Origin: Austropuccinia psidii
Lineage: Eukaryota > Basidiomycota > Pucciniomycetes > Pucciniales > Sphaerophragmiaceae
Assembly: GCA_023105745.1 (NCBI GenBank)
Contig: JALGQZ010000004.1
Location: 33,105,816-33,169,815, forward strand
Reading direction: 5' to 3'
Length of the DNA stretch: 64,000 bases
Shown one piece after another: positions 1 to 64,000 of the stretch. Every line of letters starts with the position of its first letter. The first letter of the stretch is position 1. The translations under genes were made by a program, and so were the position numbers. The notes under the pieces were generated by a model, which saw nothing but the letters and a program-made list of their open reading frames with translations, searched no databases and was not told where the DNA came from.

Positions 1-447
1 CGTTTCCACCCAATAACAGTCTGTATTGAGTGGATAGAACCACAAACCAGCCCACAGTAGTGAAAACTTTCACTCTGTGGCTGTGTGCAGAGGTAAACCA
101 CCTCCTACTACCCCAGAATAAGATAAAAGCAGGCTTTTCCTCCCCAGGAAGCTAATTTAGCATCCTATTCTTGATATTCTTATGTGGTATAACTTCTTAA
201 AAGAAGTGGTACCCTTAGAATTCAACAGGCTATAATTACAAGTTGTAATTATTGTAGTGTTTTTTATTTTAAACCAACAGGAAAACACTGCACCCAGGGC
301 TATCAGCAGCACTCACCATCACTAAATTATTTTAGTATATCCCTTTTACTCATATTCCCACTTTAATATTATCATTATTTTCGTGTCACACTCAGAGCTA
401 TAGCTTTTATTATCATTTTGAAGCTACATCATAGAGTCACCCTGACA
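1..447 (+). repeat. 5' LTR of element A, 3' part only
   Basis: Nearly collinear with the last ~450 bp of the LTRs at 3946-5338 and 14708-16106, ending in the same CATAGAGTCACCCTGACA. The window edge removes the U3 part. The internal region starts at 448. Confidence 0.88.
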
Positions 448-768
448 TCTTGGGGGCCTGGCCTGGTTTTTTACCTATTTGAGACAGAATTCTACGTTGT
501 TTTCACTGTTTTTAGCTTATCTTCATGATTTTTAGAGTTGTTATACTTGTTTTTTTACTTATTTTCACTTTCTGTTAACCATAAGAAGCCCTGAAGGGGA
601 TTAATTTCGTGGTTTTTCTCTATTCTGTTTTTTTTTACAGAAAAATAAAAAAACATAATAAAAAAAAGATAAAAAAACTGTATACATCTGCTTTTTGAAA
701 AATAATATTTTTCATCATTTTTGAAGAGTCATAAATATATAATTTATATTTATAAAACACTCTCTTTT
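448..768. other. Leader of element A
   Basis: AT-rich sequence between the 5' LTR and the minisatellite. It holds poly-T and poly-A runs. No coding potential was seen and no convincing tRNA-complementary primer-binding site could be named after the LTR end. Confidence 0.5.
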
Positions 769-1740
769 CATAATAAAATAAAAATCATATTTTATTATTG
801 TTTTTTTTTCATAATATATACAAAGTATATATTATTTTAATTTTTTTAAAGAACAACTCTGATAGTTCATTTTTTCACCCAAATCAGCATGAAAAATGGA
901 TTATTATCATTATTATTGATGATATCAATATTAATCATAATAAAATAAAAATCATTTATTATTATTGATCTTTTTTTCATAATATACAGAGTATATATTT
1001 CTTGAATTTTTCTTAAATAAAAACTCTTATAATTCATTTTTTCACCCTAGTTGGTGTTAAAAATTGATTATTATCATTATTCTTGATAATCTCAATAATA
1101 ATACGTCATAATAAAATAAAAATAAAAATTTTTATTCATCCTTTTTTCATAATATATACAGAGTATATATTGTTTGAATTCTTCTTAAAGAAAAACTCTT
1201 ATAATTCATTTTTTCACCCGAATTTGCCTGAAAAATTGATGATTATAATTATTATTGATAATCTCAGTAATAATACTTCATAGTAAAATACAAATCATAT
1301 TTTATTATTTATTTTTTTCATAATATATACAGAGTATATATCGTTTGATTTTTTCTTGAAGAAAAACCCTTATAATTCATTTTTTTACCTTAAATTGGCG
1401 TGAGAAATTGATTATTATCTGTATTATTGATAATTACAACAATAATACTTCATAATAAAATACAAACCATATTTTATTATTTATATTTTCTCATAATATA
1501 TAAAAAGTATATCTTGTTTGAATTTTTCTCAAAGAAAAACTCTGATAATTCATTTTTTCACCAAAATTGGTGTAAAAATTGATCATTATCATTATTATTG
1601 ATAATTTCAATAAAAACACTTCATAATAAAATACAAACCACATTTTATTTGTGATATTTTTTATAATATATACAAAATATATATTGGGGAAAGCTGATTT
1701 GATAATTATTATTGATATTTTCAATGATAACTTGTCCAAA
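769..1740. repeat. AT-rich minisatellite, about 6 units of 167-172 bp
   Basis: The phrase CATAATAAAATA (or close variants) recurs at 769, 936, 1107, 1279, 1451 and 1622, giving periods of 167, 171, 172, 172 and 171 bp. Each unit also holds a TCATAATATATAC box, a TTCATTTTTTCACC box and a TTATTATCATTATTATTGAT box. The last unit is truncated near 1740. It lies in the 5' leader of element A, upstream of gag. The short ORFs in it are chance. Confidence 0.9.
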
Positions 1741-2050
1741 GTGACTTACAGATTCCTAGCAAAACAGGGATTTAATCAACTAGCTGAAACTCTAACTTTA
1801 TAAATCAGAAATGATACCACCTCATTCAAAAGAATTTGGATTTCCAAGGCATTATTCCTTACAAAGAGAAACAACCATCAGTTGGAATAGAGGCCTGAAA
1901 AAGAGAGAGGTTGAAGTTGTTAAAAGTCATAATAAATGGAAAAATGAACCTTCCTACACCTTCCAAGATGGCTTTCAGTAGCAAAACTCCAGAAATGGCT
2001 TTCATAGAACAGTTTTTTCTAACCCAACAAATCTTCCAAGAGCTTCTCCA

Positions 2051-3943
2051 ATGGATAATGGCAGACAGGGAATTCAAACCAGATTTTCACTACAAAGAAC
2101 TTGTAGAAAGTATTCAGAAGATTTCCCTCAAAGAGATATTCTTCAAAGAGCTTATTATAGAAGAGAAATGGAACCAGAGATTAGATACTCTGACCCTCTC
2201 AGGCTCATGAGTACTGGTAACCCAACCAGACTCCCTAGTGGCTTCACACCACTCAGGCACCAACAGATCAGTGACCAAGAGTCACCATACTTCTTAATCC
2301 AAAATAGAATCCAGGAGAGGAATAGCATCATAGGGAAAGAAAAAGACTTCTTTCAGCCAGAGGCAGAAAGAGTCAGATCCTATGATCCAGAAATTTTTGT
2401 ACCTGTTGCAAGAAGTACAAAGAAACAACAAACAGTTGTAAATACTTCTAATGCAGCTAGCAGCCATATGATAAGGAACAATATCTCCAATCAGATGAAA
2501 CACAATGTTGTGACACCTGAGAGTATCATAAGTAGTAATACTCTATGGTTACAATTTTACCAATTTGTAGAACAAACTCAAAAAGAGTTTGAAAGACTCC
2601 ATGAAAGTATTTCAAGGTTACAAGAGGGTTATACCTTACAAACCAAAACTATTCATACTCTTCAAGAGGACTATACTGAATTGTATAAAGCCTCAGAGGA
2701 TACCAAAAGAAGACTAAATCAAGTCTTAGAGGAGCAAAATCACTGAAAAAGGGATAGGGAATACCTGGATCAAGATATTGACAAATTGCTCAATTACTGC
2801 CAAAAAATGAAAATCCAAACACAAGGGCATGTTTCTGGAAACACTCCATACCACCAGGAGGACATAAAACCAGATTCCTTGTTGGAGAAAAAGCCAAGAT
2901 CTCAATCGCAATACCAAGATGGAGATAAGATGACTTATTCAGAGAAGGAAGAATTAAAACAGCTTCCAGAGGCTTCAAGTTGGCCCACATTCTCTGGCAT
3001 AGGAGAATATGATCATATGGAACTCATTAATTATATTGATGAATTCTTTACTGATTTACCAAGTATACCAGATTACTGGATTACTGCAAGATTAAATACA
3101 ACTTGAAAAGCACATGCTAGTATTTGGTACACACAAATGAAAGAAATCCATGGTAGAGGAGCCAAATAATCCAAAAGTACAGAAATGATACATGGATATG
3201 GAAGAAAACGCTTTCATTTGGAAATGATAGGTACACAGTGGACAAAGATCCATATGATTGGTGTCTGAGACAGTCAAAAAGGCTAATAGCCATTGACCCT
3301 CACATAACAACAGAAATGAGAAATCACAAACTGTTGACCAAACTACCAGGAGACTTAGAGCATGCAGTAAAATGCATATGCTCCAAAGAACCCACCTTAG
3401 ATGAAATGTCAACTACTTTGCAAGAAGTAATGATTAGAACATCTATTGGTAGATATGATACCCATAGTACTGATGATAACAGGGAGAATCCAACCCTGGA
3501 AGCCAAATAAACTCATGATTCAGAATCTGAAATTGCAACAGGATTTCACAACTGTGAATCACCCAATTACTATGCAGACAATTCTCCCAAAGACAGGGAA
3601 GAGATATTTTCAAGAGAGCAAGAAACAAGAAAAGACCAAGAAGGTCATGAACCTGACTCTGATAGTGTGGGGAATGGCTGTGGAAATAATCCATACAGTG
3701 AACCCAACCCCCATGAGGAACATTTGGTGGAATTTATGAACCATGGAAGAGAGGAAATTGGACCAGTCCACTCCAAAAGAAGGAAACCAATGACCAAACA
3801 CCCAGATGGTTTGAAACATAAGCCACCAGACAGTGAGGTTATGACCACAAGAGAGTTGTTGGCTCAAGGTCACATGAGCCATACTGATACCTCAAAGAAG
3901 ACAGGACAGTCTCATCAATCATGGGCCTTTTCTAGAGGGAGGG
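2051..3943 (+). pseudogene. Decayed gag polyprotein of element A
   Basis: Open from ATG 2051 to 2746, then continued through stops and frameshifts at about 2786-3106, 3130-3510 and 3510-3940. The first part is polar and then coiled-coil-like (FERLHESISRLQEG, TLQEDYTELYKASEDTKRR). The capsid-like core follows: WPTFSGIGEYDHMELINYID, then ASIWYTQMKEIHG, then DPYDWCLRQSKRL and PGDLEHAVKC. These match gag proteins of rust gypsy-type elements. The zinc-knuckle position near 3545 reads FHNCESPNYYADNS, so most CCHC ligands are lost. After an acidic tail the frame runs into the polypurine tract without entering a protease. Gag would package element RNA, but this copy is broken. Confidence 0.75.
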
Positions 3944-3945
3944 TA
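3932..3945 (+). other. Polypurine tract of element A
   Basis: The purine-rich run CTAGAGGGAGGGTA lies immediately before the TGTCAG start of the 3' LTR, where plus-strand priming occurs in LTR elements. Confidence 0.7.
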
Positions 3946-5338
3946 TGTCAGCCTGTGACTGAAAGCCAGAGCACAAGCATGACAGCCAGATACCACCAAA
4001 ACATGGAGCTGGGCCAAATAAGCTCAAAAGGTATCAAAAGAAAGAGGAAACTTACCTCTTTCAAAATATACAAGTCCTATCATCATAGGACAAATAACAA
4101 CAAAGTTATTCCTGCTCAAAGCTATTGCTGAGCATAAACCTTAACTTTCACCTCTCATCTGAGATCCAGAGTAAGAGGCTTAACCCCATCAAATGGGTAT
4201 ACAAATTGAAGCTCTAAGTCAGGGCTATCCAATGGTACTAGCCAAACTGAGCTAGCACCAGAATTACAGAAGGTATGACAAAAATAAGGTCAAATAAGGG
4301 TGATTAAAATATTCACCTCCCATATAGCTTCTACAGGTTTAGTGGGAGATACCTAAAGTGGGGTCTTTTTGGGAATATCACAAGCAGGGCTATCTAATGG
4401 TGCCATTCATTTCCCCATATCTTATCTGGAACAAAAGATATGGAGCAAACAAGTTCCATACAGTTTTTGGACAAATCATAAATGTGTACAAGAAAACTTG
4501 TACATGGCATAACTTTGCCATATTTAATGATAACCATACCAAATGAGGTACCATTGTGTAGATCACATCTAGGGCTACACAATGAGCCAATTTTGAGCTC
4601 AATAATTTCAAAACTGACAAAGCTATAGCAGTTCTAAGGTTAAAATCCCACAGTTCAGCCAATACAGCCTTACAGTGGGATACTATCCCATAAATATGAT
4701 TATGAGGTGTCAAACAGACAAAGAAGCTTTTTGATACTTCAATACCTCATAGTTAAGTCAAATACAGAGGTTCATACAGGTTCTGTACAGCTTCTGATGC
4801 GTCAGAAGCACCAGAACACACCTGTAAACTCCATTGGTGAATGTTTTCACCCTGTATAGGGTAAAAATGGCTACTTGTGGTTCTAAAGCCACATTTCCAC
4901 CCAATACCAGTCTGTATTGAGTGTATAGAACCACAAACCAGCCCACAGTAGGGAAATGTTTCACTCTGTGGTCGTGTGCAGAGGTAAACCACCTCCCACT
5001 ACCCCATAACAAGATAAAAGGAGGCTTTTCCTCCCCAGGAAGCTAATCCAACATCCTGTTCTTGATATTCTTACATGGTATAACTTCTTAAAAGAAGTGG
5101 TACCCTGAGAATTCAACAGGTTATAATTACAAGTGCTAATTATTGTAGGGTTTGTTATTGTACACCAACAGGCAAACACTTCCCCCAGGGCTATCAGCAG
5201 CACTCACCATCACTAAATTATTTTAGTATAGCCCTTTTACTCATATTCTCACTTTAATATCATCATTATTTTTGTTTCACACTGAGAGTTATAGCTTTTA
5301 TTATCATTTTGAAGCTATATCATAGAGTCACCCTGACA
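3946..5338 (+). repeat. 3' LTR of element A (1393 bp)
   Basis: Starts TGTCAGCCTGTGACT and ends CACCCTGACA, with a 6-bp terminal inverted repeat TGTCAG/CTGACA. It aligns along its length with the solo LTR at 14708-16106. It contains palindromic motifs (TACAGGTTCTGTACA near 4776-4790; CAATAC...GTATTG near 4901-4919). No ORF in it is credible. Confidence 0.92.
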
Positions 5339-5742
5339 GTTGGCCTCATTGGATTTAGGCAAAATGGGCCTAAGTTTCCCACGGACTGTGGGCCATGGTC
5401 TAAAGACCATGGCCCAAAAAGGCCATTTAGGCCCTAGACCCCATAATCAAAGGGGTGGGGCCAGAAGCCCCTGGATGTCCAGATGGACCCCCAGGCCCAA
5501 AACAAAGCTATTGGCTTGGGGGTTGGTGAGGTGGATAATTGGCCAAAAAGGCCAATGGTTGCAGGATATGGCCTGAGGCAATAAGCTGCCAGTGAACGGT
5601 GGTTTGGCCCAAAGGTCATAAACACCAAAAATGGTCCAATTGGCCATAAAAACCAATGAAATGATCAATTGGCCATAAAATGAGGTCAGGCTATATTTTC
5701 CGCAAACACTCATGGGGGGAGTGATTACACATGGTTGTGACA
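5339..5742 (-). repeat. 3' LTR of gypsy-1, fragment
   Basis: Matches 13125-13525 of the 5' LTR, including the GGCC-rich stretch and the end GGTTGTGACA (TGTCACAACC on the - strand). Only about a quarter of the LTR remains; the rest was displaced by element A. It contains a 12-bp perfect inverted repeat with a 2-nt spacer at 5390-5415. Confidence 0.88.
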
Positions 5743-6328
5743 GTATTCCCCCACCTTTAATGGTGAGTTCCTGATCACCAAACCAAGTTAAAGTCACTTT
5801 GTGGATGTTGAGAAGGATTGGATGCAGGGCTTACAGAGGTATTGCATCTTGAAAGGAATTTCATGACTGGTACAAGGTTGGCATATGACATGAGGATGAT
5901 TTGGTCTTCTTCTGACATGTGGCTTTGGAAGTTTTGAAGAAATGAGTTGACATAAAGATTTTGGCATTAAGGTTATAAGAAGTAAAATTCTGAAAACATA
6001 TAAAACAAAAAACAGAAAATAAGAAAAAGAAATAAAGAGAAATGAAATCTTGAGAGGAATTCCAAGCTTCATCATGGAAGTTCACAGCTGATTTGAATTG
6101 GCCAAGGACCTGGAAAACAAGATTTGATGCCAGGTTCTCACAGAGTAGCCAAGGTGATGTTGTTGAAAGATTGTAGAGCCCTCAGGGAAGTTCACACCAG
6201 GAGAGGAACTTAATTTTGGTAGTTACTACTCCCACCAGTGCCATAAAAACTAAACATCTCCTGAAGGAATGAATTTGAATTGAAGAAAACTTTGGTAATT
6301 ACTCTCCCCACCAAGCACCATAAAGCAA
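5743..6328 (-). other. 3' untranslated region and polypurine tract of gypsy-1
   Basis: Lies between the end of pol and the 3' LTR. On the - strand the LTR is preceded by AAAGGTGGGGGAATAC, a purine-rich priming tract. No ORF of interest, and no counterpart of the antisense ORF found at this place in gypsy-2. Confidence 0.6.
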
Positions 6329-7711
6329 TCAAGCTTTTGAAAAGTTTGGTCCTGGCTTGTCAGGATATAAAGAATGAAAATACTTGATAATTTCAGGGCG
6401 ATTCTTGAGGTTTTTGGCTGGTTTCCAAGTGGATCTGTCTTGGTCTTGACTTAAGCCTTTCCATTCCACCAAGTACCATAATTTTCCTCTCTTGATCTTG
6501 GAATCCAGAATTTGAGAGACTTCCCATTCCTCTTCTTCTTCAATGGTGATTGGAGGAGGAGGCTCTTGATGCCAATTTGGGATTTTTGATTTATTGACTG
6601 GCTCAAGGAGGGAAATATGGAAGACTGGATGGATGGGCTTCCGTTGGGATGGTAGGAATGAGTTCTGACTTTATTCAAGATGGGAAAAGGACCCAACCAA
6701 CTTTCAGAAAGTTTTTGGTGGGTCTAGTTGATTTGACTTTCTTGGAAGAAAGTCATACCATGTCACCCAGATTGAAAACAGGTGGACTTTCTCTGCTTTG
6801 ATCTGAATACCTCCTAAACCTGTTTATGGAAACTTCAAGTTCTCTCTTGACATCTTGCTGTACTGATTGGATTTTTGTTGATAACTTTCCAGAAGGAGTA
6901 TCTTGTGTGATGTGAACTGAGTCAAATTGTGGAGCTCTTCCATAAACAGTAAAAAATGGTGATTGTTTTGTTGAAGAGTGATCAGAATTATTGTAGGAAA
7001 ATTCAGCCAGAGGGAGCCAGGTGCTCCAATCATCTTGATGATAACTGACATACATCCAAAGGTAATGTTCTAGTATCTTATTTACCCTCTCTGTCTGTCT
7101 ATCAGCTTCTTGATGGTAAGCAGTTGACAGATCTCTTGAAATCTTGAGCTTCTGATAAAGATTGGTCCAAAAGGAAGAAACAAAAAGTGAACCTCTATCA
7201 CTAACAATGCTTGAAGGCAGCCCATGCTTTGAAAGGATATTATTGATTAATAAATGGACCAAATACAGTGAAGTTATTGAAGACATTGCTGGAATAAAAA
7301 CTGCCATTTTTGAGAATCTGTCCACTATTACAAGAATTGAGTCAAAAGAATTGGACAGTTGAAGTCGAGTGATAAATTTCATTGAAAGAAAAACCAAGGA
7401 CCATTTGGGATTGGAAGAGGTTTGAGGATTCCAAACTTCTTGTGATGAATATTTGTGTTCCTTGAGCACTGTTGACAGGATGATACATAATCCTTGATAA
7501 ATTGAGTCATTCCAGACCAGTGGAAATCCCACTTGACAAGTTTGAGAGTCTTCTCTTGGCCAGGGTGTCCATCTAGAGGAGAGTTATGCCTCTTTTGAAG
7601 TATGCTGAGCTGAATTGTGTGGTAATTTGGAACCACAACCCAATCTTTGAATAACATAATTTGGGAAAAGGAATCAAGAGAATAATATTGAACAGATTTA
7701 CCTTTACCCAA
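6329..7711 (-). pseudogene. Integrase with C-terminal chromodomain of gypsy-1, broken
   Basis: The - strand gives the HHCC zinc-binding region (RHNSPLDGHPGQEKTLK... SSCQQC, ORF 7711-7379), then the catalytic core (ORF 7532-6753) with DRFSKM, SDRGSLF and QTERVNK. The first catalytic Asp is replaced (LSMKFI here, LSMDFI in gypsy-2). After a frameshift, 6568-6329 encodes a chromodomain: EWEVSQILDSK, GKLWYLVEWKGL, STWKPAKNL, ending in TGA. Integrase would insert the cDNA, and chromodomains of this clade are known to target heterochromatin. The lost Asp and frameshifts make it inactive. Confidence 0.85.
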
Positions 7712-7729
7712 TCCTTGAAGGATACTTCT

Positions 7730-9646
7730 TTACTGAGAATCTTGCCATAATTTCTTCTGAATTGATTCAATCAAAACCCAAAAGCATTCCACCTTGACTG
7801 CAAAAAAACTTGAGGGTTGAACTTCATCTTGCTTAATGAGTTGCTGAAAATTCATTGGATTCTTGCTGATTAAATCCTCCCCCCTCTGCGGACAAATGCT
7901 GTCCTGACGTGATAAGTAATCTGGAAGAATAGCTAGGCGGCCAGGGCAGTAATTGATAGAGAAATGAAATTCAAAAAGGAATTCAGCCCAGAGGGCTTGA
8001 TGGCAAGTAAGAACTTCTGAAGACATGAAGTATTGCAAGGAAGAGTGATTGTTGAGAACTTCAAAAGGGGAAGAGAGTGAAAGAAGGAAAGCTCTCCAGC
8101 GCTTGAGAGCCCAGACTATGCCAAGGAGTTCCTTGTCATTAATCTCATAGTTGAGCTCTGCTGGAATACGCTTGCGGCTATCAAATGCAATGGGATGTTT
8201 TCCTGAGTCAGAAACCTGACTCAGTACAGCACCCAAGGCATAATTGGATGCATCAGTCTCCACAATGGCGGGTAGAGAAGGAGTGAGGCTGTGGTGAAGG
8301 CCTCTTTGAGTTGATGAAACTGACTAAGAGCTTTCTCATTGAGGGGAAAGCGGGAATCTTTCTTGAGGAAATTGGTGAGTGAACTTGTCTTCTTTGAATA
8401 ATTCTTGATGAAATGGTGGTAGAAATTTGCAAAGCCAAAGAATGATTGAAGAGCCTTGAGGCTTCTTGGAGGTGGACAATTGATAATTTTCTGGACTATT
8501 GCTTGGTCCATCTTGAGGCCCTCAAAAGAAACAATATAACCTAAATACTCTACACTGGAAACAAGCAATAGGCACTTGGAGGCCTTAGCAAAGAGGTTAT
8601 TGGCTCTGAGTTTGGAAAGAACAGTGGAAACATGAGTGACATGTTCTTCCTCAGACTTGGCAAAGACCATAATGTCATCCAAATAAATCACAACATAAAT
8701 ATCAAGAGGATCATAGAAAATATCATTGACAATATTTTGAAAAGAGGCAGGAGCATTGGTGAGTCCAAATGGCAAAACCAAATACTCATAACTTCCATAT
8801 TTAGTTCTAAAAGCTGACAATTGTTTATCACCCTCCTTGCTTCTGACAATTTTATGTGCACCATGCAAATCAATCTTGGAGAAGATATATGAGCCATTAA
8901 AAACAGTGAGAATCTGGTTCATAGGAGGAACAGGATACTTGTTCTTCCTAGTAACAGCATTGATTTTGCAGTAATCAACACACAAATGGAGGCCACCATC
9001 CTTCTTTTTGACAAAAAAACAGGTGCTCCTGTTGAAGAGGAGCTTGGATGGATGAAAAACTTCTTTACATTCTCTGAAATGTAGGCCCTGAGTGTATCTG
9101 ACTCTTGGTTTGATAAAGAGTAGATCACCCAACTGGGGGTAAAGACCCCTCCAGATCAATATGACAATCACAGGCACGGTGAGGAGGAAGTTTCCCTGCT
9201 TTCACCTTGGATAATACATCCAAGTGCTGGTGATAAGCAGAAGTAACAATCTTCATCATGGTTTCTATTTCTTCTGGCTCTTCCTCTTCATCCCATAACT
9301 CCTCCAGGGAGTCATGATAAGATGAACAAGGGAGGTCCATATTCCCAAAACAGGGATGAAGTGAAGATACAGAATTATCTTCTCCAACATCTTGAATCTC
9401 TTTGAAGACTTCATCTCTAGAGGATTGTAATGACTTATAGGAATTAAGGGAAGGCATATGGGCAGAAGATGGAAATGATGGTGTCCTAGAATCACCAACC
9501 AGAGCTGCAGAGGATTTGGAAGAAGAAAAGTCATTACTGAAATATTTTGAAGGATTATAATAGTCCTTATGATCAGAATGAAAGGTGATCAGCCCTTGCC
9601 TCCAATCAATAGATGGATTCAAATGATTAATAAAGTCAAAGCCCAA
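7730..9646 (-). pseudogene. Reverse transcriptase and RNase H of gypsy-1, broken
   Basis: ORF 9646-9125 holds the protease-RT linker (GFDFINHLNPSIDW early; LPPHRACDCHIDLEG at the end). ORF 9177-8221 holds the RT fingers and palm: FVKKKDGGLHLCVDYCKIN, FSKIDLHGAHK, LPFGLTNAPASFQNIVNDI and the intact YLDDIMVF. ORF 8263-7730 is RNase H with TDASNYALGAVLSQ and DKELLGIVWAL, but LNNHSSLQYF replaces the usual Asp by Asn. The three ORFs are in different frames, so no continuous polyprotein is possible. Confidence 0.88.
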
Positions 9647-9715
9647 TATGAGATCTTCTCCCTTGCAAGTATCAATTACTAAAAAGTCTTATTCAAAGCT
9701 TGGTAATGAAGCAAG

Positions 9716-9997
9716 CTAAACCATATATTTGGTATGGTGAGTCACAAATAAGGAACGGGACTCAGAGGAGTCCAACATGATAAGAGGAATCTTCTCTGGG
9801 AGTTCTGACATTGTCAAAGAATACTTGCGAACAAACTGCTTTGCAATAAATGAGTTGGTAGCACCAGAATCAATGAGAATACTGTAAAAAACATCAGAAA
9901 GAGAAGAAAAAACAAAGAATTTAAGAGAATTCTTGAGACCAGTATTCAGAATGCACAATTGTGCTCTGGATGGAAAACAGTGAAGACCATTGAACAC
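9716..9997 (-). pseudogene. Retroviral-type aspartic protease of gypsy-1
   Basis: The - strand ORF contains ILIDSGATNSFIAKQFV, the active-site motif of retropepsins (DSG), followed by a hydrophobic strand. It lies between gag and RT as expected. It is separated by stops from gag upstream and from the linker ORF downstream. Confidence 0.8.
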
Positions 9998-10011
9998 AAC
10001 ATGATCTTTAT

Positions 10012-11289
10012 TCAGGGTTTTCCCTGGCTGGGAAATTTGCCTGATGGTTGGGTAAGCTTGTTTTGAGGCCTTTTGAAACAGGACTCAAGACTATTCTTCC
10101 CACCACAAAAGGTACATAAACCCTCCTTTATTCTTCTTTCTTTTTCAGAATTCATCAACTTGAAGTCTTTATTCAACAAAGAAGAATGGGGCTTGTCCCT
10201 CTTCTGAAAATTCTTCTTCTTTTGATTTGAATTTGAAGAACTTTGAGGCTTCAGGCTTCTTCTCTTGATGAGGACTCTTCTCTTTTTGCCTCTCATGGTA
10301 CCTGGTATCAATCTCCAGGGTAATATCCATTAATTCTTGAAGGATGGGAGCCAAACTGATCCAAAATCTTGGATGGCAATCCCTTCCTGAAATGGTGGAT
10401 GAGAGCCCTTTCACCCCAATCCCCGATTCTTGAGACCAAACTTCTGAAATCAGAAATGTATAATGATACATGCCCACCTTCTTTCATCCTCAAAGCATCC
10501 AACTCTTCTTCATCTTTTCTAACTTAATTTGGGTCTCCAAATAAAGTGAAGATTTTGGGATTCAAATAATTGCCAATAATTGAGAAGATAATTTGGATCT
10601 TGATTGGTGAGATTGGACAGATAAGGCTAAATCCATTTTGCAGCCCTGCCAAGGAGAGATGAAGTGGCATAAAGGACCTTCTTTATGTCTTGAGAAAAGT
10701 TTGTCAGATCATTATAAAATATTAATTTTAAAGACTGAATAAAGCTCCTAACTTTGAAAGGCTGAGTCCCATCAAAGTATTCTGGTGCCTTCATAGATGG
10801 AGTCTTGAAGGCTGGTGGTCTTGATGATTCAGAAAGTGAATATTCTTGAAGATTAGCCATAATTTGAGTCATTTTCTGCATGATGGCAAATAAGGATGGT
10901 TCAGACTTATGAGAGACAGGCTGATTAGACTGGGTTATAGTTTGCCCTCCAGTACCTTGGGATTCCCCCACAGGAGCAGGGACACCTTCAGTACCATCAG
11001 ACTCTTCCTCTTCCACAGAATTTCCTCTTCCTGTTCACCATCTTCACCACAACCTTTGAAAGTGGTCCTTTAGAGTCCTTCAAATCTGCCAACTACTCCT
11101 GAAAATGAACTTGATCTTCTTGGCCCTCTTCCTTCTTTCCTGGATGGTGCTGCTCCTTCCATATGGGGCCCTCAATTGAGGAACTGCTGGGGTGCCATCA
11201 AGAGGAGCTCTTGGAGTTGGGATAAGAACAACTTAAGCTTTGGACTGAGATCTGGTCTGTCTTGCAGGAGGTGAATGTTGAACAGGCAT
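10012..11289 (-). pseudogene. gag of gypsy-1, frameshifted
   Basis: The likely ATG is at 11289-11287 (start MPVQHSPP). Parts then appear in 11016-10627 (acidic MEEEESDGTEG; FKTPSMKAPEYFDGTQPFKV; GRAAKWI), 10502-10308 (MKEGGHVSLYISDFRSLVSR) and 10477-10012 (ERALIHHFRKGLPSKIL; DTRYHERQKEK; zinc-knuckle region LCTFCGGKNSLESCFKRPQ). In the knuckle the His of the CCHC pattern is replaced (GGKN). Homologous to gypsy-2 gag at 50930-52268. Confidence 0.8.
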
Positions 11290-11978
11290 GACTTCAGGAA
11301 TAAAATTAAAATAAATGAGATAAGAATCAAAATTTTCTTGAAGTCAAATCAAAATCAAAATCAATGTCTTGAAGAAAAATCTATCAATCAAAATGTCAAA
11401 ATAAAATCTTCAAGTCAATGAATCAATATTTCAAATCAATCAAAATCAAAATCTTTTAGAATCAGTTAATCAAATGAATTCTTGTGGCAAAAATCAATTT
11501 TATGTCAAAATTCTTGATGTGAAAAAATCAGCAAAATTAAATGAAATCTTCAGGTCAATCAATTCTCTTGAAGTCAATATCAATTATGTCAACTTAATCA
11601 ATAAAATCAAATCAAGTGGGTTCTTCTTTAAAACTCAAAGTCTCTTGAAGAATTAATCAATATTAATCTTTATGTGAAGCATGTGTTTGAATAATTTGAT
11701 GAGCTATTTGAAAATCAAATTAAATTTCTTATTATGCCTGAATTATGAATGAAATAAAATTTTATGATTTGAGATAATATTTAAAAAGAGAAACAAGAAA
11801 TAAAATTGGGTCAGCTTGCAATTTTAAAAATGAAGAATGAATGAGAGAAAATTGAGAAGTGACAATAGATCATAAAGTTCATAAACATTAAAGAGTCATA
11901 ATTTTCATGAAATGAGTGAATGAAATTATAAAGAAATAATGAAAAGAATGAAAAGAAATTATGAGCTAATTAATATAA
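11290..11978 (-). other. Leader of gypsy-1
   Basis: About 690 bp between the 5' LTR and the gag start. It is dominated by repeated AATCAAAATCAA, TCTTGAAG and TCAATCAA words, a pattern also seen in the gypsy-2 leader. No gene. A primer-binding site next to the LTR could not be assigned. Confidence 0.6.
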
Positions 11979-13525
11979 TACCACAGGGGCTCTTGTGGAA
12001 ATCAAGAGTTTCCTGGCACTCAGGAATCAAGAACTCACTTGGAGGGCTCCAAAAGAATAAAGAAATAATAAGGAATATATCTCTTTAAGGAAGAATAAGA
12101 GTAAGGACAAGTATGCCAAAGATAAAAGAAAAGGGAATCAAGTGGCCAAGATAATAAAAAAAGCCAAAAGCCAAAGAGACAACCAAATGAATCCTCAATT
12201 CACTGTTTCAACCTGTCACAAAGAACAATGCAATTATTAAAGGATATGCCCATCAATATCCACTGATAGGCAAAGAAGAAAAGGTGCAAAAGACTTACTT
12301 AATATTATCAGTATTTACTTTGATTAATGAAAAGAAAATAAGGATAGAAATAAATCCAATATATTAATGAGCTGGGTAAAATGTCCCTAGGGAAGAAAAG
12401 GTGGCCAGTATATGTGAAAAGCTGAAGACTGATCTTGCAGGGTTGATCCCCAGCTGTATTGACTGTTTTGGGTCAATACAGATCTGGACATCTTGAGAAT
12501 TGAGCTATGTGATAGAATGCCCACAGTGGAATTTGAATTGGCTCAAAAGAGCCAAGGCCATACAGGTTGCCTGAATACAGCCTGTATGGACCAATTGAGT
12601 TGTCCAAGCCATACTGAAGTACTTGATGCCTTGACATCTGATTTAATGATTAGTAACCTCTTGAAGTTACCCTTGGAATAATCCTGGAAAGAAAATACAA
12701 CCCAACTCCTTCAGGGCCAGGTGGTTGGGGTCCTTGAATGGTCTTCTGGTAGCCGCCAGGGATTGCAAGACTGAATGACTGAAAAGACTTCCTTCAAAAT
12801 TGGTGATGTATTTGGAGACTTGAATTGGAATGTCATAATTTGGTCCTGAAAACATCACTATTGTATTTCTGAGCAAAATTGGTGGATAATAGTATATTAT
12901 ACCATATATTCACCATGCCTGAATCCTTGGTACAGAGTATATTGGTGAAAGAGAGTCCTTCCCCTGAATGGAGGGAAAAGCTTGCTGGACTTGATCTGGT
13001 GGCCTCTGGTGGTTGGCAGAGGCCAGGGGTTTAAAATGGCCAATACGTGGTTCTTGGCCATTTTTGGGAAGGTTGCAATTGGGGGCCCACTTGTGGTTTG
13101 GGACCCACCTGGCCTTGAGGGTTGGTGGTTGGCCTCATTGGATTTAGGCCAAAAGGGGCCATAGAGGGTGTAGGGGGCCTAAATGGCCCAAAAAGGCCAT
13201 TTAGGCCCTGGACCCCATAATCAAAGGGGTGGGGCCAAGGGGCCAGAAGCCCCTGGATGTCCAGATGAACCCCCAAGGCCCAAAACAAAGGTATTGGCCT
13301 GGGGGTTGGTGAGGTGGAGAATTTGCCAAAAAGGCCAATGGTTGCAGGATATGGCCTGAGGCCATAAGTGGCCAGTGAAAGGTAGTTTGGCCTAAAGGCC
13401 GCAAACACCAAAAATGGTCCAATTGGCCATAAAAACTAATGACATGACCACCTGGCCATAAAATGAGGTCAGGCTATATTTTCCACAAACACCCATTGGG
13501 GGATGGATTACACATGGTTGTGACA
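11979..13525 (-). repeat. 5' LTR of gypsy-1 (1547 bp)
   Basis: On the - strand it starts TGTCACAACC (plus-strand end at 13525) and ends near CCTGTGG at about 11979. The inner end shares CACAGGGGCTCTT with the gypsy-2 LTRs; the outer 400 bp match 5339-5742. It contains a GGCC-rich domain with a 14-bp perfect hairpin (13175-13208), a 10-bp inverted repeat CTGTATTGAC/GTCAATACAG near 12453-12481, and a CATACAGG/CCTGTATG pair near 12559-12590. The low end is mutated, so that boundary is good to a few bases. Confidence 0.85.
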
Positions 13526-14702
13526 GAAGGTTGTCTAGTATTCCTTAGTGATTTGAATTACCCAGTAGCTAATTTTAGTAGAAGTATAGTGATTTATTCC
13601 TACCCAGTAGCCAAGGTCAGTGTGGTAAAGCATTTTTCAAAAAGATTTAGATTGCATTTCAGTTTTCTTATCAACAGTTATAGTCTTATGACCTTGATAT
13701 TGGACTGGATTCAAAATATCAACTTAAACTCACCTTAACCTGATATAATCTTTACATTAGCTTTATCAAGAATTGAAACCTATAAAAAATAATTTATCAG
13801 AAACATATACAATTTTCTTTCTTTTCTTACCATACACTATTAAACTGTATCAAGAATTCATTCTCATCTTAAGATCTCTCTTATCACTTCCTGATCACCA
13901 GGTTATTAATATTTTTTGAATTAGTAGAAATTAATGGAGACACCCAAATTTAGTGTTTTGTATTTGTAAAACCACATGTTTAATTTTATCTTTATTTGTG
14001 GGTTCCAAGAAGCTTTGTTCAGTATATTAGGGGGGAAGCTAATAAATATTTTTCAAAATAGTTATTAGCATTTCAGAACTAGTCACCTGTGATTTCCACC
14101 TCCAGGTACTTCCTTCTTCAATCACACACCACTTGTTTCATGCTATTTAACAGCATTTCTGATTATAGACAGAGCAAAGACCAATTAAATTGTTCCATCA
14201 TAATTCAAAATGATTTAACTGTGTGTACATATCCTACATATATATTTTCATTTCAGTTTACAAAATGAAAGATCTTGTATAATAAGGTAATCTTTTTTTG
14301 GTTTGGTATTGGTTCCAAGATCTTTTCACAATAAAATATGCCTCCATGGGCTCTTTATATCTATTCCAACTTTAATTCTACCATGAATGATTATATTTTC
14401 TTAGTTGCCAATTTAGTCCCAGCTTTATTTTTTTGTCATCTCTTCCCCGGTATATCACTTCTTCTTTGAAATTCCTTGAAGTGTGGCCAAACTTTCTTCC
14501 AATATTGTTGATATTTGGGTGATTTTCTGTGTCATAGCTTTCCAATGATCTAGCAGTCCCTCACTTTTTGTTCTTCACATTCAATAGTGGTTATTTTTTA
14601 ATTTCAAAACTTCTTTTTGTGGTTATATCCTTTCCTTCATCTGGCCTTGCAGTGTATTTTTTTAGAAATACCTTTTTATGTTTTGGAGGAGCTGCAGCAT
14701 TG
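13526..14702. other. Unassigned AT-rich spacer
   Basis: About 1.2 kb between gypsy-1 and the solo LTR. No coding signal, RNA gene or repeat recognised. The first five bases (GAAGG) should be the right target duplication of gypsy-1. Confidence 0.5.
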
Positions 14703-16111
14703 GACAGTGTCAGCCTGTGACTCAAACCCAGAGCACAAGCATGACAGCCAAATACCATAAACCAATGGTAAAGCCAAGATACCACCAAAACATGGAGCTA
14801 AGCCAAATTACCTCAAAAGGTATCAAAAGAAAGAGGAAAATCACCTCTTTCCAAATATACAAATCCTACAATCATAGGACAAAGAATAACAAAGTTATTC
14901 CTCCTCAAAGCTATTGCTGAGCATAAACCTTAATTTTCACCTCTCATCCAAAATCCAGAGGAAGAGTCTTAACCCCATCAGATGGGTATTCAAATTAAAG
15001 CTCCAAGTCAGGGCTATCTAATGGTACTAGCCAAACTGAGCTAGCACCAAAATAAGGTCAAATAAGGGTGATTAAAATATTCACCTCTGATCTCACTTCT
15101 ACAGTTTTAGTGTGAGATACCTAAAGTGGGGTCTTTTTGGAAAGAGCACAATCAGGGCTATCTGATGGTGCCATTCATTTCCCCATATCCTATCTGGAAC
15201 AAAAGATATGGAGCAAACAAGTTTCATACAGTTTTTGGACAAATCATAAATATATACAAGAAAACTTGTACATGGCTTTACTTTGCCATATTTAATGATA
15301 ACCATACCAAATGAGGTACCATTGTGTAGATCACATCCAGGGCTACACAATGAACCAATTTTGAGCTCAATATCTTAAAACCTGACAAAGTTATAGCTGT
15401 TTTAAGGTTAAAATCCCACAGTTCAGCCAGTACAGCCTTACAGTGGGATACTATCTCATAAGTATGATTATGAGGTGTCAAACAGACAAAGAAGCTTGTT
15501 TATACTTCAATACCTCATAGTTAAGTCAAATACAGAGGTCTATACAGGTTCTGTACAGCTTTTGATGCATGAGAAGCACCAGAACACACCTGTAAACTCC
15601 ATTGGTGAAAATTTTCACCCTGTATAGTGTAAAATAACTACTTGTTGTTCTAAAACCACATTTCCACCCAATACTAGTCTGTATTGAGTGTGTAGAACCA
15701 CAAATTGGCCCACAGTAGTGAAAATTTTAACTCTGTGGTTGTGTGCAGAGGTAAACCACCTCCCACTACCCCAGAACAAGATAAAAGGAGGCTTTTCCTC
15801 CCCAGGAAGCTAATCCAGCATCCTGTTCTTGATATTCTTACATGGTATAACTTCTTAAAAGAAGTGGTACCCTGAGAATTCAACAGGTTATAATTACAAG
15901 TTCTAATTATTTTAGGGTTTGTTATTGTAAACCAACAGACAAACACTGTACCCAGGGCTATCAGCAGCACTCACCATCACTAAATTCATTTAGTATAGCC
16001 TTTTTTACCCTCTATTATCTTAATTATCATCTTTATTTTTGTGTCACACTCAGAGTTATAGCTTTTATTTGTCATTGTAGAGCTATATCATAGAGTCACC
16101 CTGACAGACAG
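14703..16111 (+). mobile_element. Solo LTR of element A with 5-bp target duplication
   Basis: The LTR spans 14708-16106 (1399 bp), starts TGTCAGCCTGTGACT and ends CACCCTGACA. It is flanked by GACAG at 14703-14707 and GACAG at 16107-16111. No internal region is present, so it is the product of LTR-LTR recombination. It aligns with 3946-5338 throughout with scattered substitutions and small indels. Confidence 0.93.
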
Positions 16112-16995
16112 TTATTGCTTGAAAATTCTCCTTTGACACTTGATGGAAGTATTGTAAATACAAATCTTTGAGCTTAGTGTGGTATTTTCTAAGATAGCAA
16201 GCAGAAATAGAAGTAATTTGATTCTCAAAATTTTAGAAATCATCAACTCCCAACTATTGAGATATGAGAAATATCTATAAAATCTTGAGTTTAGAAAAGC
16301 TGAAAAATTGCAAGCGTAGGTTGTGCATTTTGTTGGAATGAAAATTAATTCAAGCTTTATGAATTTGGACCTTGATTCAAATTTCTAAATCTACGTTGAT
16401 GGCAGTGTTATGATCTTATGATTCAATTCTATTATTTTATTTGGATTTAATTATAAATGAAAAATTTTATGAGCGAAAACGAGTACCAATATCTCAATAG
16501 CTCTCCACCCATTTGTCTTTATCAACGATGAAGAATTTAAATCATCAATTAATCTCACTACTTCACAAATCATTGTTATTTTTATCGCATGTTCTTTGAT
16601 TTTCTTGTTTCCCTTCAAGCGCTCAACCGCAGTAAAACAAGTTTTATTACTTGTAGAATTCTAATAAGAGGAATTATTTGAATTTTATCCCTGAAAATAT
16701 AACTTGATGAATTGCAAGTTGAATGTCATGTTCGTTGGTTTTGCTTTGATTATGAGTGAAAATCAAAGCCTGTCAAACGAATATCTCGAGAGGTTTTTTG
16801 AAAAACCGATGATTTGTTATTCTGTCAAAAGAGTAGTTTGACTCAAGTCAACCTGGATTCATTCGCCGAAGCGTGCTTTCGATGCTGAAGCAGGTGGCGA
16901 CGTTGATGAAAGAAAAACTTCCTCTCAAAATTCAACATGGATAGCTCGTCAGATCAACCTCAATCAAGCTCATTCGCTCCCGGTATTTCGATATG
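16112..16995. other. CpG-normal spacer
   Basis: Base composition changes here: CpG becomes frequent after the element-filled first 16 kb. No ORF was recognised. It is probably the 3' flank of the candidate gene on the - strand that ends at 16996. Confidence 0.4.
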
Positions 16996-18662
16996 CTAAA
17001 TACGCTGTGGAGTCGAAAGCTTCTCACAACTCATTTTTCTCACGTCGGATATGGTTGCAAAGGGTTTCGGCCATTGGGAAGGCTTTCTGGCTTCACTACC
17101 AACTTCTTGCCCTGGGAGACCCCATGCTAAATAAATTAAAGTCACAAAGCTCAATGGCACACTGATGTCAGCTAAAAGATCTTGGGATGTCTGGATTCTC
17201 ACCTTCAAGCTTCAGATTTAGCTTGGTCTTTCCTTTGGATATCGATGCAGACTCAATGCTCTCAATCGCCCAGTCAAGCCAGCATAAGCCCACTATCGTG
17301 CGCTTAGCTTCAGCCAGTGGTGGCCCTTCTTCGGACCTCACATAACCTCATGCTCATATCTCACGAAACGAAACCGCATTGGCCACAAGTCAGGCATTAT
17401 TGCCTGGTCAACTGACAGAAAACAAAAACTGAAATATTAGAAAACCAAGAAAGATTTATTATAATTTATGATCGAGTGAATATTGAACGTACCTTAGGTT
17501 TCAATTATCTCAACTCACTTAGCACCATTGATTAATGATGGACCTCATAGTCTCAATTTTGTCGCAGAGAAAGCCATACCCGAGTCTGTGGCATCACTTT
17601 TTCTTTCACTTCCAAAGAAGAGTTCAAACAATTAGAAAATTAGACAAACTAAAAAAGCATTATTTTGACTGAAAGGAATATATTGCACATACCTTGAATT
17701 CTCACTTATTTGAGGCTTGATAAAACTTAAAGCTTATACACTTAACTTTGGTGAACACTCCCTACTCTATTAGAGGTCTTGCCCTTCGTCATCACGCTCA
17801 GGAAATAGACCTGTCATGCCCAATATGAAGAGAAAGGCTTCTTGATCTTCTCACTCGCAACTCATACCCTTTCACTAATTTGATTTGGAGTGACGCGTCT
17901 GGAGCAATGGCACACTCTCATCTTACTCAATGAGCCAAGCTAAGCACAATATCAGGTGCATTGCTTTTCCGTTATCTACAACACAAATAGGTTCATCAAT
18001 GAATTAAGTAGCATTGCTTTTAATTGAGGAAATGATTGCTATACCTTACGTTCCGAGTTGCTTGTTCAACTGGCTTGTCGATCTCGAGGCGATGGTAGGA
18101 CATAAATCGGAGCTAAAATTTAAGGCATGTGTCAAGAGATAGCTTTAAGCTAATTGGAATAGGATAAGCGGTATAGATTCTTGCTTGATTGTGAAAAACG
18201 AACCTTTTGAATAAAAATCATTGGTCCTAGCAGCCTTCCTTGAAATCCCAAGTGGACTGATTTGATGATGGTCTTCGTGTTGAGACAATCAACTACGACA
18301 TCTCGAGATTCAGGACGTAGTGTATGTAGGTTACTAGAGCAAATGGAAACGATTTATTAATACATAGGCTTATCCATACAAGGTCTAGTCTTAACTTTTT
18401 TACTAACATTAAAAGCCATAATGATACTTTGTATGATGAAATGGTCTAAAGATCAATGACGAAGTAGAACAAGCTTCAAAAGCAAAAAAAATCGAACAGC
18501 TAATCAGCTATATTTCATTAAGCTCGTAGTGGGAATTTATATAATTTATCATCATATAATTAGATTTCAAAGACATCGGTGATTAAATAATATCTACTTT
18601 TTAATATGGATCTCTTTAATGTTTTGTAAGAGAATAGCGATGAAGATAAAGATGGTATGCAT
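16996..18662 (-). CDS. Candidate multi-exon gene of unknown function (possibly decayed)
   Basis: No family is recognised. On the - strand there are intron-like pairs with GTRNGN donors and YAG acceptors: 17127-17202, 17412-17491, 17976-18049 and 18113-18203, each 74-91 nt, a typical length for rust introns. Joining across 17127-17202 keeps frame from ...AKRTIVGLCWLDWAIESIES... (exon from 17203 up) into WGLPGQEVGSEARKPS... and the stop at 16996. Across 18113-18203, ...SVHLGFQGRLLGPMIFIQK joins LRFMSYHRLEID in frame. A TATAAAAG lies at 18827-18820 and an ATG at 18662 starts MHTIFIFIAILLQ, which looks like a signal peptide. However, some exons still meet stops, so a full model could not be built. 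It may be a pseudogene or need other splice sites. Confidence 0.35.
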
Positions 18663-18819
18663 ATATCATATAAAGGTCATGTAAAGACTAGAAAGACCTG
18701 GGGTATATTGTTTTTGTATGAGAAAGCGAATGAGTAAATGGAGGTTTAGATGAAGAAAAGAAGAATGCAATTTCAATTTGAAGGGGATGAAGATTGACCT
18801 AAATATGGATGGAGGGCAT

Positions 18820-18827
18820 CTTTTATA
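18820..18827 (-). promoter_or_regulatory. Possible TATA box of the candidate gene
   Basis: TATAAAAG on the - strand about 160 bp upstream of the ATG at 18662, followed by a pyrimidine-rich leader. Position is plausible but untested. Confidence 0.35.
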
Positions 18828-18831
18828 CCCT

Positions 18832-19899
18832 CCAGATGACCATGGGAGTTGGCCTGACGGAGAGAAAAATCTGCTCAGAAATTTATCTAACCATCTACTT
18901 TAGCAAGCTGATATTATACAAAGATTTTCATTCACTGTTTGGAAGTGGTGCGAATGGATGCAAAAACTAGTTCAAATGTAATTAAGCATTAGTCTTCCTT
19001 TTTTTTCTTTCCGTTCTGCCTAACTTTTTACCCATTTTCATTTTCTAATCATCATGGTATTCCTTATATTTACAGCTCTGAGAGAGGCTAGAAAAAATCT
19101 AGGCATATTGCGATTTACAAGGGTAGTTTTAGTTTTACTTTGCGAAGGTTTTTCAGGTAAATTTCAAGACATTTGTTTACATCTATTGGTTACTCTTTAA
19201 CCCTTTGGACCTAGTTTTTGCCCAAGGGATTCTCCAGAGCTTGTGTTTAAAATGAGTTTGTCCATTTTGATCTCCCTATCTTTGAAGGTTTGATGTTGTG
19301 TCTCTATTTTTAATACATCATTTTTTCCACCAAAAAAGGCTAAAAAAAAGTAAAAGCTGTTCCCAAGAGAAGATTTTCATATTGACATGAAAAGAAGACA
19401 AAATTTAAAGATATAATCAATGCCTTCACAGCACTTCAATATCATGCTAATGGCAGAAACTGTTGAACAATTAAAAGTTCCTCCTCACTTATTTTCACTA
19501 TTGGCTCTTCTCATCAAATAAAAGTACCCAGGTTACTGGATGCTAATTGCTATTGTAACCTAAATCAAATTTAATCATATAACCGGTTATGGTCATCCTT
19601 TTAATCAATTGGACCTACAGTCTACAATTTCTGCTTATATTTATTATTTAAGCTCAATCTTGTACCAACAATAGCTACTCTTCATCCAGCTATTGTACTC
19701 TTTTCCTTTCTCTTAACTTTTCTTTCCTGACCCACTGTACTACTTCAGCATCTTTTAGATCCCATTCTTTCATGTTGTGGGCCCAGTTCTAAAATAAGCC
19801 CCCTAGAAGGTATCTCGGAATAAAATAAAATCAATAAGATTTAAAAAGGAAACAGGCTCATTCAACTCACTCAGAACTCTTTCAAACTCCAAAAATATC
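18832..19899. other. Spacer between the candidate gene and the copia remnant
   Basis: AT-rich, with no recognised gene. It may include an eroded 5' LTR of the copia element, but no matching second LTR was found. Confidence 0.4.
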
Positions 19900-19909
19900 A
19901 CCTTGACTA

Positions 19910-21454
19910 ATTATGGATAACTCTTATGCCTCTCTATCTGAAATAAAGAACTTAGGGATAAACTAAATGGTAATATATTTTTTCTTTGGCAACGGAACAT
20001 GACTTCTGTCTTTGGAATGAGGAATATCAAGAATTTTCTAGATGAAAAAACTCAAAAAGGTAAATATCTTGAATTAGACTCAAAACAGAACAAAATATTT
20101 TATTAATTTATTATGGGACATCTTTACTTTAAAAACTAGGATAAGTTTGTAATCAGATAATATGAATATCCCTTCAAACTCTGGAAATCAATCATAGGTA
20201 ATTATGCTTATTGTTACTCTGAAAGTATATCTAATCATTTTCAATAAAATTTCCTTCTCCTTCATCAGGCCTCTCTGAGGCTATCTCTATTTCTTGATCC
20301 ACTCCAAAATTTATTGTCTCTCTATCTCATGACCTATTTAGTGAATACATAATACCTCAGTTAATTGCCCTCTATGTCCTGAGTTTTCTTCCTGAAACCT
20401 ATAGACATGTATCAACTTCTGTGTTTCACAAATTAAAACTGTCCACCAAAAGCCTTTCCTGTCAAAGAAATTCTCAAAGGAGGAGATCTTGACATTATTT
20501 TATGAGTTTATACAGAAAAAGAATAAAATTTTCCACTAAATGCTAGCCACAAACAAAAAAACAACTATTCTTCAAAGGGGAGAATAATCCCTTGGATGCT
20601 CATTCTGAGTCTGACTGCTTTCAGCTTCATCTGGAAAATCTTCAAGCAAATCACAAATGCTGGAGTGGTCCAGACACTAGGACACCTCTCACAGTCTTCA
20701 ATCTCTTCTATCAGAATTTCAGACATATTGTACTAGATAGTGGTATGTCACACACCCTTGCTGCTAGTAAAGAACTATTTAATGAGGTATGAAAAACCAC
20801 TGAAACACTGAAATTCAAAAATAGAAGCAACATGAAAGTTTAATCTGAAGTATTCCTTTTATTTCAAGTGGATAATGGAGCATTAACCATTTGTACTTCC
20901 CTTGTAGTTCCTTCAGCCACCTCAAATTTAATTTCAATGTGACTTTTTCTAAATTATGGTACCACTTAAAGAGGCTTTTATGGTTATACTGACCTTTAAA
21001 AAATTATGGAAGATTAATTTTATCCATGAATATTTTCAAAAATCTTGGAAATTCACTTGTGGTTAATCCTTCTCTTTATCATAAACAAATTGGGTGTTCT
21101 CCAAACACAAATTATTCAAGAACTATCCCTGAAATAAAATTTGACTCAGTCAGCTTCTCCTTCTTATCTCTCTCAAAAGCCCATTTTCTCCTGTTTTCTG
21201 GAGTTCCTCCAACTCCTTCAGCTCCTCTAACAGCTCTCCACCTGGATATCTATATTCCTGTTAGTCCTGCATCCCAAGGAGGAAGAAGGTGTATGTTCCA
21301 TATCATTAATAGCTTTAGCCATATTAGATTCCCTTCTTTACACAAATGGAAATTGTATTTATTTAATATATTTTATAATTCAAACTCAATTCTGAAAATC
21401 AACTCAAACATAATATCAAGAAAATTTTCTCTTGAAACAGAGTATAATGTGTGA
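19910..21454 (+). pseudogene. Copia gag, protease and integrase remnants
   Basis: At about 19960-20120 a gag start reads KLNGNIFFLWQRNMTSVFGM, close to the LNGxNYxxW motif of copia gag. ORF 20592-20792 contains IVLDSGMSHTLAA, a degenerate copia protease active site (usually DSGAS). ORF 21026-21454 has LYHKQIGCSP, then SLSKAHFLLFSG and TALHLDIYIPVSPASQGGR, matching the zinc-binding end and first catalytic strand of copia integrase (LHxDI). Stops separate all pieces. Confidence 0.65.
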
Positions 21455-22181
21455 ACTCAAACATTTCTTACCTGCTCTCAAAATATGATATTAATCATTT
21501 TCTCACCACACCATACATTCCAAAGAGAAGCCCTGTGGCAGAAGAAGTAAATAAATTCATTTTTGAGAGGGTGAAATTCCTTCTCCTTTATTATTGTTTT
21601 CCAACAGAATGTTTGGGATAAGAATTTTATATGGCCACATTCATTCTGAAACAAACACAAGTCTCAAAAATCAATTTTCATATTCCAATCAGTAAGTGCC
21701 ACCCCAGATAAAAACTCAATCCTTACTACTTATTTGCTTTTACTGAAATGTAGTGATGCAATTTGCCAGTTCAAGCCAAATGGTACACTATTTATGCTCA
21801 TTGGAATGACAAAATCTTATAAAAACTATTGTATGTTTGACACAAATATAGGCAAGTTATGAAACAATAATCATTTTCATTTCAAAGAATGTGAGGCATT
21901 TGGTCCTAAATATTTTTCCTCCTTTTTCTTCTTTGCTTTAATATTCTTCTTAGCCACAAGTTAACTCTCCCCCATAGTTTCTTAAGGAATCCAATATTTC
22001 CCTCTTACCTGAATTCATTCATGTTTTAGAAGCTCCTACCCTTCCCAATCCATCTGAAACTCACCTTGACTAAAACTCATAAGCTTGGATTTCTGGACAA
22101 CTTATTCCTGAGGCAGAAGAGACTCTTCCAGCTTCTGGATCTCAACCAGTCCTAAAATAGAAAAGATTACAGTGAAATGTA

Positions 22182-23630
22182 TTGGAATATGAGCCTATTA
22201 TCAGTTTAAACTCTTCTAAAACCAGAAGAAAAATACTAAGAGACAAAATCCTGGAATCCAAGTATAACCTATTTTCCTCAAATAGGCTTGTGGGTGAGTT
22301 AATAAGAAAAGAGTCTTTAGCCTATCAAGATCTCAATAAGTATGCCAGTTCGGATGTGTGGGTAAGATCTATCAGAAAAGAAGTTTGCTAGTTCAGCAAA
22401 ACATCAAGTAACTGAAGAGGTTTATCTCAAGAGTATCAAAAATAACATATAAGCCACATTATTATTTTGTGAGAAAGTTAATGCTGATGGTAATCTGATA
22501 GAAGAATATGAATTCCTTTGTGTAAAAAGCTTTTTAAAAACTGAATATATTTATGTTAATGAGCCATTTTCCCCGACTTGATTCCTTGCACAGTTTTTAC
22601 ATAGTAATCTTGACAAAATTATCTATGTTATACTTCCTTAAGTGTACTTATGCAACTCAAAAGGGAAGTTATTCCTGAATTTGAAGAAATTTCTACATGC
22701 ACTCAAGAAAATAACTATTATTTGGTATGTTTGGATTAAGGAATTCTTGACTTCCTCAGGTTTATGTCCTTCAGCTGCAGACCCATGGCTGTTTATCAGG
22801 AAATGTATAGACCTTTTTTTTCTTATTTCACTTTGATTACCTAGTCCTTTTTGTATGAAATATTGAGCTATTTAAAATAGAAATTAGCCCAGAACTGGAC
22901 ATTAAGGACCTCAGAGCTAGAATACATTCTTCGAATTAAGGTAATTACATATAGAGGGAGTAGAGATTTCTTGCTTACTCAATAGTTATACATTGAAAAA
23001 TGCTGACAGGACTTCTGTATGCTTAGCTGAAAGCCTTCCTCAAATGCACTGGAAAAATCTTCTAGGCTCCTTCCTATAGTTTATTCCAAAGTTTCTTCTG
23101 CCAAAGTCAACTACAGGTTTACAGTAAGAATACTCAATTATCTTATCATATGTACCTGACCTGAAATTTCCTGGTCAGGCTCTATCTTTTCCCAATTCCT
23201 GAGAAAACCAAGTTATTAACATGAATTTTAATTCATGAATATTCTTTGGTACCTCAACAGAACCAATAAGAAACTTTGGAAACACCTCTGACAACTCACT
23301 AATAACTGCATTCTTTGATGTGGATTCTGGGTACAAAGTTGACTTCCAATCCTTCTCTGATAGTATCATCTTTGTCTATTTTCTTTTTTTGTCAAAAAAC
23401 ACCAAACAAGAAGTAGTGTCCCTATTATCAACTGAAGCCAAGTACAGGTCCATTTTGAAGTTCTGATAGGAAATGTTATGGATAATTGATCTCGTATAAA
23501 ATTTTGGTGTTGAGGTGAAATATGGGCTACTATGTAGCAATAAAATGCAGCTGAAACTGCTCACAAGTTTTCCATAAAAATTAAGCTTGAGCATCTTTTC
23601 CTTTTTATTATTCCAGAAATCATATTTGAG
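22182..23630 (+). pseudogene. Copia RT and RNase H remnants
   Basis: ORF 22642-22836 resembles the copia RT segment around KxLYGLKQ and the SDPCLF motif: LNLKKFLHALKK..., SGLCPSAADPWLFI. Further on, about 23305-23450 reads AFFDVDSGYKVDFQS and LSKNTKQEVVSLLSTEAKYR, the DxDxAGxxxxR and SKKQxxVxxSSTEAEY signatures of copia RNase H. Many stops and frameshifts occur. The YVDD box is not recognisable. Confidence 0.6.
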
Positions 23631-26600
23631 TTTTCTTATTGAATTGAAGATGGTTATGGAAGTATAGAAAACAGATTAGACCTACCTGATTTTGGTAGGA
23701 ACCATAATATATTCTATTTTAGCAAATTTTGCTTGAATTAAATCCATAAAAAAGATAGAATAGACATGATTATCATTAAGATATAATTAAACTGTATTAA
23801 AACATCATATCATCCTCTTAATACACCTCCATTCTATCAGTTTGATGTAATAAGCTTCAAAAGCCCCAGTTTTACAAGGAGAACAGAATAGATATTCAAA
23901 TCATGATAATAATATAGAGGTTTGTTATTTCCACAAGGAAAAATATAAAGAAGTATTGAAAAAAGCTCTTACAATTTGAAGAGAATTATACACCAGAATT
24001 CAATGGTCAGATATAATATAACCATTATGACTTAGTTTTGTTAAAACATTATTAAGTAATAATTAGGTCTTTATATTTGAAAAAGAATAGAAAAATTGAG
24101 TTTCATCCAGACAGATATTCACTCATCATGAATATTTTGTTTTTTATTGATATAATTATAAAAATATAAAACAATATCTACTCTAATATGTCATAGCTTA
24201 CAATTCATAAAAATTTCTCTTCATACCCATAAATGATTTTGACAACCTATTCTGTGACCAAAATTGGTTATACTAAAGGCCTCTGAGACATAGCCTGAAT
24301 CGGGAGTAATTCTCAAGTCTTATAATATCTTAGTCAGTTAATGAAACCCCTAGGGAGATTTCTTGATGAGTCTAACATTCATGATCAAAAGAAAGTAGCA
24401 AATTATCTACTATTTGCACATACCAAGGAGGTAATGATCTCCTCAGTCTCCTGAATCTATTTAAATTATTAACTATATAATAAATATAAAAACATTAGGT
24501 TCGTTAAAAGCCCTTTTGACTATTATAAATGATGTTACCTGTTGGAAAAATTCTTTTATCTTACTCACCAGCTTGAATCACATGGCAGAAGAGCTAAACG
24601 TTAAAAATTCATTCAAAGATACAATTATTGATGGATAACTTTCAATATTTCAGAAAATTTATAATAAGAGAAATACTTAATCAAAAATTAAGATTCTAAT
24701 GAACTCAGAAGCTCAATAAGAGCTTTAATTGAAGGTAATTCTTGAGTATTCTACATTAATGACAAGCTCTTCAAAATTTCTAATATGATAAAACCTGGGA
24801 TGAAATCACTAATAAAATAAATATCTTCAATGAAAAATGTTCATTATAGATTTAAAACTGACTTAAAAAGCAAAAAATTAATTTTTTATTAGCCATAATT
24901 GGGTTTTTACCCACATGAAATTCCATAATTAGACGCTTATAATAATTTTACATGACAAAAGATAATGAAATAAGAAATTCAAATGAGTGGTTTTTCCCCA
25001 TTTTTTTCAATTGAATAATTTTTTCTTAAGATTTCTTGACGGCTTGAAAGTATCCTTTTTTAGCTGATTTTCTAAATAATCACTTCATTCTCAAGCATTT
25101 AAAACAGTATAACTTGATTTTTTTATATAATCAATCTAATCAATTATTAAGAAATTTTTGAGTAGTTGATCATTCTTGCCTCCCTTAAAAAAGAAGATCA
25201 CAAAGTATATTTTTGATTAAGATAATTTTCTGACTAAAATTTTTTGTATTTTTGATATTTTATCAATTCTTGATTCTTCAAATCCACAAATCATCCATTG
25301 GAACACATCCTTTCTATTTATTTAAATATTATTCTTTTAATGATAGTTAGTATTTACCTTCAATTCTTCATTTTTTTCTAATTTCCATGGATCTCTACAG
25401 AGGTTTTTTATAATTATTCTTTTAAAAGATTAACATCATTAAAAATAACTCCATATTATTTTATAAAGAAGGTTTATCACTATATAATTCCCGTCATTTA
25501 TTCTATTATAAACTTGCTTCTGACTGTTATATTATTAGTACTATATAGTTATTTTGATAGCTGAAATATTAAGTGATTATCTGATTTGGGCTTATAAGAA
25601 CTTCTTATTATATTCCTTATTAGAAAAATCATAGTACTATTTATTTATGTTAATATTATCCAGAGGTTAATAGAGTAGTCATATGAAATAGAAATACCTA
25701 GCTTTTAGTTTTCACTTCTTTTAAGAATATTACTTCATTTACAATCTCTGATCTTTGAAGTGTTGATAGATAAGAAAATAATGTTTCACCATGCTCACCA
25801 ATTGATAATGGCTTAGCTTTGAAGATTATGAGTTGGTACCACAGAAATTTTGAAAAGATATTTTTTTCCAAGAAATACTAAATCCCTCCTCTTGAGTAGA
25901 CTATTTAAGCTAAAGTATTATATGAGTAATATTGAAATATTATTATTATTAAAAAAAATGAAATCATGTTTCACCAATTTTTCACTTATATTTCTTTTTT
26001 TCTTGGAATCATAAAGAAATTTGATTCAATGGACCATACTAATTCTGATACTATTCCAAATTTATACTATGATTTTTGGTTCTAGATTTATTCTTTGAGG
26101 AGTTTAATCAATTCCATATCCAGCCAGTATCAAGTCCTGTAAAATTAAGTATTCTGTATTTGTTAATTATATGTTTTTGGGAAATTCTGATTTTTGAACA
26201 ATTAGATACTTATTTTTCATCAGATAAGATACAAAAAGCCACACAAAGAGTTCCTAATGTTTACCTAAATTATGAAATATAAAGTATTGAGAGTTTTCAC
26301 CAATTTTTTTGTAGCTTAAATCCATGAGAATTACATAAGTATGTTAAGATAAATTTTTAAACTAACGTGTGTATTTCATCAGAAACATCTAGGCAGAGAC
26401 AAATTGTAAATCTAGATAAACTACCTAATGTGGACAATAAATAATAGATAAAAATTATTAAAAGGTAATTAAACACTGGAGCAATCTATGATAACTAAAA
26501 CTAAAAAAATCTTTTTGAGTAATCTCGTATGTTTTTATATGAGCTTTTATTTTTACCTGAGCTATGTTTATTATAATCAACAACAAATAAAGAATAAGAG

Positions 26601-29600
26601 AGATGAATAAAGTAAAGAGATAATGATAATTAAATAAAATTGAAGGAAGATGAATAAGAGGATCATTTTTGTTTCCATGATTGAAAGAGTTTGAAGGTTG
26701 AGTTTTAACATTATTGGCGATTATGTCCAAGACATAGGGTTAGTAAGATTTCTAAGTTGTAGAAAGGAAGTTAAGTTAACGTCAGTTTAGACTAGGAGAA
26801 AGGGTTGGGTACTGGGCTCAGTGTTAAAAAAATATTGATCCCAATATTTTACTCAGAAGACTCAGGCAAGGATTACTTAGTAGAAATTTCAATATAGGAA
26901 AAAATCTTGATAGCTTCAATCATTTGGGATGGAAGAATATTGATGACTTAATATAACCCATCTCATATTATTTGGTATGGAAAATTGGAATTTTGGTTCT
27001 AGTTGAGTCTAAAAACCTGTCAATTCAAGTTCCTCTAAGAGGTAACTCATTATTAATCTTATATTTTTGAGCTTGTATTTCTTCCCAAAAGAAATATTTC
27101 TTCTCCTCCTGGGCTTGATATCTTGTATTCCATTTTTTGGAATAAATATGAGAATATTATAAAATATATATTCATAAATATATCCCTTCATTACATTCTT
27201 ATAATTTAAATGGGATGGAATATTACAGAATTACCTATTACCATGTTTAATATCCAGAGATCAGATAGTTAAAAAATATTTTTTTTATATCATTTTGCAT
27301 TAGAAAGTTTAATTAATTTTCTTTTATAATAATTTCTTTCATAAATATCATGATTAATACCTGTACCAGAGCTCTTACATTTGACTTCAATCTGATGTTA
27401 TTCAAAATTCACCCTGATTAAAAGCTTAATATCCTTAATAAATGGGAAAATATTTCAATGGGGAAGCAAGATCTCATTTTTGGGGACAAACTGGTTAGTT
27501 CTTGGAAATATTTGATGTTAAAAAAGCCAGTTAATGATGGAATATTTGAAATAATTAATGGAGGTTTAGGTGAGTAATGGGGGAAATGGAGAAAAACTGA
27601 GGGGGCTGAGGGGTAAGTAAAGAAAGGACTGATTTTATTTAGTTTTTTAAAATGATATTAATTCAAAAGAAATACAGACTTCTATAGTTCAGGAAGTTCA
27701 GTTGAGATGGATAATTCCTTGGGTAAATCAGCAAATATTTCATTAAAATTAGAAATTTGAGGTAGTGAATGAGTTTAACTAATTACAAATGGAGTAGGAG
27801 TTCAATTTTAAGCTTTTAAAGGTTTAATTTTGGCTTTTTGATTTAAGCTACCTCTTTAACAATATATAAAAAAAATTTTAATCCCACATTTTCTGCCTTA
27901 AAGCTGGTTTTGAGGGTGATGTTATATATAAAGAATTTTCCTACTTTCACAACAAAAAAAGCTATCATAAAAAATACATTCAAATAAAAATCAAACCTAA
28001 TATTGTAATTTTTTTCTATTTTCCCCCTTGTTGGCTTTTGAGTCTCTTCTTATTTCTGTAGAAGTGTATCTTTCCTTTCTGAATATCTTTTAAGTTTTTT
28101 TCTGGAATTTTCTTTATCCTTTAAGTGTCATCTTGTTTTCATTTTTTATTTCTCAATTTTGAATTTAGTTTTTTCTTTGTGGAATATTTCAGCTTTTCCT
28201 TTTTGAATCCATTTTTTTTTCATATATTGGTCTGGGTGTCTTTTTTTATGAACTATTTTTTTATTTTCTTTCCATTTATTCTTTTTTTGTGCTACTATTA
28301 GGTCTTGAATTTTTCCAGCTTGAGTCAAAATTTATTAACTGTTTGGGTATATTTAAATAGCATTCTTTCTGTTTTCTTCTTTTATCAAATTCAAAAATTA
28401 TCATCATTTTTTTGGCTTGAAATGAGATTAGAAATTTTTGAAGGGAAAAAATTATGTGTTTTTGCTTCAAAGTGAGGCAAAAATATTATTTGGGAAACAT
28501 CAACTTGTTGATGTGGGATAATATAATTTCTTCATTATTTCATATCATTCTTCATAGCTTCAAGAAAGGAAAAAATTTGGAAGCAGGTTGCATATATATT
28601 TTAAAAAAGAAATTTAAGGGTAAACACCCATAATTTGAAGGAGATAAAGTGAATCACAGAAAAGGACTTAAACTTGATTTTGAGGTATATTAAGCATTAA
28701 TCAAATCTCGAAATCATTTTTTGTACTTAATACTTAATCAAGAGCCTTCCTTGGAACAAAAATCTATCATTCAAAGGAATTTTTTTTTAAAAAAAAAGGT
28801 TGAATAATAATAATCTGTGACTTTGTAAGAAGAAGATAAAGGGAAGTTAATCCTCGCATTTTTTTAGTTAAGTTATTTTTGAAAGATATAGTTCAATTTC
28901 AAGTTCAAACTTTATGACATGTATATTTCACAAATTTTGTGTATATAAAATTTAAAATATAAGTATATTAAATTAGTAAAATAATATTCATTTTATTAAA
29001 CTGTTGCTTATCTTATTGAGAACACCCCACATATTTTTGGAAGCTTTAGCCGAGATTAAAAAATTAAATTCCAAAATAATTTGAAGACTTAATCACCTTT
29101 TGGTAGGTGCTTTTTGTTCCCCAGTTTCAAAAACCTTTGCCCTGGTAAGACCTATTTCTATAAGGTTAGTTTTATATTATGATGAACGTTTAAACTTATA
29201 GCTCCTGATATATCCAGGGACAGAAATATTACATTCAATTAATAAAAATTTATTGAAATTTAATAAGAAAAAATAGATCTTAACATATATTAATTTTCCT
29301 TATACTAATAGAGTGATTAATTTTTAATATAATTAAGATCCTGTGGGACCAAAGTTTGTGTAGTATAAAGTTAGAAAATACCTTGAGGGGGAAATTATAA
29401 ATTGAAAATTTTGAGTTTCATACAATACCCTTCAACCAAGAGCTAAAACTTATTTAAGATAAAATCTCATCTGGGGGCTACAAATAAAGAATGACTTTTT
29501 TACTTACAGCCGGAGAAGGATCAAGGAGTATGTCTCTGCTCAAGCTTTAGGTAATATTGGGGTAGGAAGCATTTCTCAATATGTTAAAGATTGATTTTTA

Positions 29601-32295
29601 GATTAATCCTGTTAAGATTTGGGAGCAATTTTTATTACAGAAAAAATAAATAAAATATAGATATCAATTTATATAGATTCTTTTTATTTCCAGATATGGG
29701 ATTTTTTTCAAGCTGATAAAGTTATATGAGGAAGATTGGTCATGTATGAGAAATAATTTATATTTAATTCCACTTTTAAATATTTCATCTTGAGAAAAAC
29801 AGGATTTAGAAGAATGTTACTTGAGTAATAAGCTAATAGATTGTGCTAAAATAAGGGTGACAAAGCTATAATTCCTAGAAAAAAATTCTTTCAAATTACT
29901 ATTGTTTCTTTTCACTCTGTATACATAGTTATTTCTCTACTAATTGATTAATTATAAAATATGATCTACTTATTTTAAAAGGAAGTTATTTATCCATTTT
30001 AATTCTTCAAGTAAGATAGCCATGAAATTTATGGGTTAAATGTGATATTTAAAACATTATTAGGATATTTTGTCTGCTCATATGATTATAAAATATTAGT
30101 ATCTTGAAGGATATCTCAGACCTTTTTTCTCTTTCTTATAAAATGGATAGTGCTATCCTCAGCTCTAGTATCATAAAGCTTAATATTATAAGATCATCAT
30201 ATTGATATCAATTCCTAATAATTATCTTATTATATTATTGTAATCAAAGAGCCTCTATTTCCTGATTTATAAAGTAATACAACCAGATCACTGAGCTTGA
30301 ATCTTGTCTAATTTATTCCAGATTTAGATAAAAGAAGTCTGAGCAGAGTCTGTTAAATGGACCTTTCTATTTCATCCTCCATTAAACAAAACCAATTAAT
30401 AGGGGGTGTCAAATATAAAAAATCTCAAGTTAGAAATCTTGAAGTTTTTTCCATCAAATCCCACATTTAATTTCTGGAACTTCAGAACTACCATGCCTCA
30501 AATACTGTGGTATTCCAAAGTTCTTAAACCCCAGGTTTTTGGCTCCAAATACCACATTTAAGACTATCAAATCCAAGAATGAATTTTTTAAAGAACAAAT
30601 TACATTTTTATATACCCCTCTATAAGAATTTTGTCTTTCATATTTCAGTCTTATGAACAAACTAAAAATCAAAGAGATTTCGTTACATTCTTGTACATGT
30701 TTAAGCTTGGGTTCAATTGAGTTGAGCATTTAAGAAAATCATTATCTATTGAAAATTCATTTTGAATTTAGAGTTAAAGCTTATTATATTTTATACAACA
30801 AAGTTGTAAGTTTCACTTATTTATTGATTGATTTGAATTGAACTAATTACAAAAATTAAAAGTATAATGAAATTTTTCTTACTATAATTTAAATTTAATC
30901 TTAATTATTTAAGTTCAATTCTTCAAGATAAATGATAATATTTTTTCTTAATACATTTAATCTCTTTTTCTACTAATTCAAATTTTGGTTTACAAGATTT
31001 AGATTCATTAATTAAGTTTTTGTTGTCACAAAATTGAAATTATTTCATGTTTTGATTGAATGATTTATCAAAAATTAGTATTTCATTTGAAAAAAAAAAA
31101 ACATCTTTTTACAAATATATTTCTAATCCAATAAATGGATTTAAAAATTAAAAGAAAATATATTAAAGCTTCTAATTATTATGAAAAAATATTTTATCAG
31201 AAATAGATTAATAATTAGAATAATTAAAATAATTTGGTTGAGTTTTAACATTCAAATTAAATTTTTATTCCAAAGAAGAAAAAATGAAATTATATTGTAA
31301 ATATGAACAATTTGTTTTGAAAAAATAAATTTTTTTAACAAGTATTTAAACATATTTCAATGAAAAAGAAATTAATCAATTAAATGATTCAAATAATTTG
31401 ATCAATTCCTAATATTAAAATTATTTTATTATTCTAAAGAAGAAAAAAATGAAATTATATTTTCAAGTAAAATGATTTTTTTTTAAGTTTTGGAAAAATT
31501 TATCAAAATTGAAACTTTTTCAAATCAATAAAAGAAATCATTTGAAGAGAAAAATAAAATAAATTGGTGGATGAATCATTTTGAATTTAATTTTATATTT
31601 CTCTTCAAAAACCTTTATATGAGGGACAATTTTTCTTTTTTAGTCAAGGAATTAAATGTGGTTGACTTAGGTTTGATTTTTATTTTGAAATAGCAAAATC
31701 TCATATTTTCAAAAAATTCAGATTTTGCCAAAATAATAAGGGACTAAGTTAAAAGCCCATGAGAGTTATGGCTGAAAACCCTAGATTTTTTACAGTGGGA
31801 CTTGGTTGTTAAATCCTGAATTATTATAATGTGGTATCTGCTATATTAAACACCACCAAATATTGGATCTTGATTCAAGTTTATTCAGGATTATACAAAT
31901 GTAAGTCTATAATACTATAGCACATTTTTACAGAAAGGGTTTAAAATATTCAAAAAATAAGACTTTTATATTATAAATTTCCCTTCCATTTACTGCCTCA
32001 TTTATTCCACACAGAGGAGTATTCCATAGTGTTAGATTACTGTTTTCTCTGGGTAATCTTTCACAATTTTTTGAATCTCAATATTATGAGTATTATTAAA
32101 GCTTTTTTTATATTCAATCCATAACCTCTTAATAAAAGATTTATGGAAAATCAATATTTCTCTTTGATAAAGAAACTTAATTAAAATAGAACTTTATCTT
32201 TTTCTTAACTTACTTTAAACTCAAAAAAATAAAACTGTTTTTTTATTTTGAACCATATTATTCTTTAGTCATTTGTTAATTTTTATCAACCTAAA

Positions 32296-32323
32296 AATTT
32301 TTCCATTTTTCCATTTTTCCATT
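32296..32323. repeat. Short tandem repeat, TTTTTCCA units
   Basis: Three to four near-perfect copies of an 8-bp TTTTTCCA unit in AT-rich sequence. Confidence 0.6.
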
Positions 32324-33167
32324 TCAAATATCAAATATTTTTCTCATTTCATTATCATTCTCTCCAAATGAAATAGTAATACATAATTCTTTTTATGAAA
32401 TTAAAAAATCTTCAATACTCATAATAATATTTTGAAAAACTGAGGTATTTCAATATATCTCATCTTTAATGGTGTGAGAGAGAGATACTTTGCTAAAAAC
32501 AAATAAACATTAAATATATCAGTTTAAAGGGGATTATTCACTTGAAATATCATAGCTCTAATCTATGTATCTGATACTTATTGACCAATTTATATCCATA
32601 AGACAGTTCTTATTGGAAATAGGAAAATGGATTGAGGATTATTAAATTGTCATACAGATCCTTGAATCTTGTTCAAAAATTAATCAAAAGGCATAGTTCT
32701 CTCAATATCTCAAGAATAAATCTTTAATTGTATAATTAATCTCATTTAATATTCTTTGAATCAAAATATTGAGCCACTTAATTACATCTGGCTACTAAAT
32801 ATCTGTATTTTGTAAAAAGACATTTACCACAAAATTTCTGAGATAATTTTTTTTTTCTTCATAAAAGTGAAAATATTATTAATCAATTTTTTTTTTTTTG
32901 CATTTTTTAATTATTGGGATATAAATTACCTAAAATAAATTAACAAGTATAAAGACTCTTTTATTTTTGTTTTTATAAATATACAAAAAGAAAGATTCAT
33001 TTGTTTTTCAATCAGAACTGTTTCTTTTTTTTTCTAAAAAAAATGAAATTAAATTTTACATTCTATAATTAAAATTGATTCTTGAAATCATTTTCATTCG
33101 CTTTTTTTGTTTCTGTAAATTAAAAATTACTTAATAAATTAAGTTAAAAAAATATATATCAGATTGG

Positions 33168-33228
33168 CTGATATATATATAAATTGAAGAAAATATAGTG
33201 AGAGATTTATATATATAGATATATCAAT
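33168..33228. repeat. TA-rich microsatellite cluster
   Basis: Runs of alternating TA (GATATATATATAA, TATATATAGATATATC) within AT-rich spacer. Confidence 0.6.
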
Positions 33229-33899
33229 AAACTTCCTCCTTAAATAAATCATCAAGTTTTTTATTTTTGAAAAATCTTTCCTTTTTATAAGGTATTAAAA
33301 ATAATCTTCATTTGAATAAAGCTTATATCAATTACTTTTTTTTTGATTCTTTTTATTAGTTTAGTTTCTTTTATTCTCTTTTATTATTGCTTATAATTTT
33401 TGTCTTTAATTTTAAATTCTTATTCTTATTATTATTATTATTTTGTATAGCCATTTTGATTATTTTTAATTAATATTTTTTTCTCAAAAATGACTCAAAA
33501 ATTGTCTTTTATTTATAATAATATACTAAATTTCCTCAATTTGCTTTTCAAAAAAGTAATAAGTCATTGAAAAATATTCAACTTTATTTATGTATTTAGT
33601 AAAAAAAGCTTAATAATTTATAAATTTAATTCAAATTTTTTCAAAAATGGTAGGTTGTTGTTCACTTTTCTTTTGATTTTTGGTGTACATAAATTTTTTA
33701 TATAAATACTAAAAAAAAACAATATGAAAATTAATCAATAAATAAATTTTATTCCAATTTAAAACTCAAATTTTTTTGCCTGTTTCTCTTTTTTTGAGTT
33801 CAATATTTTCCTTCTACATATTTATTATTTTAACTTTTATATTTTTATATGAAGATGTATTAAATTTAATTTCTTTTTTCATTATAAGATAATTTATTT

Positions 33900-35416
33900 G
33901 ATGCCTTTATGGAGGGATTATTAGTATATTGAGTATGGTCATTGGAAGATGACCATAGATCTAAAGTCATGTTATTTTCGCTCTTATAAGCGCTAAATTG
34001 TACCGGGTATCAGTTATGGCAATTTAGCTTTATTATTGTGAGGGAATCTATATTTAAGTTCAAGTTGGGTCCATTGCTTGTATTCAAACCATATTTCTAC
34101 AGCATTAGGAAGAAGGCCAGAGAGGCATAATTGTGGGATGGGGCCACTAGTGGAAAGGAGTTATCATTAAATTGGCCCAGCCAGCTCGGAGCGGGTGTAA
34201 GATTTTTGTAAAGCTTTTCTAACCTTAATGTATTGGACACATACTTTTGTGGCATATCCGATACCACAGCAATCCCTGGCATTACCCCTTTTGCCAAGCT
34301 TAGCATAGATAGTTTTATTCCTGCATCATTTTCTTTAGCGACCCCTCGCTAGGCAATGGAGCGGGGACAACTGACAGGCTGTTCGAATTGGTAATTCTAA
34401 TTCAGCAATACACTTTGAACCAGTCGCCAGGAGGCTACCTCATACTGATTGAGTGAGATTACTGTTATGCCTTAGTTTTTTTGAGTGTCATGAAGTCTTG
34501 GTGATTGAGGTTGCTTCGAGTCTTGTTTCCAATGGCAAACCTAAGAACCAAAAGATTTGGGGCATCAATCCCAGTAGTTTTTGGTAGTTCATGGGTTACT
34601 ACCCAATGAAGGGAAGGTTACCTTTAGGTCCGCATGGAGCTCCTTTTTCCCACTCTGAGTTGGTAAGGTTGAGGATTTTGAAATAGCTAACAGCCAGTTT
34701 CACGAGCCATTGGGCTAGAAGAATGTAAAGAGGGGCACTCGGGATGATGTGTGTTGGGCAGCCATCATACGCGTCAAGGTTGTATGGCTGGCGTGGGCTC
34801 GGCAGAAGGGGTGTTGAAAAGAAAACGCTGGATGAATGAAGCCTAGCTTGTAGTCTGTCTGTAGTCTGTCTACCCTAGTGAATGGCGCGATGGGAAGACC
34901 CAGATCTGAGTTTTAGTTTTACAGCGGTTTGAAAAACCTTAACAGCAATCTTTTTACAGTTAAACCTATGAGGACACTCAGCCTAAGGTCTCAGTGGGTA
35001 AGCGTAAGAGTAAGTTGATCGGAATCCAAAAAATTCATAATTAATTTATCATGCGCAATGTGCATTGCTTAACGCGCTAGAGTCGCAAGCGGCGCATACA
35101 ATACAGTCAACTCGAGCTGCACTAAACTTTGGTCCTCACGCTTGGAGTAATTCTCCCACTCTGTCCTGCTGTCGGCTGTCCAGCCTTGCTGTGTGTGTTT
35201 AGTGATGAATTCCACTTTAAGATTTCCAAAAAAATCACGTCGGGGCCGGGCTCTTCCACTGTAAACTGTAATGTGTTTTAGTATAAAGCCTCGTGGAAAT
35301 CTACAGTAATAATAGAATCTCGCACAATCATCAGAGTCAAGGATCCAAAATTTATTTCACTCTACTCTGACTCCGACGCTCACCTGGCTTCTGATCATTC
35401 TTATCTTCATCTTTTA
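33900..35416. other. CpG-normal segment, no gene recognised
   Basis: Composition is much less AT-rich than the preceding 10 kb and CpG is common. No long ORF exists; the best (34306-34097, -, 69 codons) is not recognised. It has a 9-bp inverted repeat GCTAAATTG/CAATTTAGC (33992-34000 and 34020-34028) and a CAGCCAT/ATGGCTG pair near 34759-34790. It could hold a non-coding RNA, unrecognised exons, or the 5' flank of the permease. I did not find rRNA, tRNA or snRNA signatures. Confidence 0.4.
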
Positions 35417-35436
35417 ATATATATATATATATATAA
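35417..35436. repeat. TA dinucleotide microsatellite
   Basis: About ten TA units, 25 bp before the permease start codon, within its presumed 5' untranslated region or promoter. Confidence 0.8.
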
Positions 35437-35460
35437 TAAATATAAATTCGGTATTCCATC

Positions 35461-38400
35461 ATGAACAATAATGAGCCTCATTTGCTTGAAAGTCAAAAGC
35501 AAAGATCTTCGTCAGGTTAGAGAAACTTGTCAAGAGAATTTTAAAAATTAAATCATTAAATTTGATTCTTTTTTAACTAAAATTCTTTAGATGATCCAAA
35601 TTTGATTGATTTGAATCAAAAGGAAAAGTTATCAAATCTTCAAAGTCAACTTATTATCGAGACTAATAATCTTGATAGCGATCCTGAACATCATGAATTA
35701 AAACGAGTCATGAAATCAAGGCATATTCAGGTAATTCTCGATTTCTATCACATTGATAAAGCTATCTATGTAAGATTCTTTGATTGATCGATCGATGGAT
35801 AAAATGCCTTTCTTTAAAAGATGATCTCAATCGGTGGTGTGATTGGTAAGTTCAAGTTAAAATGACTAATCAATACACCAAGATCCTTTATTGATTCAAT
35901 TGAATCTTTTCAATCAACTTTCTCAAATTCAATCCTTTGCTTCTGAATCGTCATCAATCATTATTTTACTTTAAAATAGGTACTGGTTTATTCTTGGGAA
36001 CCGCTTCAAGTTTAGCTCATGGTGGTCCTATAGGTTTATTATTAGGTTATGCTTGCGTTGGGACTAGTTGAGTCTTATCTGTTAAACTCAAATTTATTAC
36101 TTTAGATAGTTTCATTGATGGATTGATTTCGTCATGGCTCCTTAGTTGCTTGGAATATCATGGCTTCGTTGGGTGAAATGGGTACAAATATCAATCATCT
36201 TCATTCTTCAAAATTCAAATCATCATGCCATCTCAGTCTTTCACTCATTCATCTTATTCATCATCTCAATTAAAAAGTTTCCCATTTACCGATCGCTGGC
36301 GGTCATATAGCTTTGGCAAAAAGATTCGTCAATCCGTCCTTGTCTTTCACAGTTTAGTCATTGATCTCTACTCGAATTTCAATTCATGCTTCACCTTATT
36401 TAATCTGCTGGTAAATCTTTTATTCTCAGATGGGTTATACTTATCTTTATAATTGGCTCTTAGGTTAGTATTCCTCGTCTACTTCAATTTACCTTGATGA
36501 CAATTCAAGCTTAATCCTTCGTGCCTCATTAACTTTTTTAAATAAAGTTTTACCTGCTGAACTATCAGCTGCAGCTTTGCTAGTCAATTTTTGGACTAAA
36601 TCCGTTAATAACGCCCTATGGATCACCATCTTTTTAGTAATCATCTCCTTAATCAACTTAGGTGGTGCAAAGTATGTCATTTTTTCGTTTTGATCAAATA
36701 TTTTTTATTTACTTTGATTCACATTTCTCCTAAACAGATTTTACGCTGAGTTTGAATTTTGGTCAGCCTTTCAATTTACCCTTTAAACATTCCATACTGT
36801 ATTCATTTATTACCAATTATCTAGGTTTGCTTCAATCAAAGTAGTCACCATCGTAAGACTGAATTTTGTTCTTTTGGAAACTTCCTTCACTCAAATGACA
36901 TTAAATCATACTTCTCCGATCCTTTAGGTCGCTCTGATCATTTTGGGTATCATTTTAGGTATTTTCCTCATCCATTAATTTAATCATTTTATCCTTGTTT
37001 TGATTTGTTCCCCTTGTTAGACGCCGGTGGTGGTCCCAATCATGATCCTATTGGTTTCAGGTATTGGAGAAACCCTGGTCCATTTGTACAGTACAAAAAC
37101 ATTCCAGGCTCTTGGGGTCGCTTTCTTGGTTTTTGGTCCGTCCACCATTTAACCTCCTCCATCCATCCTTTATCTCACTCATCTTAACTTGAATTCAAGC
37201 TCAAATTTCCAATTTTCTTTGCAAAAAAAGGGCTGTTCTTGTTCAAGCTTCTTTCTCTTTCATTGGTACAGAGATCACTGCCTTGACAGCTGCCGAAGCA
37301 AAGAACCCTAAAAAAACTCTACCAAGTGCAATAAAGGGCGTTGCTTATCGTATCTGTATATTTTATATTCTCGGAACTTTTATCATCGGAATCTTGGTCC
37401 CAAGTAATGATCCACGTCTTAACCTTCAATCTCATACTGCCGCCTCTTCACCTTTCGTCATTGCTATCGAAAACTCAGGTATCAAAGTTTTACCCTCGTA
37501 AGTAAATAATCTTATTCAATTACATTCAATTCACGTCTTGATTAATTTACCTTTTCACTTGGCCAAGAATCATCAACGCCGCTCTGCTTTCTTCAGCTTG
37601 GTCAGCTGCCTCAAGTGATATGTACACTTCTTCTAGAGCTCTCTATGCACTTGCACTAGCCGGTAATGCACCTGCTATCTTTAAGCGAACTACTAGCTGG
37701 GGCTTACCCTGGGTGGCCATGATGGTTTCCATCATGGTTGCCCTGGTGGCTTACATGTCTGTCGGATCCGGTGGTGCTGGTGAAGTCTTTGGATGGCTAT
37801 CAAGTTCGTAAGAGTTTTTTTCCGCAAAAGAATTAGTGACCCTTAATTCACTCCAATTTATTTTATTGTTCAGATATGACTAGTGTTTGTGGATTGCTCA
37901 GCTGGACTGGAATTTTTATCACTTACTTAAGATTTGATGCCGGTGTTAAATTTCAAAATATTGATCGCAATGTTTTCCCTTATAAATCACCTTTGGTAAG
38001 CAGAAAAACATTTTGTCATTGTTCTATTTTCTTTTCACAAATTCATTTAACCACTTATTCCATTTTTAAAACCCTAGCGAACAATGGGCGCAATTTACGG
38101 ATTACTTTTTTGTTGTTCAATCTTACTCACCAATTCATTTACAGTCTTTGTAAGCCATCACGAATTCTGAATCTTACATCTAAAACTGATGGCTCAGTTT
38201 AATTCAATATTAAAATTCCACAAATTTTAGATGAAAGGAGAATGGGACACTGCTACGTTTATAACGGGTTATTTCCCAATCATCAACATCTTCTTTTTAT
38301 ACGGCGGTAGTTATTACTATTATAAGAAGCAAGGAGTGAATGTAGCCCCTATACCATTACAAGAACTAGTAAGTTGACGATTGGAATTGATTGATCAAAT

Positions 38401-38548
38401 GGATGACATAGTATTAAAATCAATGTTTCAAAACCACAAGGATTTCGTAACTGATGCTCGAGATGAATCTCGGGACGGAGTCGATGACTTAGAATCAGAG
38501 TCCAGTGGGCTAAGGACATTTGCTGAGAAATTCAAAACAGTTGAGTAA
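35461..38548 (+). CDS. Amino-acid permease (APC superfamily, fungal YAT type), 18 exons
   Basis: Plasma-membrane amino-acid/proton symporter by family. Inferred exons: 35461-35515, 35591-35730, 35821-35845, 35980-36066, 36146-36181, 36278-36351, 36430-36463, 36548-36671, 36738-36761, 36825-36852, 36928-36958, 37021-37135, 37231-37497, 37568-37803, 37874-37995, 38078-38149, 38231-38368, 38441-38548. Their sum is 1716 nt, giving 571 residues and no internal stop, close to the usual family length. After an acidic N-terminal tail of about 65 residues comes MISIGGVIGTGLFLGT (first membrane segment, family signature), then SLGEMVSHLPIAGGHIALA, LPAELSAAA, GTEITALTAAEAKNP, SSRALYALA and GEVFGWLS. The C-terminal tail is hydrophilic. 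Intron 4 has a GTTGAG donor and the donor before exon 15 is GTTCGT, both less usual, so those two junctions are less certain. It is the only clearly intact host gene here. Confidence 0.92.
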
Positions 38549-39779
38549 ACGCTTTGTTTTTTTTTTGGAATCCGCTTGACTTTTCTTCAGAACACTCGTT
38601 TATTTTTCCTGTAATTGTTTCTCAGTGGCGTGAAGGATAAGATAAATATTCTTTTACAAACCTTCTCATTAGTACCTCGTTCACCATTACTGAACCATTT
38701 CAAGGAAAATTTGGGGGATTCTTTTTCAAAATCCAACTTGCATGCAAACTCAAGAGCGTTTAATTTGTCTAGTGATTGGTTTCTTGTGGTTATTTTGATG
38801 GGTTGTTAGTTTGAGTAGCTTGTCTATACTAATATTATAAACTATTTCTGCAAACCATACGTCTCTCGGCTAAGCCTTTATCAGGAAACACATTTTCAAA
38901 CAAAAACATGGATTATTTATTCTTCCTTCCATTGCAGCTCTATCAATTGTAGTGGCACACATGCCCAATTTTGTAAGCACTATAAGAGCCTGAGTGCTAC
39001 CTCACATGGATGAATCACATGCAAACTTCCCCGACCATTAAAATAGTGATATGAGTTGCGGTGGATGCACAAAGACATATAGAACGTCAAATATTCTTAT
39101 CACCAATTAAAATAAAAATAAAAGCAATAACCCTTTTTTCTAATTCAAGTTGAGTAAAAAAAGGACATTTAATTTCTTAAGCTCAATTGAATCAATATGA
39201 TATTATAATAATCCTTTTTCAAATGATTAATAGATCAACGAAGTTGTTTTGATTCCTTAAATATAATAAATGAATTTTAAACTTGAGAAATATAGTCTAT
39301 CAGGTTCAACTAGGCAAGTGATCAAATGAACCTGAAATGCTTACAGTGTGCCAAAGCAGGCTTGGAGACCTGCGAAACTAAGTTTTTCTGGCTGCAAATG
39401 TCCAGCAGTAATTTAGCAAGTCTCGCTCGACCGGTTTTAAAAAATCAAGCCATGCAGCTAAAAAAATATGTTTTTCATTTACAAAAAGACAATGCTGTAC
39501 TATTTTTCAATTCTAATTGTTGTAATGATATTTGATTCTGATAATTGTACTAATCTTGAGTGTTAATATTTGAAATTATTTGAATTGTGAAACTTATCGA
39601 AGCTTTGTAAATTTCTTAAAAATTATTTCTTATTGTCTTCTTTTTTCAATTTTTCAGTAAATATCAAAGTGCATCAGTGATAGGTTATCAGTCTAAACAC
39701 CCTCTATAGAATTTACATTGTAAAAATAAATTTGTCCTTTTTTCTGGTGTAATGGCTTCTATAATACCATTCTGAATTT
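38549..39779. other. 3' flank of the permease gene
   Basis: Contains the probable 3' untranslated region and spacer. An ORF at 39326-39535 (+, 69 codons, several Cys) is unsupported. Nothing else was recognised. Confidence 0.45.
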
Positions 39780-40500
39780 CCCTCACTAACTTGGATCATA
39801 GTCTTGGTTCCTTTGAGTGCATATTGCTCTTGAGTGAGTGAAGGCTCAGCTCAGACAGGATTGAGAAATGGTGAATATTATGGGAGAAACTCCAACTTGA
39901 TTCCCTTTGAGGATTCAAGCATTGATTTTACTTCATCAAATTGCCATCCTTGATGGATGGGTGCATTATCCATAATTATTATTGAATCATTTTGAATTTT
40001 GAACTGAAAAGAAAGTAAGAATAATACAAATTCATCACTTCCAACACCTTTTGTCATCTGAACATTGGCATTGAGTATTTCTTGATAGACAAAACCCTCA
40101 TCTGAGATTGCTGCAATGAGTGTTATTTGCTCGACTTTTGGGACCAAGCTAAGAACAGAAGGTTTGCCTGCAGGAAAATTTGAGAAAAAAAATTGAAAAT
40201 ATAATAATAATAAAAATTATTCAAACAAACGTACCTGAGGGAAAGTAACCAAAATCTCTTCCTGAATGTAGATAAAAACCAGATTCATCCGTGAAAATCA
40301 CCTGCTGATCCAAGGCAAGCCCTTGATGGTTCACAAAGTTAGCATGCTGAGCCAATAGATCAGGCTAATTCCATGATTAATGTATATTTTTAACTTGCCT
40401 TCCTGTGCTTTCCATATCACAAAGATATTATTTTGTTTATTGACATGATATTTTTACTTTAAAGTTTTCTTCCAAGAACTCTTTCATTTACTTCAAGGTA
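39780..40500 (-). pseudogene. Tc1/mariner-type (DDE) transposase, broken, one intron
   Basis: On the - strand the first part (about 40500-40235) includes VIFTDESGFYLHSGRDFG, which carries the first catalytic Asp. A 67-bp intron (40168-40234; donor GTACGT, acceptor TGCAG) joins it in frame to KPSVLSLVPKVEQITLIAAI (ORF 40147-39878). This is followed by SIIIMDNAPIHQGW with the second Asp and, after a stop, YSPFLNPV, the conserved motif before the last acidic residue. Stops at the LPxYSP site and after NPV, plus a degraded N-terminus, make it non-functional. Terminal inverted repeats were not found. Confidence 0.75.
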
Positions 40501-41639
40501 ATTGTGAGCCTGTGAGGTATCTATGACATACCCATAACACCACAAATAACTTTTTATAAATTTTATTTAGCCATAAAAAGACTTATCAAATTAATTTGAA
40601 ACAAAAAATAACAAAAAATAAGTATAACTTTATTTTTGATAATCAAAGCTATAAATATTTTGTCATTTTTGGATTTTACACCAAAAATAACCAAGGGTAG
40701 ACCAAAAAATGGCTACTTCTAGTGTTATTGGAGGTTGAAAAATCTCACAGTACAATCACACAATTTAAAAGTTTTCTATTAAGCTTTTTAAACTGTTAAA
40801 TTTAAGCTTAATTTGAAAGTTACACAAAGTTTATGCAAACTTCCAAAAATTCTGTTAAATTTAAGGTGTTGTGTATATTTAATGACTTGGCTAAGGATTT
40901 TCCATACAGGCTGTAAATCCTGTGTGAGATCAATTTAAATTGGTTTAAATAAAACAAAGGGAAAAATTCAGGGAAAAAAGTGGGACAAAGGAAAAAAGGA
41001 AAAAAGAACCAAGGTACCCAACTTTTGGGATCTGAAACAGCTAAAATAAGGTTGTCCTGTTGTTTTAAAGGATTTTAAACATTATTTAAGCTTTAATATT
41101 ATAATTTGATCAAATATTAAAGTTGAAACTGGTTTATTTCTCTTTTGGACAAGAATTACAACCTGCCAAAGGGTAAATCCCTCAATGCAAGCTTGTAATC
41201 AAGGTTTTAAGAGATTTCAAAGCTTAATTAAGTTTAAATAAGTTTAAATAAGCTTAAAATTAAATTCAAAAGAATTGAAAGCTTATCAAAAGTTAAGGTT
41301 TAATGTGTATCACAATTTTTACATGAAAAATAGCAATAACTTCAAAAATTCATAGAAAATTCAATTCTCATTGGATTTACTTGAAAGCTTCACAAAGCTT
41401 ACAAATGAATTTTATATAAATATAAATTTATATTTCAGTATCTTTTATCAGTAAGATTGTTTGTCAACCTTGAAAATATTTCTTTTAATTAGTATTAAAG
41501 AAAATTAAGATTTTTTTTCAAATTTAATTAGAAATCTTATTTAAAAGATCTTTTTTTTTTAAAAAATTTATTTTTAAGTTTTTCATGTGATGAGATTTAA
41601 TATAAATAAATAAATTTCATTTTAAAGCTTAAAATAATA
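40501..41639. other. AT-rich spacer
   Basis: No gene. Holds short repeats of AAGTTTAAATAAG near 41229-41260 and homopolymer runs. Part may belong to the mariner element, whose ends are undefined. Confidence 0.4.
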
Positions 41640-43458
41640 TACTTAAAGGAGGATTAAGGTTACTTGGAGTTAAGAATAACACCACTAACTTTAAATTGAA
41701 ATTAAAAATAAGCTACATTACATTAAAATACATATTCTTAAGCATGGTTTTTCAGTTTTGATCTGTAAACTTCCTCCATATTAATTATTAATTATGAGAA
41801 CTTCTCTGAAGGTATAAAAGAAGCCTTCAAATCACTGTTTTTTACCATCATCATCATTGAATCAATCATATTAGACATTTAAACAGGTAAAGCTTTATTG
41901 AATATAGAATCTTATTGTTAAATTATTCTTTATTAATTTTAGATAAAGAATTGAAATCATAGAATTCAGATTATATTATTATAATCACCAATGATTAATT
42001 TATCTTATGAAATTGTTGTTTTAAACATCTTTTAAAATCCACAGATTTGTGGAAAAAACTCTTCAATCTTGTTATATCATAAAAAGGCTGTTTTATTCCT
42101 TTTAAATATTAATTTTATGTGTATTTTGAACTTATTAAGTTATTTGATACTATAACTGTTGTTTAAATTATTGTACAAAATAAATATTATAAGTAAGTTT
42201 TTCTCTGAATGTTCTATATTTTTTTTATCTGGTATGAGTTTTTTTATTTTTAATTTCTCTAAAAGAATTATCCCTTCAAAGTGTGTGTGATAATTTATTT
42301 CATAAATAATATTCTTATTATTTATAAGTGGTTAAATATTATTATTTTCCACATATAATTGTCTCATTAAGAGCTTTTATATTTCTTATTATTATAACTG
42401 TCCATGACCATAATAACAATAGAATAATTTTAATTTATTACAATTATTAAGAATTTTCTTATTATTAAATTATTTTGTAATAATTAATTATTCCTTTTTT
42501 TATATATAATTATTTTAATAATTATATTAATTTGTGGCTATAATACTTAATTTTAGTATATTTTATACTGAGGAAAGTCATAGTACTCTTAATTTTTTTT
42601 CAAAATATTATCAATAGTTTCATAGAAAAAACTTCAATTTGGGACATTTTCATAATTTTGACCAATTTTTGGCACACAAATTATATTCTAGACCTGATTT
42701 TACTTTATTTTGATGTAAAATTACCATATTTTACTTAAATTTTTGGCTTTTTTGGGACTTATCCCTTATAAAGAATTCTTATAATTTCAATAAAATTATT
42801 TTTCTTAAAAGTATTATTTTTGAAAAAAATATACTATTGAGTGATTTGGAAGAAATTTCTTATTTTTAACTAATGGCTTTTTAACATCACAGACTTTAAA
42901 TTTATTCTGTAAGTTATTGTAGTATAACATGTATAATTATACATTTTTTTTTTGATTGATAATTTATTAATTGGATAATTATTATTTCTTAAGGAAAATA
43001 AAATAAAATAATAATGATAAATCTTTACTTGAATTTTTTTTTTACTTTTAAGACAATTTTATTTATTTTTGATGTAATTTGCCAGAAATTAATTTTTGAA
43101 AAATTTGTTCAATAAGTTAAGTTATTAAGTTCTTTCCATGATTCTTTATTTTTAATAAGAAAATTATGATTTTTTCTAGTGTCATATGTCAGAGAAAACT
43201 TTTTTAACTCTAGCATTTCAGAGTCAAGTGTTGAAATTCCAAAAAGCCCAAGACCATAAGGTTTACTTACAAAGGAATGCTTTAAGGATCCACAGGGGGA
43301 ATTTCATCCATTAATTAGTCACATTTGATTTAAATTGACATGAAATGACCCCTACTAGAAGTGGAAACAATTACTACATTCAATAAAATGGATCTGGACA
43401 AGAAAATGAAAGTCATAAATCAAAAATATAAGAATGCCAGCCCAGAGGTGAGGAAGAA
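41640..43458 (+). repeat. Promoter, LTR-like region and leader of element B1
   Basis: 41917-43733 is collinear with 55903-56480 plus 60877 to about 62100, which precede a second copy of the same gag. A TATAAAAG box at 41813 and the position before gag suggest an LTR with promoter followed by a leader. Exact LTR ends could not be set because no complete second LTR is in the window. Confidence 0.6.
41813..41820 (+). promoter_or_regulatory. TATA box of element B1
   Basis: TATAAAAG in GGTATAAAAGAAGCC, about 1.6 kb upstream of the gag ATG, in a place fitting LTR-driven transcription. Confidence 0.5.
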
Positions 43459-43733
43459 ATGGAGGATTCTAGAGCTTCCAACAGCTCCAAAAGGCTAGCA
43501 AGAACCTTTGTAACTCTTCTTGAGAGTACTGAAGCTGACATAACCACTATTTGTGTTGCAAGATCTGAAAAACTTCCAGGATGTATCTGTAGAGATATAC
43601 CAGTAGCAGTACAAGAACTGGTTTATGTTGGCAAGGAAGAAGGAGTGGAAAGTTCTTCAAAGCTTATGGATTGGAGAAATGAACTATTACCTTCAGATGA
43701 AGAAGCTCTTTGGCCCAGAAAAGACACAGGTAC
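43459..43733 (+). pseudogene. gag of element B1, 5' part, cut by gypsy-2
   Basis: Starts MEDSRASNSSKRLARTF and runs open to ...PRKDTGT, where gypsy-2 begins. Its continuation resumes at 53803 after the duplicated GGTAC. The homologous B2 gag (61825 on) is uninterrupted at this point, which proves the insertion. The product is the N-terminal part of a gypsy-type gag; the role of this segment is not known to me. Confidence 0.85.
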
Positions 43734-44460
43734 TGACACAGGGGCTCTTCTAAGTGAAGAGGGCCTGGCACTCAGTAAACTGGGACTTACTCCTGGAGGG
43801 CTCAAGATATGGTAAAAGGAAAACACACTTAAGAGTGTAATAAGATGAAATTACTAGATAAAGAAATATAAGAAAGCAGAAACAAAATAATAAGAGTAAG
43901 AAATAAAAGAGCCAACCAAAAACAAGTCCAAGTCCACTGTTTCAACCTGTCAGAATGGAAAGAGAAGGGTTAATAAGGATATGGCCACCCAACTCATACT
44001 GTACAGGCAAAGAAAGAAAATGCAAAGACTAAATTAGAATTAAATAGATATAATAACCAAAATAAGGATAAGAATATTTAGAAAATGATAAATAAACTAA
44101 ATTAATTAACTGGGGAAAAGTCCCCAGGGGGGAGAAACAGGGGCTGGTATATGTGAGAATCACCAGCCCTTATCCAGACAGAGAATTTTCATGAGAATGA
44201 CTGATGGTTGAATTCAGTCTGGCCAATACAGGTCCTGTATGGATGTACAGAACCTATACAAGAGGTGTGGTGGTTTTGAGTGATCATACAGTTTCAGGAT
44301 GGTGTATCCAAACTGTACAGAAGTTGACAGGCTGTATGCATGTTCCAGCAAGGAAGATTGCTTAAACTGAATGCTGATGCACACAGTGGATTTTCTGGTT
44401 TTGAGGCATTTGAGTGGGTGTAAGTATGAATACCCTTACCCCTGGCTAGTGGTTGTTACA
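43734..44460 (-). repeat. 3' LTR of gypsy-2 (727 bp)
   Basis: - strand start TGTAACAACC (ends at 44460), - strand end CCTGTGTCA at 43734. It aligns with the LTR at 53038-53802 with a few percent substitutions by eye. It is 38 bp shorter owing to two deletions of 20 and 18 bp, each between CTGTA direct repeats. Contains TACAGGTCCTGTA near 44228. Confidence 0.92.
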
Positions 44461-45372
44461 GTATCCCCCTCTTGAAACTGGTGGGCTCCTGAACATCATA
44501 ATACCCTGCCACTGTTGAGTGGCATCTCAATCTCCCAACATTTTTTTCAAAAATATCTTTTTTAATTTATCTTTTACTCTTGGCAATTATACTGAAAATC
44601 CAATCTTCTCTTCTCTGTCATACTTGAATTAGTTTATCTTCCCCCCTTCTTTCATATTAAGTAAGTCCTTTTCCAGCTTTCAAAATGTTCTTTTTCTTTG
44701 ATTAAGTCAGTATCTTCTTTTCATTGCATGGCCCTGGGTTGTATCCCAAAAAGAATGCCATAGAGCTGTTCTGCTCAAAAAATGATGGCCAATGTGTATA
44801 TGAACATATACCAATTGTGGTTTGGCCAATTTGATGTTTTTATTCCCTTCTTGCCTTGAATGTAATTCTTGAAGCCTCAAATGAGGGGTCTTGTCCCCAT
44901 TATTCTTTAAAAATAGCACATAAATGGCCTTGGGGCCATTTTGGACCCTTCCAGTGATTCTGGGCCTTGGCCATCACCATGGCCAATTTTGGTGTATCTT
45001 GGTTCAAGGCCATTTTTGGCTATTTGGGACCCTTGTATGATTTTGGTTTCCTATGGTCTATGGGGGCTATTGGAGACACCCAGGGCCCAAATACGCTGGG
45101 GTTCCAGGGGGTCTATGGGACCAACCCTATGGCTTTTGGACCTACTTTTCACCACATGGCCTGGGCCCATTGTGAGGGTCCAGGTCCATCAAAACCCTGA
45201 CCTCCCCAAAGTTGAAGGGGAGGTCCTGGGTAGTGACTTCAATCCAGAGAACCAGGATATTTCATTTTTTGAGGATTTTGAGTGGGGGGGGCATAATTGA
45301 GCTATGGCCCACTCCCTTGATGAATTTCTTCAGGCATGAAGTGCAATATTCTGATGGCTTGACTTCTTCTTC
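44461..45372 (-). other. 3' region of gypsy-2: polypurine tract and GGCC-rich stretch
   Basis: The - strand has AAGAGGGGGATAC directly before the 3' LTR (polypurine tract). Beyond it, 44930-45230 is GGCC/GGGCCC-rich and resembles in composition the GGCC-rich part of the gypsy-1 LTR. Plus-strand ORFs here (44941-45300, 44967-45200) are probably by-products of that composition. Confidence 0.5.
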
Positions 45373-46509
45373 TTGCATAAATCTTTGGTCTTGAATTTCA
45401 AACTGACTGAATTCACTGAATCTTCTCCTTCTGCGCAGCCACCTTCTGTTATTTGTGGTTCTGGCATCCTCAGTTGTTTGGCTTTGCCTTGGTCAATGGC
45501 TTCTTCTGGCCACTTTGATCCTACCAAAACCTATGATGGTTATGAAGCAGCTCAAGTCATTGATCCTTCTTGTACCAAGTGTCTGGCCAAAGGAAACTAT
45601 TTTTTTCAACATCACAATCCAAGGTCTTCAAAGTGCCACTTTTGCTTTGTTGGGAAGAAGCCATGTTGCTGCTCTGGACCATTGCCTTCCAATGTCAGAA
45701 GATTTTTATGGAGAAAAAAGGATGGACCTTTTGGGAAGAAGCTCAAAGTTTCTGAGGTCCCTACTCCTGATGGTACTTCAGGGTATTCTAATTGTGAGTC
45801 TGGTAAATTCCTTTATTGAATTGAATGCTGAAATCTTGATATAGTGACTGGTTCTAGGAAAGGGTATGTGGCCAGGTGGACTAATGTTGGAGGGCCCATC
45901 CCAGTTGGTGGTAGGCCAATCTATTCCAGCTCAGAAATCACCATATCCAGGATCAATACTGAAGGTGTAGTGAAGAGAATAAGATGAATTGACAATTTCC
46001 CACCTGATCCTGATTCTGAAGTTAGTGATGAATTGGATGGTGAAGAAGTTGAGGTGGTTCATAATTCCATTGGCCATCAATCCAGTACTTCCCCTTCTCA
46101 TCCTCCTGCTTCCCTGAGTTTTTACACTGCCAGGACTGCCCTGATTCCAGAAGTAAAACCATCCCCCATAGTCACTTCTCAACAACTTCAACCTGTGGCC
46201 AGCTCCAGTAGAAGAAGACAAGAACTTTCCCCTTTGCCGTTTCCTGCCACCCAAGTCTTTCAACAAAGAGAGTGTTGGCCCATTGGGGTTACCAGAGAAG
46301 ACCCAAATACGGCAAGTGAAGATTAAGATGCTGTGGCCAAGTTGTTCAGAAGGGTTGATGGAAATAGTAGGGAGTTGATTGAGTATGCCAATTATGAGAC
46401 TATTCCTGGGACTTCCTGTGAGGAAATGGCTGCAAAATTTTCCTCCTATGAAGATGAACTAATCAATGATTTCCAGAAGAATTTTGATCATTTGGGTAGA
46501 AATAACTAG
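45373..46509 (+). pseudogene. Antisense cysteine-rich accessory ORF of gypsy-2, lightly broken
   Basis: Runs opposite to gag-pol, between the chromodomain end and the 3' LTR. Open from 45373 to 45819, then continues past a frameshift (VTGSRKGYVARWTNVGGPIP from about 45845) and through isolated stops (KRIR*, SED*) to TAG at 46509, about 370 codons. Features in order: TYDGYEAAQVIDP; a Cys cluster C-x2-C-x17-C-x2-C-x6-C (45571-45666) that looks like a zinc-binding module; NVRRFLWRKKDGPFGK; PTPDGTSGYSN; acidic DELDGEEVEVV; a Ser/Pro-rich stretch; VTSQQLQPVASSSRRRQ; an acidic C-terminus YEDELINDFQKNFDHLGR. I recall similar unnamed proteins in A. psidii but know no function. The low number of disruptions over 1.1 kb suggests past selection. 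Confidence 0.7.
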
Positions 46510-47279
46510 TTTCCTTTTCCTTTTTTGTGTTTGGTTTGACTTCTATCCCCACTCTTATAAAATATTAAAAATAGAAAAAAAAATAAAAATTAAATCAAAC
46601 CTCCAAATAAATAATATGGGAGGGGATGATGCTGCTTTCAAGAATAAAGAAATAGAATTATAGCAGTAATTAAGTAAAGAAAATTAAATAAAATGAAAAG
46701 AAAGAATTGAGAGAAAAAAGAAAGTAAAGAAAAGAAAAAAAAGAAAACTTCTTAGGATTGATCCTCTTGTGGTGAGTTGCTTGATTTTGGCCATAATTTT
46801 CCTGGAAGATAATACCAAACATTTTATGCTAACAGAGTGGCCAAGGTGCTGTTTTACAATAAGTAGAACCCTCAGAGATGCATACCAGGAGATGGAACTT
46901 AAATTCATAATTTCCACTCCCCACCAAGCATCATAAAAGAATAAGAAACTTTTTCATAAATGAATTTGAGTTAAGGAATGTCTTGAATAATAGTGAATGG
47001 CATAATTTGGAATAATAAAATATGAAAGAAAGAGAAAGAATAAGAAAATAAAAGAGGGAATTTAGCCATATCTTGATGAAAGGTCCAAATTCAAGGGTAT
47101 TGATGTTGCAAGGCCTTCTAAACCTGTCCCAAGAAATTGAAAAGTGCTTACAAAGTGGCATAGGTGATGCTTACAATATATTTGGGTAGAATAACCCCAA
47201 AAAGTTGCATGCCAGGAGAGGAACTTACTTTCATAAACTCCAATCCCCACCATGCACCATAATTCAAACTATTGAGGTA
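46510..47279 (-). other. Spacer between antisense ORF and chromodomain of gypsy-2
   Basis: AT-rich, with two copies of a CCAGGAGAGGAACTTACTTTCATAAACTCC-like passage (near 46888 and 47212) related to the gypsy-1 3' untranslated region near 6190. No ORF supported. Confidence 0.45.
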
Positions 47280-48545
47280 TTTGGGGCAGGCTTGTCAGGA
47301 TACAGTGAGTGGAAATATTTGACAAGGTCTGGTAAGCTGGTCCCCAAGTTGTTCTTTCTGGGTCTTCACTGAAACCTTTCCACTCTACAAGATACCATAA
47401 TTTACCTCTTTTGAGTTTTGAGTCCAGAACCTGAGCCACTTCCTATTCTTATTGCTCTTCCACTATGACTGGTGGTGGTTGAAATTGATGTCAATTTGGG
47501 ATAGTTGATTGCTTCACTGGTTCTAATAAGGACACATGAAAGAAAGGGTGAACTGACTTCCATTGTTGAGGAAACTTGAGGTAATGTGCATGGCTTCCCA
47601 CTTTCTTCAAGACCTTAAAGGGTCCCAACCATCTTTCTGAAAGCTTCTTGGTGGATCTTTTAGTCTTGATATTATTGGAAGCTAGCCATACCTTTTCCCC
47701 AGGTTTGAAGTCAGGTGGAATTGTCCTATTTCTATCTGCATAATTCTTGAATCTCCTTATTGCTGACTACAATTATTCTTTGACTACTTGATGTACTGAT
47801 TGGAGTTTTGTTGAAAACTTTCCAGAAGGCAAGTCTTGAGAAATATGGATTGAGTCAGAACTGGGATGTATTCCATAAATGATGAAAAAAGGTGATTGCT
47901 TTGTTGATGAGTGTTCTGCATTATTATAGGAAAATTCAGCCAGAGGGAGCCAGGTGGGCCAGTAATCTTGATGGTAACTGACATACATCCAAAGATAATC
48001 TTCTATAATCTGATTTACCCTCTCTGTCTGTCCATCTGTTTCAGGGTTAAAAGAAGTTGAAGGATCTCTTGATATCTTGAGCAGCTGACATAATTGAGTC
48101 CAAAATGATGAAAATAATAAAGATCCTCTATCACTAAAAATACTGGCTGGAAGACCATGTTTGGAAAAGACATGGTTAATGAAAATTTGAGCTAAGTCCA
48201 GGGCAGTGATTGTTCCATAAGTTGGAATGAGGATTGTCATTTTTGAGAACCTGTCCACAAATACTAAAATTGAATCAAAGTTGTTTGACAAGGGCAATTG
48301 AGTGATAAAGTCCATTGATAATGAATTCCAAGGACTCAATGGAATTTGAAGATTCTTGAGTAATCCAAGCTTCTTATGATTAATGCTCTTGTTTCTTTAA
48401 CATTGCTGACATGAGGACACATAGTCCTTAATGAATTGATTCATGAAAGCCCAATAAAGATCCCTCTTGATGAGCTTGAGGGTCTTCTCCTGGCCAGGAT
48501 AGCCAGCCAATGGTGAGTCATGACACTTTTGAAGAATATTCAGTT
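47280..48545 (-). pseudogene. Integrase and chromodomain of gypsy-2, broken
   Basis: The - strand zinc-binding region reads LQKCHDSPLAGYPGQEKTL ... SSCQQC followed by a stop; the second His is replaced by Tyr. The catalytic core (ORF 48339-47773) keeps all three acidic residues: LSMDFITQL, SDRGSLLF and TDGQTERVNQI. A stop at VVKE* ends it. Further on, about 47475-47285 encodes a chromodomain (EVAQVLDSKLKRGKLWYLVE, WKGFSEDPERTTW) with two upstream in-frame stops and a frameshift. Paralogous to 6329-7711. Confidence 0.85.
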
Positions 48546-48549
48546 GGAT

Positions 48550-48813
48550 TTATGCATTGCTTGGGATTACCACTCTATATTTTAATATAAATAATTTGGC
48601 TTGAGGTTCAAGAGAATAATCTGTAGCTAATTCACCTCTTGCTAGTTGTTTGAGTATTTCCTTGTAGTCTTTGTCTTTCCATACTTCTTTTTGAATTTGT
48701 TCAACTAAATCTGAGAATATTTCAACCTTGATTGAGAAGAATCTTGACTCTTTAATTCCATCTTGCTTTATTACTTGATGAACATTTTGAGGATTCTTAC
48801 TGATGAAGTCCAC
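48550..48813 (-). pseudogene. RNase H to integrase linker of gypsy-2
   Basis: ORF of 87 codons (DFISKNPQNVHQVIKQDGIK ...) corresponding to the gypsy-1 stretch ending ORF 8263-7730 (DLISKNPMNFQQLIKQDEVQ). It joins RNase H to the integrase zinc region and ends at a stop. Confidence 0.6.
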
Positions 48814-48837
48814 CCCCCTCTCTGGCTACATGTTGTC

Positions 48838-50278
48838 CTAATGTGACAAGGCATCTGGTAAAGTGGACAGCTGGCCTGGGCAGTAAGTGATAGTGAAATG
48901 AAACTCAGAAAGGAATTCAGCCCAATGGGCCTGATGACAAGTAAGAACTTTGGAAGACATGAAATACTGAAGAGAAGAGTGGTCTGTCAAGACCTCAAAA
49001 ACATTGGAAAGAGAAAGAAGAAAAGCTCTCCAGCGCTTGAGAGCCCAAAATATGTCAAGGAGTTTCTTGTCATAGATCTCATAGCTCAGCTCATCTGGTA
49101 GTAGCTTGTGACTATCAAATGCAATGGGATTCTTTCCTGAGTCATTCAACTGACTCAGTACAGCACCCAAGGCATAATCAGAGGCATTGGTTTCTACAAT
49201 AGTTGGTAGAGAAGGATTGAAATGAGAGAGGATAGGAGCAGTGGGGAAAGCTTCTTTGAGTATCTGAAACTGACTAAGAGTTTCCTCATTGAAGATAAAA
49301 GGGGAGTATTTTTCAAGGAGGGAAGTGAGAGCAGAGATTTTTTTAAAGTAATTTTTAATAAAATGATGATAAAAATTGGAAAAGCCAAGGAAAGATAGAA
49401 GGGCTTTGAGGTTCTTTGGCTGTGGCCAATTGAGGATTTGCTGAAATTTTGAAGAATCAATTTTGAGACCATCACTTGAGACAAAATAGCCCAAATATTC
49501 CACACTTGAGGCATGGAATACGCACTTTGAGGCTTTGGAAAACAAATTATTGTCCCTCAGTATTTGGAGGACAGAGGCCACATGTCTAAAATGTTCCTCC
49601 TCAGAGCTAGAGAAGACCATAATAGCATCTAAATAAACTAAAACAAAAATTTCCAAGAATTCTGCAAATATATCATTCACAAGATTCTGGAAAGAAGCAG
49701 AAGCATTGGTAAGGAAAAATGGCATAACTACCATATTTGGTTCTAAAGACAGTTAAGTGCTCACCCCCCTCTTTGATTCTAAGGAGATTATATGCACCCC
49801 GTAGATCTATCTTGGAGAAGATAGTGGAACCGTTCAATACGGTAAGGAGCTGGTTCATAGGAGGAACAGGATACCTGTTATTCCTAGTGAAAGCATTGAT
49901 TTTGCAGTAGTCAACACACAAAAAAAGGCCCCCATCCTTTTTCTTAACAAAAAGGACAGGTGCTACTGTAGAAGGGAAGCTTGGCCTTATGAAACCTTTG
50001 TCTAAATTCTCTGAAATGTAGGCCCACAGTGTTTCTGACTCTTGATTTGATAGTGAGTAGATAACACCAACTGGAGGTAGAAGACCCTCCAATTCAATAT
50101 GATGATCACAGGCATGGTGTGGAGGAAGTTTCTCAGCTTTCACCTTTGAGAATACATCCAAATATTGGTGATAAGCAGGAGGGACTACCTTCAGCACAGT
50201 TTCAATTTTCTCTGGATCTTCCTCCTCATCCCACTGCTCCTCCAGGGAGGCATGAACAGATAAAGGAGGAAGGTCCAT
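48838..50278 (-). pseudogene. Reverse transcriptase and RNase H of gypsy-2, broken
   Basis: ORF 50278-49673 carries the linker (LPPHHACDHHIELEG) and RT N-terminal motifs (FVKKKDGGLFLCVDYCKINA, FSKIDLRGAYN). After a frameshift, ORF 49734-48838 continues with TNASASFQNLVNDIF. The catalytic box reads YLDAIMVF, so the second Asp is lost. RNase H follows: VETNASDYALGAVLSQ has Asn for the catalytic Asp, and DKKLLDIFWALKRW has Lys for the catalytic Glu, while VLTDHSSLQYF is kept. Confidence 0.88.
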
Positions 50279-50356
50279 ATCCCCTTGAAAGAGATGAAGT
50301 AAAGATATAGCAACACCTTCTCCAACATATTTTATCTCTTTGAAGACTTCACCTCT

Positions 50357-50880
50357 TTATGGAAGTAATGACTGAGAGGGAATGATAGAAGGGATATGGA
50401 CAGAACGAGTAAGGGAAGGTGTCTTAAGCTCACCAACCAGAGAAACACTGTTGACAGAAGTGGCAAAGTAATTACTACTAGAAAATTTAGTACCACTAGA
50501 ATCCTTATGACCATAGTCATACATGATCAATCCATTTTTCCAATGAATAATGGGATTAAAATGGTAAAGAAAATCATAGCCCAATATTAGGCCTTCTACC
50601 TTGGGTAAATCTATGATAAAGAAATCCCATTCAAAGCTTGGGAATGAAGGAAAGTCAACTGCCCACTTGGTATAATGGGTGATGAACAGGGAAGGGGATT
50701 CATTTGAATTCAGAATGAAAAGAGGAATCTTTTCAGGGAGCTCCTAAACAGTCAATGAGTACTTCAGAACAAAATTCTTTGCAATAATAGATTTTGTAGC
50801 ACCAGAATCAATGAGAATACTATAAAAAATAAGAAATTTTTAGAGATTTCTTGACACTAGTATTCAGAGTGCACAATTGT
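50357..50880 (-). pseudogene. Aspartic protease region of gypsy-2
   Basis: The - strand shows FYSILIDSGATKSIIAKNFV with the DSG active site, then a stop (TV*ELPEKIPLF), then a hydrophobic C-terminal part GYDFLYHFNPIIHWKNGL (ORF 50584-50357). It lies between gag and RT as in gypsy-1. Confidence 0.75.
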
Positions 50881-50929
50881 GCTCTTGAAGGAAATAAGTG
50901 AGAACCATTGAACACATCATGATTCCCAC

Positions 50930-52268
50930 TCAGGCTTTTCCCTGCTTGCTAGGGAAGCCTCTTGATAATCCAGGCCTGTTCTGGGGTCTCTTGAAGAATT
51001 TTTCAATTGGGTGTTTCCCCCCACAATAAGTACATAAGCCTTCTTTGATCCTACTCTCCTTTTCAGAACCAATTGGTTTATTGTCCTTATTGAGGAGAGC
51101 AGCATGAGGCTTGTCCTTTGTAGATTTAAATTTCTTTCCCTTCTTATTTGTCTTGTGGTGAGGCTTTTTTGAAGATGAGCCTTGATGAGGCCTTGAGGGA
51201 TTGGAACCAGGGACAGAAGGCTTCTTTTCCTGATTGCCATCCTTTTCCTTCTGCCTCTCATGGTACCCAGTATCTAGTTCCAAAGTGACATTCATGAGTT
51301 CTTGAAGAGTGTCAAAGGTTCCAGGGTGAGAAGCCAGCTGGTCTAATAATCTTGATGCCAATCCTCTTCTATAAACATTAATGTAAGCCCTTTCTCCCCA
51401 ATATCCAATTCTTGAAATTAAACTTCTGAAATCAGCAATGTACAAGGACACCTGTTGACTTTACTCCATCCTCAAATTGTCCCACTCTTGTTCAGCTTTC
51501 CTGACTCTATTGGGATCACCAAACAGAATGAATAATTGGGTTTAAAGTAACTTCCAATTATTGAGGAGGTAGGAAGGATCTTCATTGGAAATATTTAAAA
51601 GGTAGGGTTCAATCCATTTGCCAGGTCTACCAGTGAGAAAAGAAGTTGAGTAAAGAACTTTCTTCCCATCAGAGAAGAAATTTGCTGGATCATTGTGCAA
51701 AATCAATTGACAGGATTGAATGAATCCTCTCAATTTATGGGCTTGAGTACCATCAAAAGAATCAGATGCCTTCATTGATGGAGTCTTGAATGCAAGGGCT
51801 TTGGAATTGTCCCTGGGAGAAACTGCTTGAGTGAGTTGCCCCATTAATTGAGTCATCTGCTCCATCATCTTGAGGAAATTTTGTTCAGCTTGAGAGACAA
51901 GAGGTTGATTAGAATGGGCTAGATTTGCAGCTTCAGAAGCCTCAGGGGCACCTGCGAAGGCAGCTGCTGCTTCAGTTTCCTCAGATTCCTCCTCTTCCAC
52001 AGACTCCTCCCCCTAATCCACCTCTAGGCCCTTGAGAATTTCTTGGATAACCACCCAAAAAGCCAGAGAATGATCTTTATCTTCTTGACTTCACACATCC
52101 TCTTCTGGAGGGTGCTGCTCCTTCCATTGGTGGTCCTCTGTCCAAATTTTCACTCAGTTGATTAACTGATGGTGTGCAGTCAAGAGGAGCCCTTGCTGTA
52201 GGAGTGAGAAAAGCCTGATGTTTTTGAGATCTTGTATTCTTGGCCGGGGGGCTATGCTGAACTGGTAT
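50930..52268 (-). pseudogene. gag of gypsy-2, start codon lost
   Basis: The position equal to the gypsy-1 gag ATG (11289) reads ATA here (52268-52266), then PVQHSPPAKNTRSQ. Segments follow in shifted frames: GPPMEGAAPSRRG, ORF 52000-51542 (MEEEESEETEAAAA; FLKMMEQMTQLMGQL; SFDGTQAHKLRGFIQSC; TGRPGKWIEPYL) and ORF 51451-50930 (SLYIADFRSLISRIGYWGER; DTGYHERQKEKDG; basic KKPHHKTNKKGKKFKS; knuckle LCTYCGGKHPIEKFFKRPQ). The last Cys of the knuckle is Phe. Confidence 0.82.
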
Positions 52269-53037
52269 TACAAAAGAGTAAGAAAAGAACCTGATGGTAC
52301 TTGAAGCTAAGGAATAAAAAGCTTGGCCAAATCAATATCAACAAAACTCTTGATGAATCTTGAGGGATAAATCAAAGTATTGAGGTGAAATCAAATCCAA
52401 TCAATCAAATAACTCAGTCAATATCAAAGTCAATTTCAAATCAAATATCAATAAACCTTGAAGAATTCAACAATCAATAGTCAATCAATGTCTCAATTAA
52501 AAACGCAATGTCTTGAGGAATCAATCAATTAATTAATATCTTCAGGAATCAGCTCAATATCTTGATGAATAAAGTCAATCAACAATAAAATCAATTATTG
52601 AGGATAATCAGTGTCTTGAGGAGGTCAAATCAGTCAATCAATCCAATAAAACAGAATCCTGAATTGCTTAATCAATAACCAAAATAAACCCCAATCAATT
52701 CAATCCAACAGAAGCCTGAATTTCTGAATCAATAACCAAAATAAACTCAAATAAATCAACCAATCAATTAAAATTCCTAATAAGACCTGAATATGAAAAC
52801 AAAAAGGAAATTTTGATTTGATAAGAAGATTGAGAATGAAATTGAGATGGTAAGCAATGATTGAGAAATGAGAAGAATAAATTTTCCATTTGAATGAAAT
52901 AAATGAGATGAAAATTGATGAGACAAAAGTCATAGTCATGAAAAATCATAAGATCATGAAAGAGTCATAATTTGAAGAATGAGAGAAATGAAGTTAAATG
53001 AATGAAAAAAGAAGCAAATATGAGTTAATAAATCTAA
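52269..53037 (-). other. Leader of gypsy-2
   Basis: About 770 bp rich in TCAATCAA, AATCAAT and TTGAGGA words, like the gypsy-1 leader. No gene. No standard primer-binding site was recognised next to the LTR. Confidence 0.6.
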
Positions 53038-53802
53038 TGTCACAGGGGCTCTTCTAAGTGAAGAGGGCCTGGCACTCAGTAAACTGGGACTTACTTCTGG
53101 AGGGCTCAAGATATGGTAAAAGGAAAACACACTTAAGAGTGTAATAAGATGAAATTACTAGAGAAAGAAATATGAGAAAGCAGAAACAAAATAATAAGAG
53201 TAAGAAATAAAAGATCCAACCACAAACAAGTCCAAGTCCACTTTTTCAACCTGTCAGAATGGAAAGAGAAGGGTTAATAAGGATATAGCCACACAGCTCA
53301 TACTGTACAGGCAAAGAAAGAAAATGAAAAGACTAACATGAAATTGAATAAATATAATACCCAAAATAAGGATAAGAATATTCATAAGATGATAAATAAA
53401 CTGAATTAATTAACTGGGGAAAAGTCCCCAGGGGTGAGAAGGAGGGGCTGGTATATGTGAGAATCACCAGCCCTGATTCAGACAGAGAATTTTCATGAGA
53501 ATGACTGATAGTTGAATTGAGTCTGGCAAATACAGGTCCTGTATGGCTGTACAGAACCTGTACAGGAGGTGTGGTGGTCTTGAGTGATAATACAGTTTCA
53601 GGATGGTGTATCCAAACTGTATTGGGTAATTCCAACCTGTACAGAGGTTGACAGGCTGTATTGATAAACCAGACTGTATGCATGTTTCAGCAAAGGAAAT
53701 TGCTGAAACTGAATGCTGATACACACAGTGGATTCGCTTGTTTTGAGGTGTTTGAGTGGGTGTAAGTATGAATACCCTTACCCCTGGATAGTGGTTGTTA
53801 CA
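53038..53802 (-). repeat. 5' LTR of gypsy-2 (765 bp)
   Basis: Plus-strand ends TGTCACAGGGG and GGTTGTTACA. It pairs with 43734-44460. It has dense TACAG-type palindromes: TACAGGTCCTGTA near 53532, TACAGAACCTGTA near 53551, and further CTGTATTG and CTGTACAG words. The 38 extra bases relative to the other LTR sit between CTGTA repeats. Confidence 0.93.
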
Positions 53803-55895
53803 GGTACTTCTAAAAGGATTGACTCCAATTTCTTGAAAAGGGAAAGTCCAAATGGCGAAGGATTGGTCAAAAAACCAAAGCATGTTATCAGAGGATGATA
53901 GGAAGGAGTTGGCCCAAAAGGAAGACAAAACCCCTCTGGGAGCTCCCCAAGCCTCCACAAGTTTCAAAAAAGACAACAAAGCCCCAAAGACCAACCAGAA
54001 GGGCAAGCAAAAGGCAAACGAAAAGGGAAAGTCTAAATGCAACAAGCCTTATCCCCAGAACCACAGAATTACAAAGAAATAAATGACAGCCATGGAACAT
54101 GTGTTCAATATGGCAAAAACCTTGATGAAATTTAAAAGAAAGGAGGAGGAAAGAATGAATAAATCCTTTCCAAATAATTATATTTTCAAAAGCTTGTATC
54201 TTACTTTTAAGCTTTTCATGAAGAAATTTTAAAAAAGCTTAACAATTTTGAGTATATCCAACAGAAAATGGGTAGAGAAATTTTATAAGTGAAAGAATCA
54301 CAAAAGAGTGTTATGAGTCTGGACAATGTAAGTGAAGAAAATATTTTGTCTTTTAACAGAATTTTTGGAAGGACAGAACTCAAAGTAACATTTCTTAATC
54401 AGCCAGGTGAAAATTCTATTTATTTTATTACTAAAAAATCAAAAGAATTAAGGATACAAATTTGTAAGCTGGAAAATTCAAACAATCACAATGAAGCTCT
54501 TTTCCAAGAACAATTGGAAAAAAAGTGATAAATCAAGAATTGAGTTTAAAGAGCATATTAAATCAAGTATTAACAATATCTCATTGAAAAATGAATTACC
54601 AAGATAGTCTACACAAATTCTAGAATGAAATGTGTTTAACTTGAATAATAATGATTTACATCATTATAAAATTTAAATTGATTCCAAGGTGGAAACTGCC
54701 TGTAACTTTGAAAAAATTCCAAAATTAGAAGGATGGCCTACCTTCAGTGGTGAAGCAGAATATACACATATGGAATTTTTGAAAATAATTGATATTTTTA
54801 TAGAAGACTTTAACAAACCAGATGGATAAATAAGTTCCAGGTTACACTCATTATTTTCCAGATCAGTCAAGAAATTGTATTATCAAATGAGACAAGACCA
54901 TTGTAAACACTCCTGGGTTTGGTGGAAAGAACAAATTACTCCCAAATGGGATAATGATTATTGGAAATTAAAAATAGAAAATTATTTTAAAAAAGTGATT
55001 TTAAATATTGAGAGGAACAGGCCCATTTCCTGGTAGCTTAAGAAGAAAGACATATTAATTTCCCTCCATCCTGATATGTCTTAAACAAGGGTACATAAAA
55101 GGATATCAAGAAAATGTGGTGGCAAACTTGAGAATTCTATAAGAAGGAGACATATTGAGCAATTATCTACAGAAGATTATATCAATTCCATGGAAGACAT
55201 CAATACCAGAACAAAAATTGGTAGAGATTATTATAAGCCCCAATAGACAATAAGACTAGCAGGAAACCAATATAAAAAGAAAGACAAAATAAAACACAAG
55301 ACAGACCTCCATTGAAATGTCATAAATGTGGAAGTACATCTCATTTGACCAATACCTTTCCTAATAAAATATAAATTAATGAGATAGAGCTTGAAAGGAC
55401 TCAAGAAGCAAAGGAAAGAAATGAAGTTAAGGTAAAAGAAAGTGATTCTGAACCTTCTGAAGAAGAAGGATTACCAGATGAAGTTAGTATAGAAAACATC
55501 GATGTGTCCTTTGAGGTCACAGAGGTGCATTCTCAGTTATAACAATATAGTGAAGAATGTATGGATCTCATAAATCTTCAAGATGCCAAGATGCAGAAAA
55601 GAAAACCTGCAAGAGGTAAAGGCTATAAAGGTGGATCATCTTGTATAACTAATATTGTGATAAGAAACAAGGAAGCCAAGATACATATTAACTCAGGTGT
55701 GCTTTGTACTTGTGTTGGTAAAATTCCTTTTGATCAAAATTATACAAATTGGAAAGAGAAATTGATACCAATTAAAGGTTTAAAGTCATTAGTGCTAGCC
55801 AAGATATGAGCCATTTGGAAATTTTTGAGGAAGCAATAATATTTCCTCATCCTACAGGGAGTATCAAACTGAAATTTGAATTTTTTGTTATAAAA
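53803..55895 (+). pseudogene. gag and protease of element B1, 3' part
   Basis: Continues the gag cut at 43733. Visible parts: basic linker KGKQKANEKGKSKCNKP; coiled-coil-like ORF 54289-54528 (QSVMSLDNV... QEQLEKK); capsid core WPTFSGEAEYTHMEFLKIID with LHSLFSRSVKKLYYQMRQDH; zinc knuckle CHKCGSTSHLTNTFPNK with Phe for the last Cys; acidic SEPSEEEGLPDEVSIENID; and ORF 55561-55809 with the protease AKIHINSGVLCTCVGK, where the catalytic DSG is NSG. Coding similarity stops near 55895, where the sequence switches to the B2 leader. Confidence 0.8.
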
Positions 55896-56480
55896 AATTC
55901 TTTATGAATTTTAGATAAAGAATTTAAATCATAGAATTCACATTATATTATTGTAATCACCAATAATTGATTTATCTCACAAAATTGTTGTTTTAAATAA
56001 TTTTTAAGATTAAAGGATTCCTCTAAAAAACTCTTAAATCCTATTATATCATTAAAGCATTGTTTTATTCCTTTTAAAATCATAATTTTCTGTGTGATTT
56101 GGATTGATTAAAATCTTTTGATGCTATAACTTTTGTATGAATTACTGTATAAAATGAATATTATAAGTAAGTTTTTCTCTGAATTTTCTATATTTTTCTT
56201 GTGGGGATGAGTTTTTTATATGGAATTTCCCTATAATAATTATCCCTGCATAATGTGTGTGATAATTTATTTTATAAATGATATTCTTATTATTTATAAG
56301 TGGTTAAATATTATTATTTTCCACATGTAATTGTCTCATTAAGAGCTTTTATATTTCTTATTATTATAACTGTCAGTGACTATAATAACAACAGAATAAT
56401 TATGATTTATTACAATTATTGAGAATTTTATTATTATTAAATAATTTAATAATAGTTAATTTTTCCTTTTTATATAATTA

Positions 56481-56580
56481 GGGTTTTGGTAGACACACAT
56501 AAGCCTTCAGCAAAAAAACATAAGCCCTTATGTGTTTTTACCAATTTATGGCCAAAACACGTACATTTATGGTAAAGACA
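56481..56580. repeat. Left terminal inverted repeat region of the MULE
   Basis: GGGTTTTGGTAGACACACAT pairs with the right end. It is followed by an internal palindrome ACATAAGCCCTTATGT and TTTTTACCAATTTATGGCC, which recurs near the right end. Confidence 0.75.
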
Positions 56581-56767
56581 CATAAGTGACCTTATTTTTT
56601 GAAATAAAAATCCTCAGGCTCAGTTTTGAGGTTTTTTTAATTATTTGTTGCAATATTTTTTCCAAAATGGGATGTCAATATCCTCAAATGTTTTCAAATT
56701 TTTTCCCCCAAATTTCTCAAATTTGACCAATTTGACAAAATGGAAGATTTTTTGAAAAATTCATTTC

Positions 56768-57135
56768 AAATCTTCCCACTTATGAATTTCATAAATTTTT
56801 TTCTAAAATGAAGGGTTCAATCTTGACAATGAAGAGCTAGAAGCCCATAATTTTGGGAATTTGTTTTGGTGGGACAATTGAAGGCGCAAAAAGTGTTTTT
56901 TTTGAAATGTTTTTTTTGGTTGTAGTATGACTATTTGCAAAAAATTAATATAAAATCTTCCCACTTATGAATTCAATTCATCTTTTTTGAAAATGAAGGG
57001 TTCAATCTGCACAATAAAAAACTAGAAGCCCATAATTTGGGGAATTGTTTTGGTGGGACAACAAGTGAAGGTGCAAAAAGTGTTGTTCTTTCAAATGTAT
57101 TTTTTCATGTTTGTAATATGACTATTTTTAAGTAC
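56768..57135. repeat. Two tandem units of about 185 bp in the MULE
   Basis: ATCTTCCCACTTATGAATT begins at about 56770 and again at about 56956. Both units continue with AAAATGAAGGGTTCAATCT, AGAAGCCCATAATTT and TTTTGGTGGGACAA. Non-coding. Confidence 0.85.
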
Positions 57136-57249
57136 AAAAGTGCCACATGTTTGATAAAAAAAGAGACTGAGGGGGATTAAAGCAATAAAGAGGACTGAGG
57201 AGGGGGATAATTGGCATAAATTTGATATACAAAAATCAATCAATCTGAA

Positions 57250-57860
57250 TCAACCTCCAAAATGGTTGGTTTTTCTGAGGAGGGGGAGGAAGATTGGATA
57301 AATATTACATCCCCTGTTTCTTAAATTTATCAGCCCACCCCAGGGCTTGTGGTTGGGCATGAAATTTGCAATTAAAAGTAATGGGGGGACTGGGTAAGCT
57401 TTAGAAATGATTATATCCAATGGAACAACATGAGAACAGCTATCCAAGAAGCAGATGAAAATGGGTGGATTATCATTTGGAGGAGAGAAATAAGGGAAAA
57501 AAGAGAAATATTGGGCTTTGGAATAAAAGAAAACAGGTATTTGATACTTATTTGAAATTGGATCCCCCATGTCAGGAATGGACATCCAATTTTTATTTGG
57601 AGCCTGGCCAACATCTTCATACCACTCAATTCTGTCCAAATACGAGCATGCTGAGGGAATTAAAGTGTTCATGGCTTCATAAAGGTCTTGATTTTTTTTT
57701 GATTTCTTCAGCCAAAGCACCCCCGAAATCATCCCATTGATATTGAGTCTTGTAAATGTAGTGAGATACTGTTCTCTAACCACAGTTTCCATCACCCTGG
57801 ACATTTATGGCCTTGAAGGTGTATCTCAATATAAACTTGGGAAAGTCTTCTGATCCAGGT
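57250..57860 (-). pseudogene. OTU-type cysteine-protease-like domain at the C-terminal end of the MULE protein
   Basis: On the - strand, after an intron-like GTGAGT...TATAAG between about 57945 and 57850, the frame reads ILRYTFKAINVQGDGNCG, then a stop, then RTVSHYIYKTQYQWDD. DGNC is the nucleophile motif of OTU peptidases. A frameshift in the A-run at 57691-57698 moves reading into the ORF ending at 57250, which has KNWMSIPDMGDPISNKYQIP, PPNDNPPIFICFLDSCSHVV and AYPVPP; the SHVV His fits the OTU catalytic His. OTU peptidases normally cleave ubiquitin chains; what they do in a transposon is not established. The stop and frameshift inactivate this copy. Confidence 0.65.
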
Positions 57861-57929
57861 ACCTTATAAAATTTGGTCAAAAAATGAATAAATATTAAAA
57901 GGAACAAGAGAAGTATGCATTAAAAAGAA

Positions 57930-58211
57930 TCAGAAACTCACAAAGAGCTTGGGGAATTCATCACTTGTGTGATAATTGCTTTGACAATGCTCACAGGTCA
58001 AGTCAATTGCATCATATATGTTAAAACTGGTGGCAGGCTTGTGGGAATTTCTTTGTGAGGTTTTGCTTCCAATTGCTAATATTCTGGACTTTCTAAGGGT
58101 GACTTCTGATTTGCCATATTCATGTAATTCAGTTTCTGAGGGTAGTGAATCTGATGAACTGATTGATTTTGATAATGAGGCCTCAGAATCTTTAGATGAG
58201 TCGACTTCCAT
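57930..58211 (-). pseudogene. Ser-rich linker of the MULE protein
   Basis: ORF with SSKDSEASLSKSISSSDSLP, then a basic part and LTCEHCQSNYHTSDEFPKLF, a Cys/His cluster that may be a small zinc site. It lies between the transposase and the OTU-like domain, as a hinge. Splicing to the OTU part is inferred from the GTGAGT after KLF. Confidence 0.55.
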
Positions 58212-58323
58212 AATTGGAGAGGGTGCATTTTACTGTGATATTGATGTTGTTGTGCTGGTCACTTTTGATGGGGGTCTTCCTATTGGATTGACTTTCAATT
58301 ATTCCAAATATTGAGGGGTCTTT

Positions 58324-58366
58324 TCATTTTTATTTTTATTTTTATTTTTATTTTTATTTTTATTAT
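58324..58366. repeat. TTTTTA microsatellite
   Basis: About seven TTTTTA units, inside the MULE between the transposase core and the Ser-rich linker. Confidence 0.85.
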
Positions 58367-58696
58367 TGGCTCCTGGAAGTCTTCCACGGATATTCTTGAA
58401 TTCTAGTGGGTCTTCATAATATGGATCATCATATTGACTCTTGTGAATTTAATCAAATGGGACTTTTCCAGTCAAAACATTATGAAAATGTTGAAGAATT
58501 GGGGTGATTTCTGCCATTGGTCTTTGAAAAAGGTCTTTCCCAATATCTTCAAATATTTTTTTGGCTTCATTCTTTCCTTCTTTTTCAACACTTTAATTAT
58601 CACCTTGATAACCAGTCTGAGAAGAATATGACAAAGAAAATTGGTTAATAAGACAAAAAGTAAGAATTTGAAGTTAAAAAACCCTCACAGGCAAAT

Positions 58697-59907
58697 TCAA
58701 ATGCCACTGAGGATAGAAGTCTGATATCTAAAGCCTTTGGAGCTTGGCAAATGCCTTTTGGGTCTTATGCTTGCAAGGAACACCTTGATATTTGTTGTAT
58801 TTGTTGGTGCATTTTTCATTTGGGGAAATTTGGTTTTGAAATTGTCAAAGGCCATCTGTATGGCATAATGAGACACCTTGCCATTGAGAGCATAGATTTG
58901 TGTTGGAAAATTCTTGACATGGACAATCATTTCTTTGGAGATTCTGTTCATTATTGCAATAAATTGTTTTCTGAAATCCATGTGGAGAGCCCTAGCTACC
59001 TCCCGGAAAGCATCAGTGGACTTTTGGAGCGAAAGTTTAATCATGGAATAGGCATGCTCAACTCTGGAGGTGGAGCCCACACCAAGGTGACAATGGTGGT
59101 TGGTCCAGGCTTGCACATAATATTCTTTTAGAGGAAGCCAAGTATTTTCCTAATATTGCAAGACTTCAGGATTTTTGACTTGCTTTTGAAGCTTCTTCCA
59201 GTTGTCTTTGAAATATTTTTCAGTGGATGAATGCATAACCTGAGAAATGAATCCCAAAGTCATTAATATAAGCAATAATAAGAACAAAAGTGAAAGCAAG
59301 TGAAATAAAGTGAAAGATAAAAGTATATTACTTGATTCCAAAGGACCATAAAATTTTCAAAATAAGTGCCATGACAAATCTTCTTCATGAAATGAGAAGA
59401 TACATCTTTATTGATGTGCCAAATGCATAACATGACTTTGGAGTCTGGGAAGAGCTTCTCAAGAGAGTTTTTCAAGACCAGATCCCTGTCAATAACAATG
59501 AATTGAGGGGGAAAAATATTGGTGTTGTTGAGGAATTTTTCTATGTATTGATTTAATGCCTAAGTATATGAAGGTTCAGCTTCATTCTTAATCAAACAAA
59601 AAGCTCCAGAAAAGGTCTTATTGGTTGAGCTGAATCCAGCAATATGAAAAAGGGGCATTTTGTACTTATTGGTTTTATAAGTACAATCCATAAGAATGAC
59701 ATGAGGAAAGCCATGAAGTAGTTTTATGGAAAGGGGATGAGTGAAAAACAAGGAGGTAATGTGTCCCTCAGCATCCCTTGCAGAGGACCAAACAAAATTG
59801 TCTTCTTTGAGGTTGTCAATAAGAGCATCAATGGGCCTTCTACCTTGCAGTTTGTCTTTCCTGATTTTCTTTACTTGGTTGTAAATGTCTTTAAGGATTA
59901 AAGGCAT
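58697..59907 (-). pseudogene. MULE transposase catalytic domain, broken
   Basis: ORF 59907-59560 contains DALIDNLKEDNFVWSSARD and HVILMDCTYKTNKYKMPLFH, with the first catalytic Asp in the DCTYKTN signature of MULE transposases. After a stop, FIVIDRDLVLKNSLEKLFPD (about 59510-59440) carries the second Asp, followed by VMLCIWHINKDV with the C/W/H motif. ORF 59116-58697 has GVGSTSRVEHAYSMIKLSLQ, placing the catalytic Glu in RVEHA. All three acidic residues survive, but stops and a probable intron near 59140-59340 break the chain. Confidence 0.88.
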
Positions 59908-60025
59908 TTAAGACTCCCTCTGGCTGCAAAATTGGGCCTGAATTTGCCTTGGAAGAAGCAGTGATTCAGAAATTTGAGAAATTTGGGATTTTCTTGCTCA
60001 TTGAATTTCCTGAAAGCAGGATGTG

Positions 60026-60307
60026 TCATGATATTTCAGTGGAATCATGGCTATGTTCAGGATTTTTGATTTTAAGAGTCCAAGTGGTCTTCTTGGCATA
60101 TTTTATGGCATAAAGTCTAAATAGACAGTCAAGATTTCTTGAAATGACTGTTTTGGAGGAGTTTTTTCTGGTATTTGGGGTCCCAGACCTGTCAAAACCT
60201 ATTTCAATTTTTTTGTGGGTCAAATTGGACCTCAAGGTGGACACAGCATACCCCTGAGCCCTGGCAACATTATGCACATGCTGCCAAAGAAGCTCAAGGG
60301 TCTTCAA
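60026..60307 (-). pseudogene. FAR1/WRKY-GCM1-like DNA-binding domain of the MULE transposase
   Basis: 93-codon ORF, start ATG at 60307. It contains YAVSTLRSNLTHKKIEIGFD, LDCLFRLYAIKYAKKTTWTL and KNPEHSHDS. The Cys, Trp and HxH pattern fits the zinc-binding N-terminal domain seen in many MULE transposases, which would bind the terminal repeats. It is separated by a stop or frameshift from the catalytic ORF at 59907. Confidence 0.7.
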
Positions 60308-60868
60308 TTTACCTTCAGTGGGGGGGGGGTTGAAGCATTTATGAGTGAAAAAGATTTATAAATTTAAAAAAAGGGAAATTTGGGGATTTGGAATGAGGAA
60401 AGATCCTTTCAAAATGTGATCAAGAAGTGATAAAAGGTGTGAAAAATCAAAAGAAGTGGTAAAGAGTGAAAAAAAGTGGTTTAAATGTGGGATTAATGGA
60501 TGAGTAAAGGTAAAAAATTGGAATTTCAGAGGCTTAGAAGCAGGTTGTTGTGGAGGAAAATAGAGTCTTTGGGGGAAAAAAAGAAAGAAAAGTGGGAAAA
60601 GCTGTGCAAAATTTCTTTGGGGTGGGTATAATGTGGATTATTTGGGTTTTTGATCTTTTTTTTTTGGGGGGGGGCTGTGCAAAAAAATCTGAAACAATTG
60701 GGAGTTAGAGGGGTTGTGGGGGAAAAAACATTTTTTCTGCATGCTTTGGCACAATACAGGTTTTTTTGTGTTTCATTTTTAATGAAAAAGGGGCCCAGGG
60801 CACCCCTTACGTTTTTTACCAATTTATGGCAAAAACTTGTAAGCTCTTATGTGTTTTTACCAATACCC
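60308..60868. repeat. Right subterminal region and inverted repeat of the MULE
   Basis: Non-coding, with a G10 run near 60317-60326 and a second G-run near 60665. The outer 60 bp (CTTATGTGTTTTTACCAATACCC at the end) is the inverted partner of the left end. ORFs 60526-60822 (-) and 60650-60907 (+) overlap it and are not credible. Confidence 0.65.
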
Positions 60869-60876
60869 TATAATTA

Positions 60877-61824
60877 TTTTGATACATATATTAGTTTTTG
60901 CCTATAATACTTAATTGTATTATATTTTATATGAAGGAAAGTCATAGTACTCTTCATCTTTATTCATATTATCAAGAGTTTCTTAGACAAACCTTAAATT
61001 TGGGGCCTTTCCATGATTTTGACCAATTTTTGGGACACAAATCATATTCTAGACCTGATTTTAATTTATTTTGACATAAAATTACCGTATTTTACTTGAA
61101 TTTTGGCTTTTTTGGGACTATTATCTATGAATAATTCTTATAATTTTAACAAAATTATTTTTCTTAAAAGTATTTTTTTGAAAAAATATACTATTGAGTG
61201 ATTTGTAAGAAATTTCTTTTTTTAACTAGTGGCTTTTTAACATCACAGACTTTAAATTTATTCATTGAGTTATTCTAGTATAACATGGATAATAATATAT
61301 CTTTTTTTATTGATAATTCATTAATTGAATAATTATCATTTCTTGTAGAAAATAAAACTACAATTCAAACTTAAAAAATAAAAAATCTTTACAAAAAAAC
61401 ATTTTTTTACTCTTAAGACAATTTTATTTATTTTTTCATTTAATTTTCCGTAAATTACTCTATAAGAAATTTATTCAGTCAGTTGATTCATTAAGTTCTT
61501 TTTATCATTATTTATTTTTAACAGAAATGTTATGATTTTTTCTAGTGTCATCTCCCAAAGAAAGATGTTATGACTCTAGCATTTCAGAGTCAAGTGTTGA
61601 AATTCAAACCAGCTCAAGACCAAAAGGTTTACTTACAAATGAACCCTTTAAGGATCCAGAGGGGGAATTTTATCCATTAATTAGTCAAATTTGCTTTAAA
61701 TTTACATGAAATGACCCCTACTAGAAGTGGAAACAATTACCACATTCAATCAAATGGATCTGGACCAGAACATTAAAGTCATAAATCCAAAATACAAGAA
61801 TTCCAGCTCATAGGAGAGGAAAAA
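60877..61824 (+). other. Leader of element B2, right part
   Basis: Collinear with 42535-43458 in B1, including TTCTAGTGTCAT, CTCTAGCATTTCAGAGTCAAG and CATGAAATGACCCCTACTAG. Non-coding up to the gag ATG. Confidence 0.75.
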
Positions 61825-64000
61825 ATGGAGGATTCTAGAGCTTCCACCAGCTCCAAAAGGCTAGCCAGCACCTTTGAAACTCTTCTTCAGCATCCTGAAG
61901 CTGACAGCCAGTATTTGTGCTGCAAGATCTGAGCAACCTCCAAGAAGTAGCAGTAGAGATATACCAGTCTCAATACAAGAACTGCTTCATGGTGGCAAAG
62001 CAGCAGGAGTGGAAAACTCTTCCAAGCTTTTGGATAGCAAAAATAAACTCTTATCTTCAGGTGAAAAAGATATTGGGCCCAAAAAAGACACAGGTGCTTC
62101 TGAAAGGATGGAATCCAATGTCTTGCAAAGGGTAAGCCCAAATGGTAAAAGATTGGTTGGAAAACCAAAGCATCTTATCAAAGGATCAGAGGAAGGAGTT
62201 TTCTAAAAAGAGGGACAACACCCCTTTGAGAGCCCCCCAAGCCCCCAAAAGTGCCAAAAAAAGATAAGAAACCCCTAAAGACCAAGCACATGGGAAAGAA
62301 AAAGGGAAAGGAAAAGGGCGATTCCAAATGGAACAAGCCTTATCCTCTCAACAGAAGAATTACAAATAAAGGACTTCCATGGAAAATGTATTCAATATGG
62401 AAAGAACTTGGATGGAATTAAAAAACAAGCAGGAGGAAAGAACAAATCAATCCCTCCCAAAAAAATAGATTTTGCAAATCTTTTATTTTACATTGAAATT
62501 TTTCATAAAGAAATTTTAACAAATATCAACAATTCTGAGTATATCTAACAGAAGTTGGGTAGGGCAATTTTTTAAGTGAAACAATCACAAGAGAGAATTA
62601 TGGGTCTGGAAGATGTAAATGAAGAAAATGTTTTGTCTTTGAACCATATATTTGAGAGGATAGAATCCAAAGTCACATTTTTTAATCAGCCAGATGAAAA
62701 TTCTATTTCTTTTATTACTAAAAAAATCAAAAGAATTAAGAATACAAGTTCAAAATGGGGAAACCTCAACTGGTAACAGTGAAGCTCTTTTCCAAGAACA
62801 ATTGGAAAAAAAGTGATAAAGAAAGACTTTAATTGAAAGAAAATATTAAATGAAGTATTATAAATATCTCATTGAAAAATGAGTTACCAAAAAAGTATAA
62901 GCCAATTCTAGACATCAATGTGTTGAGCTTGAATAATAATTATTTAAATAATAATGAAATTTCAATTAATGGAGAGGTGGAAGCTTTCTGTAACTTTAAA
63001 GTAATTCCAAGATTAGAAAAATGGCCTACCTTCAGTGGTGAAGCAGAATATAATCCTTTGAAGTTTATGAAAAGAATTGATATGTTTAAAGAAGAATTTA
63101 AAATAAAAGATAGATAAATAAGTGCCAGATTACACTCATTATTTGCCAAATCATCCAATAAATGGTATTATGAAATGGGACAAGACCATGGTCAACACTC
63201 CTGGGTTTGATGAAAAGAAAAAAATAATCCCAAAGAGGCTAATGATTCTTGGAGATTTAAAATGTAAAATTATTGTAAAAAGTGATTTTTAATATTTAAA
63301 GGGACAGGCCTATGTCCTGTCTTCTTAAGAAGAAGGACATATTAACTGCCCCCATTCTGATATGTCTGAAACACTGGTAAATAAAAGGATATCAAGAAAA
63401 TGTGGTGGTTACTTAGAGAATTCCATAAGAAGAAGATGTATTGAGCCTTGATCTACAGAAGATTATATCAATTCCATGGAAGACATAGATACCAGAGCAA
63501 AAATCAGCAGAGATTATTATAAACCCCAATAGACAATAAGACTATCAGGAAGCCAATACAAGAAGAAGGACTAAATAAAACACAAGACAGAGATCCATTT
63601 AAATGTCATAAATGTGGAATTACATCTCATTTGATCAATACCCTTCCTAAGCAAACAGAAATTAGTTAGATAGAACTTCAAGATAATCAAAAAACAAAGG
63701 AAATAAATGAAGTTAATGTACAAGAAATTTATTCTGAACCTTATGAAGAAGAAGAGTTACCAGATTAAGTTAGTATAGAAAACATAAACGTGTCCTTTGA
63801 ATTCACAGAGGTGCATACTCACTTATAAGAATATAGTGATGAATGTATGGATATCACAAAGCAGCCAGATGCCAGGATGAAGAAAACCAAACCTGCCAGA
63901 GGTAAAGGTTATAAAGCTGGATCATCTTGTATCAGCAATATTGTGATAAACAACAAGGAAGCCAAGATAAATCTTAAGTCAGATACACTTTGTACTTGTG
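61825..64000 (+). pseudogene. gag and start of protease of element B2, broken, cut by window end
   Basis: Start MEDSRASTSSKRLASTF, then a frameshift near 61905 into SICAARSEQPPRSSSRD (ORF ending 62206) with RKDT-like GPKKDTGASERMES across the site where gypsy-2 entered B1. ORF 62576-62776 is the coiled-coil-like part; ORF 62872-63117 has the capsid start WPTFSGEAEYNPLKFMKRID. The zinc knuckle near 63605 reads CHKCGITSHLINTLPK (last Cys is Leu). At the window end the protease motif reads KSDTLCTCV in place of DSGAxCTCV, so the catalytic Asp is missing. Homologous to B1 throughout. Confidence 0.82.

What the first reader, a model, noticed from the sequence alone, without database searches (positions are those of the whole stretch)
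45373..46509. Antisense cysteine-rich ORF between pol and the 3' LTR of a fungal chromovirus
gypsy-2 carries, on the strand opposite to gag-pol, an ORF of about 370 codons with a C-x2-C-x17-C-x2-C-x6-C cluster, conserved-looking blocks (DGPFGK, TPDGTSGYSN, QLQPVASSSRRR) and an acidic C-terminus. Only one frameshift and a few stops interrupt it, fewer than in the sense pol genes nearby, so it seems to have been maintained. Antisense extra ORFs are known in some plant Ty3/gypsy lineages (Tat group), but I know of no described function for one in rust chromoviruses. gypsy-1 lacks it, so it may be a captured or lineage-specific gene, perhaps regulating the element, host silencing or sense/antisense expression.
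Basis: partly seen in the sequence, partly recalled or inferred. Interest (0 to 1): 0.78.

Follow-up and report, generated by a model that had tools for sequence, protein, structure and literature searches.

The report
Spliced antisense gene in rust retrotransposon
An abundant jumping element in the myrtle rust fungus carries, on its opposite strand, an extra gene with its own intron and a cysteine cluster that has been kept under selection; it looks like a protein with which the element regulates itself, but its function is untested.

Summary
The antisense ORF is real and is a gene. The window is Austropuccinia psidii. A Ty3/gypsy chromovirus carries, between pol and the 3' LTR and on the opposite strand, a two-exon gene: 45391-45793, a 51-nt GT-AG intron, and 45845-46509. 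The window copy is dead (start codon lost, two stops, one of six cluster cysteines replaced), but 3 of 34 copies examined are uninterrupted. Pairwise dN/dS is 0.31 in frame, against 1.12 and 1.17 in the other two frames. In 19 of 20 other loci the end of pol lies antisense downstream. A second subfamily, 33-37% identical, keeps 11 of 12 cluster cysteines and the intron position. The spacing C-x2-C-x6-C-x10-C-x2-C-x6-C fits the (recalled) Zn2Cys6 consensus, but Pfam does not confirm it and AlphaFold is inconclusive. All 103 relatives of 343 aa or more are A. psidii.

Best reading: a spliced, element-encoded zinc-cluster protein regulating its own element (activation or anti-silencing). Binding and expression are untested. 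Antisense accessory ORFs are known in plants and in Botrytis Boty (brtn), so this is a new variant of a known kind.

The parts
45391..45793 (+). aORF exon 1 (start codon lost in this copy; ATG in 31 of 34 copies)
   Evidence: Alignment of 34 copies; exon-1 dN/dS 0.25 against 1.22 and 0.96 in the other two frames
45571..45666 (+). Zinc-cluster-like cysteine block (family spacing C-x2-C-x6-C-x10-C-x2-C-x6-C; third Cys replaced here)
   Evidence: Read; family spacing
45794..45844 (+). 51-nt GT-AG intron on the antisense strand
   Evidence: GT in 33, AG in 30, both in 29 of 34 copies; donor hexamer pairwise identity 0.96, interior 0.75; annotated relatives are joined here
45845..46509 (+). aORF exon 2 (two in-frame stops in this copy), ending in TAG
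   Evidence: dN/dS 0.34 against 1.06 and 1.31
44462..45390 (.). Noncoding stretch between 3' LTR and aORF start, with clustered ATGGCC/GGCCAT hexamers; candidate cis region
   Evidence: 9 sites in this copy; mean 5.55 against 0.89 expected per 920 nt in 11 copies; no frame-specific selection
43731..44461 (-). 3' LTR (BLAST limits; the CA end read from sequence lies about 3 nt inside)
   Evidence: LTR pair of 769 aligned columns, 88.7% identical; TG..CA ends and 5-bp target duplication GTACC read
53035..53803 (-). 5' LTR (BLAST limits, likewise)
50933..52012 (-). gag pieces (interrupted)
   Evidence: ORFs; same order in related loci
47491..50743 (-). pol pieces: protease, RT/RNase H, integrase with GPF-like end (interrupted)
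   Evidence: domain names recognised from memory, no Pfam scan of pol was run
47320..47460 (-). Chromodomain at the 3' end of pol (approximate limits)
   Evidence: WYLVEWKG context in the translation; recognised from memory

Best explanation
The element carries its own antisense gene. It is transcribed from the 3' side of the element by RNA polymerase II (inferred), loses a short spliceosomal intron (inferred from conserved splice sites) and encodes a protein of about 384-391 residues with an N-terminal six-cysteine zinc-cluster-like block, a mid-protein acidic patch, a long disordered middle and a C-terminal helical hairpin. Because the intron faces against the genomic RNA, it survives retrotransposition. 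Most likely the protein acts in the nucleus as a DNA-binding regulator of its own element, raising its transcription or countering its silencing through the noncoding region or LTR. Shown here: the gene, its intron, purifying selection, its fixed place in the element and its repetition (150 matches scored of 4797 candidates). Inferred: antisense expression, zinc and DNA binding, nuclear action and the sign of the effect.
For: Frame-specific purifying selection: pairwise dN/dS 0.31 against 1.12 and 1.17 in the other frames (34 copies, 561 non-independent pairs); ML omega 0.46, against 1.61 and 1.42 in the other frames; fixing omega at 1 costs 141 log units. RT in 13 copies gives 0.54. Selection starts at the ATG: noncoding DNA upstream gives 0.62-1.14 in all frames. 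Donor hexamer 0.96 identical and a CTGAY branch-like motif kept, while the intron interior drifts like third codon positions, 0.75. Uninterrupted copies: 3 of 34. In 19 of 20 other loci the end of pol lies antisense downstream. In two second-subfamily proteins at 37-39% aligned identity, 11 of 12 cluster cysteines are kept while all 5 other cysteines of the reference are replaced in both. The spacing occurs in 0 of 40000 shuffles of each of two proteins (the pattern was chosen after seeing them). The only PDB chain at E<=10 for the zinc-region profile is the LAC9 Zn2Cys6 domain, E=0.22, not significant. ATGGCC is clustered in the noncoding region. The genome methylates its younger TE families most (PMC12774611 passages), so such a regulator would have something to act against.
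Against: No expression or binding data were available. Pfam Zn_clus (PF00172) appears for 1 of 23 scanned proteins or pieces, P0266, at 7.5 bits against a cutoff of 21; the other two listings (Pep_deformylase in P0129, HTH_69 in P0267) are also below cutoff. The LAC9 match covers only half of the cluster, twice over, and a PDB search with the whole protein gives two unrelated, non-significant chains. AlphaFold gives pLDDT about 35-46 over the zinc region in the full-length model and a mean of 52 for the exon-1 piece alone, whose strands do not look like Zn2Cys6. The cluster cysteines are only 68-83% conserved among 81 annotated near-full-length proteins, no more than the average position, and 19 of the 81 have all six. 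CGG/CCG pairs with 2-14 nt spacing are nearly absent from the noncoding region (4 and 5 of 34 copies for the two orientations). The ATGGCC sites are mostly inherited and the hexamer was picked as the most enriched one; the related TGGCCA is enriched in every part but gag, pol included, so the enrichment is not confined to a regulatory region.
Confidence: 0.5

Rival explanations
1. The product is an RNA-binding or particle accessory protein, for example for nuclear export, packaging or nuclear import of the element, and not a transcriptional regulator.
For: Other element accessory proteins act this way: Cer1 CERV is needed for export of genomic RNA (title in the listing, PMC10309623), and retroviral Rev is raised as a parallel for aORFs (PMC7264820 passages). 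The modelled C-terminal helical hairpin would suit oligomerisation.
Against: The cysteine spacing fits the recalled DNA-binding Zn2Cys6 consensus and not a CCHC knuckle; the element already seems to have a degenerate knuckle in gag.
Confidence: 0.2
2. The product restrains the element (copy-number control or repression of the sense promoter).
For: An antisense position allows feedback; the encoded layout (cluster, acid patch, hairpin) fits a repressor as well as an activator.
Against: The two subfamilies have 4797 and 7912 first-look candidates in the genome, which does not suggest strong restraint but cannot exclude it.
Confidence: 0.13
3. Antisense transcription itself is the function (dsRNA or siRNA source or sink), and the protein is incidental.
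For: Antisense TE transcripts are proposed to act this way (PMC7264820 passages).
Against: Purifying selection on the amino-acid sequence, absent from other frames and from upstream noncoding DNA, and the cysteines kept across subfamilies, require a protein.
Confidence: 0.05
4. A captured host gene carried as a passenger without a role for the element.
For: A spliceosomal intron in the gene would fit capture of a genomic copy; the sister element gypsy-1 lacks it.
Against: A passenger would lose its reading frame. Mean pairwise dS of 0.446 greatly exceeds post-insertion LTR divergence of about 0.07 (7 loci), so selection acted over many rounds of transposition. No relative outside A. psidii was listed, and the one IMG/VR scan found none.
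Confidence: 0.04

Closest known systems
brtn of Boty-like Ty3/gypsy elements (Botrytis cinerea, Sclerotinia sclerotiorum; Zhao et al. 2011, not read, known through PMC7264820, PMC8365987 and PMC4227169 passages)
   Same: Fungal gypsy element with a chromodomain; one extra antisense gene between pol and 3' LTR; function unknown
   Different: Ascomycete host.
aORF-3R of plant Retand, Grande (gene23), RIRE2 and PvRetro13 elements (PMC11963269, PMC7264820 passages)
   Same: Antisense gene between pol and 3' LTR, kept in most copies; nuclear or DNA-binding role suspected
   Different: Retand elements are not chromoviruses, and their proteins carry the TRP28 domain (PF04195), which none of our scans hit; a search of the main text of PMC11963269 for 'intron' found no occurrence
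Zn2Cys6 (Gal4-type) fungal DNA-binding domain, PF00172
   Same: Spacing of six cysteines (consensus recalled); an acidic patch elsewhere in the protein
   Different: Below the Pfam cutoff; the fold is not confirmed; no fungal transcription-factor domain was hit in our scans
VANC anti-silencing proteins of Arabidopsis VANDAL transposons (PMC10398659 passages)
   Same: If the best reading holds: an element-encoded protein acting on short motifs clustered in the element's own noncoding region in a methylating genome
   Different: VANDALs are DNA transposons (recalled); no sequence relation was tested; here neither binding nor loss of methylation was tested

Membership tests
Antisense accessory ORF (aORF-3R) of LTR retrotransposons | Lies between pol and 3' LTR on the strand opposite gag-pol | tested here: met
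   Window; antisense to the end of pol in 19 of 20 further loci, L038 being the exception
Antisense accessory ORF (aORF-3R) of LTR retrotransposons | Sequence conservation comparable to other genes of the element | tested here: met
   omega 0.46 for the aORF (34 copies), 0.54 for an RT piece (13 copies, not the same set)
Antisense accessory ORF (aORF-3R) of LTR retrotransposons | Present in most copies of the family | tested here: inconclusive
   All 20 fetched loci were chosen by the aORF itself, so the share of elements lacking it is unknown
Retand TRP28 proteins | PF04195 domain | tested here: not met
   No PF04195 in the 23 proteins or pieces scanned
brtn (Boty) | Sequence homology to BRTN | not tested
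Ty3/gypsy chromovirus | gag-PR-RT-RH-INT order plus C-terminal chromodomain, LTRs with TG..CA | tested here: met
   (domains recognised from memory)
Zn2Cys6 (PF00172) | Six Cys with consensus spacing (consensus recalled) | tested here: met
   70 of 267 collected proteins; the window copy has five of the six
Zn2Cys6 (PF00172) | Score above Pfam gathering cutoff | tested here: not met
   Best 7.5 bits against 21; so not filed as a member
Zn2Cys6 (PF00172) | Binuclear cluster fold | tested here: inconclusive
   Low-confidence models
VANC-type anti-silencing factor | Binding motif clustered in the element's own noncoding DNA | tested here: inconclusive
   ATGGCC enriched about sixfold, but chosen after the fact and binding unknown
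VANC-type anti-silencing factor | Loss of methylation in trans on own copies | not testable with these tools
   Needs methylation data

The most novel reading that the evidence does not exclude
A fungal LTR retrotransposon encodes, antisense and spliced, a sequence-specific zinc-cluster factor that binds motifs in its own noncoding region and protects its copies from the host's cytosine methylation, a convergent counterpart of plant VANC, and this helped it to inflate a gigabase rust genome.
Probability: 0.18. Interest if true: 0.87.

Novelty: new variant of a known kind. Interest (0 to 1): 0.6.

Why it matters
Antisense accessory genes of LTR retrotransposons have long been described without a known function (PMC7264820 passages). 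Here is one in a basidiomycete chromovirus, in high copy number, with clear selection on the protein, two divergent subfamilies, a conserved cysteine cluster and an intron whose persistence shows how an intron-bearing gene can ride on an RNA-copied element. TE methylation of this species has been measured in print (PMC12774611 passages), so a self-regulation or anti-silencing role could be tested from data that may already exist.

Tried and rejected
Rejected: frameshift (it is an intron); a sense-strand env-like ORF (at least 6 stops in every opposite frame of all 34 copies; the opposite frame with dN/dS 0.41 mirrors the gene's third codon positions); an N-terminal extension as in some annotated models (26 of 267 proteins by a pattern; no frame-specific selection upstream); CGGCCG as the undeaminated ancestor of the GGCC sites (left flank C in 5 of 550 cases); CGG/CCG pairs. 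Led nowhere: Pfam, PDB by sequence, an IMG/VR scan with one protein, both AlphaFold models for the zinc region, second-subfamily copies in DNA already held (none), and locating pol beside the second subfamily by coordinates (one search lists 150 of 50,742 candidates, too few; compared by eye only). No Foldseek search was run, because the models are poor. Ten paper searches were answered; in the rows listed, none describes this gene. That is not proof of absence from print: only the top rows were seen and most subscription papers are not held. The paper search one search failed on syntax.

Full report
WHAT IT IS. The window lies in a 1.015-Gb genome. All listed database relatives are hypothetical proteins of Austropuccinia psidii MF-1 (best 120 of 276, best 120 of 693, all 103), so the source is taken to be A. 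psidii, the myrtle rust. On the minus strand a Ty3/gypsy element runs from its 5' LTR (53035-53803) through gag and pol pieces to its 3' LTR (43731-44461). The LTRs are 88.7% identical over 769 aligned columns, begin TG, end CA (about 3 nt inside the BLAST limits), and are flanked by the 5-bp repeat GTACC. A chromodomain ends pol. On the plus strand, between pol and the 3' LTR, lies the antisense ORF.

GENE MODEL. Aligning 34 copies (L001-L030 and L047-L050; the window copy is L001) gives exon 1 at 45391-45793, an intron at 45794-45844 and exon 2 at 45845-46509. ATG is present in 31 of 34 copies, GT in 33, AG in 30, and both in 29. The donor hexamer has mean pairwise identity 0.96. The intron interior has 0.75, the same as third codon positions (0.75), while first and second positions have 0.87. 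The last five intron bases average only 0.76, because one of them varies freely, although A and G themselves are at 0.89 and 0.88. A CTGAY-like branch motif is kept. Annotated relatives are joined at this point. The window copy is in frame without any frameshift, but it lacks the start codon and has stops at codons 182 and 295. Three of 34 copies (L012, L047, L049) have an uninterrupted spliced frame of 385-392 codons including the stop; two of these three have all six cluster cysteines. The other 31 are broken. The 34 copies are the 30 best exon-1 matches plus four lower ones, so they lean towards copies like the window's.

SELECTION. Pairwise dN/dS (34 copies, 561 pairs that are not independent) is 0.31 in frame, 1.12 and 1.17 in the other two frames; exon 1 gives 0.25 and exon 2 gives 0.34. 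It falls from 0.39 among the closest quarter of pairs to 0.29 among the most distant, as expected if copies decay after insertion. On the opposite strand the frames give 1.06, 0.41 and 1.22; the 0.41 frame shares its degenerate positions with the gene, and every opposite frame of every copy has at least 6 stops. Upstream of the ATG all frames give 0.62-1.14, so the coding region starts at the ATG. A codon model on the tree gives omega 0.46, against 1.61 and 1.42 in the other frames; fixing omega at 1 (kappa held) lowers lnL from -13367.4 to -13508.7. The two wrong frames also depart from 1, upwards (48 and 22 log units), so the baseline of this test is not exactly 1. An RT piece in 13 loci gives 0.54. 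Partial LTR pairs could be read in 7 of 21 loci (window included) and differ by 0.028-0.104, mean 0.072. If about 0.07 of the pairwise divergence is neutral decay after insertion, omega while the lineages were replicating is roughly (0.137-0.072)/(0.446-0.072), about 0.17; this is an estimate, not a fit.

PLACE AND NUMBER. In 20 of 20 fetched 10-kb loci both exons were found, and in 19 of 20 the end of pol lies antisense about 1 kb downstream; L038 is the exception. Several of these elements are truncated further into pol, for example L031, L034, L035 and L048. The loci were chosen by exon-1 matches, so they do not tell how many elements lack the gene. The genome search had 4797 first-look candidates, of which 150 were scored, all matching. 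Gypsy-1 in the window, with 69% identity in its best integrase piece, lacks the gene. With a length floor of 343 aa all 103 database hits could be listed, and 103 of 103 are A. psidii. The search needs shared 5-residue words, so distant relatives in other rusts are not excluded.

SECOND SUBFAMILY. P0265 and P0266 share about 33-37% identity with P0121. Their subfamily has 7912 first-look candidates in the genome, 116 of them scored, with 298 matches; some rows have no stop in the match and open frames of over 450 codons. P0265, read through an unspliced stretch, places its intron at the same residue, and in 18 exon pairs that I picked the gap between the two matches is 18-57 nt, 45-57 nt in 12 of 18. 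Whether this subfamily also sits in a gypsy element could not be read.

THE PROTEIN. The family spacing is C-x2-C-x6-C-x10-C-x2-C-x6-C; 70 of 267 collected proteins keep it complete. Between the reference P0121 and the two second-subfamily proteins, 11 of 12 cluster cysteines are kept while all 5 other cysteines of P0121 are replaced in both. Shuffling P0121 or P0266 never gave the pattern in 40000 tries each, a test made after the pattern was seen. Against this, among 81 annotated near-full-length members each cluster cysteine is kept in only 68-83%, about the average of all positions, and 19 of 81 have all six; I take many of these to be decayed copies. Pfam Zn_clus is not reached (best 7.5 bits against 21, in 1 of 23 proteins or pieces scanned). 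A profile of the region (ten sequences chosen for having all six cysteines) finds one PDB chain at E<=10, the Zn2Cys6 domain of LAC9, at E=0.22, matched by one half-cluster twice over: suggestive, not significant. A PDB search with the whole of P0121 gave only two unrelated, non-significant chains. AlphaFold models only the C-terminal helical hairpin with confidence (helices 326-352 and 360-384, ten-residue means 65-87); the zinc region is unresolved in both runs. I therefore call it Zn2Cys6-like by spacing and do not file it as a member.

CANDIDATE TARGET. The 0.9-kb noncoding stretch between 3' LTR and ATG has 9 ATGGCC/GGCCAT sites in the window copy and a mean of 5.55 against 0.89 expected in 11 of the 21 loci (those with a complete set of matches). 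Gag and pol show no excess of this hexamer and the 5' leader has none at all; the LTR (0.82 against 0.23), the aORF (1.18 against 0.65) and the aORF-pol spacer (0.91 against 0.30) show a small one. The related TGGCCA is enriched in every part except gag, pol included (2.82 against 0.87), so the signal is not confined to the noncoding region. The hexamer was picked as the most enriched one, and sites are largely shared by descent. This is a lead only.

HOW IT PROBABLY WORKS. An antisense RNA, spliced by the host, yields a nuclear zinc-cluster protein. The sense RNA copied by reverse transcriptase never presents the intron as an intron, so the intron persists. An acidic patch, a disordered middle and a helical hairpin fit a DNA-bound regulator. 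A. psidii methylates its younger TE families most (PMC12774611 passages), so activation or anti-silencing is the likeliest benefit. Restraint of the element and an RNA role remain open.

KNOWN PARALLELS. [quoted passage not shown] passages seen) and in one fungal lineage, Boty (brtn; cited in PMC7264820, PMC8365987 and PMC4227169, passages seen; Zhao 2011 itself not read). VANC proteins show that a transposon can encode a sequence-specific anti-silencing factor (PMC10398659 passages). In four papers on A. psidii or rust TEs (PMC8063080, PMC12210899, PMC10886601, PMC12774611) the word 'antisense' does not occur in the main text; I saw passages of them, not the whole texts.

Noticed in passing
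window, about 4000-15960: A second gypsy element (gypsy-1) with the same gene order, protein pieces 41-75% identical to gypsy-2 and no antisense gene.
   Followed up: partly
G000, coordinates: Second aORF subfamily; more than ten rows with practically the same score and identity suggest a young burst, whose carrier element could not be read.
   Followed up: partly
G000, coordinates: A divergent gypsy lineage with many rows of open frames of 1262 codons around an RT/RNase H query, and 50,742 first-look candidates; it looks recently active.
   Followed up: no
window 39878-40216 (-): Open piece with a DDE-transposase-like stretch (IIIMDNAPIHQGW), probably a DNA transposon remnant (recognised from memory).
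   Followed up: no
window 804-1646: Five successive copies of a 161-nt unit at a spacing of 167-172 nt.
   Followed up: no
database proteins, e.g. P0126, P0133, P0207: Some gene models of this family (26 of 267 by a pattern) carry N-terminal extensions from the noncoding region; the selection test suggests these are annotation artefacts.
   Followed up: yes
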